From the NCBI RefSeq assembly GCF_011059105.1, contig NZ_JAALLS010000023.1:1-64000 (forward strand): DNA of 64,000 nt, in the 5' to 3' direction. The DNA comes from Fodinibius halophilus (lineage in GTDB: Bacteria; Bacteroidota; Rhodothermia; Balneolales; Balneolaceae). Below, piece after piece: positions 1-64,000 of the stretch (position 1 is its first letter; every line of letters begins with the position of its first letter). The position numbers and the translations under genes were made by a program. Under the pieces are notes generated by a model. The model was given only the letters and a program-made list of their open reading frames with translations. It was not told the DNA's origin and ran no database searches.

Positions 1-37
1 TTATTATTTATAATGATAATCGGTAAACGCGTTATTA

Positions 38-787
38 TTAAATAATAATATTCTTAATACGATTGGCATAACTACGACTAACCTTAACTTGTGTTTCACC
101 TTCCAGCGTAGCCATAAATCCCCCATGACCATCAGGCTCTAAATTTTCCAACGCCGATAGCGCTATGGCATAGGAACGGTGAACCCGAACAAAATCTGAG
201 GGGTTTAACTGTTTTAATAATTTACCGATCCCTTTTCCACAAAGCACCTTTCCCTCGGAATAGTGTATCCTGGAATAATCCCCCTCAGCCTCAATCCATT
301 GTATATCATCAACCTCCACGGGGATGATTTGATCACGAGATCTAACAAACAAACGGTCAGGGTATTTCTCTTTTTCATCTACCTGCTTTAGCAAAGCCCG
401 GATACGTTCTTGTCGGGTATCATCCTGCCCCGCGATCTTCTGTACACGCGTAATTGCCTCGTTAAAGCGAGCTTTGGTATAAGGTTTCAACAAATAATCT
501 ACCGCATTTATATCAAAGGCATGGATAGCATATTCATCATAAGCAGTGGAAAAAATAATATATGGTAACTCATCCAAGCGATTTACTAACTCAAAACCTG
601 TCATTTGTGGCATTTGGATATCCAAAAACAATACATCCACTTCATGATTGTTCAGATAATCGAGTCCCTTGTGAGGGTTACCCACCGACTGCACAACATC
701 AATCCAATTTATATCTTCAATATATTCAAGTATGACATCTCGAGCAGGAGGTTCATCATCTATGATAACAGCTCTATAGTTTTTCAT
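38..787 (-). CDS. LytTR-family response regulator
   Basis: Cytoplasmic two-component response regulator of the LytR/AlgR class, 249 aa. An N-terminal receiver domain (about 1-120) shows the acidic pair D10/D11, the phospho-acceptor D56 in a FLDIQMP motif, S80/T81 and the conserved K101-P102. The C-terminal half (about 145-249) is a LytTR DNA-binding domain with a typical VRVHRSY core and final VSRSYANR segment. The ATG lies 3 bp after the stop of the upstream kinase gene, so the two are co-transcribed and probably form a cognate pair. Known for the family: phosphorylated dimers bind direct repeats in promoters. The target here is unknown; the TonB receptor operon that contains it is an obvious candidate for autoregulation (inference). 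Confidence 0.93.
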   Translation of the reverse strand: MKNYRAVIIDDEPPARDVILEYIEDINWIDVVQSVGNPHKGLDYLNNHEVDVLFLDIQMPQMTGFELVNRLDELPYIIFSTAYDEYAIHAFDINAVDYLLKPYTKARFNEAITRVQKIAGQDDTRQERIRALLKQVDEKEKYPDRLFVRSRDQIIPVEVDDIQWIEAEGDYSRIHYSEGKVLCGKGIGKLLKQLNPSDFVRVHRSYAIALSALENLEPDGHGGFMATLEGETQVKVSRSYANRIKNIII

Positions 788-790
788 GAC

Positions 791-1882
791 CTATCCGCCA
801 ATTGGAATTTTAAACCGTACATTTGTTCCTCCTTTCTCATTGGAAGAAAATGCGAGTCCTGACTCTTCACCATATCTTTTTTGGAGATGTTCTTCTGTAT
901 TCCGGATACCGATACCATTCGAATTGCCCTTGATCACAGAATCGGAGATACCACAACCCGTATCATTGACTTCTACCACCATGTGTTCATTCTGATGGGT
1001 AATATTAACTTCTACTTTTCCGCCCTCCGGGGACGGACTAATACCGTGCTTAACAGCATTTTCTACGATAGGCTGAATAATCATGGGCGGTATTTCTACT
1101 CCATGAAGCTCCCTATCAACATTAATGTCATATGATAACCGATCACCCAGTCGGGGCTTCTCAAGCTGTAAATACTTCTCTATGAAACCTATCTCTTCTG
1201 AGAGAGCAACTTTTTCATTTTCAAAACTTTGAAGCGAATAGCGTAACATATCTGAAAGGCGGGCAATCATATCACGAGTTTTATCTACATCCCTCGAGAC
1301 CATAGCATTAATGCTATTGAGGGTATTAAACAAAAAATGTGGATTAAGTTGGGCTTTTAAATTTGCGATCTGCTGCTGGTTTGAAAGCTCCTGCAATTTC
1401 GCGGCTTGTCGTTCACGCTCCCTGAGTTTTTTAATAGAATCGATAACATGAATAATGGAAAACGCAATTCCATATTCAAAATAAGCAGACGTGACCACCC
1501 AAATCCAATTCTCTATAAAACCACCGCCCTCCAAATATTCAATCCCAAAAAAGAGGTCAAAAAGAATCAGGTAGCTATAGTACCAAGCTATTGCAAAAGC
1601 GATACCGGCTAAAATATGGAGTATTAATTTCTTCCAACCACTTAACTTGTAGCATTCGCGAACGATGAAATACCAGTTCCCAAACAACAGTATCACTTTT
1701 ATAACCGTACTTAAAACGGATCCTATAAAAGCAGACAGAAAGGGTACATTCTCTGCATAAGATAATGCGCCGGTATAAAGCAACACGTAGAGCAAGCTGA
1801 TAAAAAAGACCAGCCCTATTCCACGCCATGTTATTCTCGGTTTGGAGAACTCAATCTCAAGAGTATCTATTTGTTGATTCAT
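791..1882 (-). CDS. LytS/YehU-type sensor histidine kinase
   Basis: Integral membrane sensor histidine kinase, 363 aa. Four hydrophobic segments lie between residues 20 and 145, with no sizeable periplasmic sensor domain. A short coiled coil (about 150-175) leads into a His_kinase domain (PF06580 type) with the phospho-accepting H182 in LNPHFLFNTLNS. The HATPase_c domain carries an N-box (NAVKHGI) and G-boxes (DTGCGI, NGIGIRN). It should phosphorylate the LytTR regulator encoded 3 bp downstream. It starts 9 bp after the CPBP protease gene, as part of a five-gene minus-strand operon beginning with the TonB receptor. The signal it senses cannot be read from the sequence. Confidence 0.93.
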   Translation of the reverse strand: MNQQIDTLEIEFSKPRITWRGIGLVFFISLLYVLLYTGALSYAENVPFLSAFIGSVLSTVIKVILLFGNWYFIVRECYKLSGWKKLILHILAGIAFAIAWYYSYLILFDLFFGIEYLEGGGFIENWIWVVTSAYFEYGIAFSIIHVIDSIKKLRERERQAAKLQELSNQQQIANLKAQLNPHFLFNTLNSINAMVSRDVDKTRDMIARLSDMLRYSLQSFENEKVALSEEIGFIEKYLQLEKPRLGDRLSYDINVDRELHGVEIPPMIIQPIVENAVKHGISPSPEGGKVEVNITHQNEHMVVEVNDTGCGISDSVIKGNSNGIGIRNTEEHLQKRYGEESGLAFSSNEKGGTNVRFKIPIGG

Positions 1883-1891
1883 ACTTCAAAT

Positions 1892-2782
1892 TTAGGAAAA
1901 TACAAGAGGAAATATCATGGTAATACCGTGTACCGCTGCAGGGGCTAAAAAGCTACCCGCTTTTTCTCGCACAACTCCAAAGGCAAGTCCGGCAAAGAAG
2001 GTCCAAAATCCCCATGCCCATTCCATTGGGTTCGCCCCCGGACTTATAACATGGATTAATCCAAATAAGCTTGCTGTAATGATAATACCCCACCCAAACT
2101 GTAATCCCAATAAGTGAAAGGGTTTACCAAATGCCATATTGAGCCGAGGCTGCATGTATCCTCGGAAGAATAGTTCTTCCATAAACCCTATAAACACGAG
2201 GGCTACTATTACATCCCGGACCATAGTATTAACATAATGAGCTGCGACTGCAAGCAGAAATCCGACCGCAAATACCATCCCCACAATTATTGCATCCTGC
2301 CTTACAAAAGGGGTTTCCTGCACGGTCTTTTCTTTTTTAACCATGAGCAGATATAACAGTGTAGCAATAAGGTAAAAGGAAGCAATGATAACTGCACCTC
2401 CCCAATCCATAAAATCGAATTCTAAAAACTGTGCAATAGGGAAGGCAAAGGTTGCAGGTAACAGAACCGACATCGCCTTGCCTCCCTTTTGTAACGCCTT
2501 TTTAACAGCTTCTGCCTTAAATAGTTTTTTCGGGACTGGGTTGCCATGCAGATACAGCATTAACAGTGTAGGCAGTGCCATTGTACTAAGACTGCTCAAT
2601 AGTGTTCTTCCCATACCGGCACGTTGCCAACTTTCAAACCCGGGTATCAGATCCACAATCCACATAGCACCAACAGCAGACAAAAACACCAGTACTATTT
2701 CGCTTATAGCCAAAATCTTATTTCTGTACTGCTCCCGGATCGTCTCCCGGCTTTCAGCTCCATACTTAGCCTGTGAAAACAT
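1892..2782 (-). CDS. CPBP-family intramembrane glutamic protease (Abi/CAAX-like)
   Basis: Polytopic membrane protein of 296 aa with about eight hydrophobic helices. It carries the three CPBP motifs: E202-E203 with R207 (EELFFRG), H244 in FGLIH, and H285 in AAVHG. These are the expected catalytic residues of the CAAX-protease/bacteriocin-processing family, so it is probably an active intramembrane protease. Its substrate is unknown. It begins 4 bp after the TPR gene and ends 9 bp before the kinase gene. In other bacteria CPBP proteins process peptides or act in bacteriocin self-immunity; neither can be shown here. Confidence 0.88.
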   Translation of the reverse strand: MFSQAKYGAESRETIREQYRNKILAISEIVLVFLSAVGAMWIVDLIPGFESWQRAGMGRTLLSSLSTMALPTLLMLYLHGNPVPKKLFKAEAVKKALQKGGKAMSVLLPATFAFPIAQFLEFDFMDWGGAVIIASFYLIATLLYLLMVKKEKTVQETPFVRQDAIIVGMVFAVGFLLAVAAHYVNTMVRDVIVALVFIGFMEELFFRGYMQPRLNMAFGKPFHLLGLQFGWGIIITASLFGLIHVISPGANPMEWAWGFWTFFAGLAFGVVREKAGSFLAPAAVHGITMIFPLVFS

Positions 2783-2786
2783 ATCG

Positions 2787-3554
2787 TTAATCTGCTTTTT
2801 TATTAAGCTTAGGAACCAACACCTTTTTTACCCAGGGGTAGCCCGGCTTGACCTCCAGTGCTTTTTGAAAAGCTTCTTCTGCTTTCTCATACTCCTCTTT
2901 CTTCATATAAGCTTGTCCCAACCAGGCAAACACTTCGGCATTACCCCACTGAGGTGCATATTTATTGGGGGACGTCCATTTTTCAAAAAATGTGGCAGAT
3001 TTTTGAAACCCCTCAATCGCCTTATCAGTACCCCCTCCAAACATAGAAGGTTTATAAAGGGTACCCACTGCATCCAGCATTGCAATACGTGGGTTTTTCG
3101 GAGCCAACTCTTTAGCCTTGCCCATCGCCTCTTCAGACTTAGGTCCATATTTCATCCCGGAAAAGAAACCGGATGCTTTCATCCCATAACAACTACCTAA
3201 TAGACCGTAGGCTTCAGCAAACTCGCTATCTGCTTTAATCGCACTTTTAAACATATTGATAGCTTGCTCCAGGTATTTTTCTTGCTGATCTTCGCCGATA
3301 GTCGGGAATGAAGACTGTAACCGATAGTAGCTATACCCGCGGTAATAGTATGAATACTTTCGGGTTTGAGAATCATCACTCTTCGAAAGCGAAGCAAGCT
3401 TTGCATTAATTTTGATCAGCTTCTCAGCTTCAAGAGAATCTATGGCCTTCTCTATTGATTGCTTTAGCTGTATTAACTGTTGTCCCTGGGCTTGTATTTC
3501 ACCGGAACCGAACAGAAGAACTACACATAAAATCAGACTTATAAGATACTTCAT
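2787..3554 (-). CDS. Exported TPR-repeat protein
   Basis: A 255-residue exported protein with a signal peptide (about 1-22, cleavage near IQAQG). The mature part consists of helical tetratricopeptide-type repeats; the clearest is at about 210-245 (AWLGQAYMKKEEYEKAEEAF, ending in YPW), with another around 95-130. There is no lipobox cysteine and no membrane anchor after the signal. It lies between the TonB receptor (12 bp gap) and the CPBP protease (4 bp gap), so it is probably a periplasmic scaffold for the receptor system. That role is inferred from position only. Confidence 0.8.
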   Translation of the reverse strand: MKYLISLILCVVLLFGSGEIQAQGQQLIQLKQSIEKAIDSLEAEKLIKINAKLASLSKSDDSQTRKYSYYYRGYSYYRLQSSFPTIGEDQQEKYLEQAINMFKSAIKADSEFAEAYGLLGSCYGMKASGFFSGMKYGPKSEEAMGKAKELAPKNPRIAMLDAVGTLYKPSMFGGGTDKAIEGFQKSATFFEKWTSPNKYAPQWGNAEVFAWLGQAYMKKEEYEKAEEAFQKALEVKPGYPWVKKVLVPKLNKKAD

Positions 3555-3566
3555 AATACAATTTGG

Positions 3567-5822
3567 TTATAGTTTAATATTAACTGTTGCACCTGCATAC
3601 ACAAACCTCCTATAGTTACTGTAGACAGGTTTTCGCTTGGAATAATCATTATTGTAGGCGTAATCCATAACATTATTATGGTTTAATAAATTAGATACCG
3701 ATGCATAAAATATGACAGACCAATCTTTCATTGGCACCCAATAATAGCTCAGATTCACGTCCATTCGGTGAAAGTTGGGCAAGCGTTCTGAATGTATGGC
3801 TCCCTCTACCGGTAAATAGTAATTTTTTGAAGTTGCCCGGGCATTAATAACAGGAGTAAAAGGACGGCCTGTTGAATAACGGTAGGTTATGCCGCCGGTT
3901 AACATCCCTATAATTTTTGCTTTACCCACGACATTAAGATTATGGGTGATATCAAAAGCAGACGGGGCGTACTCATATTCAACGCCCTGCTGTAGCTGCC
4001 GGGGATATAATCGTTTTGAACGCAAAAAACTGTATGATATCCAGCCATTAAATGGGGTTCGCATAAAATCAGAATACTTAAAGAAAACGTCTGCCCCATA
4101 GGCTTCCCCATAACCAGTATTATTCAGCTCCTCCTTTTTACCCTCTATTATTAACTCATCATAGGACTTATAATATCCTTCCAGGCGCAGGTGGTAAAGA
4201 TCCTTTTTATACTCATAGCCGGCAATATAATGCCATGCTTCCTGGGGACGCAGATCTTTATTTCCAGATACCGTATTATACTGAAATGGTTCGGCATACT
4301 GATGGTAACGGCCCGTGGCCAGCCTAAAGCTGCTCGTATTTGAAACACGATATGTAACTGAAAACCGAGGATCAATAGTCCCCTTTGCTGAACTATCTTC
4401 ATAATCTGCCCGTACTCCCAGCCTAAGTTGTAATGGCGGTACCAATTGATATTCTGTCTCTAAATATCCGCCAACATAATCTGTGGCATACTTCTCATCA
4501 AGAGACACAAAACCTGCCGAGGGGGCCAGTATGCCCTTCCGTTCAGGGACCTCTCCCAAGAAATTATTCTCGCGCCGTATCCACTCAAAACCGCCATACC
4601 AACTGACCTTCTGTCCCGGAGTGAATTCAACATCCGAGCGAAACTTATAGGTACGATCTTCTTCATCAAGGACAAGACCGCCATATCGCTGATCCTTCTT
4701 ATAGTTATTAACCGAAACACTTGTCTTAATAAGCCACTCATCCCATAGTTGCTTCCATTGCAAATTATGAAGGCGATTTTGGTCGTCTCCCCTGAATATT
4801 GCATCGAAAGAAGGTTGCGGTACCCGTACGCCCACTTTACTTGTATTAAGGTAATTAAAGAGTTTAATCGTAGTTCCGTGGGCTGGCTTTGCAATAATGC
4901 TAAGATTTCCATCTTTTGATCGCGGAGTCTCCCGAAACTCATCAGCCAAGCCATTTAGATCAAACATAAAGCCGGTCAAACTTTTGTTTCCGGAAAAGTG
5001 AGCCCCCAACTTTTGAGGAATAATTGAAACCGCTCCCCCCGCCGAGAATGCGCCTATACCAATATTCGTATTAAAACTGGTATTATTCGGCATTCCTTTC
5101 GATTCCATAGCCAATACCGCTGACAGGGCGTTTCCGTATTTCGCAGAAAAGCCCCCCGTAGAAAAATGAGTGCCCGAAACCAGAAATGGCGGAATAGTCC
5201 CAAAAACACCTCCTGTTGGCGTCTCATATTTATAAGGATGTACAACCGAGGCTTGGCCAAGGATAAACGAGACCTCATTAACATTTCCGCCTCTTACGAA
5301 CAGGCCCGACCCTTCATCAATATTTGAGACGCCGGGGAACGTTTTTAATGCCCTGAAAATATCTGCTGCAGCTCCCGGTGTAGTCACAACTTCTGTTGGC
5401 GACAGTGTTACCCCCTCTCCGGCACCCGTAGTAAAAGCATTGGCCGTAACCTTTGCTTCTCCCAACGAGCTACTTTTAACGTTTAAATCAAAGTCCAGTG
5501 TTATCACCTCTCCACTAGACAGATCAATCTTCTTTTCAGTTGATTTATATCCAACCATTGAAGCTACTACCGTTACCGTTCCAACAGTATCGACCTTAAA
5601 CTTATACTGGCCCTGCTGGTTCGTTACATCCCCCATTGTCGATCCCTTTATCATCACATGAGCCAAATACAACGATTCATTTTCCTCTCCCGTAACTTCT
5701 CCTGTTATCTCTGTTGGACTACCGTTATGCTGTGCCCTGCTTACGTTAGAAAAACAAGTGATTAGCCCTACTGTAAGCAACAGGAACAATAAATATGAGC
5801 CTCTATTTGATTCGTAAAACAT
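3567..5822 (-). CDS. TonB-dependent outer-membrane receptor with carboxypeptidase-regulatory-like domain
   Basis: Outer-membrane beta-barrel receptor, 751 aa. A signal peptide covers about 1-30. A CarboxypepD_reg-like domain (about 36-118) is followed by the plug (about 125-235, including the LFVRGGNVNEVSFILGQ segment) and a 22-strand-type barrel that ends in the hydrophobic/aromatic FVYAGATVNIKL. It is shorter than SusC proteins (about 1000 aa) and has no SusD partner, so transport of polysaccharide fragments is unlikely; the ligand is unknown. It is the first gene of a minus-strand operon with TPR, CPBP protease, sensor kinase and LytTR regulator genes, which suggests that uptake and signalling are linked. 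Confidence 0.9.
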   Translation of the reverse strand: MFYESNRGSYLLFLLLTVGLITCFSNVSRAQHNGSPTEITGEVTGEENESLYLAHVMIKGSTMGDVTNQQGQYKFKVDTVGTVTVVASMVGYKSTEKKIDLSSGEVITLDFDLNVKSSSLGEAKVTANAFTTGAGEGVTLSPTEVVTTPGAAADIFRALKTFPGVSNIDEGSGLFVRGGNVNEVSFILGQASVVHPYKYETPTGGVFGTIPPFLVSGTHFSTGGFSAKYGNALSAVLAMESKGMPNNTSFNTNIGIGAFSAGGAVSIIPQKLGAHFSGNKSLTGFMFDLNGLADEFRETPRSKDGNLSIIAKPAHGTTIKLFNYLNTSKVGVRVPQPSFDAIFRGDDQNRLHNLQWKQLWDEWLIKTSVSVNNYKKDQRYGGLVLDEEDRTYKFRSDVEFTPGQKVSWYGGFEWIRRENNFLGEVPERKGILAPSAGFVSLDEKYATDYVGGYLETEYQLVPPLQLRLGVRADYEDSSAKGTIDPRFSVTYRVSNTSSFRLATGRYHQYAEPFQYNTVSGNKDLRPQEAWHYIAGYEYKKDLYHLRLEGYYKSYDELIIEGKKEELNNTGYGEAYGADVFFKYSDFMRTPFNGWISYSFLRSKRLYPRQLQQGVEYEYAPSAFDITHNLNVVGKAKIIGMLTGGITYRYSTGRPFTPVINARATSKNYYLPVEGAIHSERLPNFHRMDVNLSYYWVPMKDWSVIFYASVSNLLNHNNVMDYAYNNDYSKRKPVYSNYRRFVYAGATVNIKL

Positions 5823-6130
5823 AGCCTGCGATTCTTCTTTGTCGTTTTATTCTGTTACAAAGAGTAATGAACAGCCACAGACTTTACCTATAAGAATCGA
5901 TAAGTGGGAGTATAAATCGATGAAATGCTGATATCCCCCTTGAAACCTTTTCTTTTAAGTAAAACTGCTCTCGGCACGGAAAAAACTATGGACATTCCGA
6001 AAAAAGACCCCTATCTTTAAGCTCAATTTTTAATTCCCACCTTTAGCAATACGTCTTATATAGAATATGTAGTTATAACTATTCTTCTTGACAGATGAGC
6101 TTGAGGTGTATAAAACAATACTTAGTATAA
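5823..6130. other. Intergenic region between divergent TonB operon and cold-shock gene
   Basis: This 308-base region separates the start of the minus-strand TonB receptor operon from the plus-strand csp gene, so it must hold both promoters. A reasonable csp promoter is visible near the right end and is listed separately. No small ORF or clear operator was seen. Confidence 0.5.
6088..6116 (+). promoter_or_regulatory. Putative sigma-70-like promoter of the cold-shock gene
   Basis: TTGACA (6088-6093) is followed after 17 bases by TAAAAC (6111-6116), about 14 bases before the csp ATG. The -35 is a perfect match and the -10 is weak. If real, the leader is very short, unlike the long thermosensing leader of enteric cspA. 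Confidence 0.35.
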
Positions 6131-6349
6131 ATGACACAACAAGGCAAAGTTAAATGGTTCGACGTTGAAAAAGGATATGGATTTATCGAACCTGAGGACG
6201 GAAGCAAAGACGTATTCGTCCACCGAAATAACGTAGAAAATTTAGATTACAATCAAGGCCTCGAAGACGGTGAGAATGTTGAATTCGACGTTGAAGAAAC
6301 CGACAAAGGGTTAAGCGCTACTGATGTACGCAGCCTTGATTACAAGTAA
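6131..6349 (+). CDS. Cold-shock domain protein (CspA family)
   Basis: A 72-residue single-domain cold-shock protein that binds single-stranded RNA/DNA in the cytoplasm as an RNA chaperone. The OB-fold RNP1 motif (KGYGFIEP) and RNP2 motif (DVFVH) are intact, and the length matches the family. It is monocistronic, preceded by a possible promoter and followed at once by a strong intrinsic terminator. Nothing in the sequence shows whether it is cold-induced. Confidence 0.95.
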   Translation: MTQQGKVKWFDVEKGYGFIEPEDGSKDVFVHRNNVENLDYNQGLEDGENVEFDVEETDKGLSATDVRSLDYK

Positions 6350-6375
6350 TGCTTAAGCATTTCTTTTGATCTTTT

Positions 6376-6406
6376 AGCCCGCTTCTTTTTAGAAGTGGGC
6401 TTTTTT
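6376..6406 (+). terminator. Intrinsic terminator after the cold-shock gene
   Basis: The stem AGCCCGCTTCT / AGAAGTGGGCT (one G-T pair) is followed by six T residues. It lies 26 bases after the csp stop and overlaps the end of the convergent kinase gene, so it may also act on the minus strand. Confidence 0.8.
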
Positions 6407-9400
6407 ATTTTGCCTGTTCCAAGTGTCCTGTAGGTTTAAGTTGTTTGGTAAAATTAATTTCAAAACAAGCTCCCCTCTCGTTTTTTACCGATAACTCCCC
6501 ATCAAGTTGGTGAGTCAACGTTTGCACCAACGTCAATCCAAGGGTTCCTGATTTCTTTTGCTCCCAATCTTTAGGCAACCCACAACCATCATCGGCGATT
6601 GTTAGGCTTACTTTCTCTCCCTCCTCTTTTAGCGTTATCCAGATATTGCCCTTTTCCATACCCTCAAAAGCATGTTCAAACGCATTACATAAAAGCTCAT
6701 TTAAAATGAGTCCACAAGGGATGCTCTGATCAATAGTGATTAAGATATTATCTGTATCAACATGTAGAGTAACCTCTTCATCCTGTTTATTAAAGGAATG
6801 GGCAATTACTTCAGCCAACTCTCTGATGTAGTTTTGGAAATTGATATTCGCCAGCGTATCATTTTTATACAACTTTTCATGAACCATAGCAATGCTTTGA
6901 ATACGCGTTTGGGCTTCTACCAAGGCTCGAGAGGCCGAGGGCGCCATCACCGAACTCTGCTGCAGTTCCAGAAGGCCCGAAATAACGGCCAGGTTATTTT
7001 TCACCCGATGATGAATTTCAGCAAGAAGCACCTCTTTCTCTTTGATTCCTTCTCGTAACTCCTTGGTCTGGTAATCAACCAAATGCTGTAATTTCCGATT
7101 TTCATAGGCATTCAGCCAAATTTGGGAAGAACCGTACAACACTCCCACACCTCCTATAACCAGCAGTATATTAAACCAATACGTACTCCATATGCTTTTT
7201 GCTATCACAAAACTAAACGTAGCACCCTCCGTATTCCAACCTCCATTTACTGATTTAGCTTGAACCTGGAATACATAGTTCCCGGGAGACAGATCTTCAT
7301 ATTTTACCTTATTTTCGCCTGTATCTTCTGTCCACGTTTTCTCTTTCCCTTTAAGCCGATATCGATACTGTATATTTTCCGGTTCCTGGTAATTGAGTCC
7401 GCTATATGAGATCGTTAAATTGTTTTCTTGGTTTGATAATCTCGTTTTGGGCGGATTTGTTACTGGGTAATCCAATTGCACTTTCCTGTTATATTTATAC
7501 TCATGCTCTTTATTAAGGCCCAAACTGACATCCGTTAAGTAGACCGAGGTAGTCGCCTTATTTATCAACTTCTTGGCAGGGTCATAGTTGACAATACCTT
7601 TTTTACTGCCAAACCAAAGCTTCGCATTTTTATCACTACTTACTGCACTATGATTAAATGGCAAACCGGGGGTCTCCAGTGACAAACTGTAATGATTAAT
7701 TTCCATCTCTCCGCTCTTCCAATAGTTAACCAAGTCTAGCTTATGTAAGCCAGCCGACGTACCATGCCACAATTGATTATTAGCATCGATGGCTAAAAAT
7801 TGGGTATCCACCGAAAGCAGTCCGGACTCATTATCAAAAAGTGTAACCTTTGCCGAATCGTTGTGTTGCTGGTAGTAAACAATCCCCCGATTCGTCCCCA
7901 TCCATATATCACCATTTTTATCTTCAACGGAATAGCGAAAAAGTCCCGTAAAGCCGTGCTTTTTAAGCTCTGGCAACTCTTTTAAGTGTCCGTCCGCATA
8001 AAGAAGCATCCCCTTGCTGGTACTGAGCCAAAGACGATCCGCCTGATCAGCCATCATATGCCAATACACTCGATCTGCGTATTTATCACTTCCTATCCGC
8101 TCAAATTGCTGTCCTGAATATCGGGAAACCCCCTGCCCTGTACTTATAAAAATAGTCCCGCTCTCTGTTATTTGAACATCATAAATCTGTCCTTCTACTG
8201 TATTATTAGCTACCGAAAAAGGATATAGCATTTCCTCAGAAATGCTATAATAACGCAATCCAATATCGGTAACCAGTATAAGCGAATCACTGCCTACAGC
8301 TTCGATATCCCACACCTTAATACCGTTCTCCACCACCCTCGATGATTCTTGCCCAGTATTCTTGACAGCCAGTCCCTGCTCACCGCCCAACCAAACCTTA
8401 TCATCCTGGTAGGCTACTGCCTCTACACTCATCGGAGCACTTTGGTGCGTGCTAAAAACAAAGGCTTCGTTAACAAACAATCCCACACCATTAGCCTTAT
8501 TCGCCACCCAGGTTCTGCCACTTTGATCCCGAAACAGATCAGTAATTTCATTACTCAAGGCACCGTTTTGGATAGCAGTTTGATTAAGTCGCCCATCATC
8601 AATGGTAAATACTCCATTTTCGGCCGTACCCATAAGAATAGTGCCGTATTCATTTTCAACAAAACCGGTCACTTCCCCGATTTTTTTATCATCGATCTCC
8701 CGTACCCACACTGTCTTTTCTTGTCTTACCTTTGCTATCCCATCATCAGTGCCTACCCAAACAATTCCTCGATGATCTTGCATCATCGTTTTACAATCTA
8801 TTCCTGTGAAAGCTGCAAGCTGCCGCTCTACTTCTAAGGTTTTGGCATCTACAACGGCGATTCCTTTTGAGGTAGCAACCCAGATCTTTTGGTTCTCTTT
8901 TCGCAGGATTTTATTAATGGAGTTGGTCGGCAAACCTTCATCCATTGTTAAACGGTCACCAAGCCCATGCAAACCGACAAAAACTCCTGCATCCCTGGAA
9001 CCGAACCACATACGCGACATATGATCTTGCGCGATAGCAGTAATGAGATGTTGTTGAATAAGAGTATTTTTCTCGGGATATACCACAGAATCGCCTTTCA
9101 CATATCCTACCCCACCGACAGCTGTGGACACCCAAAGTTTATCTCTCTGATCCCGATATAGCAACTGCACGTTGTTATCCTTAAGCCCATCTTCGTCCGT
9201 AAACTGCTTAGCCGAACGACCTGTAAACCGCAACAACCCCTCGTTTTTAGACCCTATCCAGATAAAACCATCATGAGTTTGGTTAATGGCAGTCACACTA
9301 TCCGAGGGAAGTGCCCCACTTGCTGAATAATGCCTAATTACATGCTGCTGTGCTATACCTGACAATGGGATAGTCAACAATAGGTTAAATATCACAAAGA

Positions 9401-9434
9401 AAATTCTGCTAATAACTCTTCTGTAACTGATCAT
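6405..9434 (-). CDS. Two-component regulator propeller-domain histidine kinase (HisKA_2 type)
   Basis: A 1009-residue hybrid-like sensor without a receiver domain. A signal peptide (1-28) is followed by a periplasmic array of Reg_prop repeats (about 40-620; WIG/WVGT-type blades such as GFIWIGSKNEGLLRF). Next come a Y_Y_Y domain (about 690-765; LSPGNYVFQVQA), one membrane helix (about 770-790) and a HisKA_2 dimerisation domain with the H808/H809 pair in AEIHHRVKNNL. A HATPase_c domain follows (NELLCNAFEHAF, DDGCGLP, GTLGLTLV). Known for the class: the periplasmic propellers sense carbohydrates or other ligands. No response regulator lies next to it, so the partner must be elsewhere. It is monocistronic. 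Confidence 0.92.
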   Translation of the reverse strand: MISYRRVISRIFFVIFNLLLTIPLSGIAQQHVIRHYSASGALPSDSVTAINQTHDGFIWIGSKNEGLLRFTGRSAKQFTDEDGLKDNNVQLLYRDQRDKLWVSTAVGGVGYVKGDSVVYPEKNTLIQQHLITAIAQDHMSRMWFGSRDAGVFVGLHGLGDRLTMDEGLPTNSINKILRKENQKIWVATSKGIAVVDAKTLEVERQLAAFTGIDCKTMMQDHRGIVWVGTDDGIAKVRQEKTVWVREIDDKKIGEVTGFVENEYGTILMGTAENGVFTIDDGRLNQTAIQNGALSNEITDLFRDQSGRTWVANKANGVGLFVNEAFVFSTHQSAPMSVEAVAYQDDKVWLGGEQGLAVKNTGQESSRVVENGIKVWDIEAVGSDSLILVTDIGLRYYSISEEMLYPFSVANNTVEGQIYDVQITESGTIFISTGQGVSRYSGQQFERIGSDKYADRVYWHMMADQADRLWLSTSKGMLLYADGHLKELPELKKHGFTGLFRYSVEDKNGDIWMGTNRGIVYYQQHNDSAKVTLFDNESGLLSVDTQFLAIDANNQLWHGTSAGLHKLDLVNYWKSGEMEINHYSLSLETPGLPFNHSAVSSDKNAKLWFGSKKGIVNYDPAKKLINKATTSVYLTDVSLGLNKEHEYKYNRKVQLDYPVTNPPKTRLSNQENNLTISYSGLNYQEPENIQYRYRLKGKEKTWTEDTGENKVKYEDLSPGNYVFQVQAKSVNGGWNTEGATFSFVIAKSIWSTYWFNILLVIGGVGVLYGSSQIWLNAYENRKLQHLVDYQTKELREGIKEKEVLLAEIHHRVKNNLAVISGLLELQQSSVMAPSASRALVEAQTRIQSIAMVHEKLYKNDTLANINFQNYIRELAEVIAHSFNKQDEEVTLHVDTDNILITIDQSIPCGLILNELLCNAFEHAFEGMEKGNIWITLKEEGEKVSLTIADDGCGLPKDWEQKKSGTLGLTLVQTLTHQLDGELSVKNERGACFEINFTKQLKPTGHLEQAK

Positions 9435-9462
9435 TAAATAAACTGTTTCTTAATGCGGATCT

Positions 9463-10419
9463 TTAGTTCGAATCAGCCGATACTGTAACCATTCTAAGCT
9501 GTTCCTTGGCCTCGCTATAAAATGTACTTGGCTGGGGCACATAGCCGATCTCTCGGACTATTTCGGGAGCATTATCCAAGAAAAAGTAAATAAACTCACG
9601 TAGCTCAGGGTTAAGAACTGCCTTTTGGGCCACATAGATATAAAGCGAACGAGACAATGGTTGGTAGGTCCCATTTTTCACCGTTTCAAGAGAGGGCATT
9701 ACCGGCGATATATCTTTAGAAGCCGTATTATTCTTAATGGGAACCAGCTTTAACTGGTAAAAATTTTCCTGGTAGTATCCCAAACCGAAAACTCCCAGGC
9801 TATTGCTATCATTAGCAACCCCTTTTACGAGGAAATTATCATCTTCCGTAGCCATATAATCACCCCGTGTCGCCTGCTGATCAGGTAGTATGGAGCGTGT
9901 AAAATAATCATACGTTCCCGATGCAGAACCCGGCCCATAAATACGTATCGTGCGATCCGGCCATCCCTTTCTCAGCTCACTCCACTTTGAAAGTGACCGC
10001 TCAGCAATAGGTTGCCATAACCTTCGTAATTCGTTTACAGACAAATAGTCGACCCAATTATTACCCGGATGTACAACAATGGCGATACCATCCATTGCGA
10101 TAGGAATTTTGAGGATAGAAACACCATTACGCTCACACTGCCGGCGCTCACTTTTTGTTATTTTTCTAGACGCATTAGCAACCTCGGCTTTGCCTTCACA
10201 AAGAGCCTGGAAACCGCCGCCTGTACCCGATACGCTTAAATTAATGACATTTTTATGATCATCATCAACCTTCTCATATTTTGATTTGGCTAAGTTTACG
10301 ATAGGATGTACAGTGCTGGAACCATCTATCTTGAAATAGGGTTTAGGATCAGATGTTTTTATATCCGTACATGAAATAAGTACCCAAATAGCGAACGTGT
10401 AAACGAGATATTTTCTCAT
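9463..10419 (-). CDS. PstS-like phosphate-binding lipoprotein
   Basis: A 318-residue periplasmic substrate-binding protein of the PstS/PBP_like superfamily. The signal peptide ends in a lipobox (VLISC, C17), so it is probably membrane-anchored. The phosphate-binding signature GSSTVHPI appears at the mature N-terminus, and SGTGGGF plus GSASGTYDYF are the other expected phosphate-contacting loops. No pstC/pstA/pstB or phoU genes are adjacent, so it may feed a transporter or sensor encoded elsewhere. The neighbouring propeller kinase ends at 6405 and starts 28 bp beyond this gene's stop on the same strand; whether it uses this protein as an input is open. Confidence 0.88.
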   Translation of the reverse strand: MRKYLVYTFAIWVLISCTDIKTSDPKPYFKIDGSSTVHPIVNLAKSKYEKVDDDHKNVINLSVSGTGGGFQALCEGKAEVANASRKITKSERRQCERNGVSILKIPIAMDGIAIVVHPGNNWVDYLSVNELRRLWQPIAERSLSKWSELRKGWPDRTIRIYGPGSASGTYDYFTRSILPDQQATRGDYMATEDDNFLVKGVANDSNSLGVFGLGYYQENFYQLKLVPIKNNTASKDISPVMPSLETVKNGTYQPLSRSLYIYVAQKAVLNPELREFIYFFLDNAPEIVREIGYVPQPSTFYSEAKEQLRMVTVSADSN

Positions 10420-10427
10420 ATAAATAA

Positions 10428-10451
10428 CTGTCCTTCTTTTTGCGAGGACAG
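10428..10451. repeat. Short inverted repeat upstream of the PstS-like gene
   Basis: The arms CTGTCCT (10428-10434) and AGGACAG (10445-10451) sit 9-32 bases before the minus-strand start codon. They could form a hairpin in the leader or act as an operator; no function is shown. Confidence 0.3.
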
Positions 10452-10624
10452 AAAGTAATCAACCTATTTTATGAGATTATTACCATTACACTAATAAACA
10501 ATAACCAATAGAGGGGCACTGGTACGCTTCTGTTTGATGATTTCATAATACCTGCTTTACGATTTGGTCAAATCTATTTTATACCTTCTCCCTAGTCAAA
10601 AATAGAACCAATCATAAAGATCCC

Positions 10625-10840
10625 ATGCGTACCAAAGGCGGACATCTTTTGAAACAATATTTAGAAACTCACAATATCTCTGCTGAAACCTTCTCCCGAT
10701 TATCGGGCATGCCCCTCCCCGAAGTAAAGGGGATACTCGAAAATCGACTCTCCATAACTGATCTGCGAGCTCACCACCTTGCTGTGGCTTTTGAAACTGA
10801 TCCACAGCTTTGGGAGGAAGAACAGCTTGTTACAAGCTAA
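10625..10840 (+). CDS. HigA-like helix-turn-helix protein (orphan)
   Basis: A 71-residue protein with a XRE/HTH_3-type helix-turn-helix at about 12-55 (QYLETHNISAETFSRLSGMP ... IT). It resembles HigA antitoxins, which bind their own promoter and a HigB nuclease. No HigB-like ORF is found on either side: the upstream 200 bases hold no open frame and the downstream gene is an acetyltransferase on the other strand. It may be an orphan antitoxin or simple repressor. The ATG is the first in the frame. Codon usage looks ordinary for the window. Confidence 0.65.
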   Translation: MRTKGGHLLKQYLETHNISAETFSRLSGMPLPEVKGILENRLSITDLRAHHLAVAFETDPQLWEEEQLVTS

Positions 10841-10860
10841 AATTCATCAGCTAAAGATAA

Positions 10861-11982
10861 CTATAATGCCTTGCGGTAAGTACGTCTTCGCTTGTGGATC
10901 CTATTTTCATAGCTATTCCATAATGCTTGAATAGACTCATTATCTTCAAGTTCAGGGTTCGTTTCCACCGTTGTAATACCCCGGTTGTTAAACATCTCAT
11001 TCATCTCCTTAAAGATGATAGATGTTAAACCCTTATTCTGATATTTGGGATCGATACCGATCAGGTAAAAAGCTGCCTTATCGTGGAAATACCGAGCCTT
11101 AAGAAGATGTGCCCATCCCAAGGGCAGAAGCTTTCCATGAGCTTTCTGTAAAGCTTTAGCAAACGATGGCATCGTAATAGCAAAAGCTACCAACTCTCCA
11201 TCTTGATCAGCAATACAGTTGATAAAGTCGGGATGTAGATATCTCAGGTATTTCTCTTTATAATAGTCGATCTCCTCTTGCTGAATAGGTACAAACGTAC
11301 TAAGATCGCTGTAAGTTTTGTTAATTAGATCGAACATTGCTTCCGCATGTCCCAAGATCTCTTTCTTATTCTCATAATGGATAACTTCCAAATCATATTT
11401 TTCCATGATGAGCCCAGAAAACCGTTTTACCTTGTCAGAGGGTCCCTCTTCCGGTATTTTAATCTCAAACTCTATCCATTCCTTTTCTTTTTCAAACCCA
11501 AGCTGCTCAAGATGCTCTTTATAGTGTGGCAAACTGTACCATGTTATCATCGTGTTGAGCTCATCATAACCTTCAACCAGCATTCCCGCCTTGTTCATAG
11601 TAGAAAAGCCAACAGGGCCTTCCATATATTCGAGATCATACTTTTGCCCAATTTCTCGAACTTGACCTATCAGGGCTTTAGTAACCTCGATATCATCAAT
11701 AACATCGAACCAACCAAAGCGCATTTTAGGCTTCTCTTGCTCTTCGACCTCCATTCTGTTGATGATAGCAGCAATACGTCCCACTGGTTCACCATTTTTA
11801 TAAGCTAAAAAGTATCGCCCCTCAGCCTGTTCAAAAACGGGATTTTTATCCGGATCAAAATTTTCTACTTCATCTGATATAATAGGCGGCACCCAAAATG
11901 AATTTCCTTCTAATAGTGTAAACTGAAATTTTACAAACTCTTCTAACTCAGCAGAAGTCGTCAATTCTTTGATTTCAATCAT
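10861..11982 (-). CDS. GNAT-family N-acetyltransferase
   Basis: A cytoplasmic protein of 373 aa from the ATG at 11982; an in-frame TTG two codons upstream (11988) is the less likely start. The acetyl-CoA fold is visible at about 290-360, with the IGIDPKYQNKGLTSIIF segment matching motif A (Q-x-x-G-x-G/L). The long N-terminal half is typical of the YghO-like large GNAT proteins of Bacteroidota, whose substrate is unknown. It is monocistronic and converges with the small HTH gene. No motif identifies the acetyl acceptor. Confidence 0.8.
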   Translation of the reverse strand: MIEIKELTTSAELEEFVKFQFTLLEGNSFWVPPIISDEVENFDPDKNPVFEQAEGRYFLAYKNGEPVGRIAAIINRMEVEEQEKPKMRFGWFDVIDDIEVTKALIGQVREIGQKYDLEYMEGPVGFSTMNKAGMLVEGYDELNTMITWYSLPHYKEHLEQLGFEKEKEWIEFEIKIPEEGPSDKVKRFSGLIMEKYDLEVIHYENKKEILGHAEAMFDLINKTYSDLSTFVPIQQEEIDYYKEKYLRYLHPDFINCIADQDGELVAFAITMPSFAKALQKAHGKLLPLGWAHLLKARYFHDKAAFYLIGIDPKYQNKGLTSIIFKEMNEMFNNRGITTVETNPELEDNESIQALWNSYENRIHKRRRTYRKAL

Positions 11983-12108
11983 GTGCAAAAATTAATTGGC
12001 GATAAGCTATAATAGCTGATGATATATGGAAATTTATTTTCTAAAATAACTAAGATGATCAGAAACGCCAATGAATAAGCTCAATCTAAAACCCAATTCA
12101 TATATACA

Positions 12109-12143
12109 AAAATAGCCTGCTGGTAGAACCAGCAGGCTATTTT
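12109..12143 (-). terminator. Intrinsic terminator of the protease/lipoprotein operon
   Basis: A perfect 15-bp stem (AAAATAGCCTGCTGG / CCAGCAGGCTATTTT) with a 5-base loop is followed on the minus strand by further T residues. It lies 30 bases after the stop of the lipoprotein gene. It is close to symmetrical and could stop transcription in both directions. Confidence 0.85.
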
Positions 12144-12172
12144 GACATTTTAAATTAATAGCGGCAGATACC

Positions 12173-12925
12173 TCAATTAGATAACTGGTATTTAATGAGC
12201 AAGCTATCACTCTCAGTGGCCTGAAAGCTTGCAGAACTATTACCTGCCATATCTACCTGAGTTGAGGTATCCTCATTCTTTTGAATAGTCAGTGCTCCAT
12301 TAAGAACTGTTTCTTTTAAATTCCAATTTACAGTTAATGAATCACCTGACATACTTCCTACTTGTACATTCCAAGTAAGAGCTCCTGTTTGAACTGTTCG
12401 AAAATCCTTCAATAATTCCAGATCTTGAACTTTAAGAAACAGATAAATTGCATCACCACCTTGTGGGGGGGCACCAGGGCTTTCATGATCCATACCACTG
12501 TCAAAGCCTTCTGAGGCACCTTCGAGTTGCCCAATGGCTAGATCCGTAGAATATAGGGAATCTTCCATTTCCAGGTCAAACTCATATATAGATCCTACAG
12601 CATCAAAGTTAGCTGTAACCTCAGTATCAGAATCCATGGTTATTGTCAGTGGATTATCTGTAGACTCCACATCTCCTGTCCATTTATTAAATGACCATGC
12701 TGAATTCTCAGTATTGGCAGTAAGTTCTACCTCTTCCCCTTCCTCATACGTTCCTGAACCGGGAGTTATTGATCCCGCATCGCTAGGCGAAACATCAGAA
12801 CTTAAATCATACATTGCAGGTTCCGAGTCACTGCCTCCACCGGAGTCAGTGCTTGACCCTCCACAAAAACTTATGAGTACTGATACTAAACCTAAGACAA
12901 ATATTATACGAATATATTTAAACAT
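12173..12925 (-). CDS. Lipoprotein with InlB-type B-repeat domain
   Basis: A 250-residue lipoprotein: the signal peptide ends at VLISFC (C21), followed by a Gly/Ser-rich linker. Residues about 38-110 form one divergent InlB B-repeat (Bacterial_repeat family), recognisable from GSITPGSGTYEEGEEVELTA and the FNKWTGD segment. The C-terminal 135 residues are a beta-rich domain without a known motif. The ATG has a good AAGGAG ribosome site inside the last codons of the upstream protease gene, only 10 bp away, so the two are translationally linked. It probably sits at the cell surface; its role (inhibitor, anchor or adhesin partner of the protease) is unknown. Confidence 0.75.
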   Translation of the reverse strand: MFKYIRIIFVLGLVSVLISFCGGSSTDSGGGSDSEPAMYDLSSDVSPSDAGSITPGSGTYEEGEEVELTANTENSAWSFNKWTGDVESTDNPLTITMDSDTEVTANFDAVGSIYEFDLEMEDSLYSTDLAIGQLEGASEGFDSGMDHESPGAPPQGGDAIYLFLKVQDLELLKDFRTVQTGALTWNVQVGSMSGDSLTVNWNLKETVLNGALTIQKNEDTSTQVDMAGNSSASFQATESDSLLIKYQLSN

Positions 12926-12935
12926 TGGACTCTCC

Positions 12936-15900
12936 TTATTTGATCAAAGTCATTTTTTGAATTTTAGAAAATGAATCGGTTTGTAACCTTACAAAATAAA
13001 CGCCACTCGCTAACTTGCTGGCATTAAAGTTTACTGTGTAAGTCCCCGACTGTTGAACTTTATTAACCAAAGTTTGCACCTTTCTGCCTAAAACATCGAA
13101 GACATTAAGTGTCACTTCAGCTTTATTCGCCAGTTCATAACTAATTGTCGTTGTTGGATTGAACGGATTTGGATAGTTGGGATGGAGATCATTTTCTACA
13201 ACCATCTCGTCAGACGCCAGGGTTTTAAAATGCATATCATCATATTCTTTCTCAATGAATCTGCTTTGTCCTGGTCGCAAATCATAATAGATCACATTCT
13301 CTCCATCAATTGCCTCAATCCGAATAGGACTATTGTTATTTTTATCACTGGTTACTTTAACAGGATAAGAGGCGGCAGTGAGATCTAAACTCCTCATACT
13401 GTTATCAGCAATCTTATAACTACCGGCAATTCTAACATCCAGAGGTGCCGACGGTGCTACCGGTGGCAACATATACTTTCGTTTTTCTTTTTTCGAAAGT
13501 TTACCAGTCATCATATAAATAGATTGCTCTATCCCATCACGCTCAAACCTTAATTCTTGCAGGTTGCGCACTAATGGGGCGTCACTATCCTTGGCCTTCT
13601 TAGAAGCTGATACACTTGTGGGTGCATCAAAAAGCAGGTCTATTTTACCTTCTTTATCAGCATAAACCCAGTAAGCTCCAGAAGGGGTAATCTCTGATAC
13701 TTCCTCATAGGTACTATCATTAAAAGCATAAATTGGTACAGATGTTAGCACACTACTGGAGTCAATAATAGAATTAACTTTTATAGTATCCGCGAGTCCA
13801 CCGATTATATTCCAACCTTTGGTAATATTTGCACCGGTCTCTGTCAAAATGCTTCCCTCTACGGTAATGCTATCTTTGGCAGGACCTTTTATCCAATAAC
13901 CCTTACCTCCTTTCAAAGAATCCTCTATCTGGTATCCCCCAGAATAGCTAACAAGCTGTGCTTTCGCAGGAAGTTTAATCTCGGCGCCTGTAGGGATACT
14001 TATCATACTCCAACTGTTATTGTAATGGGCGTACCCTTTGTAATTACCGGCAAGCTCCGAAAAGCCACTTTCATTGCCCAAGCTATCTACCGCAGTTACA
14101 CCATAAAACTGAGTTTTATCTGTTTCAGCATTGGAGTAGGAATAATTCTGCGAACTGCGCTTCACACTATCTATGGCTGTCATCTGATCAGGGTCATCTC
14201 CTTTATATACTTTATAAAAATGGAGATCCTTCTCAGTATTGGCATCCCAAGATATATCAGCATCCCCACTTGAAAGACTAAAGCTGATACCTTTTGGATT
14301 ATCAGGAGCTGCAAAATTGACTCCGCCCGGTGTTAAGGGGAAATCAGCTGTTCCTTCTGTATTTACAACTCCGGCAGAACCATCTTCCGCTTTGATATAA
14401 TACTCAACTCCCAGCGAGCTCAGCTCACTACTGGGTATCGTAGCCTCGTATTGGTTATTTGCGTTTGAGGTCATAGATGCTGTCTTATAAGTAAGGTCAC
14501 CTATTGTTCTATAGTACAATGTGGCATCTCCTACACCTCCTGTTGTATCCTCAATTTGGGCAGATAGTGTTAGATCACTACTCGGTGTAAATGAGGATGG
14601 CACAGAATGTGAAATAGTAGGCGGCGTGTTACTACCTACAGCCATACTATAGGCATTTCTCTGTGGGTCACTGCTAGGTATTGTTTGGGTACCCTTAGAA
14701 TCCGTGACCTTCACATAAAACTCCATACCTGGTTCTTGCACATCCGTATCCGGTATTTCCCCTTTATAGAAAGACGATTCAGAAGATAAGGTATAAGTTT
14801 GGAATGAATCCTTCGTTTTCGAAGAGCTTTGCGGTTTATTCATCTCCACTGATTTAAATGAACCGGCTGCCCCTACCTTTCGATACAGCAGCTCAACCTT
14901 TTGAACTGTGGAACTCACAAATGATTTTATTTCTGTTTCTATACCGATATTCTGATCTAACGGTTGACTCTGCGAACGCTTTGCCAATGTATTGGTAGAC
15001 AAATTCTGAATTGGCTTAGTAGCCGGATCATACGTTGCGTTGTCAGAATCCTGTGATTGTGAATTACCTGTTACCGTAACCTCTACCAATCGATCGCCGG
15101 CAGTTCTACTTGAACCGTCGAATGATTTAGGTGACTTGCAGGAGAGAATATAGGTAGTTGAAACCTGTTGACTTATGGCATCGGCAACAGTAGAACTGAA
15201 GTTCTCTCTGATATCAAATATCTGCCCACCGGTATTACTCGTTATTCCTTTAAATTCATCATTTAACGAAGTAGTTGTAGAAGCATGCACCGTAACATCA
15301 CCTGACACAGCAGCATTAATTGCACTCGTTTCATCAGATAACGATGACTGACCAGGGCGTTCATCGGTAATAATTACGAATACTCGCTGCGAACCGGGGC
15401 GGAAAGAAAAGTTTGAAATAGACTTTTCTATCGATAAAAACCCAGGCTCTGATGATCCAGATGTTACGTTTCTTGCCAAGACATCATTCTTAAAATAACT
15501 GGCATCTGTAGTCAAGGCACCGCCATCTTCAAATATAGGGCCACCATAAGTAAGCCCAAGCGTTCCCTGTCCGGATTGGCCGTAACGCGTTAAACCAAGT
15601 GCAAAATCAACACCTCGATTTTTTAGTGTATCGACAAAAGCTATAATGTTGTCAATTACTTCTTGCTGTTCCGATCCCATACTTCCACTGTTATCTACGA
15701 TAAAAACAACATCAGCCAAACGAGCACCGCTTTGTGAAGGTGGTGTCAGAGTACAATTCTGTTTATCAACCGCTAATCCATCTTCGGTCACTGAAAAATC
15801 AGAGAGATCTAGTGCTGGGTTAGGCGGAGAACCTTGTTCCGTAACACTAACACTCGCCACAAAGTTAGGTGTTGCCGGTAACGGAAGTCCTGTCAACCTA

Positions 15901-17684
15901 AAATCAAGACTCGGAATATTAACCAAGAATTGCTTTTGTCCTGTTAAGATAAGCGAAGCATCTTGCGGGCCATCCGTTATTGAACCCTCATGAGTTATAG
16001 TAACTGTATATACTCCAGCCGTAGGGGCCTTAATCATTACTTGCTCTACGTTATCACGGTCATTATTCCCTTTCGTTGCTGCAGTATTGGGATTAGCCGG
16101 ATCCATCACATAGGGTTCATACGTATTTCCATTCTCATCAGTAATCTTAACATCCAGGTCATTAACCAACATAGATGTTGTAGGATCAAGTTGCGCACTC
16201 ACCGGTGACCCTGACGGATCGGTCCAGGCAAGTGTAGCTATTAACGGCTCTTGCCCATCACTTTCTACTTTATACTCAACCGTTTTACTGTCGGCGAGAG
16301 AAAACTCTTTAATATTAACTCCCCCACCGTTTGCTTTATCTTTGGTAATTAACTCCGCTGCTTTTTCAGCATTTAATAAGCCCCATCCAAATTTATAGTC
16401 AGGGCCAGGGTTTCCTGCTTCATCCGCAGTATGTACCAATAAAGCTTTCATTGTAGATGAAAGGGGTGCTGTACCTCCAAACTGATTTCTATAGTGTTCT
16501 TGTAACAAACCGACTGTACCACTAACTACGGGCGAAGACATTGAGGTACCATTATATGACGAATACTGATCTGTTCCTGAACCAACAGAAGAGTAGACGC
16601 TAACCCCTTTTGCTACAATATCCGGTTTTATTCGCCCGTCATCAGTAGGCCCCCACCCACTAAATGAAGACATCTGAACATCGCTCGGTTGTGAATACCC
16701 ACCGGGGATACCATCCACTGCTCCAACGGTAAGAACATTTTTAGCTAAACTCTTAGATGAGATAGAATCAAATCCATCTGATCCTCCATCAGGATCGCGT
16801 GTTGCATTTGACGTAACCCAAGCCCCATTGGATCCACTACTGGAATCCCAAATATAATGCTCGGTAGGCTGATTTGAGGGACCATCATTACGATCGTTCC
16901 CTGCGGACTTTACAATAAGATAATTAGGAGCATTATATGCGATATCATCCCACTGAGCAGCAGCTGAATTATAAAACCCAAAGCTATAATCTTCTGTAGC
17001 ATCTATGGATGTATTGCCAAACCAATACCAATCTCCATTACCTTTATAATCATAAATCCATCCGGTTATAGATCCATATGAATGGTTTGAAACTCGCAAT
17101 CCATTGGCTGCAGCCGTAGCCATTTCACTTTCATCATTGCTCCAGTCATAAGCATCTAAGTCAGCCTGAAAAGACATCCCTTTTGCATTATTATCAACTC
17201 CGGCGGCAACCATAGTACCACCTACGTGAGTGGCGTGATTGCTAATTCCCCCGGGTGAATCTTTTTGAGTGACACGGCTTCCAAATTCTTGATGCGAGGC
17301 TAATACTCCGCCGCCGTCCCAGACACCTAAAGTCTCTGAAGAACCGGAGAGTGACAATCCTGCTGCACCACCCGACCATATTTCATCAATAGAACTTGTT
17401 TCGGCCGCCCCCAAATTATAGGTTGTATAATATACGGGATGCCCATTCTCAAACTTTTGTAATTCTATTACTCTGCCGTCGGGCAACACTCTCTGGACAG
17501 GAATTCCTGCCTTCTGTGCTCTTTCAACAGCAGCCTGATGTTCTGTTTCCCATTTGACTTTACTTTCTTGTGCGATCTCTTGAAGCCGGTTAACCTGTTG
17601 CTGGCTTTGAGCAAATAGGTTCCCCGAAAAGAGAACGAATAGGAATGCAAACGCAATCCCTAATGTTTTGTTTAATCCTGACAT
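12936..17684 (-). CDS. Secreted subtilisin-like (S8) protease with von Willebrand A domain and T9SS sorting domain
   Basis: A 1582-residue exported protease with a signal peptide at 1-25. The S8 domain (about 100-450) has its triad D123 (VWDGGG), H153 (NHATHVGG) and S381 (NGTSMSSP), with N262 as oxyanion residue. A C-terminal jelly-roll lies at about 455-585. A von Willebrand A domain (about 657-850) has an intact MIDAS motif D664-x-S-G-S. Then follow a beta-rich stretch, a fibronectin-III domain (about 1150-1230) and the T9SS type A sorting domain at the end (YPNPFNPTT ... VFDVLGRKV ... GVYFVRL). An AGGAGGT ribosome site precedes the ATG. The combination points to a surface or secreted protease that can bind a ligand through vWA. 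Confidence 0.92.
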   Translation of the reverse strand: MSGLNKTLGIAFAFLFVLFSGNLFAQSQQQVNRLQEIAQESKVKWETEHQAAVERAQKAGIPVQRVLPDGRVIELQKFENGHPVYYTTYNLGAAETSSIDEIWSGGAAGLSLSGSSETLGVWDGGGVLASHQEFGSRVTQKDSPGGISNHATHVGGTMVAAGVDNNAKGMSFQADLDAYDWSNDESEMATAAANGLRVSNHSYGSITGWIYDYKGNGDWYWFGNTSIDATEDYSFGFYNSAAAQWDDIAYNAPNYLIVKSAGNDRNDGPSNQPTEHYIWDSSSGSNGAWVTSNATRDPDGGSDGFDSISSKSLAKNVLTVGAVDGIPGGYSQPSDVQMSSFSGWGPTDDGRIKPDIVAKGVSVYSSVGSGTDQYSSYNGTSMSSPVVSGTVGLLQEHYRNQFGGTAPLSSTMKALLVHTADEAGNPGPDYKFGWGLLNAEKAAELITKDKANGGGVNIKEFSLADSKTVEYKVESDGQEPLIATLAWTDPSGSPVSAQLDPTTSMLVNDLDVKITDENGNTYEPYVMDPANPNTAATKGNNDRDNVEQVMIKAPTAGVYTVTITHEGSITDGPQDASLILTGQKQFLVNIPSLDFRLTGLPLPATPNFVASVSVTEQGSPPNPALDLSDFSVTEDGLAVDKQNCTLTPPSQSGARLADVVFIVDNSGSMGSEQQEVIDNIIAFVDTLKNRGVDFALGLTRYGQSGQGTLGLTYGGPIFEDGGALTTDASYFKNDVLARNVTSGSSEPGFLSIEKSISNFSFRPGSQRVFVIITDERPGQSSLSDETSAINAAVSGDVTVHASTTTSLNDEFKGITSNTGGQIFDIRENFSSTVADAISQQVSTTYILSCKSPKSFDGSSRTAGDRLVEVTVTGNSQSQDSDNATYDPATKPIQNLSTNTLAKRSQSQPLDQNIGIETEIKSFVSSTVQKVELLYRKVGAAGSFKSVEMNKPQSSSKTKDSFQTYTLSSESSFYKGEIPDTDVQEPGMEFYVKVTDSKGTQTIPSSDPQRNAYSMAVGSNTPPTISHSVPSSFTPSSDLTLSAQIEDTTGGVGDATLYYRTIGDLTYKTASMTSNANNQYEATIPSSELSSLGVEYYIKAEDGSAGVVNTEGTADFPLTPGGVNFAAPDNPKGISFSLSSGDADISWDANTEKDLHFYKVYKGDDPDQMTAIDSVKRSSQNYSYSNAETDKTQFYGVTAVDSLGNESGFSELAGNYKGYAHYNNSWSMISIPTGAEIKLPAKAQLVSYSGGYQIEDSLKGGKGYWIKGPAKDSITVEGSILTETGANITKGWNIIGGLADTIKVNSIIDSSSVLTSVPIYAFNDSTYEEVSEITPSGAYWVYADKEGKIDLLFDAPTSVSASKKAKDSDAPLVRNLQELRFERDGIEQSIYMMTGKLSKKEKRKYMLPPVAPSAPLDVRIAGSYKIADNSMRSLDLTAASYPVKVTSDKNNNSPIRIEAIDGENVIYYDLRPGQSRFIEKEYDDMHFKTLASDEMVVENDLHPNYPNPFNPTTTISYELANKAEVTLNVFDVLGRKVQTLVNKVQQSGTYTVNFNASKLASGVYFVRLQTDSFSKIQKMTLIK

Positions 17685-17710
17685 ATTTACCTCCTGATAG
17701 TGATGATGTG

Positions 17711-18271
17711 TTAACTTGTCTCTTGGACCTTTCGCAATATATCCCCAAGCTTTTTTGTTAGTTTTAAAAATTGATTTGGATAATATTCTTGATCCGCTCC
17801 CATATTTGCTTTAACAGTTGTAGGTTTTTCTCCCTGCTTCAACCGAACTGAAAGTTCAATGCGAGGGGCGGGAGTATTGATCTCAACCTTACGCGGATCT
17901 ATATTGGGAAGTGAACTGGGAAAAGAAGAAAAGGATGACTGAGAAATATAATCGGACAAACTAGTAAATGTCTCTTTGGGAAGGCTCCCATGCTTAACCT
18001 CTACCTCTCGAATCTGTTGCTTGCCATTCTTCTCGCTGTAAATTTGTTTATACAATGTATAATTAGCTGAAAATGATACTTCTATAACATATCCATAAAC
18101 AGCACCACTTTGATATTCACCCATCCCCCCACCTTTAGAATAACGAATATAGTACCCCTTTTTTTGTTCTGAAGAACCAGAATCATTTTGATATATCCAA
18201 TAGATCCCGGTGGCTACAACACCGACAAACAAAATCGCAAACAAGTTCAATACTGATTTGTTTAACCCCAT
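17711..18271 (-). CDS. Membrane-anchored hypothetical protein
   Basis: A 186-residue protein that I do not recognise. One N-terminal membrane helix (about 7-27) is followed by a soluble, probably periplasmic beta/alpha domain with no cysteines. Features seen are a Gly-rich KGGGMGEYQSGA segment near 46-58, a proline-rich middle (SSFPSSLPNIDP) and a basic C-terminus. It starts the minus-strand run that continues into the S8 protease gene 26 bp later, so it may be co-expressed with the protease and its lipoprotein. Confidence 0.6.
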   Translation of the reverse strand: MGLNKSVLNLFAILFVGVVATGIYWIYQNDSGSSEQKKGYYIRYSKGGGMGEYQSGAVYGYVIEVSFSANYTLYKQIYSEKNGKQQIREVEVKHGSLPKETFTSLSDYISQSSFSSFPSSLPNIDPRKVEINTPAPRIELSVRLKQGEKPTTVKANMGADQEYYPNQFLKLTKKLGDILRKVQETS

Positions 18272-18831
18272 AGCATGTTACCTAATTACGGCAATATTCA
18301 ATCTTGACTACAAAATATTTTTAACCCATATAAACAAGCTTGGCCCTTATATTATCACATCAGGCCATGCATAACATAAAGCTCGAGTAAAAAGAGGTAG
18401 GGTAGTATAACAACACAGAAGAGCAGATTACATTATTTAACTTGATAAACTCTCTGAGTTCTAACCACACACTTTCTCACTACCTATAGCACATTTTTTT
18501 ACCCCTATAAAGCTCTCTAGATAAACCAATATTGATATTTCAGTTTTTAACCGGAAAAAGAAAAATGTTTTCCGCTTTTCTTGTTTAATACAATAACTAT
18601 TAAAATTCAAATTTCAAAACACATGCTTAATTCTATTTTTTAGAAACTTCCATTACCCAGGTTCGTAGAGCACAGGTATGCAACAGTCATTTCCCAAACT
18701 GTATTAACATGTTTTTACTACTTTCAACGAAAGCTAACTATTTCAATTGGTTTTTCTGACATATTGAATTTATAATGCTGCAAATAAGGCAAACAACTTT
18801 TCTTATCACAATTTAACTATTTATAAGTACC
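18272..18831. other. 560-base intergenic region, no gene seen
   Basis: This AT-rich stretch lies between two divergently read genes. It has no ORF with a plausible start, no RNA gene and no strong hairpin that I could find. It should hold the promoters of the flanking genes, but no promoter stands out. Confidence 0.5.
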
Positions 18832-19533
18832 GTGGGACAAACTATCGACCGATCATTTTTTCCTATTCATACTCTCATTACTGCCCTTGTCCTTCTAATT
18901 GGGATGAACGCATGCAAAAGTTCTAATACCACCAGGAAACAAACAGATTCTACAGAATCAAAGAAGGAACTGGAAGAGCTATATTGGCAACGAGTTGAAG
19001 ATTCACGCTCCTCTTATACCGAAGCTGATGTGAAATTTATGACGGGGATGATAGCCCACCACGCCCAGGCCTTGGTCATGTCTCGATTGGCACCCCATAA
19101 CGGAGCCAGCCCCCAAGTACGCACTTTAACTTCGCGAATTATTAATGCGCAGCGCGATGAGATTAAAACGATGCAACAGTGGCTGCGCGACCGGGGCGAA
19201 ACAGTACCTAAAATTTCCATCGACAGCCTGCAACTAACCATTACCCTTGATGAAAAGAAGTACACAAAATATCGGCAAATGAAAGGCGTGCTTACCCAAC
19301 AACAAATTGTAGAATTGGCCAAAGCTAAAAATACCGAATTTGATCGTCTATTCTTGACCTATATGATTGAACACCACGCCGGGGCCGTCTCAATGGTAGA
19401 CAAACTTTTTAATACGGATGGTGCTGCACAAGACGGATCTGCATTCCGTCTTGCTTCTGACATACAAGTAGACCAACGCACTGAAATTGACCGAATGTTT
19501 GAGATGCTGGAAGCCCTTCCTGAAACGGATTAA
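18832..19533 (+). CDS. DUF305 lipoprotein
   Basis: A 233-residue exported protein starting at GTG; no earlier ATG gives a signal peptide. The hydrophobic stretch 13-27 and C28 (MNAC) suggest a lipoprotein. The DUF305 (ferritin-like helical) domain shows both family motifs: MIAHHAQALVM with H76/H77 and MIEHHAGAVSM with H181/H182. The paired histidine-methionine motifs are thought to bind metal, with copper discussed for relatives. It is followed after 54 bp by an LVIVD-repeat lipoprotein on the same strand, so the two are probably an operon. The exact role is unknown. Confidence 0.85.
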   Translation: MGQTIDRSFFPIHTLITALVLLIGMNACKSSNTTRKQTDSTESKKELEELYWQRVEDSRSSYTEADVKFMTGMIAHHAQALVMSRLAPHNGASPQVRTLTSRIINAQRDEIKTMQQWLRDRGETVPKISIDSLQLTITLDEKKYTKYRQMKGVLTQQQIVELAKAKNTEFDRLFLTYMIEHHAGAVSMVDKLFNTDGAAQDGSAFRLASDIQVDQRTEIDRMFEMLEALPETD

Positions 19534-19587
19534 CAACAGTTTTAACACGTTCTAACTATTATCACCCCTAACCTAACAGATATACTT

Positions 19588-21627
19588 ATGAGTCTTCATA
19601 ACAATAAAAATGTTACGTCACCTGGTTTTTCCGGGATAGGCAAACACTGCCTGTGGCTTTTTGTAGCTGCCGTACTCTTCGGTAGTTATGCCTGTACCTC
19701 TTCTTCTGAGGTAGCCGACGACACCTATTCTGCACCTACTATAACTCCCAAACCCCTGACTTCAGTAAATGCTCCCTCGCCGGATCCTCGCGTGGGACTT
19801 AAAGCAGGGCTTTTTGATGCTGAAGAGGCCTCCTGGAATCTGAATATGATTGCACAAAAACGCCCGCCAAAAGATTTTGTAGGCGTTACCAATTCAGATC
19901 TGGCTTTTAAAGACAATTACATCATTCAAGGAAACTATAATGGCTTTATGGTTTGGGACATGTCTACCCCCAGCTCCCCTGAACTGGTTGTTGACTTTCT
20001 TTGCCCGGCCTCTCAAAGTGATGTTTCTGTGTATGGCGACTTGCTTTTTGTTTCGGGTGAAGGCCTCGGTGGCCGTCTCGATTGTGGAACCGAAGGTATA
20101 GATAAACAAGTAAGTGATAAACGGCTTCGCGGTATTCGAATTTTTGATATTTCTGATATCCAAAATCCCGAATATGTATCCAACGTACAAACATGCCGTG
20201 GCTCTCACACCCATTCCGTACTGGATGATCCCAACGACGATGAAAATGTATATGTCTATGTATCGGGCTCTGCTCCTGTACGTCCCGAAGAAGAACTACC
20301 CGGATGTACCGATGCCCCTCCCAGTGAGGACCCTAACTCGGCCCTCTACCGTATTGAGGTCATAAAAGTGCCCTTGGACAATCCCAAAGATGCTAAAATT
20401 GTAAATTCTCCGCGCATCTTTGAAGATCTTGAAGAATCACCCTCCCACGGCATGTCTCCTGCTGATATTGCCAAAGTAAAAAAAGCTGAAAAAGAAGGAG
20501 CATTTGTTGCTAACATTATGGGCCAAAAACGTGTTGTACCCGATCGTTATGTCCAAATGATGCTCAAAGGCATGGTCAAAAAACGTGGTGGCAGTGGAGA
20601 ACCAACAGCAGCCGACAGTGCTAAACTTCGAAAAGAACTACCCAAAATTATTGCTGCTCGTTTCGGTGGCAACAGCGGTGACGAAGGACCAAGCCGAGGC
20701 CCTAATCAATGTCATGATATTACCCTTTATCCGGAAATTGGCCTAGCCGGCGGTGCTTGCGAGGGATACGGACTGCTACTTGATATTACAGATCCTGCCA
20801 GCCCAAAGCGTGTTGATGCAGTAGCTGATTCTAACTTTGCATACTGGCACTCGGCTACTTTTAATAATGAGGGCTCTCAAGTACTCTTTACCGACGAATG
20901 GGGAGGCGGTGGCCAACCTAAATGTCGCGAAAAAGATCCTATGGAGTGGGGGGCAAATGCAATCTTCACCATAGGAGAAGATAATAAGATGGATTTTCAG
21001 AGCTACTTTAAAATGCCCGCTCCACAAACCGAGCAAGAAAACTGTGTAGCACACAATGGTTCTCTAATACCAATTCCCGATCGTGATGTCATGGTACAAT
21101 CGTGGTACCAGGGCGGCATTTCGGTATTCGACTGGACGGATCCCAACAATCCTGTCGAAATCGCTTTCCACGACCGCGGTCCCGTTGATTCGACACGTAT
21201 GCAGATGGGCGGAAGCTGGTCGGTGTACTGGTATAACGGCGTAATTGTAAATTCAGAAATTGCCCGTGGACTTGACATCTTTGAACTCAAGCCAAATCCC
21301 TACCTCACCAAAAATGAGATTGCTGCAGCCAACACCGTTACGTTTGAACAACTGAATCCCCAGGGACAGCCAAAATATGACTGGCCTACTACCTTTGTAT
21401 TAGCCAAAGCCTACCTGGATCAGCTGCAACGAGGTAATGGTCTGTCAGCAAACGCAATCAGAACTGCAAGAATACAACTTGCCAACGCTGAAAAAGCTTC
21501 CGAATCAGAGCAACAAGAAATTCTACATTCGCTGGCTGATGATGTTGAAAACAAAGCTAAGGACTCCAAACAATCAGAAAAAGTACAAAAACTAGCTGAT
21601 ACCGTCCGCAGCTTGGCATCTAAATAG
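19588..21627 (+). CDS. LVIVD-repeat lipoprotein
   Basis: A 679-residue exported protein with a lipobox at GSYAC (C36). The body (about 90-590) is a beta-propeller of LVIVD-like repeats, with recurring units such as FMVWDMSTPSSPELVVDF and GIRIFDISDIQNPEYVSNV. Several cysteines fall in the propeller (for example ENCVAHNG and GQPKCREKD) and may form disulfides. The last 80 residues are a charged helical tail (about 605-679). It shares an operon with the DUF305 gene and has a strong terminator behind it. The family occurs on bacterial surfaces; no enzymatic motif is visible. Confidence 0.8.
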   Translation: MSLHNNKNVTSPGFSGIGKHCLWLFVAAVLFGSYACTSSSEVADDTYSAPTITPKPLTSVNAPSPDPRVGLKAGLFDAEEASWNLNMIAQKRPPKDFVGVTNSDLAFKDNYIIQGNYNGFMVWDMSTPSSPELVVDFLCPASQSDVSVYGDLLFVSGEGLGGRLDCGTEGIDKQVSDKRLRGIRIFDISDIQNPEYVSNVQTCRGSHTHSVLDDPNDDENVYVYVSGSAPVRPEEELPGCTDAPPSEDPNSALYRIEVIKVPLDNPKDAKIVNSPRIFEDLEESPSHGMSPADIAKVKKAEKEGAFVANIMGQKRVVPDRYVQMMLKGMVKKRGGSGEPTAADSAKLRKELPKIIAARFGGNSGDEGPSRGPNQCHDITLYPEIGLAGGACEGYGLLLDITDPASPKRVDAVADSNFAYWHSATFNNEGSQVLFTDEWGGGGQPKCREKDPMEWGANAIFTIGEDNKMDFQSYFKMPAPQTEQENCVAHNGSLIPIPDRDVMVQSWYQGGISVFDWTDPNNPVEIAFHDRGPVDSTRMQMGGSWSVYWYNGVIVNSEIARGLDIFELKPNPYLTKNEIAAANTVTFEQLNPQGQPKYDWPTTFVLAKAYLDQLQRGNGLSANAIRTARIQLANAEKASESEQQEILHSLADDVENKAKDSKQSEKVQKLADTVRSLASK

Positions 21628-21983
21628 AGATACAGATTCGGATAATAGCAATCCGTTTACTAACAATTACATAAATCCCTTTGACTCTCTACCTTTTGGT
21701 ATAGTCAAAGGGATTTTTTTATAAAGATAAATTTCAATCAAAATCTATAGACCAAAAAGCTACCCCAACATGTAATCAATACACCAGGTTATCTCTGTAA
21801 ATATCTTTCCTGGGTGTACGACCCTCTAACTTTTGGGAGCCTCCATAATATTAAAATCCACTTATCTTGAAGAAATTCAATAGAAAAGAAATTACGTTTA
21901 AAGCGAAACAAAATTATGCTACAAAAAGGTACGTTTCTTGTAGTTCTAGTAAACCATAGGCGTAGGAATTAAACATCACTATT
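21628..21983. other. 356-base intergenic region with terminator and one inverted repeat
   Basis: It holds the intrinsic terminator of the LVIVD gene (listed separately). About 60 bases later is an imperfect inverted repeat, TACACCAGG (21780-21788) and CCTGGGTGTA (21809-21818). The rest is AT-rich and should include the promoter of the following gene; no ORF was seen. Confidence 0.5.
21674..21721 (+). terminator. Intrinsic terminator after the LVIVD gene
   Basis: A 13-bp stem AATCCCTTTGACT / AGTCAAAGGGATT with a 16-base loop is followed by a run of T residues. Confidence 0.9.
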
Positions 21984-23615
21984 ATGATTTCATCAAGTAT
22001 TATCCGCTTAATCAGTCAGCGAGCATTAAAAACATCTTGCTTGTTGATTCTGGGATTAATGTTATGTTTTGTTTCCTCGTGTAAAGATAACCCCGTTAAT
22101 AATAAGGAAGAAGAGGAACCTCAGAGTACGAATCCACCGTCGATACCTACAAATCTCTCGCCAGAATCTGGTGCAACTGTTTCCACGAATATCACCCTGA
22201 CATGGGATGAGGTCACCGATGCCTCGCAATATGAAGTACAGCTTGCCACTGACTCCAACTTTGAAAATATTATCTCTAATACATCAGCGGATAATCCAAG
22301 CTACCAGTACGAAGAATATGAACTATATAAGCAGTACTATTGGAAAGTTAGAGCCAAAAATAGTGCCGGTGCCGGAGAGTGGTCTGCAACTAGAACACTG
22401 TCAATAAATAATATTATATATGACCCAAGGTGTGTAAATGGGATGGCTCATAAAGAATATGACTGCAAAAATGTCGATTTAGTACAATTTTTAACCGTTG
22501 ACGATTTGATGGGCGAAAGAGTCAATGATATTTGGGGATGGACGGATCCAATGACCGATAAAGAATATGCTTTAGTTGGATTATCTGATGGCGTTACATT
22601 TGTTGATATGTCTAAGCCAGACAATGCTCGTATACTTGGAAAGCTCACGGAATCAGAAACCCAAAGAGTATCTGCCGGTACAACAAATGGTCATCTCAAA
22701 TCACTCAAACATGATGATGAAGGTAAATCAACATGGAGAGATCTTAAAGTATACAACAACCATTTATATGTTGTCAGTGATGCTCAACCACATGGCCTAC
22801 AAGTATTTGATCTCACCAAACTTCGAAACGTAGAAAGCCCGCCAGTCCAATTTACTGAAGATTATCTGTACCAGGGATTTTCTCCTGCCCACAATATCGC
22901 TATTAATAAAGAGTCAGGTTATGCCTATGCCGTTGGCTCAGATGTGGATGGCGGTGGGTTACATATTCTGGACCTTAGCCAACCCCTGAATCCTACTTTT
23001 GTGGGCGCCCATGCAGACAGTACGGTGGGCAGAAATTTGACCGGCTATGTCCATGATACCCAGTGTGTTAACTACAAAGGACCGGACCCGGATTACCAAG
23101 GAGAAGAAATTTGCTTCAACAGTAGTGAAACACATTTTGTTATAGCAAATGTTAGTGATAAGAGTGCAACGGCTACAATTTCTAAAGCTACCTATGACGA
23201 CAGCGAGTATATCCACCAAGGTTGGCTCACTGAAGATCACTCCTACTTTTTGCAGGATGATGAACTAGATGAAAAGTCAGGAAAAAAAACCACTACTTAT
23301 GTGTGGGATGTACGGGACCTTGACAACCCGAAGTTAATCAACGAACATACAGCGGCTTCCAACGCAATAGATCACAACTTGTATATCAAAAATGGATATG
23401 CCTACCAGGCAAATTACACTTCCGGTCTGCGTATTCTGGATCTGTCCAATATCGCTTCGGGTACACTAAATGAGGTAGCCTATTTTGATACCTTTCCCCA
23501 ACATAATGAGACTGAATTTGACGGTGCATGGAGTAGTTACCCCTTCTTTGAAAGTGGGCTTATCATTGTAAGTGATATTAGTAATGGCTTATTCATCCTG
23601 CGGCCCAACATATAA
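21984..23615 (+). CDS. Choice-of-anchor B family lipoprotein with fibronectin-III domain
   Basis: A 543-residue exported lipoprotein (FVSSC, C33). A fibronectin-III-like domain at about 50-135 (LTWDEVTDASQYEVQLATD, YYWKVRAKNSAG) precedes a propeller of about 390 residues. The propeller has the choice-of-anchor-B signature around 170-215 (VNDIWGWTDP, EYALVGLSDGVTFVDMS) and later LRILDLSN and HNLYIKNGYAYQANY repeats. This family carries different C-terminal anchors in different species; here the lipid anchor is at the N-terminus and no C-terminal sorting domain follows. It lies downstream of the related LVIVD gene but has its own upstream region. Confidence 0.83.
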   Translation: MISSSIIRLISQRALKTSCLLILGLMLCFVSSCKDNPVNNKEEEEPQSTNPPSIPTNLSPESGATVSTNITLTWDEVTDASQYEVQLATDSNFENIISNTSADNPSYQYEEYELYKQYYWKVRAKNSAGAGEWSATRTLSINNIIYDPRCVNGMAHKEYDCKNVDLVQFLTVDDLMGERVNDIWGWTDPMTDKEYALVGLSDGVTFVDMSKPDNARILGKLTESETQRVSAGTTNGHLKSLKHDDEGKSTWRDLKVYNNHLYVVSDAQPHGLQVFDLTKLRNVESPPVQFTEDYLYQGFSPAHNIAINKESGYAYAVGSDVDGGGLHILDLSQPLNPTFVGAHADSTVGRNLTGYVHDTQCVNYKGPDPDYQGEEICFNSSETHFVIANVSDKSATATISKATYDDSEYIHQGWLTEDHSYFLQDDELDEKSGKKTTTYVWDVRDLDNPKLINEHTAASNAIDHNLYIKNGYAYQANYTSGLRILDLSNIASGTLNEVAYFDTFPQHNETEFDGAWSSYPFFESGLIIVSDISNGLFILRPNI

Positions 23616-24136
23616 AATATATACTCAACCTCGCATAACTAGTTATTGTTAGGTCCTTATTTTTCGCAAAATATTAATCAAAAAATGTCCCACGCAAAGC
23701 ATTGGAGGGGGGGGGGCAGACCATTTTGGGTATTCCGACCTATTGTACTGAATAAAAACCTACGTCGGCAAAGCTATTCGACCTTTTTACGCCTCAGAGC
23801 GTCAGCGACGGGAGGCCCCGGAAACTCACGAATTGAATTTCTGTTTTTCTGATAAGACAAAATAGACCAACAATATACTCCGCATATTAGCCTTCGTAGA
23901 TTGTAGAAGCCAAGGCATTATTTATTAAAGCATACGTTCAACAGCTTGAATATTTTTTAAGCTCTTAAATTGTAATAAAGCATAGAAAATGTAAGCTCAC
24001 TACAATATATGCTAACTGTCTTATATTCTTAATTGCAGACTACCTTTTCTGCAATACCAATAGGAAACCGTAAATGAAGCGAAAGCATTCTATTTCCATT
24101 CAATATGCTGAGCGAGGGGTAGAAAAAACAAATCGT
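23616..24136. other. 521-base intergenic region with G-tract and GC-rich hairpin
   Basis: A segment of about 160 bases (23690-23850) is clearly richer in G+C than its surroundings. It has a run of ten G residues at 23707-23716 and a nested hairpin at 23791-23816. No start codon with a plausible ribosome site gives a credible protein. It may be a decayed repeat element; the remainder is AT-rich without visible signals. Confidence 0.4.
23791..23816. repeat. Nested GC-rich hairpin
   Basis: The outer arms are GCCTC/GAGGC and the inner arms CGTC/GACG, with a 3-base tip. There is no T-run, so this is not a classic terminator; it is similar in shape to REP-type palindromes. Confidence 0.35.
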
Positions 24137-25720
24137 TTATTTGGAGATCGTTGTTATTGATAAATCATCCATCCCCACTCTCATCATCTTATCCCCTTTC
24201 ACCTTAAGACCTCTTGTCTGTGCTACCATCTCAGAAACTTCATCAGGGATCACCTTATATACCTGCCCATTTATTGTCTTTCTTACAATATTCTGCTTTG
24301 GTGGTTGTTTGCTATAAGCAGTTACAATTAATCGTTCTACTCCCAAGGGGGGGGCTGCTTCAAAAGTATGTGGAAAAGCAACTACTTTATTGACTCGGTC
24401 AGTGCCAATGTAATACGAATCCCAGAGCATAACTTTCATCCCATTGGCCAATATATAAGTTAACCTCAAAAAAGAAGGTTGGTTTACGCGAAAATAGAAA
24501 TTAATATCCTCACCATCATTAAGCACGATACTGCTTCCGTTACTACCTTTATCGCTCATTACCTCTACATTAATTCCCCCATCAACAATTGCACCCTCAG
24601 AAAGGGCTTCTTTGGTTTTAAGTGCTTGTTCATGGTTTTGTGGTTTCAATTCAAGCTTTTCTGGCACACCCGATTTAGGCAGTCGTACTTCGGCACCGGC
24701 TACCCTCTGGCCTTGCTCTGTATTAACAGTAACCGACATCTCAATCTCTTCTCCCAAATCCCAATAGTACCCCTGGGTAATTGTTTTTGATGATGATTTA
24801 CTATTTTGAAAAGCTGATAAGATCTTACGTTGCAAACTTTGCCCTACATATGAACCAAATTCACTGGAAAAATCAGACTCCTGATATCTGAAATTGCGGA
24901 CTTGATTATTTGCGATTTCCACTTGCTGCATCTTAAGCTGATTTACCAACACTTCTAATGCATCAGATAGTGATCCTACCGGTTTTTGAGTCAGTTTCTT
25001 AATCTTTTTACGTACTTCGTTCTCTTGAGCTACTAGTTGTCTGGGATTCACTAAAGAATTGCTATCATCACCTCCTGTTTCAAAAGTAAGCTCATCAAAC
25101 GCTTTTGACTCACTGCCAGACAGCGTATTTGCAATAGCATATTGCTCATAATAGCTCTTGTAAAGTGGATATAGCCGAACATACTGCTCAATGGCTTCAC
25201 TAGTATTTCCTTTTTGTTCAAAATCAGAAGCTTGATTATGTATCGTTCGTATCCTTTCAAGCGTCTGTTTCGCTTTTTCCCGGTATTGTGCAACAGCCTT
25301 ATCTCTATCCAGATAAGCCAGTGCGTAAATCATTTCATCTTCACTTGCAATCTTAAAACTGATTCCCTTCAATTCAAGATTACTAATTGTATGGCTTACC
25401 GAATTAAAACTGCTGGAAATCGTTTCCTCTGTTTCATTAACTTCCGAAGTAACCGTAGTCTGAACAGACACCTGTACTTTGCGACTCAAATCGCCCGTAG
25501 CCTGTGTTTTGGCATCTGCTAAAGCCTCTTCCTTTGCTCCATCTAAAGCCCTCATCCCAAAGCCGATAATGTAGCCACTACCCAAACTTGGAGTCTTTGT
25601 GCCATAGTTTTGTACCCACTCTGGCTGTTCCTGTTTCCCGTAACAATAGTTCCCCAGCAGAATAAATACACTTAAAAATACCAACCGGGCCAACCACTTT
25701 TTTGAGCACAAAATCTTCAT
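24137..25720 (-). CDS. LPP20-like and DUF4384 domain protein
   Basis: A 527-residue exported protein with a signal peptide (1-28, no lipobox at the cleavage site). Residues about 30-140 match the LPP20 family: WVQNYGTK start, GYIIGFGMRALDGAKEEALADA helix and ALAYLDRDKAVAQYR end. A helical middle (about 145-300) follows. Residues about 395-490 resemble DUF4384 (NFYFRVNQPSFLRL ... GVERLIVTAYS), a domain often found next to caspase-like proteins. It is the last gene of a four-gene operon headed by the caspase/PEGA gene, 33 bp after the giant propeller protein. It is probably a periplasmic or outer-membrane component; the function is unknown. Confidence 0.78.
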   Translation of the reverse strand: MKILCSKKWLARLVFLSVFILLGNYCYGKQEQPEWVQNYGTKTPSLGSGYIIGFGMRALDGAKEEALADAKTQATGDLSRKVQVSVQTTVTSEVNETEETISSSFNSVSHTISNLELKGISFKIASEDEMIYALAYLDRDKAVAQYREKAKQTLERIRTIHNQASDFEQKGNTSEAIEQYVRLYPLYKSYYEQYAIANTLSGSESKAFDELTFETGGDDSNSLVNPRQLVAQENEVRKKIKKLTQKPVGSLSDALEVLVNQLKMQQVEIANNQVRNFRYQESDFSSEFGSYVGQSLQRKILSAFQNSKSSSKTITQGYYWDLGEEIEMSVTVNTEQGQRVAGAEVRLPKSGVPEKLELKPQNHEQALKTKEALSEGAIVDGGINVEVMSDKGSNGSSIVLNDGEDINFYFRVNQPSFLRLTYILANGMKVMLWDSYYIGTDRVNKVVAFPHTFEAAPPLGVERLIVTAYSKQPPKQNIVRKTINGQVYKVIPDEVSEMVAQTRGLKVKGDKMMRVGMDDLSITTISK

Positions 25721-25753
25721 TGTATTTTATTTACTTGAAAACCAAATATAAAA

Positions 25754-28700
25754 TTACTTGAGAAGCAGCATTTTCTTGACTTTTCGGAATTTCCGGCCAT
25801 CGGTCAGCGTTTTGCCGTCAAGCACATAAAAGTAGACCCCGCTGGCCAAATGTTGTTCTGCATTAAAACGCAATCTATAGCTACCCGGTGAAATGTCTTT
25901 ATCAATAAGCGTAGCTACTCTTCTGCCTAATACATCATAAATCTTAACCTGAACAGTACTCTGTTCTGGAATTTGGTACTGAATAGTTGTCTGGGGATTA
26001 AATGGATTTGGATAATTATCCTCCAGTACAATTTCCTGAGGTAAATCCATCTTGGTTCCTTCCGAAATACCCGACCAAGCCACTTCACTTTTATTATTTT
26101 TATTTCGAATATCATATCCAAATTGTATGTCATCGGTATTACTTCTCCTAACCTCAAAACGTAATGTGGCTAACGAGTCATCCTGATGCCCCTCTTGCAG
26201 CTGACCAAAGTTGGCAACATTAATAACAGCCAGCCCTTTCGAACTGTCGATGTGCGAAACAAAGACCGTCTTACCGTTCTCAACGTCGTCGAACAGTTGC
26301 CTACTCTCTATATGTTTAAGGGAAAAATTGGACGGATCATATTCAACTACCAGCTCTATTCCCAATAAATTATCGGGATAATCTACCAGCAAATCGTATT
26401 CTACCATCTGCGATGATTTGGCACTACTACGGGCATCCTGGTACTCATCCCCATAAGTACTGGTTGAAATATTGATATAGCTAAATTCATTTTGGGTTGC
26501 AGACTTCATACGGTCTTTCCGTTTCGTCAGCACATTATCAACGTCTTCTTTTGAAGATGATGGGGAGCTATTATCCTGTTCTATTACATCCTTTTTATTC
26601 ACAAATTTTCCGGGTTTACCAACCGATTTTCCAGAGTCTGCTTTAGCGGAAACTCCATTTGAACTTCCGGAATCATTGGAAAGTGTATAGTTCCAGTAAC
26701 GGATAAAGGTGACCAGATCGAAACCATCAAACGTACTGTCGGGCTGCACCCTCAGTGCCGGGAAAGTACCGGTTACCGGTCCCAGCTCTTTCGCGTAGTC
26801 ATTATTCCAAACGGAACGCAACTTAGTCAGATCATCAAAATTCACTTCTGAATTAGCATCAAAATCGCCCGGTATTGACATTTCAAAGGTAAAGGAGAAG
26901 TCATCAATAGAAGAGGCTTCCACCTTTTCATTTTGATTTCCGTCGAATTCTTTTCCCGTAGTACTTTTAATTCCATCAGGACCGGTATGTATTTCTACTG
27001 TCAGCGTTTCCGTACCATAAAAACTGGAATCGGGTTCAATTTTAAATCCCGTACCATCAGACGTAAGATTATAATCAAAGGGAATATCTTCTCCGCTTAG
27101 CGATCCATTCAGCCTGATAGCACCGTTTCCATTTCCAATAGATGCAGTATCCAGCAAATGACTAAATTTAAAGAATATTTTCCGGTTGTATTGATAAGAA
27201 ACTAATGAGTCGGGACCGAATTCTTCAAGTTGTAGTGTAGGTGCCGTTGGTACCCAAACTGAAGTCTGCCTAGAAAAACCACTCTCATTACTAGAGCTAT
27301 CTACGGCTGTTATACGAAAATAATAGGTTTTGCCACTTTCAATATTGGTATCTACAAAGTGTGTATCCTGCCTTACACTATCGACAGGTGTATGAGCACT
27401 TAATCCCGATACTGAATCAATCGGAGAAGTATCTCGATACACCTTGTACTGCAACAGGTCCGCTGCATTTACCTCTACCCAAGATACATTGATACTGTCT
27501 ACACCTGCTTTGCTCATAATATTAATAGGCGGCGAAGGTGGTGTAACATCTGTTGCTAATACCTCAACTTCATTTGAGAAATCACTTTCATTTCCTGCTG
27601 TATCTGCTGCTGATATTCTATAATAATAAGTACCATTTTCAGTAACTGTAGTATCTGTATAAGTAGTTGAGGAAACTTCTACAGTATCAAAGATTGCATA
27701 ATTTCCCGGGCCGGCCGTCGAGTCAATGGCGGTTGTCTCCCGGTAGATATGATAGGAAGCCACATCCGCCGAATCGGATGCCGTCCAAGAAATATTCACG
27801 CTATCCGGGGTAGGACTTGCTGCTAGAGCAGTTGGTACATCAGGAGGGGTAATATCTCCACCTCCGTTTTGGTAAATTGCAGCCGTTTCATTGCCGCTTC
27901 CATCCACTCCGGTCACCACCAAATCAAGGTCCCCGTCCCCGTCATAGTCGCCCCAGTCGGAAGAACCATCTTCCACCCCGGCCAGCCCGGCACCGATGGC
28001 AGAAAACGTGCCGCCCCCGTCATTGCGATATATCATGGTTGTTGGGTTACCGTTGACATCCTGTCCGGTCACGACCAAGTCCAGGTCACCATCTCCATCA
28101 TAATCTCCCCAGTCGGAAGAACCACCTTCCACCCCGGCCAGCCCGGCCCCGATGGTAGAAAACGTGCCGCCCCCGTCATTGCGATATATCATGGTTGTTG
28201 GGTTACCGTTGACATCCCGTCCGGTCACGACCAGATCCAGGTCGCCATCTCCGTCATAATCTCCCCAGGCCGAAGAACCACCTTCCACCCCGGTCAGCCC
28301 GGCGCCTACGAAAGAAAACGTGCCGCCCCCATCATTGCGATATATCATGGCCGTTGAATTAAAATTGTCATCCTGTCCGGTCACGACCAAGTCCAGGTCA
28401 CCATCTCCATCATAATCTCCCCAGTCGGAAGAACCATCTTCCACTCCAGCCAGCCCGGCCCCGATGGTAGAAAACGTGCCGCCCCCGTCATTGCGATATA
28501 TCATGGTGGTTGGGTTACCGTTGACATCCCGTCCGGTCACGACCAGATCCAGGTCGCCATCTCCATCATAGTCGCCCCAATCTGAGGAACTAAAGTCCAC
28601 GCCGGTCAGTCCCGCTCCGATATCAGTAAAGGTGCCATTGCCGTCGTTGCGGTAAATTATGGCCGTTGGGTTACCGTTGACATTTCGTCCGATCACCACC

Positions 28701-31700
28701 AGATCCAGCTTCCCATCCCCGTCATAGTCGCCCCAATCTGAGGAACTAAAGTCCACGTCGGTCAGTCCCGCTCCTATATCAGTAAAGGTGCCATTCCCAT
28801 CATTGCGGTAAATCGCGGCCGTTGGGTTACCATTGACATCATCACCGGTCACTACCAGATCCAGATTCCCATCCCCGTCAAAGTCGCCCCACGCCGAGGA
28901 GCTACCATTCACACCCGTCAACCCCGCGCCAATAGTCTCAAATGAACTACTACCACCTCTTATCCCAATAAAACGTTCTGTTCCCACTACTATAGTATCA
29001 TTTGCAGCTACTGATAATTCAACCGGTCCATAAATACCATTGGGTACTTTTGTATAAAGCACTGATCTTTTTGCACTATCAACCGTCGCGGTGGCTTGTC
29101 CAAATTTTACAACATTTCCAACTGCCGTAGTGTTAAAACTAGATCCGTAGATACGAACGCTTGTACCTTCGGCACCACTCTTTGGCTCATGCGTTGTCAA
29201 TCGTAAAGAAGGTGTCGTTACTTGAGCTTCATTGGAGAAACCACTCACGTTGCCAGCCGTATCTACTGCTGTTATACGATAGTGGTAGGTAGTAGCTGCC
29301 GCAATTGTCGAATCGATATATGATGTATCTAGAACGTCAACAGTGTCGAGAGCTGTAAAATTTGATGGCCCGGCTGTAGAGTCAATTCCACTCGATTCCC
29401 GGTAAATATGATACGCGGACACATCCGAGGAGTCTGATGCTATCCAAGAGAGACTCACACCATCTCGAGTGGCACTACCTGCCAGGGCCGTTGGTACATC
29501 AGGCGGAACAATATCGCCATTTTCGTAAATTGTGGCCGAATTGTTACTATTCTCATCATCGCCGGTCACCACCAGATCTAGGTCCCCGTCTCCGTCGTAA
29601 TCGGCCCAGGCCGAAGAACTAGATGCCACCCCGGTCAACCCGGCCCCGAGTGCAGAAAACATGCCCCTACCATCGTTGCGGTAAATGGTGGCTATCTCGC
29701 CCCCACTGGCACTTCCGATTACCACCAAGTCCAGATCACCGTCTCCATCAAAGTCTCCCCAATCCGAAGAACTCCCATCTACACCAGTCAACCCGGCGCC
29801 AATGTCAGTAAAGGTGCCCCCTCCATCGTTACGATAGATTGTGCTCATCTGGGTACCACCATCGCCCTCTCCTGTAATTACTAGATCCAGATCACCGTCC
29901 CCGTCATAGTCGCCCCAATTCGAGGAACCAAAGTCCACACCAGTCAGTCCAGCGCCAATGTCAGTGAACGTGCCACTTCCGTCGTTGCGGTAGATGATGG
30001 CTGTTTTGTTCCCAGTGACATCTCGGCCGGTCACCACCAAGTCCAGGTCTCCGTCCCCATCATAGTCGCCCCAGTCCGAGGAACTAAGATCAACGCCTGT
30101 TAGACCCGCCCCAATATCAGTAAAAATCCCTCCTCCGTCGTTGCGATAAATGGTGGCAACTCTATTGTCATTATTATCCCGGCCGGTAATTAAAAGATCC
30201 AGATCACCGTCCCCGTCATAGTCGCCCCAGTCCGAGGAACCGAAGTCCACACCTATCAGTCCAGCGCCGATGGCAGCGAAAGTGCCGCCCCCGTCGTTGC
30301 GGTAGATGATAGCTGTTTTGTTCCCAGTGGAATTGGCATCTATTCCGGTTATCACTAAATCCAGGTCCCCATCTCCATCATAGTCACCCCAATCCGAGGA
30401 ACTTCTAAATACACCAGTTAGCCCAGTCCCTAGTGCGGTAAACGTGCCACTGCCATCGTTGCGGTAAATGGTGGCTGTTGGGTTAGAATTAGTATCACGG
30501 CCGGCAATTACCAGATCCTGGTCCCCATCCCCGTCATAGTCACCCCACGCCGAAGAACTAGATTCCACAGCAGTCAGTCCAGATTCAATAGCACCAAAGA
30601 GCTCCGACCCTCCCGTTACAGCTGTAAAGGTTTCCGATCCTGTAACAGTGCTCCCCTCCACTGAGACCGATATTTTCGTTAGTCCAGAAGCATTACTTGG
30701 AACCTTTGCATAAAGCACAGAACTCTTTGCGCTGTCTACGGTAGCAACTGATTCACCAAATTTCACCTCGTTATTAGTGGCTGTGAGACTAAAGCCCGAC
30801 CCGTATATACGTGTTATCGTCCCGGCTGCACCGCTTTTTGGCTCGATAGCAGTCACTCGTAATGTTGGAGTATTTATTTGAGCTTCATTGGAGAAACCGC
30901 TCACATTCCCAGCGGTATCTGTTGCTGCTATGCGGTAGTGGTAGGTATTGCCCGTTGTAATCGATGAGTCAGTATAGGAAGTAGCAGGGACAGAAACCGT
31001 ATCAAGTGCCGTATATGCGGCCGGCCCGGCAGTCGAATCAATGGCAGTCGTCTCCCGATAAATACGATAGGAAGACACATCGGAGGAATCCGAACCCGTC
31101 CAGGAGAGACTTACGCTGTCTCGGGTGGCACTACCTGCCAGGGCCGTCGGTACATCAGGCGGAACAATATCACCATTTTCATAGATTATAGCTAACTGGT
31201 TGGCATCAGTGTCTTTGCCGGTAATACTCAGATCAAGATCGCCATCTCCATCGTAATCCCCCCAACTGGAAGAACCATTGTTTACTCCGGTTAATCCGGC
31301 ATTAATATTGGTAAAAGTACTGCTGTCATTACGGTAAATAGCAGCTATTTGAGTGTTCCCGTCATGCCCCGTAACAACCAAGTCAAGATCGCCGTCCCCA
31401 TCAAAGTCACCCCAATTCGAGGAACCATCGATAACTCCATTTAGTCCCGCACCAATATTGGTAAAGGTCCCCCCTCCATCATTGCGGTAAATGGCACTAT
31501 TCTGAGTGCCACTGTTTCCCTCACCCGTAATTACCAGATCAAGATCACCATCTGCATCATAATCTCCCCAATCCAAAGAGCTTCGCCGAACTACTGTAAG
31601 ACCGGCCCCAATTGCTGTAAATACGCCATTCCCTTCGTTACGGTAGATCGCAGCTATTCGATTACTTCCATCATAGCCGGTAATTACAAGGTCTAAATCA

Positions 31701-34585
31701 CCGTCTCCGTCATAATCCCCCCAGTTCGAGGAACCACTTCGTACCCCTGTCAATCCAGCACTTATATCTGTAAATACTCCCTCTCCGTCGTTTCTATAGA
31801 TTGTGGTTAACAAATTATTCCCAGTATCGCCAGTAATAACCAAATCGAGATCTCCATCCCCATCGTAGTCTCCCCATTCCGAGGAACTAACATCCACGCC
31901 TGTCAATCCTACTCCAATGTCGGTGAATGTATCGTTTCCATCATTGCGATAAATTGTGGCAATTCGATTGTCATTATTATCCCTGCCGGTAATTAAAAGA
32001 TCGAGGTCGCCATCCCCGTCATAATCTCCCCAATCCGAAGAACCATTATTAACGCCGGACAATCCCGCATTAATATTGGTAAAGGTACCATTGTCATTTT
32101 GATATATTTTAGCTATTTGATCACTTCCGTCATAGCCGGTAATAACAAGATCAAGATCGCCATCTCCATCGTAATCTCCCCAATTTGATGAACTCTGATC
32201 GACTCCCGTGAAGGCCGCTTCAATATTACTGAAAATTTCAATTCCGCCTGTTATCCCAACAAACGTTTCAGAGCCAGTCATTGTAGTATCATGCACTGCT
32301 ACAGAAACAGAAGTCGGACCGGAAATTCCTGATGGCACCTGCACATACAATACTCTGCTTGATGCACTGTCTACCGTTGCACTAACATTACCAAAGGTAA
32401 CTTCATTATCAGTCGTTACTGTACTGAAACCAACTCCATAGATTCGGACGGTCGTTCCAACAGCGCCGCTTTGGGGTTTTATTTCTGCAAGTCCCGGTGG
32501 TGGAATATCTGTCTCTGCTTCATTGGAGAATCCACTTTCATTGCTCGCTGTATCTACTGCTGCAATGCGATAATAGTAACTTGCTCCTGGTGTAACTGCT
32601 GAATCGATATACGTGGTAGTGGGGGCGTTTACCGTATCAATAGCCGAATAATTAGCTGGACCCGCTGTTGAATCTATCTGCATCATTTCTCGGTAAATAT
32701 GATAAACGGATATATCCGATGAATCTGCCCCCGTCCAAGAGAGACGTACACTGTCCACCGTTGCGCTTGCGGTAAGTGCCGTAGGTACATCGGGCGGGGT
32801 TGTATCTTCAGTAATATTAGTAACAGACTGTGCAGAAAAATTTGCTGCCTGATTTAATGCCCTATCCCGCAGTGGTGCAGATCCGGCTGTATAATCTACA
32901 ACTACACTATCCTGCACCTTAACTGCAGTGGAGAGCAAAATAACTGTTGTATCAGAGATAATTTCGGTTGATCCCAGAGTTGCAACTGAACCATTGACCC
33001 TTACCTCAAAAGAACTTGTTGCCGGTACAGAGGTGGAATCAAGAACATCATTATAGTCAAGCCAAAGACTGTCACTTTTTACAGTTGCATTGTCGAGAAT
33101 TGGTGCTGTCTCATCAATTGTCAAACGATCTGTCAATGTTGTATCAGTCGTCTGAGCCGAGGAATCAGTTGCCGTTATGGTTATATCATAGGTAGTGCCA
33201 TCTTGTAACCCATTACCGGATATACTTTGGGGACTAGAAAGATCAAGTGTCGTAGTCTTAAGAGTTTTGTCTCCAGGATAACTACTATCATTAATACCAT
33301 AACTCGCACTATCTCCAGATGCTTGGTTTGCAAAGATAACCGTCATAGAGTCCGGCTTAATTTCGGAATAGCTATATCCTACGGTGATAGTATCATTGGG
33401 AGCAGCCGACCGACGAAAGGTTGAATCTTCAGGCATACCGAGGATAATATTTCTGGGAGGCGGATCATTCTCATACCAGGCAATTTTGTCATCATCATAT
33501 GATGCTGAAAGCACATCTTCATCCCCATCGTTATCAAGATCTTCGGTATATACCGATTGAGCTGCTTCGGCATTCGTCGTAATTACCTGTTGCGAGCCAA
33601 AGCTTCCTGAACCGTCATTTTTATACCACGCTATCTTATCATCCGCACGCGAAGCTGAAAGCACATCCTGGCTGCCGTCACCGTTTAAATCTGTTGCATA
33701 AACTTTCAAAACCCGGGCTGCATTTGTTGTAATAACCTGTTGGGGACCAAAAGTTCCGGTCCCGTCATTTTTATACCAGGCAATCGTATTATCATATTGT
33801 GAAGCCGATAACACATCCTGACTGCCATCTCCATTAAGATCCGCAGCAAAAACGCCCCATGCCCCATCTGTATTGGTTGTGATTACCTGCTGTGAATCAA
33901 AATTTCCATTTCCATCATTGGCATACCAGGCAATCTTATCATCGATACCTGAAGCTGAAAGAACATCAGGACTTCCATCCCCATCAAGATCAGCCGCATA
34001 AACCTTTTGAGCCCCGTCGGCATTCGTCGTTATTACTTGCTGCGAACCAAATACTCCGGAACCATCATTTTGATACCATGCTATCTTGTCATCAACGTAG
34101 GAAGCTGATAGTACATCCACAGCTCCATCCCCATCCAAATCAGCCACATAAACATCTACTGCTCCATCGGCACTGGTAGTAATTATCTGTTGGGATCCAA
34201 AATTTCCGGCCCCATCATTCTCATACCACGCAATCTTATCGTCAATTGAAGAAGCTGAAAGCACATCTTGATCTCCATCTCCATCAAGATCAGCTACATA
34301 GACAGACTGGCCACCTTCTGCATTTGTTGTTATTACTTGCTTTGACCCAAAATTTCCAGTTCCGTCATTCTTATACCAAGCAATTTCATCATAGCTATAC
34401 GAGGCCGAAATCACATCTTGAAAGCCGTCCCCATCCAGATCAGCTGCATGAACCGACTCAGCTGAATCGACGTTGGTAGATATAATCTGTTGGGGACTAA
34501 ATAACGTTTGTCCAATAGCCGGTTGCAGACAAGCCAATCCCAATAACACTGTCAGGAAAGTAACCTTACGTACTTTGCTATTCAT
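25754..34585 (-). CDS. Giant T9SS-secreted multi-propeller FG-GAP protein
   Basis: A 2943-residue secreted protein with a signal peptide at 1-25. Block 1 (about 30-385) has seven FG-GAP/VCBS repeats (ADLDGDG..DVLSAS). After an Ig-like stretch, a module of fibronectin-III, IPT/TIG and seven WGDYDGDGDLDL repeats occurs three times (repeat blocks about 795-1132, 1328-1690 and 1880-2250). That makes 28 repeats in four sevens, fitting four seven-bladed calcium-binding propellers. Then come two fibronectin-III domains, a possible SbsA-type domain (about 2450-2560), a dockerin-like loop near 2575 (GDFDANSEVNFDDL), a cohesin-like domain (about 2710-2840) and the T9SS sorting domain (NYPNPFNPQTT ... 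VYDVLGRRV). It is probably a surface adhesin. Confidence 0.93.
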   Translation of the reverse strand: MNSKVRKVTFLTVLLGLACLQPAIGQTLFSPQQIISTNVDSAESVHAADLDGDGFQDVISASYSYDEIAWYKNDGTGNFGSKQVITTNAEGGQSVYVADLDGDGDQDVLSASSIDDKIAWYENDGAGNFGSQQIITTSADGAVDVYVADLDGDGAVDVLSASYVDDKIAWYQNDGSGVFGSQQVITTNADGAQKVYAADLDGDGSPDVLSASGIDDKIAWYANDGNGNFDSQQVITTNTDGAWGVFAADLNGDGSQDVLSASQYDNTIAWYKNDGTGTFGPQQVITTNAARVLKVYATDLNGDGSQDVLSASRADDKIAWYKNDGSGSFGSQQVITTNAEAAQSVYTEDLDNDGDEDVLSASYDDDKIAWYENDPPPRNIILGMPEDSTFRRSAAPNDTITVGYSYSEIKPDSMTVIFANQASGDSASYGINDSSYPGDKTLKTTTLDLSSPQSISGNGLQDGTTYDITITATDSSAQTTDTTLTDRLTIDETAPILDNATVKSDSLWLDYNDVLDSTSVPATSSFEVRVNGSVATLGSTEIISDTTVILLSTAVKVQDSVVVDYTAGSAPLRDRALNQAANFSAQSVTNITEDTTPPDVPTALTASATVDSVRLSWTGADSSDISVYHIYREMMQIDSTAGPANYSAIDTVNAPTTTYIDSAVTPGASYYYRIAAVDTASNESGFSNEAETDIPPPGLAEIKPQSGAVGTTVRIYGVGFSTVTTDNEVTFGNVSATVDSASSRVLYVQVPSGISGPTSVSVAVHDTTMTGSETFVGITGGIEIFSNIEAAFTGVDQSSSNWGDYDGDGDLDLVITGYDGSDQIAKIYQNDNGTFTNINAGLSGVNNGSSDWGDYDGDGDLDLLITGRDNNDNRIATIYRNDGNDTFTDIGVGLTGVDVSSSEWGDYDGDGDLDLVITGDTGNNLLTTIYRNDGEGVFTDISAGLTGVRSGSSNWGDYDGDGDLDLVITGYDGSNRIAAIYRNEGNGVFTAIGAGLTVVRRSSLDWGDYDADGDLDLVITGEGNSGTQNSAIYRNDGGGTFTNIGAGLNGVIDGSSNWGDFDGDGDLDLVVTGHDGNTQIAAIYRNDSSTFTNINAGLTGVNNGSSSWGDYDGDGDLDLSITGKDTDANQLAIIYENGDIVPPDVPTALAGSATRDSVSLSWTGSDSSDVSSYRIYRETTAIDSTAGPAAYTALDTVSVPATSYTDSSITTGNTYHYRIAATDTAGNVSGFSNEAQINTPTLRVTAIEPKSGAAGTITRIYGSGFSLTATNNEVKFGESVATVDSAKSSVLYAKVPSNASGLTKISVSVEGSTVTGSETFTAVTGGSELFGAIESGLTAVESSSSAWGDYDGDGDQDLVIAGRDTNSNPTATIYRNDGSGTFTALGTGLTGVFRSSSDWGDYDGDGDLDLVITGIDANSTGNKTAIIYRNDGGGTFAAIGAGLIGVDFGSSDWGDYDGDGDLDLLITGRDNNDNRVATIYRNDGGGIFTDIGAGLTGVDLSSSDWGDYDGDGDLDLVVTGRDVTGNKTAIIYRNDGSGTFTDIGAGLTGVDFGSSNWGDYDGDGDLDLVITGEGDGGTQMSTIYRNDGGGTFTDIGAGLTGVDGSSSDWGDFDGDGDLDLVVIGSASGGEIATIYRNDGRGMFSALGAGLTGVASSSSAWADYDGDGDLDLVVTGDDENSNNSATIYENGDIVPPDVPTALAGSATRDGVSLSWIASDSSDVSAYHIYRESSGIDSTAGPSNFTALDTVDVLDTSYIDSTIAAATTYHYRITAVDTAGNVSGFSNEAQVTTPSLRLTTHEPKSGAEGTSVRIYGSSFNTTAVGNVVKFGQATATVDSAKRSVLYTKVPNGIYGPVELSVAANDTIVVGTERFIGIRGGSSSFETIGAGLTGVNGSSSAWGDFDGDGNLDLVVTGDDVNGNPTAAIYRNDGNGTFTDIGAGLTDVDFSSSDWGDYDGDGKLDLVVIGRNVNGNPTAIIYRNDGNGTFTDIGAGLTGVDFSSSDWGDYDGDGDLDLVVTGRDVNGNPTTMIYRNDGGGTFSTIGAGLAGVEDGSSDWGDYDGDGDLDLVVTGQDDNFNSTAMIYRNDGGGTFSFVGAGLTGVEGGSSAWGDYDGDGDLDLVVTGRDVNGNPTTMIYRNDGGGTFSTIGAGLAGVEGGSSDWGDYDGDGDLDLVVTGQDVNGNPTTMIYRNDGGGTFSAIGAGLAGVEDGSSDWGDYDGDGDLDLVVTGVDGSGNETAAIYQNGGGDITPPDVPTALAASPTPDSVNISWTASDSADVASYHIYRETTAIDSTAGPGNYAIFDTVEVSSTTYTDTTVTENGTYYYRISAADTAGNESDFSNEVEVLATDVTPPSPPINIMSKAGVDSINVSWVEVNAADLLQYKVYRDTSPIDSVSGLSAHTPVDSVRQDTHFVDTNIESGKTYYFRITAVDSSSNESGFSRQTSVWVPTAPTLQLEEFGPDSLVSYQYNRKIFFKFSHLLDTASIGNGNGAIRLNGSLSGEDIPFDYNLTSDGTGFKIEPDSSFYGTETLTVEIHTGPDGIKSTTGKEFDGNQNEKVEASSIDDFSFTFEMSIPGDFDANSEVNFDDLTKLRSVWNNDYAKELGPVTGTFPALRVQPDSTFDGFDLVTFIRYWNYTLSNDSGSSNGVSAKADSGKSVGKPGKFVNKKDVIEQDNSSPSSSKEDVDNVLTKRKDRMKSATQNEFSYINISTSTYGDEYQDARSSAKSSQMVEYDLLVDYPDNLLGIELVVEYDPSNFSLKHIESRQLFDDVENGKTVFVSHIDSSKGLAVINVANFGQLQEGHQDDSLATLRFEVRRSNTDDIQFGYDIRNKNNKSEVAWSGISEGTKMDLPQEIVLEDNYPNPFNPQTTIQYQIPEQSTVQVKIYDVLGRRVATLIDKDISPGSYRLRFNAEQHLASGVYFYVLDGKTLTDGRKFRKVKKMLLLK
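27850..32200 (-). repeat. Tandem 156-168 bp coding repeats (three arrays of seven)
   Basis: Inside the giant gene, three arrays (about 27880-28940, 29530-30600 and 31190-32200) repeat the same unit encoding a WGDYDGDGDLDL blade. Units in the first array are nearly identical at DNA level around 27960-28560: the segment encoding the I-Y-R-N-D-G-G-G-T-F-S loop recurs at about 28000, 28160 and 28470 with only a few changes. The other arrays are more diverged. Such identity favours recombination or recent duplication. Confidence 0.85.
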
Positions 34586-34617
34586 CTAGATGAAGAAGGC
34601 TTAAGTTAGCATTAATT

Positions 34618-35580
34618 TTAATTGTCACTATTGATCATAAAAATTCCGGAATCAAGATTACTTTCAGCAATGCCCAGTGATTCTCCTGCACCATTGAAAA
34701 AAATGCTTCCCGGCTGGATAGCGATTTCCGAAACGGAATCAGCAGTTCCCGTTTCAGTGAAGGTAATCTGACCGATCTTTCCATACCCTTCTATTTTTTC
34801 CGGAGTCCCACCCAACACCCCTATGCTAATAGATATACGACCTGTATTCTGATCGATGCTCACCATATCTGTAACCTCTCCTCCACTATCTAACAGCAAG
34901 CTCCGATCATCAGCAAATATCTCAATATTTTTGACTTCCAATTGATTGCTCGGAATCTCAATTTCAGCTTGAACAACTGTTAGAGTATCAGTGGTTTCAA
35001 TTTCATCCAGCCAAAGCTCAGTTGAGTATAACCCGAACTCATTTTGCTGAATCTTGCGGGGCTGTAATACAATTCCACGATCAGATATTGCATTTACGGA
35101 GAAGGCGAGTTCGGAAGGCTCAGATTGCACCAACGTCGTATCCTCGCTTGAACGAGCCTTAATCTGAAAATTGTAATTCTCCCCCGGAAAAGATTCATCG
35201 AGATAGGAAAGCTCAATCGAATTATCAGAAATCCATCCCGAAGGTTGCCAATGCTGATCTTCAATATCCTGTCCGGGTTGGGCCAGCCGATACTGGTATT
35301 CTATATTCTCAGCAACACCACTAGTATCAGGTTCCCAGCTAATGGAAACTGTATGATTATTGATTACAAAACTCTGAGTAGCATCATGAGAGGTAATATT
35401 TGCAATGGGCGGTTGGGCATTTTCACTTTGAGGATCTCTTGGATTATCGCGATCAGGATCGGAAGGATCTTCTTGTACGGAATCAACAATGTCACAGGAT
35501 AGTAATCCAATGGCAGCTATCACCACGACTATCACCAACCTATGTACCCCACGATATAAATACTTACTGCTCTCTGACAT
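34618..35580 (-). CDS. Lipoprotein with cohesin-like domain
   Basis: I take the ATG at 35580 (320 aa); the open frame reaches 35643 but would overlap the caspase gene and place the signal peptide internally. A lipobox follows at IGLLSC (C29), then an Asp/Pro-rich linker. Residues about 70-165 look like a fibronectin-III domain (NHTVSISWEPDTSG, FQIKARSSED). The C-terminal half (about 180-310) resembles a cohesin-type fold (VVQAEIEIPSNQLEVKNIEI, GYGKIGQITFTETG). It lies 19 bp after the caspase/PEGA gene and 32 bp before the giant T9SS protein, which also has cohesin-like and dockerin-like parts, so a surface complex is possible (inference). Confidence 0.7.
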   Translation of the reverse strand: MSESSKYLYRGVHRLVIVVVIAAIGLLSCDIVDSVQEDPSDPDRDNPRDPQSENAQPPIANITSHDATQSFVINNHTVSISWEPDTSGVAENIEYQYRLAQPGQDIEDQHWQPSGWISDNSIELSYLDESFPGENYNFQIKARSSEDTTLVQSEPSELAFSVNAISDRGIVLQPRKIQQNEFGLYSTELWLDEIETTDTLTVVQAEIEIPSNQLEVKNIEIFADDRSLLLDSGGEVTDMVSIDQNTGRISISIGVLGGTPEKIEGYGKIGQITFTETGTADSVSEIAIQPGSIFFNGAGESLGIAESNLDSGIFMINSDN

Positions 35581-35599
35581 TATAACTTCAAGATTTTTT

Positions 35600-38152
35600 T
35601 TAAAAATTGATTCGCATCCCCACTGCATTCGATTTAGCTTCAAATTCTATTTTGGCTTTTTCCAAGCGTTTTTTGGGAGATCGAAATAACAGGTTATCAA
35701 GTAATTCAAGACCTTTCACGCCCAAGAAAATACCAGCCCCCAACATAAGATTGTCCTTGGCTGCCTTCCGCTCTTCGTAAGCCTCTTGCATTATTTCATA
35801 CTTGTGGTCGAAGCCACTAACGGCACTATTGTATTCGGCCCGGGCATTTTCGTATGTATCTGCCCTGTTCATAAAGTCTATTGTGGACTTAACGGTATAA
35901 CCAGCACTCGCAGCCCCTGCAATTAAGAACAGTGCTCCACGTCCGGTTTTGCCCATATGAAACTGCCCCCCACCGGGAATAAATAATGACCAGACGACCG
36001 ATGCGAATTTAGATTTAGGTTCCAATTCGTTGATTACATTGATCTTCTCTTGCTGATCATCAATGCGAATGGTCTTTTTAACAGACTTAAACCCCTTCTT
36101 TTTAATACTTACAGAATAGGTCCCCGGTCTCAGATACTCAACTGTGGCCGGTAGTTTATCAGAGGATTCGTACAAATGATTGCCTGTAATTTCCACATCT
36201 GCATCTGCCTCAATACCTATCAACTGTAACGAACCCAGATGGTCTCTGAGATTAATATTCAACTCCTTATGATAATTATTTTCCAGATCCAGTTCCTTTT
36301 TAACATCAGGGTACCCATCCTTAACTAATCGAATTTGGTATACATCAGGATCGGTCTCCTGAATTTTGAAAGGAGTATCACCTCGCAGCGAATCGTTTAC
36401 GAAAACTTTTGCTTCGGAAGGAGAGCTTGTTATGCTAAATGAGGCTGCTCTTTCTAACTCTATATCCATCTTCTCTGTTGAGTCAGAAAATAACACATAT
36501 TCCTTGTAGGGGAGATAGCCACTTTTCTTGACCACTAACTCAACACTACCCGTTTCAATCGACCCCGAATATGGTGTTATCCCAACATTCTCTCCATCTA
36601 TCACGACTTTAGCCTCAGCAACATTCGATGAAATTGTTACTTGCGAATACGCTTTATTAAGTTTTGCATTAATAATAGAATCAGGAGTTGAGACATTAAT
36701 TTTTTGCACAAAATCATGGTATCCTTGCTTAGTTACCTTCAACTCTTTAGGACCATAGGTGGTTTCGTAAGTCACAGGAGTAACACCAACTTTTCTTCCA
36801 TTTACAAACACATTAGCCTCAGATACGTTTGAAGAAAAACTTAATTGGGAACGCGCTTTACTGAGAACAGCATGAATACTAGAATCGGGACTTGTAATAT
36901 TTATTTTTTGAGAATGCTCATTGAACCTCTCTTTTCTGATTGTCAATTGTTTAGACCCGTAAGTAGTCTCATAGCTCATAGGCGTTGTACCAACTTTTCT
37001 GCCGTCTATGAAGATATCAGCATTAGTAACGTTTGAAGAAATAAATACCTTCGATTGGACACGATCAAGCGTTGGATAAATAGTTGAATCGGGATTTGAG
37101 ATATCAACTTTTTCAGAATAGTCCACAAATCCATCTTTACTTATTCTAATATTTTTTGTGCCATACGCTGTCTCATAGCTAACTGGAGTTGTTCCAATTT
37201 TCTGCCCATCAATAAATACTTCTGCTTTAGACGGTGTTGAATTAAATACTATTCTACTTTCTCTTTGATTTGATTGTTCTAAGTTAAATACAAAATCACC
37301 TTCATCGGGCGTAAAACGCCGATAAACTGGTTTTTGTCTCCCCCCACTGTGGGCAAAAACTTGGGACTTCATATAAGATGAAAGCTCAGTTGCCGTTATT
37401 AACCTATTTTGATCAGTGTCTGCAAGTTCTTTTCCAAGGCCATCCAACAGTACTTTTGCAAAGGCACTATGTCCCCATACTGCTTTCTCAATTACTTGTT
37501 CATCCTTACCTCCGGCTGTTATGATTTGTCTAGCATCTGCTCGCAGTAGGGAATTAAGATAGCGTTTTCTTTGCTTGTCTCCCCCCCTGTTTGTAACAGC
37601 GGCCAATCCACCATAACAGGCATCTACCATATATAACTGATGCTTTCCGGCAACCAAATTAGTGACATCACTGAGCTCCTTCATTCGTAACCCAGTAACA
37701 TATAAATCTTCATTGCTGGCATCATGGGTAACCAAAATTCCCATTTCTCCTCCTGATGCTAATTGTAGTGTCTGCCCATGCCCGGCAAAGTAAAAGAGAA
37801 CCTGGGAGTTCCGTTCTATATCCTTCAATGCTGAAAGAGATGATAAAATATTGTACTTGGTGGCATCCTCATTTAATAATAATTTTACATTTTTCTCCTT
37901 GTAATTGAACTTTCGGACTAAAAGATCCTTAATGCTTCTCGCATCTGCTGTAGCATAGTTTAAATCAGAGAATTCATTTTTTTGGTAATCATCAATGCCT
38001 ACAATTACAGCATAATGGTTTTGATAATATTCTAAATCATTACCATCCCCAGCTTGTTTTTTTATGATAAGCCCCCTGTTTTGAACTGTATCTTGAGCAA
38101 CAACAGGATTCAAAATAAATAAACACAGAAAGGCCACCAGTATACTTTTCAT
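35600..38152 (-). CDS. Caspase-like (C14) protein with PEGA repeats
   Basis: I prefer the ATG at 38152 (850 aa, signal peptide MKSILVAFLC...PVVAQ); an upstream GTG at 38188 would put 12 extra residues before the signal. The peptidase C14 domain (about 40-275 counted from the GTG) has H137 in YFAGHGQ and C191 in MVDACYGG, so the His/Cys dyad is intact. Five or more PEGA domains follow (about 310-715; FIDGQKIGTTPVSYE, VFVNGRKVGVTPVTYE), then a hydrophobic pair near 740-780 and a helical tail. It heads an operon with a lipoprotein, a giant T9SS protein and the LPP20/DUF4384 protein. It is probably periplasmic; the substrate is unknown. Confidence 0.88.
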   Translation of the reverse strand: MKSILVAFLCLFILNPVVAQDTVQNRGLIIKKQAGDGNDLEYYQNHYAVIVGIDDYQKNEFSDLNYATADARSIKDLLVRKFNYKEKNVKLLLNEDATKYNILSSLSALKDIERNSQVLFYFAGHGQTLQLASGGEMGILVTHDASNEDLYVTGLRMKELSDVTNLVAGKHQLYMVDACYGGLAAVTNRGGDKQRKRYLNSLLRADARQIITAGGKDEQVIEKAVWGHSAFAKVLLDGLGKELADTDQNRLITATELSSYMKSQVFAHSGGRQKPVYRRFTPDEGDFVFNLEQSNQRESRIVFNSTPSKAEVFIDGQKIGTTPVSYETAYGTKNIRISKDGFVDYSEKVDISNPDSTIYPTLDRVQSKVFISSNVTNADIFIDGRKVGTTPMSYETTYGSKQLTIRKERFNEHSQKINITSPDSSIHAVLSKARSQLSFSSNVSEANVFVNGRKVGVTPVTYETTYGPKELKVTKQGYHDFVQKINVSTPDSIINAKLNKAYSQVTISSNVAEAKVVIDGENVGITPYSGSIETGSVELVVKKSGYLPYKEYVLFSDSTEKMDIELERAASFSITSSPSEAKVFVNDSLRGDTPFKIQETDPDVYQIRLVKDGYPDVKKELDLENNYHKELNINLRDHLGSLQLIGIEADADVEITGNHLYESSDKLPATVEYLRPGTYSVSIKKKGFKSVKKTIRIDDQQEKINVINELEPKSKFASVVWSLFIPGGGQFHMGKTGRGALFLIAGAASAGYTVKSTIDFMNRADTYENARAEYNSAVSGFDHKYEIMQEAYEERKAAKDNLMLGAGIFLGVKGLELLDNLLFRSPKKRLEKAKIEFEAKSNAVGMRINF

Positions 38153-38543
38153 ATACAATTCCAAATGCCCTGCTACCATATTAAACACCTTGATAATATA
38201 TTAAAGCCAAACGTACATTAACTCTCTTTTGTCTAATCAATCAAAGTTATTCTACACAAATTACTTTTAAAAATCACATTAAATATTAGTAACGGTATAT
38301 CAGCCATTTCCACCATCTCCATTTCAGCTGATACTACAGTAAGCTCGCCACATTTTGTACTTACTACTTGAATGCAGGCTATTGGATCATTTTCTACAAA
38401 CAAAACAGGTATTGCTTGCGATAGATCTTTCTACATTCAGGCTAAAAATCGTTTAAATCATTTAGCCAAACAACTCCTTGAATTGACAAATAATTTGTAT
38501 ATATCTTATATACTATATTTACCAATATAAAAACAGCATTACT
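38153..38543. other. 391-base intergenic region with divergent promoters
   Basis: It separates the start of the caspase operon from the DUF3024 gene. A promoter for the latter is listed. A short inverted repeat TATCAGC (38298-38304) / GCTGATA (38327-38333) is the only other structure seen. There is no ORF. Confidence 0.45.
38483..38512 (+). promoter_or_regulatory. Putative promoter of the DUF3024 gene
   Basis: TTGACA (38483-38488) is followed after 18 bases by TATATA (38507-38512), about 31 bases before the ATG. The spacer begins inside a 13-base palindrome, ACAAAT-A-ATTTGT, which could be an operator. Confidence 0.45.
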
Positions 38544-38891
38544 ATGGCATTCAGGCAAAAAGAACTAAAAAATTGGGAGCCAATTATTGCCTCCTACATC
38601 GACGAAGAAAGACCTCCCAAAAAGATTCGACCTAAAATTGATCTTGGTTATACTATTAAAGAACAAAGTATCATCATCTATACCATACGTCCCAAATTGG
38701 ATCAACCGAAGGAAAAGATGAAGATACCGGCTGCTAAAATCACTTGGGGTAGAAGACAGCAAATATGGAAGATTTATTGGCAACGGGCTGATATGAATTG
38801 GCACAGTTATGACCCATTACCCCAAACAGATAAACTTGAAAAGTTTATCGAGGAGTTGAAAGAGGATCCCTATGCCTGTTTTTGGGGATAA
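38544..38891 (+). CDS. DUF3024 domain protein
   Basis: A 115-residue cytoplasmic protein. The DUF3024 features are visible: an N-terminal helix with an RPPKKIRPKIDLGY segment, beta strands around IIIYTIRP, and the WKIYWQRADMNWHSYDP motif near 76-92, ending with ACFWG. The length fits the family. Members are often found beside mobile or defence genes but have no established biochemical role. It is a single-gene unit with its own promoter, just left of the tRNA-fragment island edge. Confidence 0.8.
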   Translation: MAFRQKELKNWEPIIASYIDEERPPKKIRPKIDLGYTIKEQSIIIYTIRPKLDQPKEKMKIPAAKITWGRRQQIWKIYWQRADMNWHSYDPLPQTDKLEKFIEELKEDPYACFWG

Positions 38892-39026
38892 ATTTCAGTT
38901 CTAAATATAGTGAAAGTATTAACCCCCTCTTATACACTGCTTAAGTGATACAAATTGAGAAAATGACATCCTATATTTTTCTGATATAACGAATTATCAC
39001 TCTCCCCAAGCCCCCTTTGGACTGAG

Positions 39027-39073
39027 CTCCCAGAAAGCCCTGTACCCTTTGGGTATCTGCACTGGGAGTTTTT
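39027..39073 (+). terminator. Terminator-like double hairpin
   Basis: The outer stem CTCCCAG / CTGGGAG encloses a small inner stem TACCC-TTT-GGGTA, followed by five T residues. It lies 136 bases after the DUF3024 stop, so it may end that transcript. Confidence 0.55.
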
Positions 39074-39210
39074 ACCATGGCATCATCTCAGACAAGATAT
39101 ACTTTGGCTCTCCTCCCAACTCTTTTCACTGTTTATTTGATCGGATCTATATTGGGTCCCTTTTTTAGCTAATTTTTATACTATTTAAAGAGCTTGGAAG
39201 GTAAAGAAAA

Positions 39211-39258
39211 GTGGCCCGGCAGGATTCGAACCGCGAAGCACTGCTTCGCAACATGAGG
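39211..39258 (-). repeat. Broken tRNA 3'-end fragment (att-like copy 1)
   Basis: The reverse strand shows a T-loop and acceptor end (GGTTCGAATCCTGCCGGGCC, 39213-39232), but the 5' side of the T-stem does not pair and no matching 5' acceptor strand exists. It shares 20 identical bases with the next copy. Confidence 0.55.
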
Positions 39259-39340
39259 ACCGGATCTTAAAACCTGGCATAAGCCTTGTGTGGGAGTAAG
39301 TAATACGAGATCGCTAAAGTCGAAGGGGAGGGTAATAAAT

Positions 39341-39384
39341 GTGGGCCCGGCAGGATTCGAACCTGCGACCAATCGATTATGAGT
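39341..39384 (-). repeat. tRNA 3'-half fragment with CAU anticodon loop (att-like copy 2)
   Basis: The reverse strand reads CTCATAA (an anticodon loop with CAU), then a perfectly paired T-arm (GCAGG-TTCGAAT-CCTGC) and the acceptor 3' strand CGGGCCC plus A. The 5' half of a tRNA, which should begin GGGCCCG, is absent. This is the usual mark left when an element integrates at the 3' end of a tRNA gene, here probably tRNA-Met or tRNA-Ile(CAU). The intact gene should be at the other end of the island. Confidence 0.65.
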
Positions 39385-39608
39385 GTAGTTCATAATTGGC
39401 CATATGGATTATAGAGGCCGATTTATGACTATTGTGTACCCACTAATGTACCAACTTTTCGTATCACTGGTGAAGACTCTTCATAAAGTATTTTAAATCA
39501 GATGATAGTTGTGCGGGTATAAATCCCCCTATTTGGGAGTCACTTAATAACAGAATATTCCAGAGTAGCGCGTATTGCCTATCTTATTTTAATTGGAAAA
39601 AACTCGCA

Positions 39609-39661
39609 TGTTCATTAATTTACCTCGTTCACGTAACGTGAACATAAATAAAAAATGAACA
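39609..39661. promoter_or_regulatory. AbiE operator copy 1 (nested palindromes)
   Basis: The inner palindrome GTTCACG-TAA-CGTGAAC (39627-39643) is flanked by the outer half-sites TGTTCA (39609-39614) and TGAACA (39656-39661). It ends 1 base before the abiEi ATG. AbiEi proteins are known to bind inverted repeats at their own promoter, so this is a likely autoregulatory operator. Confidence 0.7.
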
Positions 39662-39662
39662 T

Positions 39663-40658
39663 ATGGAAGCCAATATATTTCCCATAACACAAGAAAACCT
39701 AGAAAAGGTAACTCAATTTAAGCTAGAGATTGGGGAACAGAAAAAGTATATCCAAAATGGATATCAAGTTGATGCAAAGATAAAGCTTCACCTTCCAGAT
39801 GAGACATTAGAATTCTTTGCAGAAATCAAGAAAGAGGTCCGAACCCACCAACTACCCAGAATTTATGAGTTGGCACAAAACAATAAGCCATTTCTGTTAA
39901 TTGGAGGACAAATTTTTCCCACTATAAAAGAGAAGCTTAAAGATAAAGGAATCAACTGGATTGATGGAGCTGGTAACATGTATATCAGAACCAAAGATCA
40001 CTTTCTTTTTGTGGACCACAATAAGACCTATCGTGTCAAAAAAGAAAAAGATCGAGCCTTTACTAAAACGGGTTTAAAAGTACTCTTCCTATTTCTTCGC
40101 GATGAAAAGTGGCTTCAAAAAACCTATAGAGAAATCGCCGAAGCTGCAGATGTTGCGTTGGGTACCATCGGTTATGTTATCAATGGACTTGAGAAGAGAA
40201 ATTATCTAGTTAAAAAGAACGAAAAGAATAATCAGCTAGTACGCAAAGATGAATTAATTGATGAATGGATCGGTGCCTATGAAACAGAGCTAAAACCTAA
40301 GCTACATAAAGGTACGTTTGCATTCATTGATAAAGAAGAGGCTGCTAATTGGAAAAAGATGGAACTTGATGACCAAACAGTCTGGGGTGGTGAGGCCGGT
40401 GCAGATTTACTAACCGGAATGCTAAGGCCACAGGATCTGACTCTTTATACCACCCATACCAAGGCTAATATAATGAAAAAATTTAGACTAAAGCCTGATC
40501 CTGATGGTACTGTCCAGGTCTATGAGCCATTCTGGAATACCAAAACAGAGAATGAAACTGCCCCGCCTTTGGCTATCTACGCAGACTTGATTTTGACGGG
40601 TGATGAACGCAATTTTAACATAGCTGAAAGAATATATGGCGAATTCATACAAGATTAA
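39663..40658 (+). CDS. abiEi: AbiEi-family antitoxin / transcriptional autoregulator
   Basis: A 331-residue cytoplasmic protein of the type IV toxin-antitoxin AbiEi family (AbiEi_2 type). The N-terminal part carries a beta-rich domain (FFAEIKKEVRTHQLPRIYEL, PFLLIGGQIFPTIKEKL), then a winged helix-turn-helix at about 150-190 (TYREIAEAADVALGTIGYVI, GLEKRNYLV) and the C-terminal antitoxin part (WGGEAGADLL, LTLYTT). The nested palindromes just upstream should be its binding site. The stop overlaps the toxin start by 23 bases, so translation is coupled. Known for the family: antitoxin and toxin proteins do not bind each other, and the pair gives abortive phage infection and element stabilisation. 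Confidence 0.88.
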   Translation: MEANIFPITQENLEKVTQFKLEIGEQKKYIQNGYQVDAKIKLHLPDETLEFFAEIKKEVRTHQLPRIYELAQNNKPFLLIGGQIFPTIKEKLKDKGINWIDGAGNMYIRTKDHFLFVDHNKTYRVKKEKDRAFTKTGLKVLFLFLRDEKWLQKTYREIAEAADVALGTIGYVINGLEKRNYLVKKNEKNNQLVRKDELIDEWIGAYETELKPKLHKGTFAFIDKEEAANWKKMELDDQTVWGGEAGADLLTGMLRPQDLTLYTTHTKANIMKKFRLKPDPDGTVQVYEPFWNTKTENETAPPLAIYADLILTGDERNFNIAERIYGEFIQD

Positions 40659-41475
40659 GTTGTCTAGCTTTAATCATCAAGGGCTAGAGGAAGTTATTCA
40701 AACACTCGAAACAGTTTTTCAAAAGTTTGATGTAGATTTTTATATCATTGGTGCGTTAGCAAAGGATATGTGGTTGGCTCAAGAGAAAATTCAATCCAGA
40801 GCTACAAAAGATGTTGATTTAGCAGTATTTATTTCGGAATCCGGGGATTATGATGAGATAAAATCTATCCTTATCAAAGAGCACGGTTTTGAAGAAGTAT
40901 CAACGAATGCCTTTGCCTTACTGACTCCCTATGGTTATCCCGTTGACCTGCTGCCATTTGGATCCGTGGAAATTGATGAAGCAGTAGAAGTGGAGGGAGA
41001 CGGACTTACAAAGGTTCACGTTAATGGCTTTAAGGAGATATACCAAGAAGGTCTGGCACCAATCTTAACTGATGAAGGCCTTACTTTTAAAATTGCTTCT
41101 CTTGCTTCAATTGTATTACTGAAACTGATTGCCTTTGATGACCGCCCGGAGAAACGTACTCATGACATCAAAGATGTTGGTATTATTATTCACCACTATT
41201 TTCACATTGAGGACAAGCTAATTTACGACAAACACAATGATCTATTTGATAACGAAAATTTAGAGTTGGAGGATATCGCTGCCCACGTAATAGGACGAGA
41301 GTTAAAACCTTTGCTGGTTTCAAATAAATCGTTGCAAGATCGCACATTGAATATTCTTTCTTTATCAAAAAAATATCATCAGAGAATTCCTGAGTTGATA
41401 GCACAAGGGGGATCATTTACTACCGACAAAATAAAGGAGTTGTTTAATAGAATTGCACAAGGCATAGAGCAGTAA
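40636..41475 (+). CDS. abiEii: AbiEii-family nucleotidyltransferase toxin
   Basis: A 279-residue cytoplasmic toxin of the AbiEii/AbiGii nucleotidyltransferase family. The active-site signature is present: G39 in IIGALAKDM and the metal-binding D59/D61 in TKDVDLAV, then PVDLLPFG at about 100-107 as the third carboxylate strand. Relatives inactivate tRNA by adding nucleotides to its 3' end. The ATG lies inside the end of abiEi (23-base overlap). A second copy of the operator follows 15 bases after the stop. The key residues look intact, so the toxin is probably active. Confidence 0.88.
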   Translation: MANSYKIKLSSFNHQGLEEVIQTLETVFQKFDVDFYIIGALAKDMWLAQEKIQSRATKDVDLAVFISESGDYDEIKSILIKEHGFEEVSTNAFALLTPYGYPVDLLPFGSVEIDEAVEVEGDGLTKVHVNGFKEIYQEGLAPILTDEGLTFKIASLASIVLLKLIAFDDRPEKRTHDIKDVGIIIHHYFHIEDKLIYDKHNDLFDNENLELEDIAAHVIGRELKPLLVSNKSLQDRTLNILSLSKKYHQRIPELIAQGGSFTTDKIKELFNRIAQGIEQ

Positions 41476-41490
41476 GTACTATTGCCCTTT

Positions 41491-41543
41491 TGTTCACTAA
41501 TTTTACATGTTCACGAAACGTGAACGTAAGGAAATAATGAACA
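41491..41543. promoter_or_regulatory. AbiE operator copy 2, downstream of the toxin
   Basis: TGTTCA (41491-41496), GTTCACG-AAA-CGTGAAC (41509-41525) and TGAACA (41538-41543) have exactly the same spacing as copy 1, and 43 of 53 positions are identical. No plus-strand gene starts behind it; the next gene is convergent. Confidence 0.7.
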
Positions 41544-41648
41544 ATATTAGGCAGTAACTCACTACCTAATACAAACGAAAAAGCGAACATGCACTCTTTG
41601 GTTATATACGACCTGTTTCTTGTTACAACTCTAAGTCTATCACTAGTA

Positions 41649-42752
41649 TTAAGCTAACTTGGGGATAAGATCATTTAACTTTTCGGCTACCTCCTCAGGC
41701 TTTTCCCCATAATCAAAATATTCAATTATTATACTTCCCGACCTATTGTCTTTATGCCCTTCCCGATTTGCAATGTCACTTCCCAACCTACTTTCAATAA
41801 ATTGGCGAAATATTTTTTCATCTGTTGACTTCCGATCCCAAATCTCCATCCGATATTCTTTAGGTGTAAGGCGTAATTTAATCTGTATTTTATATTCACT
41901 TCCCTCCCAGTTAACCACTCTTTGAAAAGACCTGACATACTTAAGTTTACCTTTTTCGGTGTATGTTGAAGAGCTAAAACCGGTACCTTCTAAGGTTACT
42001 AATTCTTCCACTTCATCAGCCTTGGCCTCAATTTCTTTTTTAAATTTCTTGAATGCATTGTTATAAAGGGATTCAACCTCCTCCCTATTTTCACTCAGAA
42101 AATTTATAAACTCCATTGTTAGCTGTGTTCTTTTATTCATATTCCGAATGGTCTTGATTAAGTCTCTAAGATATATACCAACTTTAGCATCAGCTTTGGG
42201 TATAACCTCATCTAACCTGCCTTCCAACTGATCGAAAAAAGCATCATAGGTTATAAATTTGAATTCATTCTCTTCCCAATCCTCAGGCTTTTCCTTTTGC
42301 CCCAGTGATAACACAATAAACGTATACTGGTGATCTGGATATTCTCTCTTAATATAGTCTTGATAATCCTGTAGATCATTGTGATACAGATGATGATAGA
42401 TTTTATTTTCGATTGCTATACATCGATTCTCAGTTTCTATGACCAGGTCAATCCGATTATTCTTTTTAGTGGTCACTTCCCTTTCAACGTTCAATACCGA
42501 AGAATCAGATGGCATGCTAGAGCTTTCCTCCCCATCTACTGTATCCAACAGTGATTCAACAAATATCGAAGAGAAGCCGTGATCATAGTCAGATTTTAAA
42601 AAGAATTGAAGAACGTTACTGATTACATCCTCATAGTGAGGATACCCGGATATTTCAAAAATGGTGGGCATATATTTCGGGATAGGATCCAGATCCTTAA
42701 ACTTCGATAATAACTCTTTTACTTTTGTAAGTTCATCTTCTGTTATTCTCAT
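41649..42752 (-). CDS. PD-(D/E)XK nuclease family protein
   Basis: A 367-residue cytoplasmic protein with a PDDEXK_4-type nuclease core: E41 in the first helix (HYEDVISNVLQFFL), D102 in NRIDLVIE and E115-x-K117 in CIAIENKIYH. The catalytic residues are therefore intact. A helical middle and a C-terminal beta domain with no known motif follow. It is read towards the AbiE pair. The 33 bases before its ATG are preceded by the orphan tail of another protein (42786-42962). Proteins of this family are common in defence islands, but the target is unknown. Confidence 0.78.
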   Translation of the reverse strand: MRITEDELTKVKELLSKFKDLDPIPKYMPTIFEISGYPHYEDVISNVLQFFLKSDYDHGFSSIFVESLLDTVDGEESSSMPSDSSVLNVEREVTTKKNNRIDLVIETENRCIAIENKIYHHLYHNDLQDYQDYIKREYPDHQYTFIVLSLGQKEKPEDWEENEFKFITYDAFFDQLEGRLDEVIPKADAKVGIYLRDLIKTIRNMNKRTQLTMEFINFLSENREEVESLYNNAFKKFKKEIEAKADEVEELVTLEGTGFSSSTYTEKGKLKYVRSFQRVVNWEGSEYKIQIKLRLTPKEYRMEIWDRKSTDEKIFRQFIESRLGSDIANREGHKDNRSGSIIIEYFDYGEKPEEVAEKLNDLIPKLA

Positions 42753-42785
42753 TATAACTATGTCTTTTGTTCAGTTGAATGGAGT

Positions 42786-42962
42786 TTAGATGATGGGGGC
42801 ATCAAATCCAATATTCTTTGATTTATATCCATTAGACGCCCCATTCGAAACACAAATTTCTGCCAATGTCATCGGCTCTTCAGGCTGAATATCTCTCCCC
42901 AGTTGTTCGGCAATCTCTTTTAGCTTTTCCAGGTTGAATCTTCTTAAACTTGTGCATTCCCT
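42786..42962 (-). pseudogene. Orphan C-terminal protein tail 2 (TLAEIC/IGF family)
   Basis: An open frame of 58 codons without a start codon encodes a helical segment and then EEPMTLAEICVSNG, ending NIGFDAPII. Upstream, another frame (KGMHKFKKIQPGK) looks coding, so a frameshift probably broke the gene. It matches the tail at 44027-44179 in TLAEIC, an aromatic residue and IGF at identical spacing. It seems to be the remains of a gene that preceded the nuclease gene. Confidence 0.5.
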
Positions 42963-42983
42963 TCAAGCGGCCATCACGTTGCT

Positions 42984-44006
42984 TTAGAACTTAGACAAAT
43001 TCCATTTTATATGCGGTGAATCCCTAATCACAACTTTAACTTCGTCAAGAAGATCTTTTGTTATAGCTACCAGACGATCTTTAGGTGATTTATCCCCAAC
43101 CAATTGTATAAGAGTTTGTTCGAACTTAATAGCCAAGCCTTCTCTAGTCTGCTCTACATATTCTTGATCATAATATTTATAAGCATAAGATGCTATCTCA
43201 TTATATTGGTCTTGGTATTTACTTACATAGATATGGGCCCTAATACATGGAGTGCTCCGAAGATAAATACCTAGACCAATTTCAGAATAACCTTTTCCTT
43301 TAATAACCGACTTATTTAAGATAATCCACCGCTTCTTCACTTTTAATTGGTTGAATAAAGATGCTTCAAAAGTTTCTAGAAACTCTGATTTAATAACTTC
43401 CATCATTCCATGAACCATTTCATATAAATCTGGTAGGAGAGTCAATGATTGTAAGTCCTCTTTCGTCATCTCTCGCATCGCTCCTAATCTAAGTTCGTTG
43501 AGAAACTGTAAATAAGAATCTACAAGTGCATTTGAGCTACTGAATTTGCAAAGCATTTCGCATACTTGGGACCAGAATATCCTATTAATGACTAGTTTAC
43601 GATTACGAGCGTAGCTCAGCCTTTCAAGCCCCTTAACATAGTCTTTGGTAAGATTTATTAGTCGAACTTCTAAATCGTTATGCTTTCGCTTGAGTTTATT
43701 TAATAGAATGTGATACTTCCACAGCTGGTTTTCGTCTTGTTTGGTATCTATATTGAGCTTGATAAAAATTAATGTCGAAAAACCAGCAATTTCAATATCA
43801 ACTAGACAGTCATCTTCCGGATATAAAACTTCAGCCTTTATAACGGCTTCTGAAATATTCATTTGAATAACATCTTGCAAAAAAACACTTTTGATTTCTT
43901 CATTTTCATTTAGAAGAGCTACTAATCCTCCTGCAATGAACCGTTCTGTTGGCGAAGTCGAACGTTGCGTCGTTTCAGTAAATAAGTTGTGCAAATGGGT
44001 TAACAT
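42984..44006 (-). CDS. PD-(D/E)XK-like protein, probably lacking the catalytic Glu
   Basis: A 340-residue cytoplasmic protein that I can place only by fold hints. Residues 58-97 read like a nuclease core: D70 in CLVDIEIAG, a strand with K83 (LIFIKLNID), then NQLWKY at 93-98, which is common in PDDEXK proteins. The Glu of the E-x-K motif is replaced by F81, so cleavage activity is doubtful. The N-terminal ERFIAGGLVALLNENEE helix is also typical of such families. It is preceded by an orphan TLAEIC tail whose stop is 20 bases before the ATG. The rest is helical. The function is unknown. Confidence 0.55.
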   Translation of the reverse strand: MLTHLHNLFTETTQRSTSPTERFIAGGLVALLNENEEIKSVFLQDVIQMNISEAVIKAEVLYPEDDCLVDIEIAGFSTLIFIKLNIDTKQDENQLWKYHILLNKLKRKHNDLEVRLINLTKDYVKGLERLSYARNRKLVINRIFWSQVCEMLCKFSSSNALVDSYLQFLNELRLGAMREMTKEDLQSLTLLPDLYEMVHGMMEVIKSEFLETFEASLFNQLKVKKRWIILNKSVIKGKGYSEIGLGIYLRSTPCIRAHIYVSKYQDQYNEIASYAYKYYDQEYVEQTREGLAIKFEQTLIQLVGDKSPKDRLVAITKDLLDEVKVVIRDSPHIKWNLSKF

Positions 44007-44026
44007 ATTACTAATTATTTGTGCTT

Positions 44027-44179
44027 TTAACCTTGTGATTCTGTGAACCCAATTTGTGTAGAATGGTATTCCCGGTTTTTGCTTTTATTAGAACATATTT
44101 CAGCTAAAGTTATAGGACCATCCACATCAATATCTTTTCTTAGTGATTGTTCACTTGTAATGTAAAAGGGTAAACCGTA
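44027..44179 (-). pseudogene. Orphan C-terminal protein tail 1 (TLAEIC/IGF family)
   Basis: A 50-codon open frame with no start reads YGLPFYITSEQ, then DGPITLAEIC and, 13 residues later, IGF. It is homologous to the tail at 42786-42962. Its 5' part is missing; the divergent WYL gene begins 34 bases upstream, so an insertion or deletion may have removed it. Confidence 0.5.
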
Positions 44180-44213
44180 TTATAAATACTGTTTACTAAT
44201 TTAACTGGTTTTT

Positions 44214-45167
44214 ATGTCTAAAAGAGCTTACCTGCGATACCAAGTCATTGATGAATGTTTAACGAGGCGATCGATGAAATATCCATCTCCCAAGAAACTA
44301 ATGGAGGTAATTGAAAGGGTTCTTGATCAGAGAATAGCAAAAGAAACGCTGCTAAAGGATATCCGAGCGATGAAGAAATCAGCTGATCTTGGCTTTGATG
44401 CTCCTATCAAGTATTCACGCTCACATAGAGGGTATTACTATGATGATCCCAATTATACCATCAAGAAGTTCCCGGTAGAATATGAAGAGATTGAATCAGC
44501 TCAATTTGCCCTGACCTTGTTAAATCAAAGCGGGGCTCTGCCTTATCTCAACAGGTTCAAAAATTTTATAGAACGAGCAGTTACATTTGCCCAGGTCGAA
44601 AACCAACTAAAGGGAGATTTATCAGAATATATTAAGTTTGAAGAGCCCGTTGAGGTAGAAGGACTTACATGGATCCAGCCGCTGGTAAATGCCATTGAAC
44701 TTAAGAAAGTAATAGTAATTACCTACCGATCTATTAGCGGCCAAAGCACCAAAACTCGGAGACTGCATCCGTATCTACTTAAAGAGTACGATGACCGGTG
44801 GTACGTCTATGGTTTTGATGAGGAGACCGAAGAGGAACGTATCTTTGGGCTAGACCGCATCCAGGATCTTGAAACTGACAAAGGCGGCGAGTATCGTTAT
44901 TTCTCCGGGGACAGGGAGGAAATCTTTAAACACACCTTAGGAGTAAGCCGATTTGTGGGAGATCCCCAAGAGATTATACTTCAGTTTTTCTATCCTCAAT
45001 CTGAATACATCCTGACTAAACCTATCCATGATTCCCAAGAGGTAATTGACCAAGATGATGAGTCAATCACCATAAAGTTATATCTGCGGATTAATTATGA
45101 GCTACGAGCGCTTATCAGAAGCTATGGAGACCAGGTGGAGGTCCTGAAACCAACCCCTCTTAAATAA
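44214..45167 (+). CDS. WYL-domain transcriptional regulator
   Basis: A 317-residue cytoplasmic regulator. An N-terminal winged helix (about 1-75; ETLLKDIRAMK recognition region) is followed by the WYL domain (about 150-225; LKKVIVITYRS, TRRLHPYLLKEYDDRWYVYG) and a WCX-type C-terminal domain (about 245-317). WYL regulators bind nucleic-acid-type ligands through basic pockets and often control defence systems. It is divergent from the minus-strand nuclease genes, with about 200 bases between, and could regulate those or the other defence genes of the island (inference). Confidence 0.85.
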   Translation: MSKRAYLRYQVIDECLTRRSMKYPSPKKLMEVIERVLDQRIAKETLLKDIRAMKKSADLGFDAPIKYSRSHRGYYYDDPNYTIKKFPVEYEEIESAQFALTLLNQSGALPYLNRFKNFIERAVTFAQVENQLKGDLSEYIKFEEPVEVEGLTWIQPLVNAIELKKVIVITYRSISGQSTKTRRLHPYLLKEYDDRWYVYGFDEETEEERIFGLDRIQDLETDKGGEYRYFSGDREEIFKHTLGVSRFVGDPQEIILQFFYPQSEYILTKPIHDSQEVIDQDDESITIKLYLRINYELRALIRSYGDQVEVLKPTPLK

Positions 45168-45309
45168 CTTGGGGCTTAGCTATTTAAGAGCTGAATACTA
45201 AGGCTAACTGGACATTTTAAGGCCAATTAACCCATTATTTAGAAGAAGGACAACGAGTAGCCTTTTCTCGCTTAAGCCCACTTATTAAAGTCTTACTCTT
45301 CCTTATTTT

Positions 45310-45447
45310 GACCGGTCATTTGGCCGGACATATGGCCGATTCCTTTTTTGCGATAAGTTCATGATATATATGAACTTACAAAAATATTATATCCCAAAAA
45401 TATGTATATATGGCCGGTTTATTGGCCGGTTCTATTACCAGTTAATA
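45310..45447. repeat. Two clusters of three 12-bp GGCCGG repeats
   Basis: Cluster 1 is GACCGGTCATTT, GGCCGGACATAT, GGCCGATTCCTT (45310-45345). Cluster 2 is GGCCGGTTTATT, GGCCGGTTCTAT, TACCAGTTAATA (45412-45447). They are separated by 66 bases containing a palindrome. Confidence 0.6.
45355..45377. repeat. Palindrome between the 12-bp repeat clusters
   Basis: AAGTTCAT (45355-45362) and ATGAACTT (45370-45377) are perfect 8-base arms around GATATAT. The GTTCA/TGAAC core is like the AbiE operator half-site, but the CACG part is absent. Confidence 0.45.
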
Positions 45448-45551
45448 AATGATATCTTGGGTTTTAATCAGCTGCGATAATGACAAGGTGTGTTAGTGTG
45501 GTTTCTGGGGGATAGTTCCCAATTCATCTGTTTCTAGTCATCCTGTTTTTG

Positions 45552-47087
45552 CTATAAGGATAGATTCACATAGATCCCCACAAACGCCCTCAATTGCATA
45601 TCCTGCAGTTCTATAGTGCTAGCTAATTGGATGCTATTCGTTATTGAATAAACGCCTCTCAAGGTAAATTTGGGGGCAAACGCTGTTTGGGACTTGAGAA
45701 ATATTGGATTACTGACAGTAAAAGAACCCTTCACTTTTTGTGAGGGGAAAAATCGATTTTCTATCTTGGGATTAAATATTAATTCTCCCCCTTCCTTTTC
45801 AAAGAAAACGGGATTGAAAGAGAGCATAAAGGACGTAGCCCAATACTCTTTAACCATTGCAAAGGTTTTACCGACACCAGCGTATAATCCCATGGCCATT
45901 AAGGACTCGTTTTTATAGGTAAATCTTTTCCCACCCAATCCTAAGCCCCATGATAATGGAGAATTAAATTCATTTTTGGGTTGCCTGCTCAGCTGCTGGA
46001 ATAACCAAAACTCATCAATTAAGATATCGGTCTGAGAAAACATCGAACGAATTCGAAATACATCGATATAATCAAACTTCGGGTACGTATTGTAGCTATC
46101 AGTAAAACTATGAAGCCCAAGGCGTAGATCCACCAACATAGCACTTGATCCATTGTGGGTATACCCATAATCAATGCCAACTCGTCCGGGGGGATGAATA
46201 GCAAAGGGGACTCTTTTTAAACTTCTGAAATTATAATCCGTTTCCTTTTGGGCAACTTCATATCTAAGCTTCCTGATCAATTCTTGTTTTTCGGTATCTA
46301 TGTGATCCGATTTATTATTATAAAGCCACTCAAAAGTCTTTAAAAAATGTACTTTTTCTTCAGTCGATAAGGAATCGATATTGGTCCTTGTTAAACCATT
46401 GCTATCATAGCCTGATAAAATATCATTTAGCTGGCCCTCAATATTTTCAATCCATAACGGATCAGATAGCCTTGGTGCAATAAAATCATTACTTAGAACC
46501 TCTTGAGGTAATACAAATAATTCTTTGGAATAGGTTTCTCCAAGCGTATAGTGCAACACCTCACTTATGCGGGTGGCACAATTCTTATCTGAAAATCGAT
46601 ATTGTTTCGAGGAGCCTTGTTCTTGGTTGAGATACTTTGCGAATCGTTTTTTCTCTTCCGGCTTTAACCTCAGTGGAAACAACCAAAGATCACGTGATTC
46701 CCCATAAGAGTAATCCCGTATTTTCTTATAAAATGGTAATTCTTCAAAGCTCCCATCAAGGTTCCCAACTAAACCATTATATAGAGTCGATGCCCCGGAA
46801 TGGCCTTCTACATCAGCAGCAAAATTTATGGCCTTCCACATCTGCGGATTTGTAGACGTATTTTCTTTAGACTTTACTAAGAGAAAAAGGTGTCCGAATG
46901 TGGATGATGGACTTGCCGGATATGGACCCGCAAATACTAAATAAAGTTGGTCAAAATTGCCCTCTAACTCTTCATTGATTGAACTGCTTTGGGAAACTAC
47001 GGTTTTGTTTTGAGCATGTGTGAAAAGTGGAAATAAAAAAAAGGCGGATACCAATAAAAGTATCCACCTTCGGGTGATATAAATCAT
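45552..47087 (-). CDS. DUF4105 (Lnb-like) envelope protein
   Basis: A 511-residue exported protein with a signal peptide (about 1-25, cleaved near THAQN). Residues about 45-190 form the DUF4105/Lnb N-terminal domain: LYLVFAGPYPASPSSTFGHLFLLV, SYGESRDLWLFPL and the conserved DKNCATRISE with its cysteine and neighbouring Asn. The C-terminal 250 residues (about 280-511) alternate as beta strands with aromatic ends, like an outer-membrane barrel. The ATG directly abuts the stop of the upstream PEGA gene (TAGATG), so translation is coupled. The family's biochemical role is not established; a cysteine-hydrolase-type activity has been suggested for such folds. Confidence 0.78.
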   Translation of the reverse strand: MIYITRRWILLLVSAFFLFPLFTHAQNKTVVSQSSSINEELEGNFDQLYLVFAGPYPASPSSTFGHLFLLVKSKENTSTNPQMWKAINFAADVEGHSGASTLYNGLVGNLDGSFEELPFYKKIRDYSYGESRDLWLFPLRLKPEEKKRFAKYLNQEQGSSKQYRFSDKNCATRISEVLHYTLGETYSKELFVLPQEVLSNDFIAPRLSDPLWIENIEGQLNDILSGYDSNGLTRTNIDSLSTEEKVHFLKTFEWLYNNKSDHIDTEKQELIRKLRYEVAQKETDYNFRSLKRVPFAIHPPGRVGIDYGYTHNGSSAMLVDLRLGLHSFTDSYNTYPKFDYIDVFRIRSMFSQTDILIDEFWLFQQLSRQPKNEFNSPLSWGLGLGGKRFTYKNESLMAMGLYAGVGKTFAMVKEYWATSFMLSFNPVFFEKEGGELIFNPKIENRFFPSQKVKGSFTVSNPIFLKSQTAFAPKFTLRGVYSITNSIQLASTIELQDMQLRAFVGIYVNLSL

Positions 47088-47696
47088 CTATGCATCTAAT
47101 AATTTAACGACCTCTTTACCGAAACGGACTTCATTTCCATCGGTTGTTTCAAACTTTGACTTAATAAGATCTATTGATTCTTGGTTATACGGTAAACTGG
47201 CTAAAGCAATCAACGTTTCGAGATGATCGCCTCCATTATTACCTAGATCAATAGCTATATCAGTCATATTAAATAAGGTATAACGTCTTAACTCATAGCG
47301 ATTTAAAAATGCTTCCTGTCCCTCCCCTTTCTTGTAAAGTTCCACTTGATATGTGGATGGTGAGTATGAGTAAGCCGCACCACTAATCCAATCAGTAATA
47401 CTTCCCAGTGTACCTCCGGTTATTATATTACCCCAAAAAATTGGCTCCAGACTTTTTGATAAGCTTAAGGTGTGCGATTTATACCCCTCTTTTCGAATAA
47501 CCAGGGCATCTTCGTTCTTTTTAATCTTACTGGCAAAAGGGGTTTCCCCTATCTGAGCACCATTTAAGTAAACTCCAGCACCATCAACGTTAGAGTTGAT
47601 AGTAACTATTTGTGTTGTTCCCTTTGTTAAAGTTGCACAACCTGCTATGATTATGGATGCAGAAATCCCTAGTAATAATAGTGTACGTTTTATCAT
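47088..47696 (-). CDS. PEGA-domain lipoprotein
   Basis: A 202-residue lipoprotein with the lipobox IIAGC (C20). A PEGA domain follows at about 28-80 (VTINSNVDGAGVYLNGAQIGETPFASKI, in two halves). It resembles the PEGA repeats of the caspase protein at 35600-38152. A hydrophobic segment lies near 90-105, and the C-terminal half is helical. The ATG has a good AGGAG ribosome site. It is the first gene of a two-gene operon with the DUF4105 protein. PEGA domains are thought to bind surface sugar polymers or protein partners. Confidence 0.8.
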   Translation of the reverse strand: MIKRTLLLLGISASIIIAGCATLTKGTTQIVTINSNVDGAGVYLNGAQIGETPFASKIKKNEDALVIRKEGYKSHTLSLSKSLEPIFWGNIITGGTLGSITDWISGAAYSYSPSTYQVELYKKGEGQEAFLNRYELRRYTLFNMTDIAIDLGNNGGDHLETLIALASLPYNQESIDLIKSKFETTDGNEVRFGKEVVKLLDA

Positions 47697-48544
47697 TTTT
47701 CTCCTGTAGATGTATTAATTATAAATTTGGGCTTAAAGCAAACGTAGAATTGCATGAAAAATGTAATTCATCCCGATGAAAACCATTAAGCCAACGTGTA
47801 ATTTTTCTAATACTATTAATTTAAAAGTACACTACCAAAGATTAATAATTCCTGAATTTGCTATGGTAAATCTCTCAATAGAGAGTTACGACTAACCTGT
47901 TATTTATAAGGTGATTATGATATTCTATGTGAATATTTTTTGATGTCAATCACTGTATAATTAGGCCTGCACTTTCGAAAAGTGAACTTGCTGCATTTTA
48001 TTAGGAAACTGAATACTAGCTATTAATTCTTTGCAATATCCAACAAACAAAATGAATGGCTTTTGTTAAATATCATACAACCGTCTTGTTAATTTTTATA
48101 ATATGATTACTATCAAAAAAACGATGAGATCAGCCTTAATTACCTATTAAATACATTTATCAGAGTGAATAACTTTATTTTGTTAATTGCAATAAGGTAC
48201 TATTGTTAATTCTTCCCTAAATTACTGATCTCCTGAAAAAGCTAATCATCTGAAACTAAAAAAACACGTTCTAACGAATCATTGATCCTCTCTATTCTCA
48301 AGATCCACAAATGCTTTTTTAAATATCTGGTTAGGGGAATTATCGGCAAAAAAACAAGAAGATAACCACCTCCTCTTTAATTTTAAGCCGCTTAGAAAGG
48401 CAATATGAAAAAACCATCCCATGGGAAATTTAACAAGCCAAAATGATAAATATAATAGCAGGTTATTTAACCCATGGGATCGTGGAATTAACTATGTTTT
48501 GATCAATTAGGTGATTAATAAATTACACTATAAGTTTTTCCCAT
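47697..48544. other. 848-base AT-rich intergenic region
   Basis: This is the largest gene-free stretch of the window. It holds the PEGA operon promoter region on the left and the terminator-like hairpin of the helicase operon on the right (48408-48480). Between them I see no ORF above 60 codons with a start, no RNA gene and no repeat family. It could be a scar of deletion or insertion. Confidence 0.5.
48408..48480 (-). terminator. Putative terminator of the helicase operon
   Basis: On the minus strand the arms ATCCCATGGG (48471-48480) and CCCATGGGAT (48416-48425) can pair across a 45-base loop, followed by GG and six T residues. The large loop makes it less certain than a normal terminator. 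It lies 64 bases after the druE stop. Confidence 0.45.
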
Positions 48545-51500
48545 TTAATCTCGGTACTTAATAAAAATCTGTGTAGGTGTATTTCTCCCGATAATTTTTG
48601 GATTAGCTTTCAGAACTTGATCGACTTCTTTCTTTAGTCCACTTTCGCCAGTATTTACATGGGTGAAATCAAATTGTGCCTCCTGAGGATTATTAGAATA
48701 TCTTGGGTTCTCTACTTTCCAATATCCCACCCCTTGATCCAACCTCACAAATAAAACTGAATCATCTTTAAATATAATCTCTATTATACGACCATGTTTT
48801 ATCTGTTTTCGACGTAAAACATTCAATGAAATATTGAAACCATCCTTATCAAACACATTTTTTAAAACATAATCTCGATATTTAGATTCTTCCCAATCAT
48901 GGAATATCAAATTCCCATAATTGTTGTACCCCTTATTCTTTTTCGTGGTATTTATGGTAAGTGGAATTTGATCCCATGTATCCACCTTTGATTGAATTTC
49001 TTTTAGTCCACTAAATAAAGACCTAACCATTGCAATACTAAGGGGGTTGTGCAAATACCTATCACTGTAACTAACTTCACTTATATTTTTTCCTCCAACA
49101 CTAAAAAGGGATTTAGTTTTGCTATGATTATTAGTGATTATTTCCCAAAACTTATTGCCAAAATCTTTAAGAGTCCCATCTAAATCATTCTTTAACTCTA
49201 ATTCTAAATCAGATTTTCCCTTAAGCTTTTGTCTCAGCCCTTTTCTTTCCTTTAACTCATAATTCAGACTCCAATCTTTTAAATTTCCACTTATCAGTGG
49301 ATTTTTATCTCTTTCTGAACTACTCCATGATTTATTTGCTTTAAAAGCACTTTTATCTTGAGTTACCCAAGCTAAAATATCACTTGAGAATTTTATAGCA
49401 GCAATTATGGGAACATTATTTTGTTTCGGTAATTTATTAATTCCAATAACTTCCAGGTAATCCCTATCCATCATTCCCAATAAAGATAACAGGTCTTCAT
49501 CTCCTAAATCCTCAAATAAATTTTGAGGGAATGCAACTTTTACTTCAATTGGTTTTTCAGAAAGGTGAATCGCCATATTACGTAAAGGAGAGACCGCAAT
49601 ATCACAATCTTCGCTATCTCCATCGGCAAACAAATAAACTGTACCAGAGGGATTATTATTGACCTCCCGAATTAATGCTTTCTCTATATCTTCATGTTCT
49701 ATATTTGAAATTTCGTCGAAATAGTCTAATTCTTTCGGCAACTGATGCTTATTTAGCCATTCTTCATTAAGCAATGAAAGAGCTTCAAACCTATCTAACT
49801 CATCAAATCTAAATCTTTGGTCATAATCCAAAACACACTTTGGACAACTTGAACTGCAATTGTTAGAACAGTTCAATTTCTCATAAGCTTTCTGAAAAAT
49901 ATTGCTAATAATATGATCAATGTTAGAAGAGAAACCACTTGCATTTCTATCATAAACCAAGATCGAATAAGTTGACCTTATACCATCGATAGAAGCTTCT
50001 TTCACATCACAAATTAACTCCATTGATTGAACTCCTAATAAATCAGCAATACTATCTCGAAATACTACCGCTAAAGTAGCCGCTTTGTTTCTATCTTTTA
50101 ACCAGTTCCCCTCACTATCCTTTAATTGTATCTCAAGTATATCAGTAGACTGTTGATGTCCAAGTGAGATATTTTCTTTTATTGCCCATTCATTTGCACT
50201 ACCTGGACACACTCTGTCACCCTTTTTCCCTCTAAGTTTGTTGTGTTGCTTACCAGATTCAAACTTCTTAGGCAAGTTCCCTTCGTTATCTAAAGGTTCA
50301 GCTCTTCCACACATCATACAAATCGCATAACCTGTACCATTTTCTCCCTTTGAATGATGAAAAATCTGTCCTTCAGAAGTTGAACGATAACGACCTAAAC
50401 TTGGATTAATCAGTGGTGACCATTCACCTCCTACTTCCACCCATGGCCTTTCAACTGGAATAAATTTTCTCGATGTAACATCATTCTTTCGAGATTCATA
50501 AAAATCTACACTAAACCCAGAGGGTTCAAGATACTCTTCAATATTAGAAGGTCTTATTTGCTCACCACAGTGATCACATAATAGTGCACCTTTTCGATTA
50601 AACGTGGAACCACTTGCACCACAACTGTGACATCTCCAAGCATATTTTATTGCCTGTGACTCTTTAACTTCAGATACGTTACTTGGTATATGCCAATTGA
50701 GTGTGATACCAGCTGATTTATAAACCACTCCATCAACAACTATATCCGCCCCAGGTGCATATTCTCTAAGTGCTGACACAATATCTCTTGATGGCAATTC
50801 CCTATTTTGCAGAGTATTGTCATCCCGTGTTTTACTTTTCTTATTTTTTTCCTGCTTAAATGCCGCAATATTATAGTGGTCGAAAACTGTGATATTTGAA
50901 GGAAAACCATAACCAGGAAGGAAACCTTTAGAAGCAAGTTCTCGCAATAGATATTCATCAGTTAGTCTTCGTAACTGGTGGTCAATAGCTTTAACAGCTG
51001 GTTGATCTTTCCCCCCATTTTCTAGGATATCTTCCCTTTGCTTTGTTATAGTTTCATATTCATTTCTCCATTTGACAGCTATTTGATCAATGTTATTTGC
51101 AGAATTTTTAATTAGGAAAATTGGATCCGTCTCATCAAACACACTACCTCTAACTAAAATCTTAATTTCCCTAAATACATTTTTATCTTCCTCCAGCTGT
51201 TGGTTTTCACACCAATTTATGAACTTTCTGTAGGTTGATTCCTCATTAGTAAAGAACCAACCAGATGTCAATTTATATTTATCTACATCCTTTAACCCTT
51301 GTACATTATTCAAAAAGTGGGAAAGTAGATAAGCATTAACATGTCTTTGGACAATAACTTGACTATTCAGCGATACAGTAGGAGCAGGTAATTGTGTATC
51401 AAAGGCCCAGGAACTGTTTTCAAATGCCGCTAAGTCATGCGGATTAGGCTTACAAAGCGTTACAGTAGTTGATCTTAACTCATTTCTACGTCCGGCTCTT

Positions 51501-54500
51501 CCAGCTCGCTGTAAATAATTAGCTGGATGAGGAGGAACATTATTCATAGCCACTATTCTAATTCCTCCAATATCAATCCCCATTTCCATTGTTGTTGAAC
51601 AGGACAAAATATTGATTTTACCTTCCTTAAATCCTTTTTCATATTTTTTTAAGAGGTAAGAATCCTGTTGAGCTGAATGTTCGGCAGTAGAATAATAGGG
51701 CATCATCTCAATTACCCTATCATTAAAAATTGACCACAAACCTCTCTCTCTTAGCTTGTTTATAGTTTCTTGATCATTTAACCATTTTTGTGCTATATCT
51801 CGATTTTTAAATGGATTTTGTGTATTTCCGAAAGGCTTGTCATATCGTGGCAACTCTACTTCTTCACACTTGATATCCCCTTCAAAATATTTGGGGAGAT
51901 ATGGTGTAACCTTTCCAATAGTTTTATCTAAAAATCTTCGAGTTATAGGACAAATCCATGCTTTGGTAGGTATCGTAAATGAAATGTTGTCCAGTGGTAA
52001 TACAAATCCGTTATCCCGGTTTTCCAAAGTGCTAGTATCAATCAAGTCTTTCCATCCTCGATACAAGAGGTCATCAACAATATCTTCACCTTTAGGACTC
52101 TCTACGTCTACCCCTAACAGATAAATTAATAAACGGACAATCCTGCTACGAGCCTTACCCCTTCTAGTGTTTGGCCAACGACGTTGATATTTCCCTACAT
52201 CTTCTTCATCTGGACCCAAAAGATGAGACCTATAAAAAGGTAGTCCTAACCAGTTATCTAATATTTTAGTACTACCTAAACTTCCTCCTGCTCTAACAAA
52301 ATAATCAACACATAATTTCAAGTATGTTTTCCACTCTTCTAAAGAATATCCATTTCCAAGCCATTTATCAGGAGCTTCTCGGATTTCATTTATCTTTGGA
52401 TACTCAAGGCCTATTAAACCTAGCGTTTCGAGGTTATTTTGTCTTCGTGGTCTTCTTGCAAACTCTCTAACAACCAGTAACTCTGAAACTAATGAGCCAG
52501 CCTTTGAACTGCTGAAAATATGGGGGTCATGACGTTTGTAATTATTACATATATATGAAAAATCCCCATTTTCATTGGCAAGTAACTTTTTTAAGGTACT
52601 ATACTCTACAGGATTAAACCCTTTAAGTTTTTTTAGCTCCTTTTTCTCATCCTCGATTATGTCATCTAAATCTCCATTATTAGCTTCCGTTAGCCTATTT
52701 ATTTTATTTTTCAGTTTTTTAACTTTTGCTTTATTCTTTTTACCCCCTTCTTGTAGTACATAATGATAGATCAGACCTCTTGCTTTAGTGATTTCAGCAT
52801 TCTGCTGTAACTTCGCAGCTATTCTAGCTGTACCCTGTCTACTATCATTAAAAGTTAATAATCTTCGACCATTAAATGGGTTTTCAGGTGATTCATTTTT
52901 CTCTTCTGCATAATTAAGAAGCGTCGGAAGCAATACATTTAAAAGAGAAGGAGCACCTATCCGATGAGCCCTAAATCTATTATGCCTTTTATAACTACCA
53001 TCCAAACAACTTGGACAGGGTAATCCATTTTCTTCTCCCTCATACTCTCTAATAGATAATCTTAAACCATCAGTTCCCTCTTCGACTATTCTTGTATTCT
53101 TATTTAAGTATACAGTACCAGTCCCCTCCAAATCCCTATTGGTTATAATTGCTGTATTTCCATGTCGGTTAATACTTTCATTTTCTTCTGGATTAATAGC
53201 TTCAGGATCATCTTCGAGTTCAAGTTCAAATTCATCATATCCTTCATCTTTAGCTGGTTGAATAATTTTAGCTGAAAGTTCTCCACCAGTGTTGACTTCC
53301 TTAACCTCGATGTTCAAATAAACTTCTCCACATTCAGTACACGAAACAACTTCATAAACAGGTGCCCCACAATCACACTCAGTTCTATTGTCTAAATACA
53401 CCATCCCAAAAGGCCATTCATTTCCTTCTAACGATGTTCCTTGAACTTGAGAGCAACATTGATCAGCACATGCCCATAGTCCAGCAACCGTTTTTTGAAA
53501 AATATGTGCTCTTAATGGCAAAAAGGATTCTTCATTTGATTCAGCTCTAGAAAGTAAATCCAACCATTCTAGTGCTTTCTGTTGTTGTTCTGAAGAATAA
53601 TTTTCAGACTGCTCATAAATAACACTACATATATCGCTGAGTTTAGCAATTGCATCTGAATTTCTGACAAACAAACCCCGAATCTTTCTAGCTGTCGAAT
53701 GTTTTGTCAATCTTTTATAAAGTTCTTCAGGATTTTCAATTGTTTTCAAACTTTCTAATGAGCTTTCACCCAACTGAAAATTTTGCAACTGTGGTATTTC
53801 CCTTTTCCCTTCTACAACATGAACCTTTGATTCATCGACACCAGCAATTTGAGTTAAAAAGCTTTTTAACTGTGAACGAGCCTCTTCACCTTCTTCACCA
53901 ATAGTTGCTGAAGTTGCAATAAATCGAACCTCACTTGGTTTCTTACCAAAAGCTTGAAGAACTCTACGAATTAACAAGGTCATCTCTGCCGCTTGTGAAC
54001 CAATGTATGTATGGGCTTCATCCAATACTATAGTATCTAACAGTCCGTTTGACTGTTCCAATATTGGATTATCCTTTGCACGCACTAACATATACTCAAG
54101 CATCGTAGGATTCGTGACAAGGATGGGCGGAGGCGAATTTCGTAAAGATTTCCTATCAATGACTTCATTTGGATACCTATGTCTTCTTGATGCTTTAACC
54201 TTTTCTTCTGTTAAACCATTATACAGGCAAAATCGAATGTCACCACCAAACGGTTCTGTCCATGTTCTTAACCTTTCTCTTTGGCTATTAATCAGTGCAT
54301 TTAGTGGGTATAAGAAAAGGGACCTGACTCCTACTAATGGTTTTTGCCTTCTCGCTCTTTCGTCAAGCAAACGATTAAGTATGGGCACCATAAAACATTC
54401 AGTCTTACCCGAACCGGTGCCACTTGAGATAATTACTGATTGCGGATCCTCTTTATCTAAGATATTCCAAGCTCTCTCTTGATGTGTATAAGGATAATAT

Positions 54501-54775
54501 TCCTTTTTCAACTCTCCTCGATCTAACGCCTTAACTAATTCCTTTCGCAGTAAATCTCCCCCTAGTTCCTTAATCTTCTTGGATCCGGGCTCCCAGCCAA
54601 ACACCGCCTCAAAAGTTGGGTCACCTATAAAACAGCCCTCTTTTCCTAAAGGCCTATTGAAATAGGATTCCAAATAAGTTCTCAAAGCCTTATTGGAAAA
54701 TCCGAAAGAACTTAGTGCACTTGTACTTGCTCTATCAGCAAGCGTTGGTATCATATCACTGTAATAATTATCCAT
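48545..54775 (-). CDS. druE: Giant DEAD/DEAH helicase with DUF1998 (DruE-like, Druantia)
   Basis: A 2076-residue cytoplasmic superfamily-2 helicase. The Q-motif region (YYPYTHQERAW) is followed by Walker A (SSGTGSGKT, K124), DEAH at 252-255 (VLDEAHTYIGSQ), the FIATSAT motif III, and a helicase C-terminal domain near 1055-1130 (CSTTMEMGIDIG, QRAGRAGR). Several zinc-type cysteine pairs are seen (CTEC, CPSC, CHSC, CDHC). DUF1998 lies around 1600-1670 with CSNNCSSSCPKCVLDYD. Large DUF1998 helicases next to a STY4851/ECs_5259-type partner are the DruE/DruH pair of Druantia type III phage defence. It starts 5 bp after druH. The motifs look intact. Its last 400 residues are unassigned. Confidence 0.82.
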   Translation of the reverse strand: MDNYYSDMIPTLADRASTSALSSFGFSNKALRTYLESYFNRPLGKEGCFIGDPTFEAVFGWEPGSKKIKELGGDLLRKELVKALDRGELKKEYYPYTHQERAWNILDKEDPQSVIISSGTGSGKTECFMVPILNRLLDERARRQKPLVGVRSLFLYPLNALINSQRERLRTWTEPFGGDIRFCLYNGLTEEKVKASRRHRYPNEVIDRKSLRNSPPPILVTNPTMLEYMLVRAKDNPILEQSNGLLDTIVLDEAHTYIGSQAAEMTLLIRRVLQAFGKKPSEVRFIATSATIGEEGEEARSQLKSFLTQIAGVDESKVHVVEGKREIPQLQNFQLGESSLESLKTIENPEELYKRLTKHSTARKIRGLFVRNSDAIAKLSDICSVIYEQSENYSSEQQQKALEWLDLLSRAESNEESFLPLRAHIFQKTVAGLWACADQCCSQVQGTSLEGNEWPFGMVYLDNRTECDCGAPVYEVVSCTECGEVYLNIEVKEVNTGGELSAKIIQPAKDEGYDEFELELEDDPEAINPEENESINRHGNTAIITNRDLEGTGTVYLNKNTRIVEEGTDGLRLSIREYEGEENGLPCPSCLDGSYKRHNRFRAHRIGAPSLLNVLLPTLLNYAEEKNESPENPFNGRRLLTFNDSRQGTARIAAKLQQNAEITKARGLIYHYVLQEGGKKNKAKVKKLKNKINRLTEANNGDLDDIIEDEKKELKKLKGFNPVEYSTLKKLLANENGDFSYICNNYKRHDPHIFSSSKAGSLVSELLVVREFARRPRRQNNLETLGLIGLEYPKINEIREAPDKWLGNGYSLEEWKTYLKLCVDYFVRAGGSLGSTKILDNWLGLPFYRSHLLGPDEEDVGKYQRRWPNTRRGKARSRIVRLLIYLLGVDVESPKGEDIVDDLLYRGWKDLIDTSTLENRDNGFVLPLDNISFTIPTKAWICPITRRFLDKTIGKVTPYLPKYFEGDIKCEEVELPRYDKPFGNTQNPFKNRDIAQKWLNDQETINKLRERGLWSIFNDRVIEMMPYYSTAEHSAQQDSYLLKKYEKGFKEGKINILSCSTTMEMGIDIGGIRIVAMNNVPPHPANYLQRAGRAGRRNELRSTTVTLCKPNPHDLAAFENSSWAFDTQLPAPTVSLNSQVIVQRHVNAYLLSHFLNNVQGLKDVDKYKLTSGWFFTNEESTYRKFINWCENQQLEEDKNVFREIKILVRGSVFDETDPIFLIKNSANNIDQIAVKWRNEYETITKQREDILENGGKDQPAVKAIDHQLRRLTDEYLLRELASKGFLPGYGFPSNITVFDHYNIAAFKQEKNKKSKTRDDNTLQNRELPSRDIVSALREYAPGADIVVDGVVYKSAGITLNWHIPSNVSEVKESQAIKYAWRCHSCGASGSTFNRKGALLCDHCGEQIRPSNIEEYLEPSGFSVDFYESRKNDVTSRKFIPVERPWVEVGGEWSPLINPSLGRYRSTSEGQIFHHSKGENGTGYAICMMCGRAEPLDNEGNLPKKFESGKQHNKLRGKKGDRVCPGSANEWAIKENISLGHQQSTDILEIQLKDSEGNWLKDRNKAATLAVVFRDSIADLLGVQSMELICDVKEASIDGIRSTYSILVYDRNASGFSSNIDHIISNIFQKAYEKLNCSNNCSSSCPKCVLDYDQRFRFDELDRFEALSLLNEEWLNKHQLPKELDYFDEISNIEHEDIEKALIREVNNNPSGTVYLFADGDSEDCDIAVSPLRNMAIHLSEKPIEVKVAFPQNLFEDLGDEDLLSLLGMMDRDYLEVIGINKLPKQNNVPIIAAIKFSSDILAWVTQDKSAFKANKSWSSSERDKNPLISGNLKDWSLNYELKERKGLRQKLKGKSDLELELKNDLDGTLKDFGNKFWEIITNNHSKTKSLFSVGGKNISEVSYSDRYLHNPLSIAMVRSLFSGLKEIQSKVDTWDQIPLTINTTKKNKGYNNYGNLIFHDWEESKYRDYVLKNVFDKDGFNISLNVLRRKQIKHGRIIEIIFKDDSVLFVRLDQGVGYWKVENPRYSNNPQEAQFDFTHVNTGESGLKKEVDQVLKANPKIIGRNTPTQIFIKYRD

Positions 54776-54780
54776 AAAAT

Positions 54781-57700
54781 CTATACCTCAATTTTATCTC
54801 TGCAAAACAATTTTGCGAGTGAAAACTTATAAGCATTTATATACCAATTCGAGTCAAATTCTTTCACTTTTCTCAACATTGAAACAAAATTTGGGTCCTC
54901 GAATTGTTTTATTCTAATATCCTTTGCTGCTGCGTGAGCCAGAAGAATTGGAGTATTATATACTACAGTTCTAAACTCCTCATCCAAATTATATAAAAAA
55001 GGTTCTTCCTGGCTGAACTTTTCGATCAACCTATAAATTGTGTCAAAAGAAAGCCATTCGCTTTTATTTTTATCAGAATTTCTATTGCGTAAATTTTGAT
55101 AAGCTGATTCTGGTCCTTCTAAAAAGGAAAAATTTATTATCTCTTCATTTATTCTCTCTAAATCAGGACTCAAATAATCAAAACCAAAAAATGCACTAAA
55201 ACTAAGTGGTAATTCCAGTATATCTCTAGACCAGTTGGTCACTTTTAATTTCGAATTTAATATTTCATTTAACTCACTTGGGGAAAATTGATCCTGATAA
55301 TCACTTACTGATAATAAACTGGCCTTTGCCCAACTAGCTATTGGGATAAATTCAAACAAGAAAGGTAATTCTAAAGCAAACCGATCTAGAAAATCATCAG
55401 GACATGAGATAATGCCAGTTGATAACATTGCCATAGCATCATAATTATGTGCCAATCGTTTCCACATGTCTAATGAAGAAAGTGGCAAATGTCCAAACTC
55501 ATTAACTAGCTGTGCAACTACTGTCCAGTCTTCATGTGATGGATTCTGTACTAGCTTTTCAATTACCCCATCTAACTCATTTATACGTTCCTCTTTATCA
55601 GATATTTGTAAAGCACTTCGCAAACCACCTAGTTGATCAACATTTCCATCAATAAATTTAATTACTGGTTTAAACATATAATCAGCAGAAGTACTTGGAT
55701 AAACAATCCAAGGACCAGGGCTCTTTAGTTGTGGCGGTAACTTAAGATGGCCAGACTCTTGATATTGGAGCTCAAGATGATCAATACCTGGTATGTCAAG
55801 CCTTTGCGCTCTAGCTGATAGCGAACTAGCTTGTCCAGTTAAATCCTGTTTTATATGATCATTTTGAATGAAAAATTTATCATCAGTTCCATTCTCTAAG
55901 ACAAAAGAATACCTCGAAACTCTCAATTGAGCATATCTTCTACCATCAAGTAATACCTCAAAACTGATATATGCCTCTGCCTCTTCAGTAATTGAAAGCA
56001 TTTCTTCAAATACTTCACGATAATCAATTAGACGAAGCTGTTTAGAGGTCTCATTTTTTTGAAGACCTAAATTAAATAGCTTACTCACATTGTTGGCATC
56101 TTCTGATACTAAATCAATTAGTAATTGAATATCTGTTGCATCAGCTGGGAGTATATTTGCCCTTAAACCATGTAAGTTATTTACAGATACCAAAGTATTC
56201 GATACTAACTTCTCACCATTACTATTATATATCTGAACCCCTTTACCGGGAAAGTCTAGACATATTCTGGCATTTGTTGAATTGCCTTTCCAAGCAATCT
56301 CTGCATTAAAGGATTCAGGAGGAATACCCTTCCCAGTGTAATTAACAAACCACTTGTTAGTACCAACTTTTTCAACTTCCAAAAGAGGATTATTGACCTT
56401 GATTAAATCAACTTTCCAATTTTTCAATATCCAATAACCACAATCAGGTTTATTCGATGGCTCTAAGTATTCTTTAGAATCTTTTGGTAGAATAACAAGC
56501 TTCTTTTTCCAATCAGTGTAAATCCCTTCCATCACTTTTAAAGTTGTTGGACCAATTATTCCTTTAAGAGATTCTGTATAGTTTTTTTTACCCCGCTTCC
56601 AACTTACACCTTTCCTTACACTAGTTATATCACCATATGAACTCTTTTTCTGAAGTCTTGGCCCTCCCCTGAAAGCAATTTGAGGCTTTTCAAAAACATT
56701 TAAGATCTCTTCTCCATGTAACACATACCTAGCATCTTTCCCAGCCTTTTGTGTCCTAATAATAAATTGATCCTGCCCACTATCTACTACCACATTGCCA
56801 ACACAAACATAGATTTCTCTATTATCTAAATACCCCCACAATCGCTTGCTAACCTTACTTGCTTCTACTGACCATTCTTTAGGCATAACAAGCATAAACT
56901 TCTCTGCCGAAATATTTACACTACCCTGTTTATTAAATAACCCTACATTTGTATTTGATTCTGAGAAATCGAATATCCATGGTAATCCCTCGTCTAGTTC
57001 CTCACCTTGACCAATAGGTTGTATCCATTTATTTCCTAATAAATCTCTGAGCTCCAATCGTAATTCAGATGAAACATCAGAACCAGCAATATCTATAGTT
57101 TGCTTCTCTGATCTATATGAACTCCCCCCTAAAGTTCTTCTTAAATAGATATTCTGAAAACTCTCACCTGCACTAATTCCAAGAACAAGTTTTTGAGGAA
57201 GGTCCTTATCTATCTCTAATTCAAATTTGTTTTTAATATCTTGACCATCAATAAATTCATCAATAGTCAATTCAACTCTTAAAGTAACTCTCTTGTCTTC
57301 ATCTCGAAGAATTTTTCGTTGTATATCAACGAACGATGTCGATTTTTTAATGGTAGTTTTAGCAACTTTTTCAACTAAACTCTCAAGTATATTAAACGTT
57401 TTTTGTTCACTTACAGAAATTGGAAATTGCGAAGACCAATAATCAGAATTATTCCGCCATTCTTTTACTACATCTTCTGGTACGGTTGAATTAGCCTCAC
57501 TCTTAATTCTTGAAATTGTTTGGATTACTTCAGCAAGTAAAAAATAGATTTCTTCCTTTCTGTAAGTTTTAGGTAAATAGCTACTCAAATCTGATATCCA
57601 CGAAATAATCAAATCTTTTGTAGGCTCCTTATCACCTGACAAATCAATTGTTCTTTGTAAGACATAAGCAATTGAGCCATGGTTATTACCTAAAAGATTC

Positions 57701-58116
57701 ATTGGTAGTCCGCCTTGTAAGGCAACACTACCAAGAAATCTTAACCCATGTGTATTTTTAAGATCTATTCGCCAATACCTAAATCCTCTTTCCACACAGT
57801 GACTTCTTTTAGGTGCACTCCATTCATCCGAGTTCAGATTAAGATCATCTAAAATAGGCTGCCAAGACCATCTACCTCCAGAAAATCGGCGCTTCCACCA
57901 TTCGGCTGCATATAAAACAAATAGGTTATTAAAAATTCTCTTTTTATCTACAATTTCCGATAAGGAATTAAATTCTAACTTCTTCTGTAGCCATTTTATG
58001 AGCTCTTTTTCTAACTCTTCGAACTCCTCTCTTGACATTTTATATGTGTAAAGATTTTTTCCTGTAGGCCTATCATAATCACGCTTATGTAAAAAATCTC
58101 TTATCCAATTAAACAT
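54781..58116 (-). CDS. druH: STY4851/ECs_5259-type protein (DruH-like, Druantia III)
   Basis: A 1111-residue cytoplasmic protein without an enzyme motif that I can see. The N-terminal third shows the family's recurrent Y-A-A-E-W-W-K-R-R...GG.WSW segment (about 70-85), and WKRLAHNYDAMAMLS lies in the C-terminal half; the middle is beta-rich. This matches the large protein found beside the DUF1998 helicase in Druantia type III loci and near the enterobacterial hsd/mcr region (recognised from memory, not searched). It is the first gene of the operon, 5 bp before druE, and is divergent from two unknown genes with a 333-base spacer. Codon use and composition are AT-rich like druE, consistent with transfer as a unit. 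Confidence 0.72.
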   Translation of the reverse strand: MFNWIRDFLHKRDYDRPTGKNLYTYKMSREEFEELEKELIKWLQKKLEFNSLSEIVDKKRIFNNLFVLYAAEWWKRRFSGGRWSWQPILDDLNLNSDEWSAPKRSHCVERGFRYWRIDLKNTHGLRFLGSVALQGGLPMNLLGNNHGSIAYVLQRTIDLSGDKEPTKDLIISWISDLSSYLPKTYRKEEIYFLLAEVIQTISRIKSEANSTVPEDVVKEWRNNSDYWSSQFPISVSEQKTFNILESLVEKVAKTTIKKSTSFVDIQRKILRDEDKRVTLRVELTIDEFIDGQDIKNKFELEIDKDLPQKLVLGISAGESFQNIYLRRTLGGSSYRSEKQTIDIAGSDVSSELRLELRDLLGNKWIQPIGQGEELDEGLPWIFDFSESNTNVGLFNKQGSVNISAEKFMLVMPKEWSVEASKVSKRLWGYLDNREIYVCVGNVVVDSGQDQFIIRTQKAGKDARYVLHGEEILNVFEKPQIAFRGGPRLQKKSSYGDITSVRKGVSWKRGKKNYTESLKGIIGPTTLKVMEGIYTDWKKKLVILPKDSKEYLEPSNKPDCGYWILKNWKVDLIKVNNPLLEVEKVGTNKWFVNYTGKGIPPESFNAEIAWKGNSTNARICLDFPGKGVQIYNSNGEKLVSNTLVSVNNLHGLRANILPADATDIQLLIDLVSEDANNVSKLFNLGLQKNETSKQLRLIDYREVFEEMLSITEEAEAYISFEVLLDGRRYAQLRVSRYSFVLENGTDDKFFIQNDHIKQDLTGQASSLSARAQRLDIPGIDHLELQYQESGHLKLPPQLKSPGPWIVYPSTSADYMFKPVIKFIDGNVDQLGGLRSALQISDKEERINELDGVIEKLVQNPSHEDWTVVAQLVNEFGHLPLSSLDMWKRLAHNYDAMAMLSTGIISCPDDFLDRFALELPFLFEFIPIASWAKASLLSVSDYQDQFSPSELNEILNSKLKVTNWSRDILELPLSFSAFFGFDYLSPDLERINEEIINFSFLEGPESAYQNLRNRNSDKNKSEWLSFDTIYRLIEKFSQEEPFLYNLDEEFRTVVYNTPILLAHAAAKDIRIKQFEDPNFVSMLRKVKEFDSNWYINAYKFSLAKLFCRDKIEV

Positions 58117-58449
58117 AATCTCTTTATCTGAATAGATTTTTATTGCATTTAAAAGCCAACAACATTCATAATGTGCAAATATATTGCCAATACCCCTCTT
58201 CTAAGTTAACAAGACGGCCAAAATTAAATAATTAACAAAATATAGTATATAGGGTAATCATTTCTGGATTACAAGCAACTGATAGGCCAATATACCTATC
58301 AAATATTGATGGGTGATAATTACTTTTGATACCAGCCCCTCCGTCTATACTGTTAGTATAAAGAGGTACAATTCTTGAATCTATTCTCAATGTACAATCT
58401 GAATATCAAAGAGTGTTCTTCAATAAATTTCAATTAATAGATAATTATT
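58117..58449. other. Divergent promoter region between druH and the small gene
   Basis: This 333-base, strongly AT-rich stretch must hold promoters in both directions. A short inverted repeat (58280-58301) is listed separately. No further ORF or RNA was seen. Confidence 0.5.
58280..58301. promoter_or_regulatory. Candidate operator between divergent defence genes
   Basis: The arms TGATAGG (58280-58286) and CCTATCA (58295-58301) flank an 8-base centre. The repeat lies about mid-way between the two start codons, a normal place for a shared repressor site. The binding protein is unknown. Confidence 0.35.
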
Positions 58450-58794
58450 ATGGGTAAGAGTTCTAGTTTCAAAGAAAGTGGTTTACCAGATAGAGCTTAT
58501 CCTAATGAATTTGAACAAGAAAATTCATCGGGAGAAAGCGATGCAAATCAAAAGTCAGAGTTGACTATAAACCTCGTCCAAATAAATAGCCAAATTGCTT
58601 CAAGGGCTAGCAAGGGTGATCAAATTTCATTGAGCGATATAGTTAAAACAATAGAGGCACACACTGCTAGTGGAAGAATTGGTAATATACCGATTCATGA
58701 TACAGAAGAAGTAAGAAACATCAACTATACACAAGCTTTTATCTCTGGTTTAGAAAAAGACAATTATCAGGTGGAAATTACATTGAGGGAGTAA
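58450..58794 (+). CDS. Small acidic protein of unknown function
   Basis: A 114-residue protein that I do not recognise. The first 35 residues are polar and look disordered (SFKESGLPDRAYPNEFEQEN, rich in Ser/Glu). The remainder is predicted from the pattern to be helical with a conserved-looking core (LTINLVQINSQIASRASKGD, IVKTIEAHT) and a beta-strand end (YQVEITLRE). It is read divergently from druH and its stop (TAA) lies one base before the next ATG, so the two plus-strand genes are translationally coupled. It may be a small partner or regulator of the Cys-rich protein. Confidence 0.6.
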   Translation: MGKSSSFKESGLPDRAYPNEFEQENSSGESDANQKSELTINLVQINSQIASRASKGDQISLSDIVKTIEAHTASGRIGNIPIHDTEEVRNINYTQAFISGLEKDNYQVEITLRE

Positions 58795-58795
58795 A

Positions 58796-59884
58796 ATGTC
58801 TTTTAAAAAATCTCTACAGGGTAATTTGTGGCAAGCTAATTGTCATGAATGTTCTTTATGGAATATTTGTGGTGGTTCTCCATCTGCACCATGTGAATGT
58901 ATACACACCGGTAAGGACAAATACAATTGCAAAGAGTGTCATATTATATGTAGAGAAAGACAAGTACCTCCCACAAATCTAGCTTCGGAAGATACATTTC
59001 ACAATCAAATTGCAGCTGGCATACCATTACATAAACTACGAATAGAACAGCCTGCTGATAAACCTCAATTCCCAACCTACATTCCATTACATACAAGTGA
59101 GTTGCAGGATCCTATTAATTCTACCTTTGTGGGAATATCTATTGATAAAATACTGACTGCTCCTAAAACTAAATTCCCAAGTATTAGAAAATATGTCAAC
59201 AATCTTACAGAAGTAGAAAATCACTTTAACACTAACAACAAAAGTAAATATGTAGCTATTTTAAATGGGAAAGATAATTATTTGGAAGCTCTTTGGAGAA
59301 TGCCAGACCGTAATAAACTTTATAAAAAGTTCAAAGAATTGGGTATTCAATATATAACTGGTCCCACTTTTTCTATCATAAAAGAACCTAAAGTACCTGC
59401 CTCACATAATGTAAGTATGATATTAAGACATAATCGAATAGTTAAAGAGTTATACGATTATGATCTAGTACCAATACCAAATATTTACTGGCGTTCTGTT
59501 TTTAATATTGAGCAATGGGAAAAATGGTTAGTTCTAAATCACCAAGTCAATCACATAGCCTTTGACTTTTCACTGCAATCAAAAGGTGTCAATATTGAAA
59601 AAATCATAGAGACAAGTCTAACATTATTGGATGGTCTTAAAAGAAACTTTCACATATTTTTCACCGGTATTGGGACAAAAAATGGGCTTTTTATTAAAGA
59701 CAAATTACGAAATTCAAACCATTCCTTTTCAATAGTAACGGGAGAGCCAATAATGAAAGGAATTAGGGGAGGAAAAAAGCTCTCTGTAAATGAGCCTATT
59801 AGATATGTTACCAAGCCGGAATATCCAAAAGAAGTATTAGCAAACTACAATCTGGCTTTATTCGAAGAATTGATTGAAAATTAA
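58796..59884 (+). CDS. Cys-rich protein, possibly DUF4417-like
   Basis: A 362-residue cytoplasmic protein with eight cysteines in the first 52 residues (C16, C19, C25, C33, C35, C45, C48, C52; C-x2-C-x5-C-x7-C-x-C-x9-C-x2-C-x3-C), which suggests zinc or iron-sulfur binding. The remainder resembles the TIM-barrel-like DUF4417 pattern: a LWRMPDR segment near 162-168, ITGPTFS, an RHNRIVKELYDYDLVPIPNI helix/strand and WRSVF. This assignment is tentative. It is the second gene of a plus-strand pair divergent from druHE and converges on hsdR. Known Druantia III loci are described with only two genes, so it may be an accessory or a separate system. Confidence 0.6.
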   Translation: MSFKKSLQGNLWQANCHECSLWNICGGSPSAPCECIHTGKDKYNCKECHIICRERQVPPTNLASEDTFHNQIAAGIPLHKLRIEQPADKPQFPTYIPLHTSELQDPINSTFVGISIDKILTAPKTKFPSIRKYVNNLTEVENHFNTNNKSKYVAILNGKDNYLEALWRMPDRNKLYKKFKELGIQYITGPTFSIIKEPKVPASHNVSMILRHNRIVKELYDYDLVPIPNIYWRSVFNIEQWEKWLVLNHQVNHIAFDFSLQSKGVNIEKIIETSLTLLDGLKRNFHIFFTGIGTKNGLFIKDKLRNSNHSFSIVTGEPIMKGIRGGKKLSVNEPIRYVTKPEYPKEVLANYNLALFEELIEN

Positions 59885-60108
59885 TTTACAAATACGGAAA
59901 TATATGTAATCGTTTAAATTATTCGATGTCTCATTAAAAAATGAAAACCTCCAGATCTACAATAGCATATATGAAATGGCACTAGTAGTAAAGTTGGCCA
60001 GTTGATATCTACCAAAAATATAGCTTAGAATCATTCTCTTCATCAAAATTTGGTTCTACAAGTTGCGAACAACTAAATACATTAAAGTTCATAGGCAACT
60101 ACAAACAC

Positions 60109-63100
60109 CTACCCAACTCGGATTTCATTGAGCTTTTCTACCTTATTGATGAGCAGCTCAATAATATTTGCTTTATCATTGAATACTCCCTCGATACCGT
60201 CTTCATTGATAAAGCTGAAAGGAGGCTCATAAAGATCAGCAACCTCCAAATGACCATTTTGGGTATAAAATTCGATCATCTGTTTAATAAACTGACTCTG
60301 AGTGGAGCTCAATCGCTTGTCCTGTAAAAATTCTTCAAACTCTTTCATTACAGCGTCACGGCTGAGGCCTGTAGAGGAACGTATAAAATTGATGAGTTCC
60401 ATTCCCTCACCCAGTATTTCATGAAAATCATCAGCAGACACATTGGGGTCAACTTCTATCAAAAACTCTTCTAAGGTCTCAACATCTTTGTCTGTTAATG
60501 GTTCACCATTACGAATTTTTTCAATAATAAGATGGTTTTTATGCTCTTCAATAAACTTCACAAGCTTCCTCTTATATCTTTTTGGGTCAACTGTGGAATC
60601 GCTGACAGAATCAATTACAGTTGGCTCACCGAAATCATCTTCGAAATTAGTGTATACCGGCTCCCTTTTATTCTCATCTATTAAATGCATTAGTTCACGA
60701 AGGTTCTTTCGAACTTCGTCGAGTTGCAGCAACTGAGGTGAGTCCCAGAACTCCTCAGTAAGAACCTTTTCTAATGTAGACTTTACTTCTTTGACGGCCG
60801 GTATATGTCGTTTCGAGTAGAGATTTTCAGACAGAGAAATGACATTATTTTTTGTCGTCCTCTCTTGCAGAACACCATCTAAGAGTTCATGCTGAATAGT
60901 TAACATCAATAAATCAAACCTTCTGCTCATCTCATCCTCAGTAAGATCAACTGGAACTAACTCTGCTAATTCTCTTACTATCTCCTTTCTCTCATGTGAT
61001 TCAAGGTGATCCCATACCCCACGGTTTTCCAAACGGTGAATTAATTTCAGATGAGGACGAACCTGAACGCTCTGTTTTTCCAGATTAACAATTTGCTGAT
61101 GTAACAGATCAAGAATTGAACTTCTATATTTGTGTAGATCTTCGTCCTGCTTGTATGGATCGTTTTGTAATTTCGCCGTGAGTAAAAGGCGCTTCTCAAA
61201 TATTCTCGCGCTTAGAGATGCACTAGATGAATTCTCATATCCCTCGGGATTCTCCTCGAAGAATTCAAAATTCCCACAGTAGTCAAAAATTAGAAACTTT
61301 TCTTTATCCTGTCCTGGGCCAAACAAATCAGGGCGTAACCTGGTACCGCGGCCAATCATCTGATTAAACTTTGCCTTCGATCGTACGGGTTTAAAAAAGA
61401 CCAAGTTTACCACATCCGGAGCATCAATTCCCGTATCTAACATATCCACTGATATTGCAATGGCTGGCATCTCCCCTGGAGTACAAAACTTATCAATCAG
61501 ATCCTGCGCATAATCAACCTTGTTGTCTATAACCTGAGCAAAGTGCCCGGCATAATGCGGATAATTCTCATCAAATATCTTTTGAATGTAGGTAGCATGT
61601 CGGTGATTCTTAGCAAAAATGATTGTATCCCCGACACGATCACCTCCTTCAACTTTTATTCCACTCTCCATCAGCTGCTTTAAAACTTTTTCTACTGTAT
61701 CACGATTATACAGCCAGCTATTCAGTTTCGCAGGTGGGATATGGTCCGGTATGGCCCCTGTTTCATCATCTGCCAATAGATCATCGTACTCTTTCTGTTC
61801 TTCGGGCGATAAGTCTGAGTATTTAACCCCCTCATTAAGAAACTTCCCAAGTACAGATATCTTCTTAGGCGGAACCAAGAAATTATCGTCAACAGCCTGA
61901 TCTAATCCATACGCAAATGTGGGATTACCCTCTTCTGTTCTGAAAAGCTCATAAGTATCGTGATCAACCTCACTCTTGGGAGTAGCAGTAAGCCCTAGCA
62001 AGAGCGAATCGAAGTAATCAAATATGGCCTGATATTTATTATATACACTACGGTGAGCTTCATCTATGATAATTAAGTCAAAATGACCAGGATCAAATTT
62101 CCTTTCTCCTTCTTCAAGCTGCTCAATTTGATTAAGCATTGTGGGATATGTACTAAAGACAACCCTAGCCGAAGTATCATTTTTTTCTTCCACGAGGTTC
62201 ATAATAGGGACATCCGGGAGATGCTCGGCATAGGCCTTATAGGCTTGACGCACTAAAGCATTACGATCAGCTAAAAATAGAACTCGTTTAGCCCATTTAT
62301 AGCGAAGTAATACATCAGTTATAGAAATGGAAGTACGAGTTTTACCCGTTCCTGTAGCCATGGTTAACAGTGCCCGTCTATGGCCCTCCTGAAATCGCTC
62401 AGAAACCTTTTGCACCGCCATATTCTGATAGTAACGACCTGAAATATCCTGATCTACGTCAACAAGGTGAAGCTTCTCCTTCTCCCGCTTTTGGAAAAAC
62501 AACTTTTGCAGACTGGACTTAGTGTAGAATCCTAAAATGGGTCTGGGTGGATACTGTTGATCATCCCAAATCCATATTTCATAACCATTAGAGAGAAAAA
62601 TTATGGGGCGCTGACTAAATTCTTCTTCAAGACAATCTGCGTACAATTTAGCTTGATGCTTTCCCTCTTCGTAGCTACGTGTTGTACGTTTTGCTTCCAC
62701 CAAACCAAGGGGTTTACCATTGTCATCCCAGAGTACATAATCTACATATCCTGTCTCAGATGGATTTGGCATACCATCAACTTCATACTCACGGAAATTA
62801 GGCATCCCAGGATCCCAACCTGATTCCCGAAGCATGACATCAATGAGCAGCTCTCGCGTTTCGGCCTCATTGTAGTCGTGATTATCAGCAAATTTACGGG
62901 TCTGCAACCGCATTTGCTTAATCTCACGATTACGTTGTTTTAACTCCTCATCTTTCGCTTCAAGTTCCTCCCGAAGTTTTTCGGCCTTTTCTTCCATCTG
63001 CTCTTCCAGCTCTTCCAATTCCTCTGACGACACGAGGTTATCAAAATCGACTTCCGGAACTTTATTGGGATCGAACTCAATCTCGGGTTTTGGCTGGTCA

Positions 63101-63477
63101 TCTGTAGTATAGGTTCGATATAACCAGAACAGCACATGAAAGGTCTCTTTACATATTTGAAGAGCCTTATCTTCTGTTACCTGTTTATTATCATGGAGGG
63201 CAAGATTTCCGGCCTTTCGAATAACATGAATCTTATTATAAACCTTGTAGCCAACAATCTTCTTAAATGGCATGGCATCGGTAATATTATAGAGACTCGT
63301 ATCATACGGGAGGGATAAATCTTCATCATGTTCGTACATCCACAACACTACCTGCTCTATCAAATATCGAGCACGGCCACACGCTCCTCTTGGGTCAAAT
63401 CGTACTAACTGCTCAACCGACTTTGCATCCTCTACAAATTCGGGCCAGTCCGCCTGTAAAAAATCAAAATTTGACAT
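60109..63477 (-). CDS. hsdR: Type I restriction enzyme HsdR subunit (EcoKI-like)
   Basis: A 1122-residue motor/nuclease subunit of a type I restriction system. A DUF4145-like N-terminus (about 15-125; RYLIEQVVLWMY) and a coiled coil (about 150-190) precede the nuclease core with D246 (GYVDYVLW) and E261-x-K263 (LVEAKR). Then follow Walker A (TMATGTGKT, K379), DEAH at 472-475 (IIIDEAHR), LLGLTATPK, the helicase C domain (MIGRGTRLR) and an EcoEI_R_C-type C-terminus (about 880-1122). All key residues are present. It needs HsdM and HsdS, which are not in the window but may lie upstream past the right edge. It converges with the Cys-rich gene. Confidence 0.92.
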   Translation of the reverse strand: MSNFDFLQADWPEFVEDAKSVEQLVRFDPRGACGRARYLIEQVVLWMYEHDEDLSLPYDTSLYNITDAMPFKKIVGYKVYNKIHVIRKAGNLALHDNKQVTEDKALQICKETFHVLFWLYRTYTTDDQPKPEIEFDPNKVPEVDFDNLVSSEELEELEEQMEEKAEKLREELEAKDEELKQRNREIKQMRLQTRKFADNHDYNEAETRELLIDVMLRESGWDPGMPNFREYEVDGMPNPSETGYVDYVLWDDNGKPLGLVEAKRTTRSYEEGKHQAKLYADCLEEEFSQRPIIFLSNGYEIWIWDDQQYPPRPILGFYTKSSLQKLFFQKREKEKLHLVDVDQDISGRYYQNMAVQKVSERFQEGHRRALLTMATGTGKTRTSISITDVLLRYKWAKRVLFLADRNALVRQAYKAYAEHLPDVPIMNLVEEKNDTSARVVFSTYPTMLNQIEQLEEGERKFDPGHFDLIIIDEAHRSVYNKYQAIFDYFDSLLLGLTATPKSEVDHDTYELFRTEEGNPTFAYGLDQAVDDNFLVPPKKISVLGKFLNEGVKYSDLSPEEQKEYDDLLADDETGAIPDHIPPAKLNSWLYNRDTVEKVLKQLMESGIKVEGGDRVGDTIIFAKNHRHATYIQKIFDENYPHYAGHFAQVIDNKVDYAQDLIDKFCTPGEMPAIAISVDMLDTGIDAPDVVNLVFFKPVRSKAKFNQMIGRGTRLRPDLFGPGQDKEKFLIFDYCGNFEFFEENPEGYENSSSASLSARIFEKRLLLTAKLQNDPYKQDEDLHKYRSSILDLLHQQIVNLEKQSVQVRPHLKLIHRLENRGVWDHLESHERKEIVRELAELVPVDLTEDEMSRRFDLLMLTIQHELLDGVLQERTTKNNVISLSENLYSKRHIPAVKEVKSTLEKVLTEEFWDSPQLLQLDEVRKNLRELMHLIDENKREPVYTNFEDDFGEPTVIDSVSDSTVDPKRYKRKLVKFIEEHKNHLIIEKIRNGEPLTDKDVETLEEFLIEVDPNVSADDFHEILGEGMELINFIRSSTGLSRDAVMKEFEEFLQDKRLSSTQSQFIKQMIEFYTQNGHLEVADLYEPPFSFINEDGIEGVFNDKANIIELLINKVEKLNEIRVG

Positions 63478-63568
63478 GATGAATAAAGATTATTACCAAT
63501 AAGTTAACCAACATCTATTTTCAGTTATAATGTAATTGATTCTCCACTGAATGAATAACGGGTTAAAA

Positions 63569-64000
63569 TTAATTAGAAGTTAGTTCATCACTCCTTATCA
63601 TTCTAAGAAACTTATCTCCGAAATCAGTTGTCAGCTTATTTAGCTGGCCGGGCATATGCCCACCATCTTCAAAACTTTCAAAGGCTACAAATCCCAGATC
63701 ATGAAGCTCTTTCCAGCATTGGGTTATTAACTTAGCTCGATCCCGATATTCTGGGTATATAGCAAAGAAAACAGTTTTGGTTTGCAAAGAATTAAATTCA
63801 CTCCCCAAATCGATACTCTTTACTCTTACTATATCGCCCGGCGCCTGAAACGTTTTTAGCAGCAAAATGTGAAATGGACTTATAGTTTCTATTATCTTCA
63901 AAAAGTGATTTGCCCAATCGAACATTTCTTTATCTTGCAAAAGCTCAAGTGAGCTATTAATAACAATGCCTTTCAGCGCCTCAACTTTTTCCTTTTGGTG
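63569..64000 (-). CDS. Hypothetical protein, 5' end beyond the window
   Basis: The open frame runs to the window edge (at least 144 residues), upstream of the ATG at 63940; the residues before it (EALKGIVINSSLELLQDK) look truly coding, so the gene is longer. Recognisable features are a helical IETISPFHILLLKTF segment and a C-terminal DDE-like GGHMPGQLNKLTTDFG segment. I do not recognise the family with confidence; similar small proteins occur within type I restriction operons. It lies 91 bases upstream of hsdR and is read in the same direction, so it is probably co-transcribed with it. Confidence 0.6.
   Translation of the reverse strand, partial: HQKEKVEALKGIVINSSLELLQDKEMFDWANHFLKIIETISPFHILLLKTFQAPGDIVRVKSIDLGSEFNSLQTKTVFFAIYPEYRDRAKLITQCWKELHDLGFVAFESFEDGGHMPGQLNKLTTDFGDKFLRMIRSDELTSN

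Follow-up and report, generated by a model that had tools for sequence, protein, structure and literature searches.

The stretch of DNA analyzed here (termed the window) comprises 64,000 nt of Fodinibius halophilus, namely positions 1-64,000 of contig NZ_JAALLS010000023.1. It harbors the two genes of a Druantia type III defense system and, diverging from these across an AT-rich spacer, two further genes on the opposite strand (Table 1).

Table 1. Features of the Druantia type III locus and of the divergent gene pair, in window coordinates.
Feature	Position	Strand	Description
druE	48545-54775	-	2076 aa; YprA-family DEAH helicase with MrfA-type Zn-binding (DUF1998/MZB) domain; Druantia III helicase-nuclease
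druH	54781-58116	-	1111 aa; YjiT (STY4851/ECs_5259) family; Druantia III sensor/nuclease
divergent spacer	58117-58449		333 bp, AT-rich, 29% GC
inverted repeat TGATAGG-N8-CCTATCA	58280-58301		possible operator (unproven)
small protein gene	58450-58794	+	114 aa; first gene of the cassette core
DUF4417-like gene	58796-59884	+	362 aa; 8-Cys N-terminal cluster and predicted beta/alpha (TIM-barrel-like) domain

An earlier note on this DNA had listed these four open reading frames, all of which are present exactly at the positions and with the lengths that it gave, and measurement likewise returns its 5-bp interval between druH and druE, its 333-base spacer and its inverted repeat, which is exact and occurs as a single exact copy in the window. 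The two plus-strand genes are coupled, as it had proposed, because the stop codon of the first and the ATG of the second lie 1 nt apart; the 114-residue protein, there called acidic, is mildly so (18 D/E versus 11 K/R); and the 362-residue protein, there called Cys-rich, has 8 Cys, all of them inside residues 16-52.

The assignment of druE and druH to Druantia type III is correct, inasmuch as both proteins match PADLOC and PDB entries along the greater part of their sequences. DruE matches the PADLOC model DruE3 (PDLC00037) with 2240.6 bits over residues 2-2049, the Pfam domains DEAD, Helicase_C and MZB and, in a sequence search, the solved DruE (PDB 9tu7) with 1165 bits; the alignment to this structure extends to residue 2021 of 2076, and DruE may have an active C-terminal PLD nuclease domain. 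DruH matches the PADLOC model DruH3 (PDLC00049) with 342.8 bits over residues 3-1103, the solved DruH (PDB 9tud) with 127.7 bits in a sequence search and NCBIfam NF038336 with 594.6 bits against a cut-off of 150, the last of which bears out its STY4851/ECs_5259 label. In published descriptions, type III Druantia consists of two proteins (PMC13192584), and such a two-component DruH-DruE system has also been reported from Mycolicibacterium (PMC13316683). DruE, a helicase, is loaded onto 3' single-stranded DNA and bears PLD nuclease domains, DruH probably serves as a sensor with nuclease activity, and Druantia III neighborhoods are typically rich in type I and type IV restriction-modification (RM) genes (PMC13192584); in the window a type I hsdR gene is next in line. 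Because this two-protein make-up and RM-rich setting fit published Druantia III, and with both genes present in the order druH-druE and near full-length PADLOC matches, the window's druEH is, judged by its sequence, a complete and ordinary system: a member from the Bacteroidota lineage that is distant in sequence from the solved DruH but identical in composition. Druantia III itself is thus left unchanged by these findings, apart from gaining one further two-gene member.

The divergent pair, on the other hand, is very probably independent of Druantia. A genome of the same genus (G081) contains a homologous WYL-druE-druH block in which divergent type I RM genes stand where the pair would be, and the DNA homology between the window and this locus ends at 58127--that is, 11 bp past the druH start and before the pair. 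The pair is also absent from the druH locus of Marinobacter pMAQU02. Of the 245 genomes of the class, 5 have druH and 2 are found with the profile of the 362-aa protein; the window's genome is the only one with both. Conversely, none of the pair's relatives among the loci read lies beside druHE; they adjoin other systems. In other words, the pair is found mostly without druHE, and the other druH loci examined, including that of G081, are without the pair--the two outcomes that the earlier note had named as speaking against its proposal. Its suggestion of a regulatory or effector addition to Druantia is disfavored by these absences and by relatives that lack druHE, and its other suggestion, a separate unit using the same spacer, is the option favored by the data.

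Neither protein of the pair matches Pfam, NCBIfam, PHROGs or PADLOC; for the 362-aa protein, no Pfam family is reached at E<=1, so that it falls below the gathering threshold of PF14386 (DUF4417). Relatives of this protein were found on a Salinibacter ruber plasmid (31% identity, 3e-50, tblastn), in a genome of the same class (G325; 33% identity, 2.7e-47) and, more distantly, on Rhizobium, Sinorhizobium, Planctomyces and Streptomyces plasmids (about 20% identity, 1e-5 to 1e-7), where most are annotated as DUF4417; the tblastn values for the Sinorhizobium protein (so annotated) and the Streptomyces protein are 1e-7 and 3e-7. Identity to relatives spans 17-34% overall, and 7 Cys are invariant, together with other residues, across the nine DUF4417-like proteins aligned. 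Each of the nine loci aligned has a small gene immediately upstream of the DUF4417-like one, with either an overlap or a gap of no more than ~13 nt between the two, and the small proteins, of ~115 aa, begin with MG in 9/9 sequences (eight others and the window's), their homology resting mostly on position, length and this MG start. Searched alone against plasmids, the 114-aa protein returned nothing at E<=1. Most relatives were found on plasmids, plasmids being the collection searched. A profile (A4) had no match in 391 genomes of another class of the phylum, and the subfamily is absent from 50,697 phage records; exact-short-peptide scans, whose silence carries little weight because an exact match is required, yielded no relative in genome contigs, and in viral contigs five of seven yielded none and the other two found the same contig, which carries the full cassette described below together with Kiwa. 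One match to the 362-aa protein (6e-4, in genome G180) was judged spurious, lying inside an 812-aa sugar-nucleotide transferase-like open reading frame.

The family with which these proteins invite comparison is DUF4417 (PF14386), as represented on actinobacterial plasmids: similarity to the window protein is detectable (tblastn 1e-7 to 5e-3) and the motifs P-[NTD]-[FY]-S and PR/P are common to both. However, two of three actinobacterial relatives pass the Pfam model that the window protein misses, and the actinobacterial DUF4417 genes inspected either stand alone or have ParB-like genes nearby, and no small partner is annotated directly upstream of them. In phages, the DUF4417 family occurs fused to ParB (PMC12704722). 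A profile of the core found no convincing match among solved structures, and folding the 362-aa protein alone gave an unusable model (pLDDT 39.8). A two-sequence model of the relative on an IMG/VR contig reached a mean pLDDT of 45.6 (about 64 for residues 134-326) and shows a beta/alpha order that repeats. In structure comparisons this low-confidence model is matched best by TIM-barrel proteins, among them epimerases, xylanases and tRNA-guanine transglycosylases (TGTs). The TGT chains (Z 10-11.7, rmsd 4.4-5.1, 213-259 residues aligned) are tied with the epimerases and xylanases. The model thus weakly suggests a TIM barrel and supports no particular activity.

In Rhizobium, Sinorhizobium, Aminobacter, Planctomyces and the IMG/VR contig, the two genes form part of a larger cassette, which adds a gene for a STAS-like/winged-helix protein and one for a GHKL ATPase. 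The STAS-like protein, of ~190 aa, matches Pfam DUF4325 above threshold in two cases and more weakly or not at all in the others; it has a conserved TAWNNRL segment near its C-terminus and a winged-helix-like C-terminal part. The GHKL ATPase matches Pfam HATPase_c_2 and conserves the E/N, DxGxG and GxG positions; at the R. etli and S. alkalisoli loci its gene lies antisense, and the copy in Sinorhizobium is intact (299 aa). Searches with the STAS-like and the DUF4417-like proteins returned the identical 8 plasmid records. Between the R. etli and S. alkalisoli loci the DNA is 72% identical over a single 3.07-kb block, which consists of exactly these four genes and has unrelated flanks, and Aminobacter and the IMG/VR contig likewise share such a block with different flanks; judging from these alignments, the four-gene cassette travels as one block in all four of the loci that are comparable. 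In Salinibacter and G325 the pair instead diverges from XRE-ImmA/IrrE (XRE-M78) and PIN genes. The window holds the cassette core only (i.e., the small and the DUF4417-like genes), relatives of the STAS-like and GHKL proteins being detected neither near the pair nor elsewhere in the window's genome.

Partner-switching regulators that combine a STAS-domain protein with a GHKL ATPase are of the RsbV/RsbW type. The full cassette resembles these, and DUF4325 proteins, in having a STAS-like protein and a GHKL ATPase, but differs in the fusion of its STAS-like part to a winged-helix-like end, in the absence of a sigma factor and in having two extra proteins; in the window, moreover, the STAS-like and GHKL genes are absent. 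WYL/CARF defense regulators offer a second comparison, since these too are regulator-like genes that accompany different defense systems. The proteins of the divergent pair, however, are unrelated to them and have no known ligand-binding or DNA-binding domain. A gene of the WYL kind does flank druHE: it lies at window positions 44214-45167, has a counterpart in G081 (locus L024, 2890-3882) and is conserved with druEH, and a WYL gene is also found near the druH of pMAQU02. The WYL protein may be the actual regulator of this Druantia lineage.

What changes from locus to locus is the company that the cassette keeps. Of the two copies that share the 3.07-kb block, one lies beside AbiE-like genes and Gabija (PADLOC), and the other beside protease/DprA genes and Kiwa (PADLOC); the Aminobacter and IMG/VR copies have, according to PADLOC, Hma as neighbor in one case and Kiwa in the other; in Rhizobium CB3090 the cassette adjoins Mokosh (PADLOC); in R. 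phaseoli, a NACHT gene (Pfam); and in the window the pair adjoins Druantia III. The defense neighbor thus differs nearly every time across the loci (~10 loci, counted as raw adjacency), so that it is the partner systems that change while the cassette stays. On the pair's context, the earlier note had the right idea in allowing for a separate unit; what it had no means of seeing is that this unit forms the core of a cassette that recurs next to many different defense systems.

The reading preferred here, to which a probability of roughly 0.55 is given, is that a separate mobile cassette core lies beside an ordinary druEH, and that this core is the effector, with swappable regulators at other loci. 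The core would be the working part, because it alone is kept across all lineages while the regulators vary or vanish: a STAS-like/winged-helix protein and a GHKL ATPase in one branch, XRE-ImmA/IrrE and PIN proteins in the Salinibacter branch, and neither in the window. On this account, the DUF4417-like protein would be an enzyme or effector in which a metal-binding Cys cluster accompanies a predicted TIM-barrel scaffold, with the small protein of the coupled gene serving as its partner or restraint. Upon infection, expression or activity would be released by the STAS/GHKL pair, working as a partner switch, and control of the window's pair would have to be of another kind, possibly exerted from the shared spacer. 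The cassette is probably defense-related; that the pair itself constitutes an anti-phage effector unit is a proposition with about even odds. A bolder formulation, offered tentatively, is that the cassette represents an undescribed anti-phage system or interchangeable immune switch--a Cys-rich enzyme with a TIM barrel, which possibly has nucleobases or nucleotides as substrates, and its small partner, both under STAS/GHKL or XRE-ImmA control--and that it docks beside and acts with Druantia, Gabija, Kiwa, Mokosh, Hma or NACHT systems.

The same gene map is predicted by a standalone unit and by a regulator of neighboring systems, so that adjacency within defense islands cannot separate the two. 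The most serious alternative is accordingly that the cassette is a general sensor/regulator, swapped among defense systems to control its neighbor, and that its reduced core in the window tunes druHE from the spacer. A STAS-like protein with a winged-helix-like C-terminal part, together with a GHKL ATPase, does make up a partner-switch set; the direct neighbors of the cassette include Gabija, Kiwa (at two loci), Mokosh, Hma and a NACHT gene; on an E. coli plasmid, a multiubiquitin-ThiF operon is headed by a related STAS-like/winged-helix regulator; and the window's spacer contains a palindrome. This alternative is nonetheless rather unlikely, given that the window's pair has no recognizable DNA-binding or GHKL part and its genome no detected STAS-like or GHKL relative, that the GHKL gene of the R. 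etli and S. alkalisoli copies is reversed and separates the other cassette genes from the defense genes, and that the druHE of G081 does without the pair. As for the palindrome, terminator-like sites in the spacer are few (2, versus 0.9 in shuffles) and its RNA fold is not stronger than that of shuffled sequences (z -0.81); therefore the repeat may be an operator or may be due to chance. A structured RNA in the spacer was rejected for want of support, given this z-score and an Rfam search of the spacer that returned no match.

Less probable still is a reading of the pair as a maintenance, toxin-antitoxin-like or counter-defense set of mobile elements, with no anti-phage role. The plasmid location of most relatives (again, plasmids being the collection searched), the divergent XRE-ImmA/IrrE and PIN genes that flank two of them and the ParB-fused DUF4417 proteins of phages (PMC12704722) point in this direction; the repeated direct adjacency to complete defense systems and the zero count of the subfamily in phage records argue against it. 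Finally, a dedicated accessory of this Druantia III lineage, yielding a four-gene variant, might be read from the divergent layout, the common spacer and the similarly low GC content of druEH and the pair (33-36%), but is largely refuted and was rejected, since the pair is missing at the nearest druHE locus (G081) and at the other druH loci examined, every relative of the pair is without druHE and published Druantia III functions with two genes (PMC13192584, PMC13316683).

Druantia III as encountered here is of a known kind, and the cassette appears to be undescribed, as open-licence papers on DUF4417, DUF4325 and STAS/GHKL proteins in defense yielded no description of it. If the cassette is real as a unit, then it offers a way into the question of a control or helper module that is exchanged between distinct anti-phage systems: at least five dissimilar systems have this one cassette family as a neighbor, and close copies of the cassette with different partners constitute a natural swap experiment. 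It also gives a first genomic context to the DUF4417-related family and to the STAS-like DUF4325 proteins, both of which have no known function.

Related regulators occur in other settings as well. On contig C1 of G325 (locus L036, 9128-10603, minus strand), a second STAS-like/winged-helix gene is accompanied by a STAS-GHKL fusion, which adjoins JAB-like, methyltransferase, SNF2 and YprA-type helicase genes and lies ~19 kb from the small/DUF4417 pair. On an E. coli IncHI2 plasmid (locus L038, 7920-11396) the STAS-like/winged-helix regulator is directly upstream of a multiubiquitin-ThiF-DUF6527 operon, and its relatives are found in 34 plasmid records, mostly enterobacterial.

Elsewhere in the window, an AbiEi/AbiEii-like gene pair, assigned by eye without a PADLOC match, is followed by a protein matching the PADLOC candidate PDC-S26 (264 bits), the whole spanning 39663-42752, and positions 25754-34585 encode a 2943-aa protein with FG-GAP-like DGDGDLDLV repeats and a C-terminal sorting-type domain. 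Past the window, at 64305-74261 of the contig, the island carries on with a TIR-like gene, type I RM genes hsdS and hsdM and a CARF-RtcR gene, along with excisionase-like HTH genes and an integrase. This island looks like an integrated mobile element, because the island of G081 has a similar backbone with different RM cargo.
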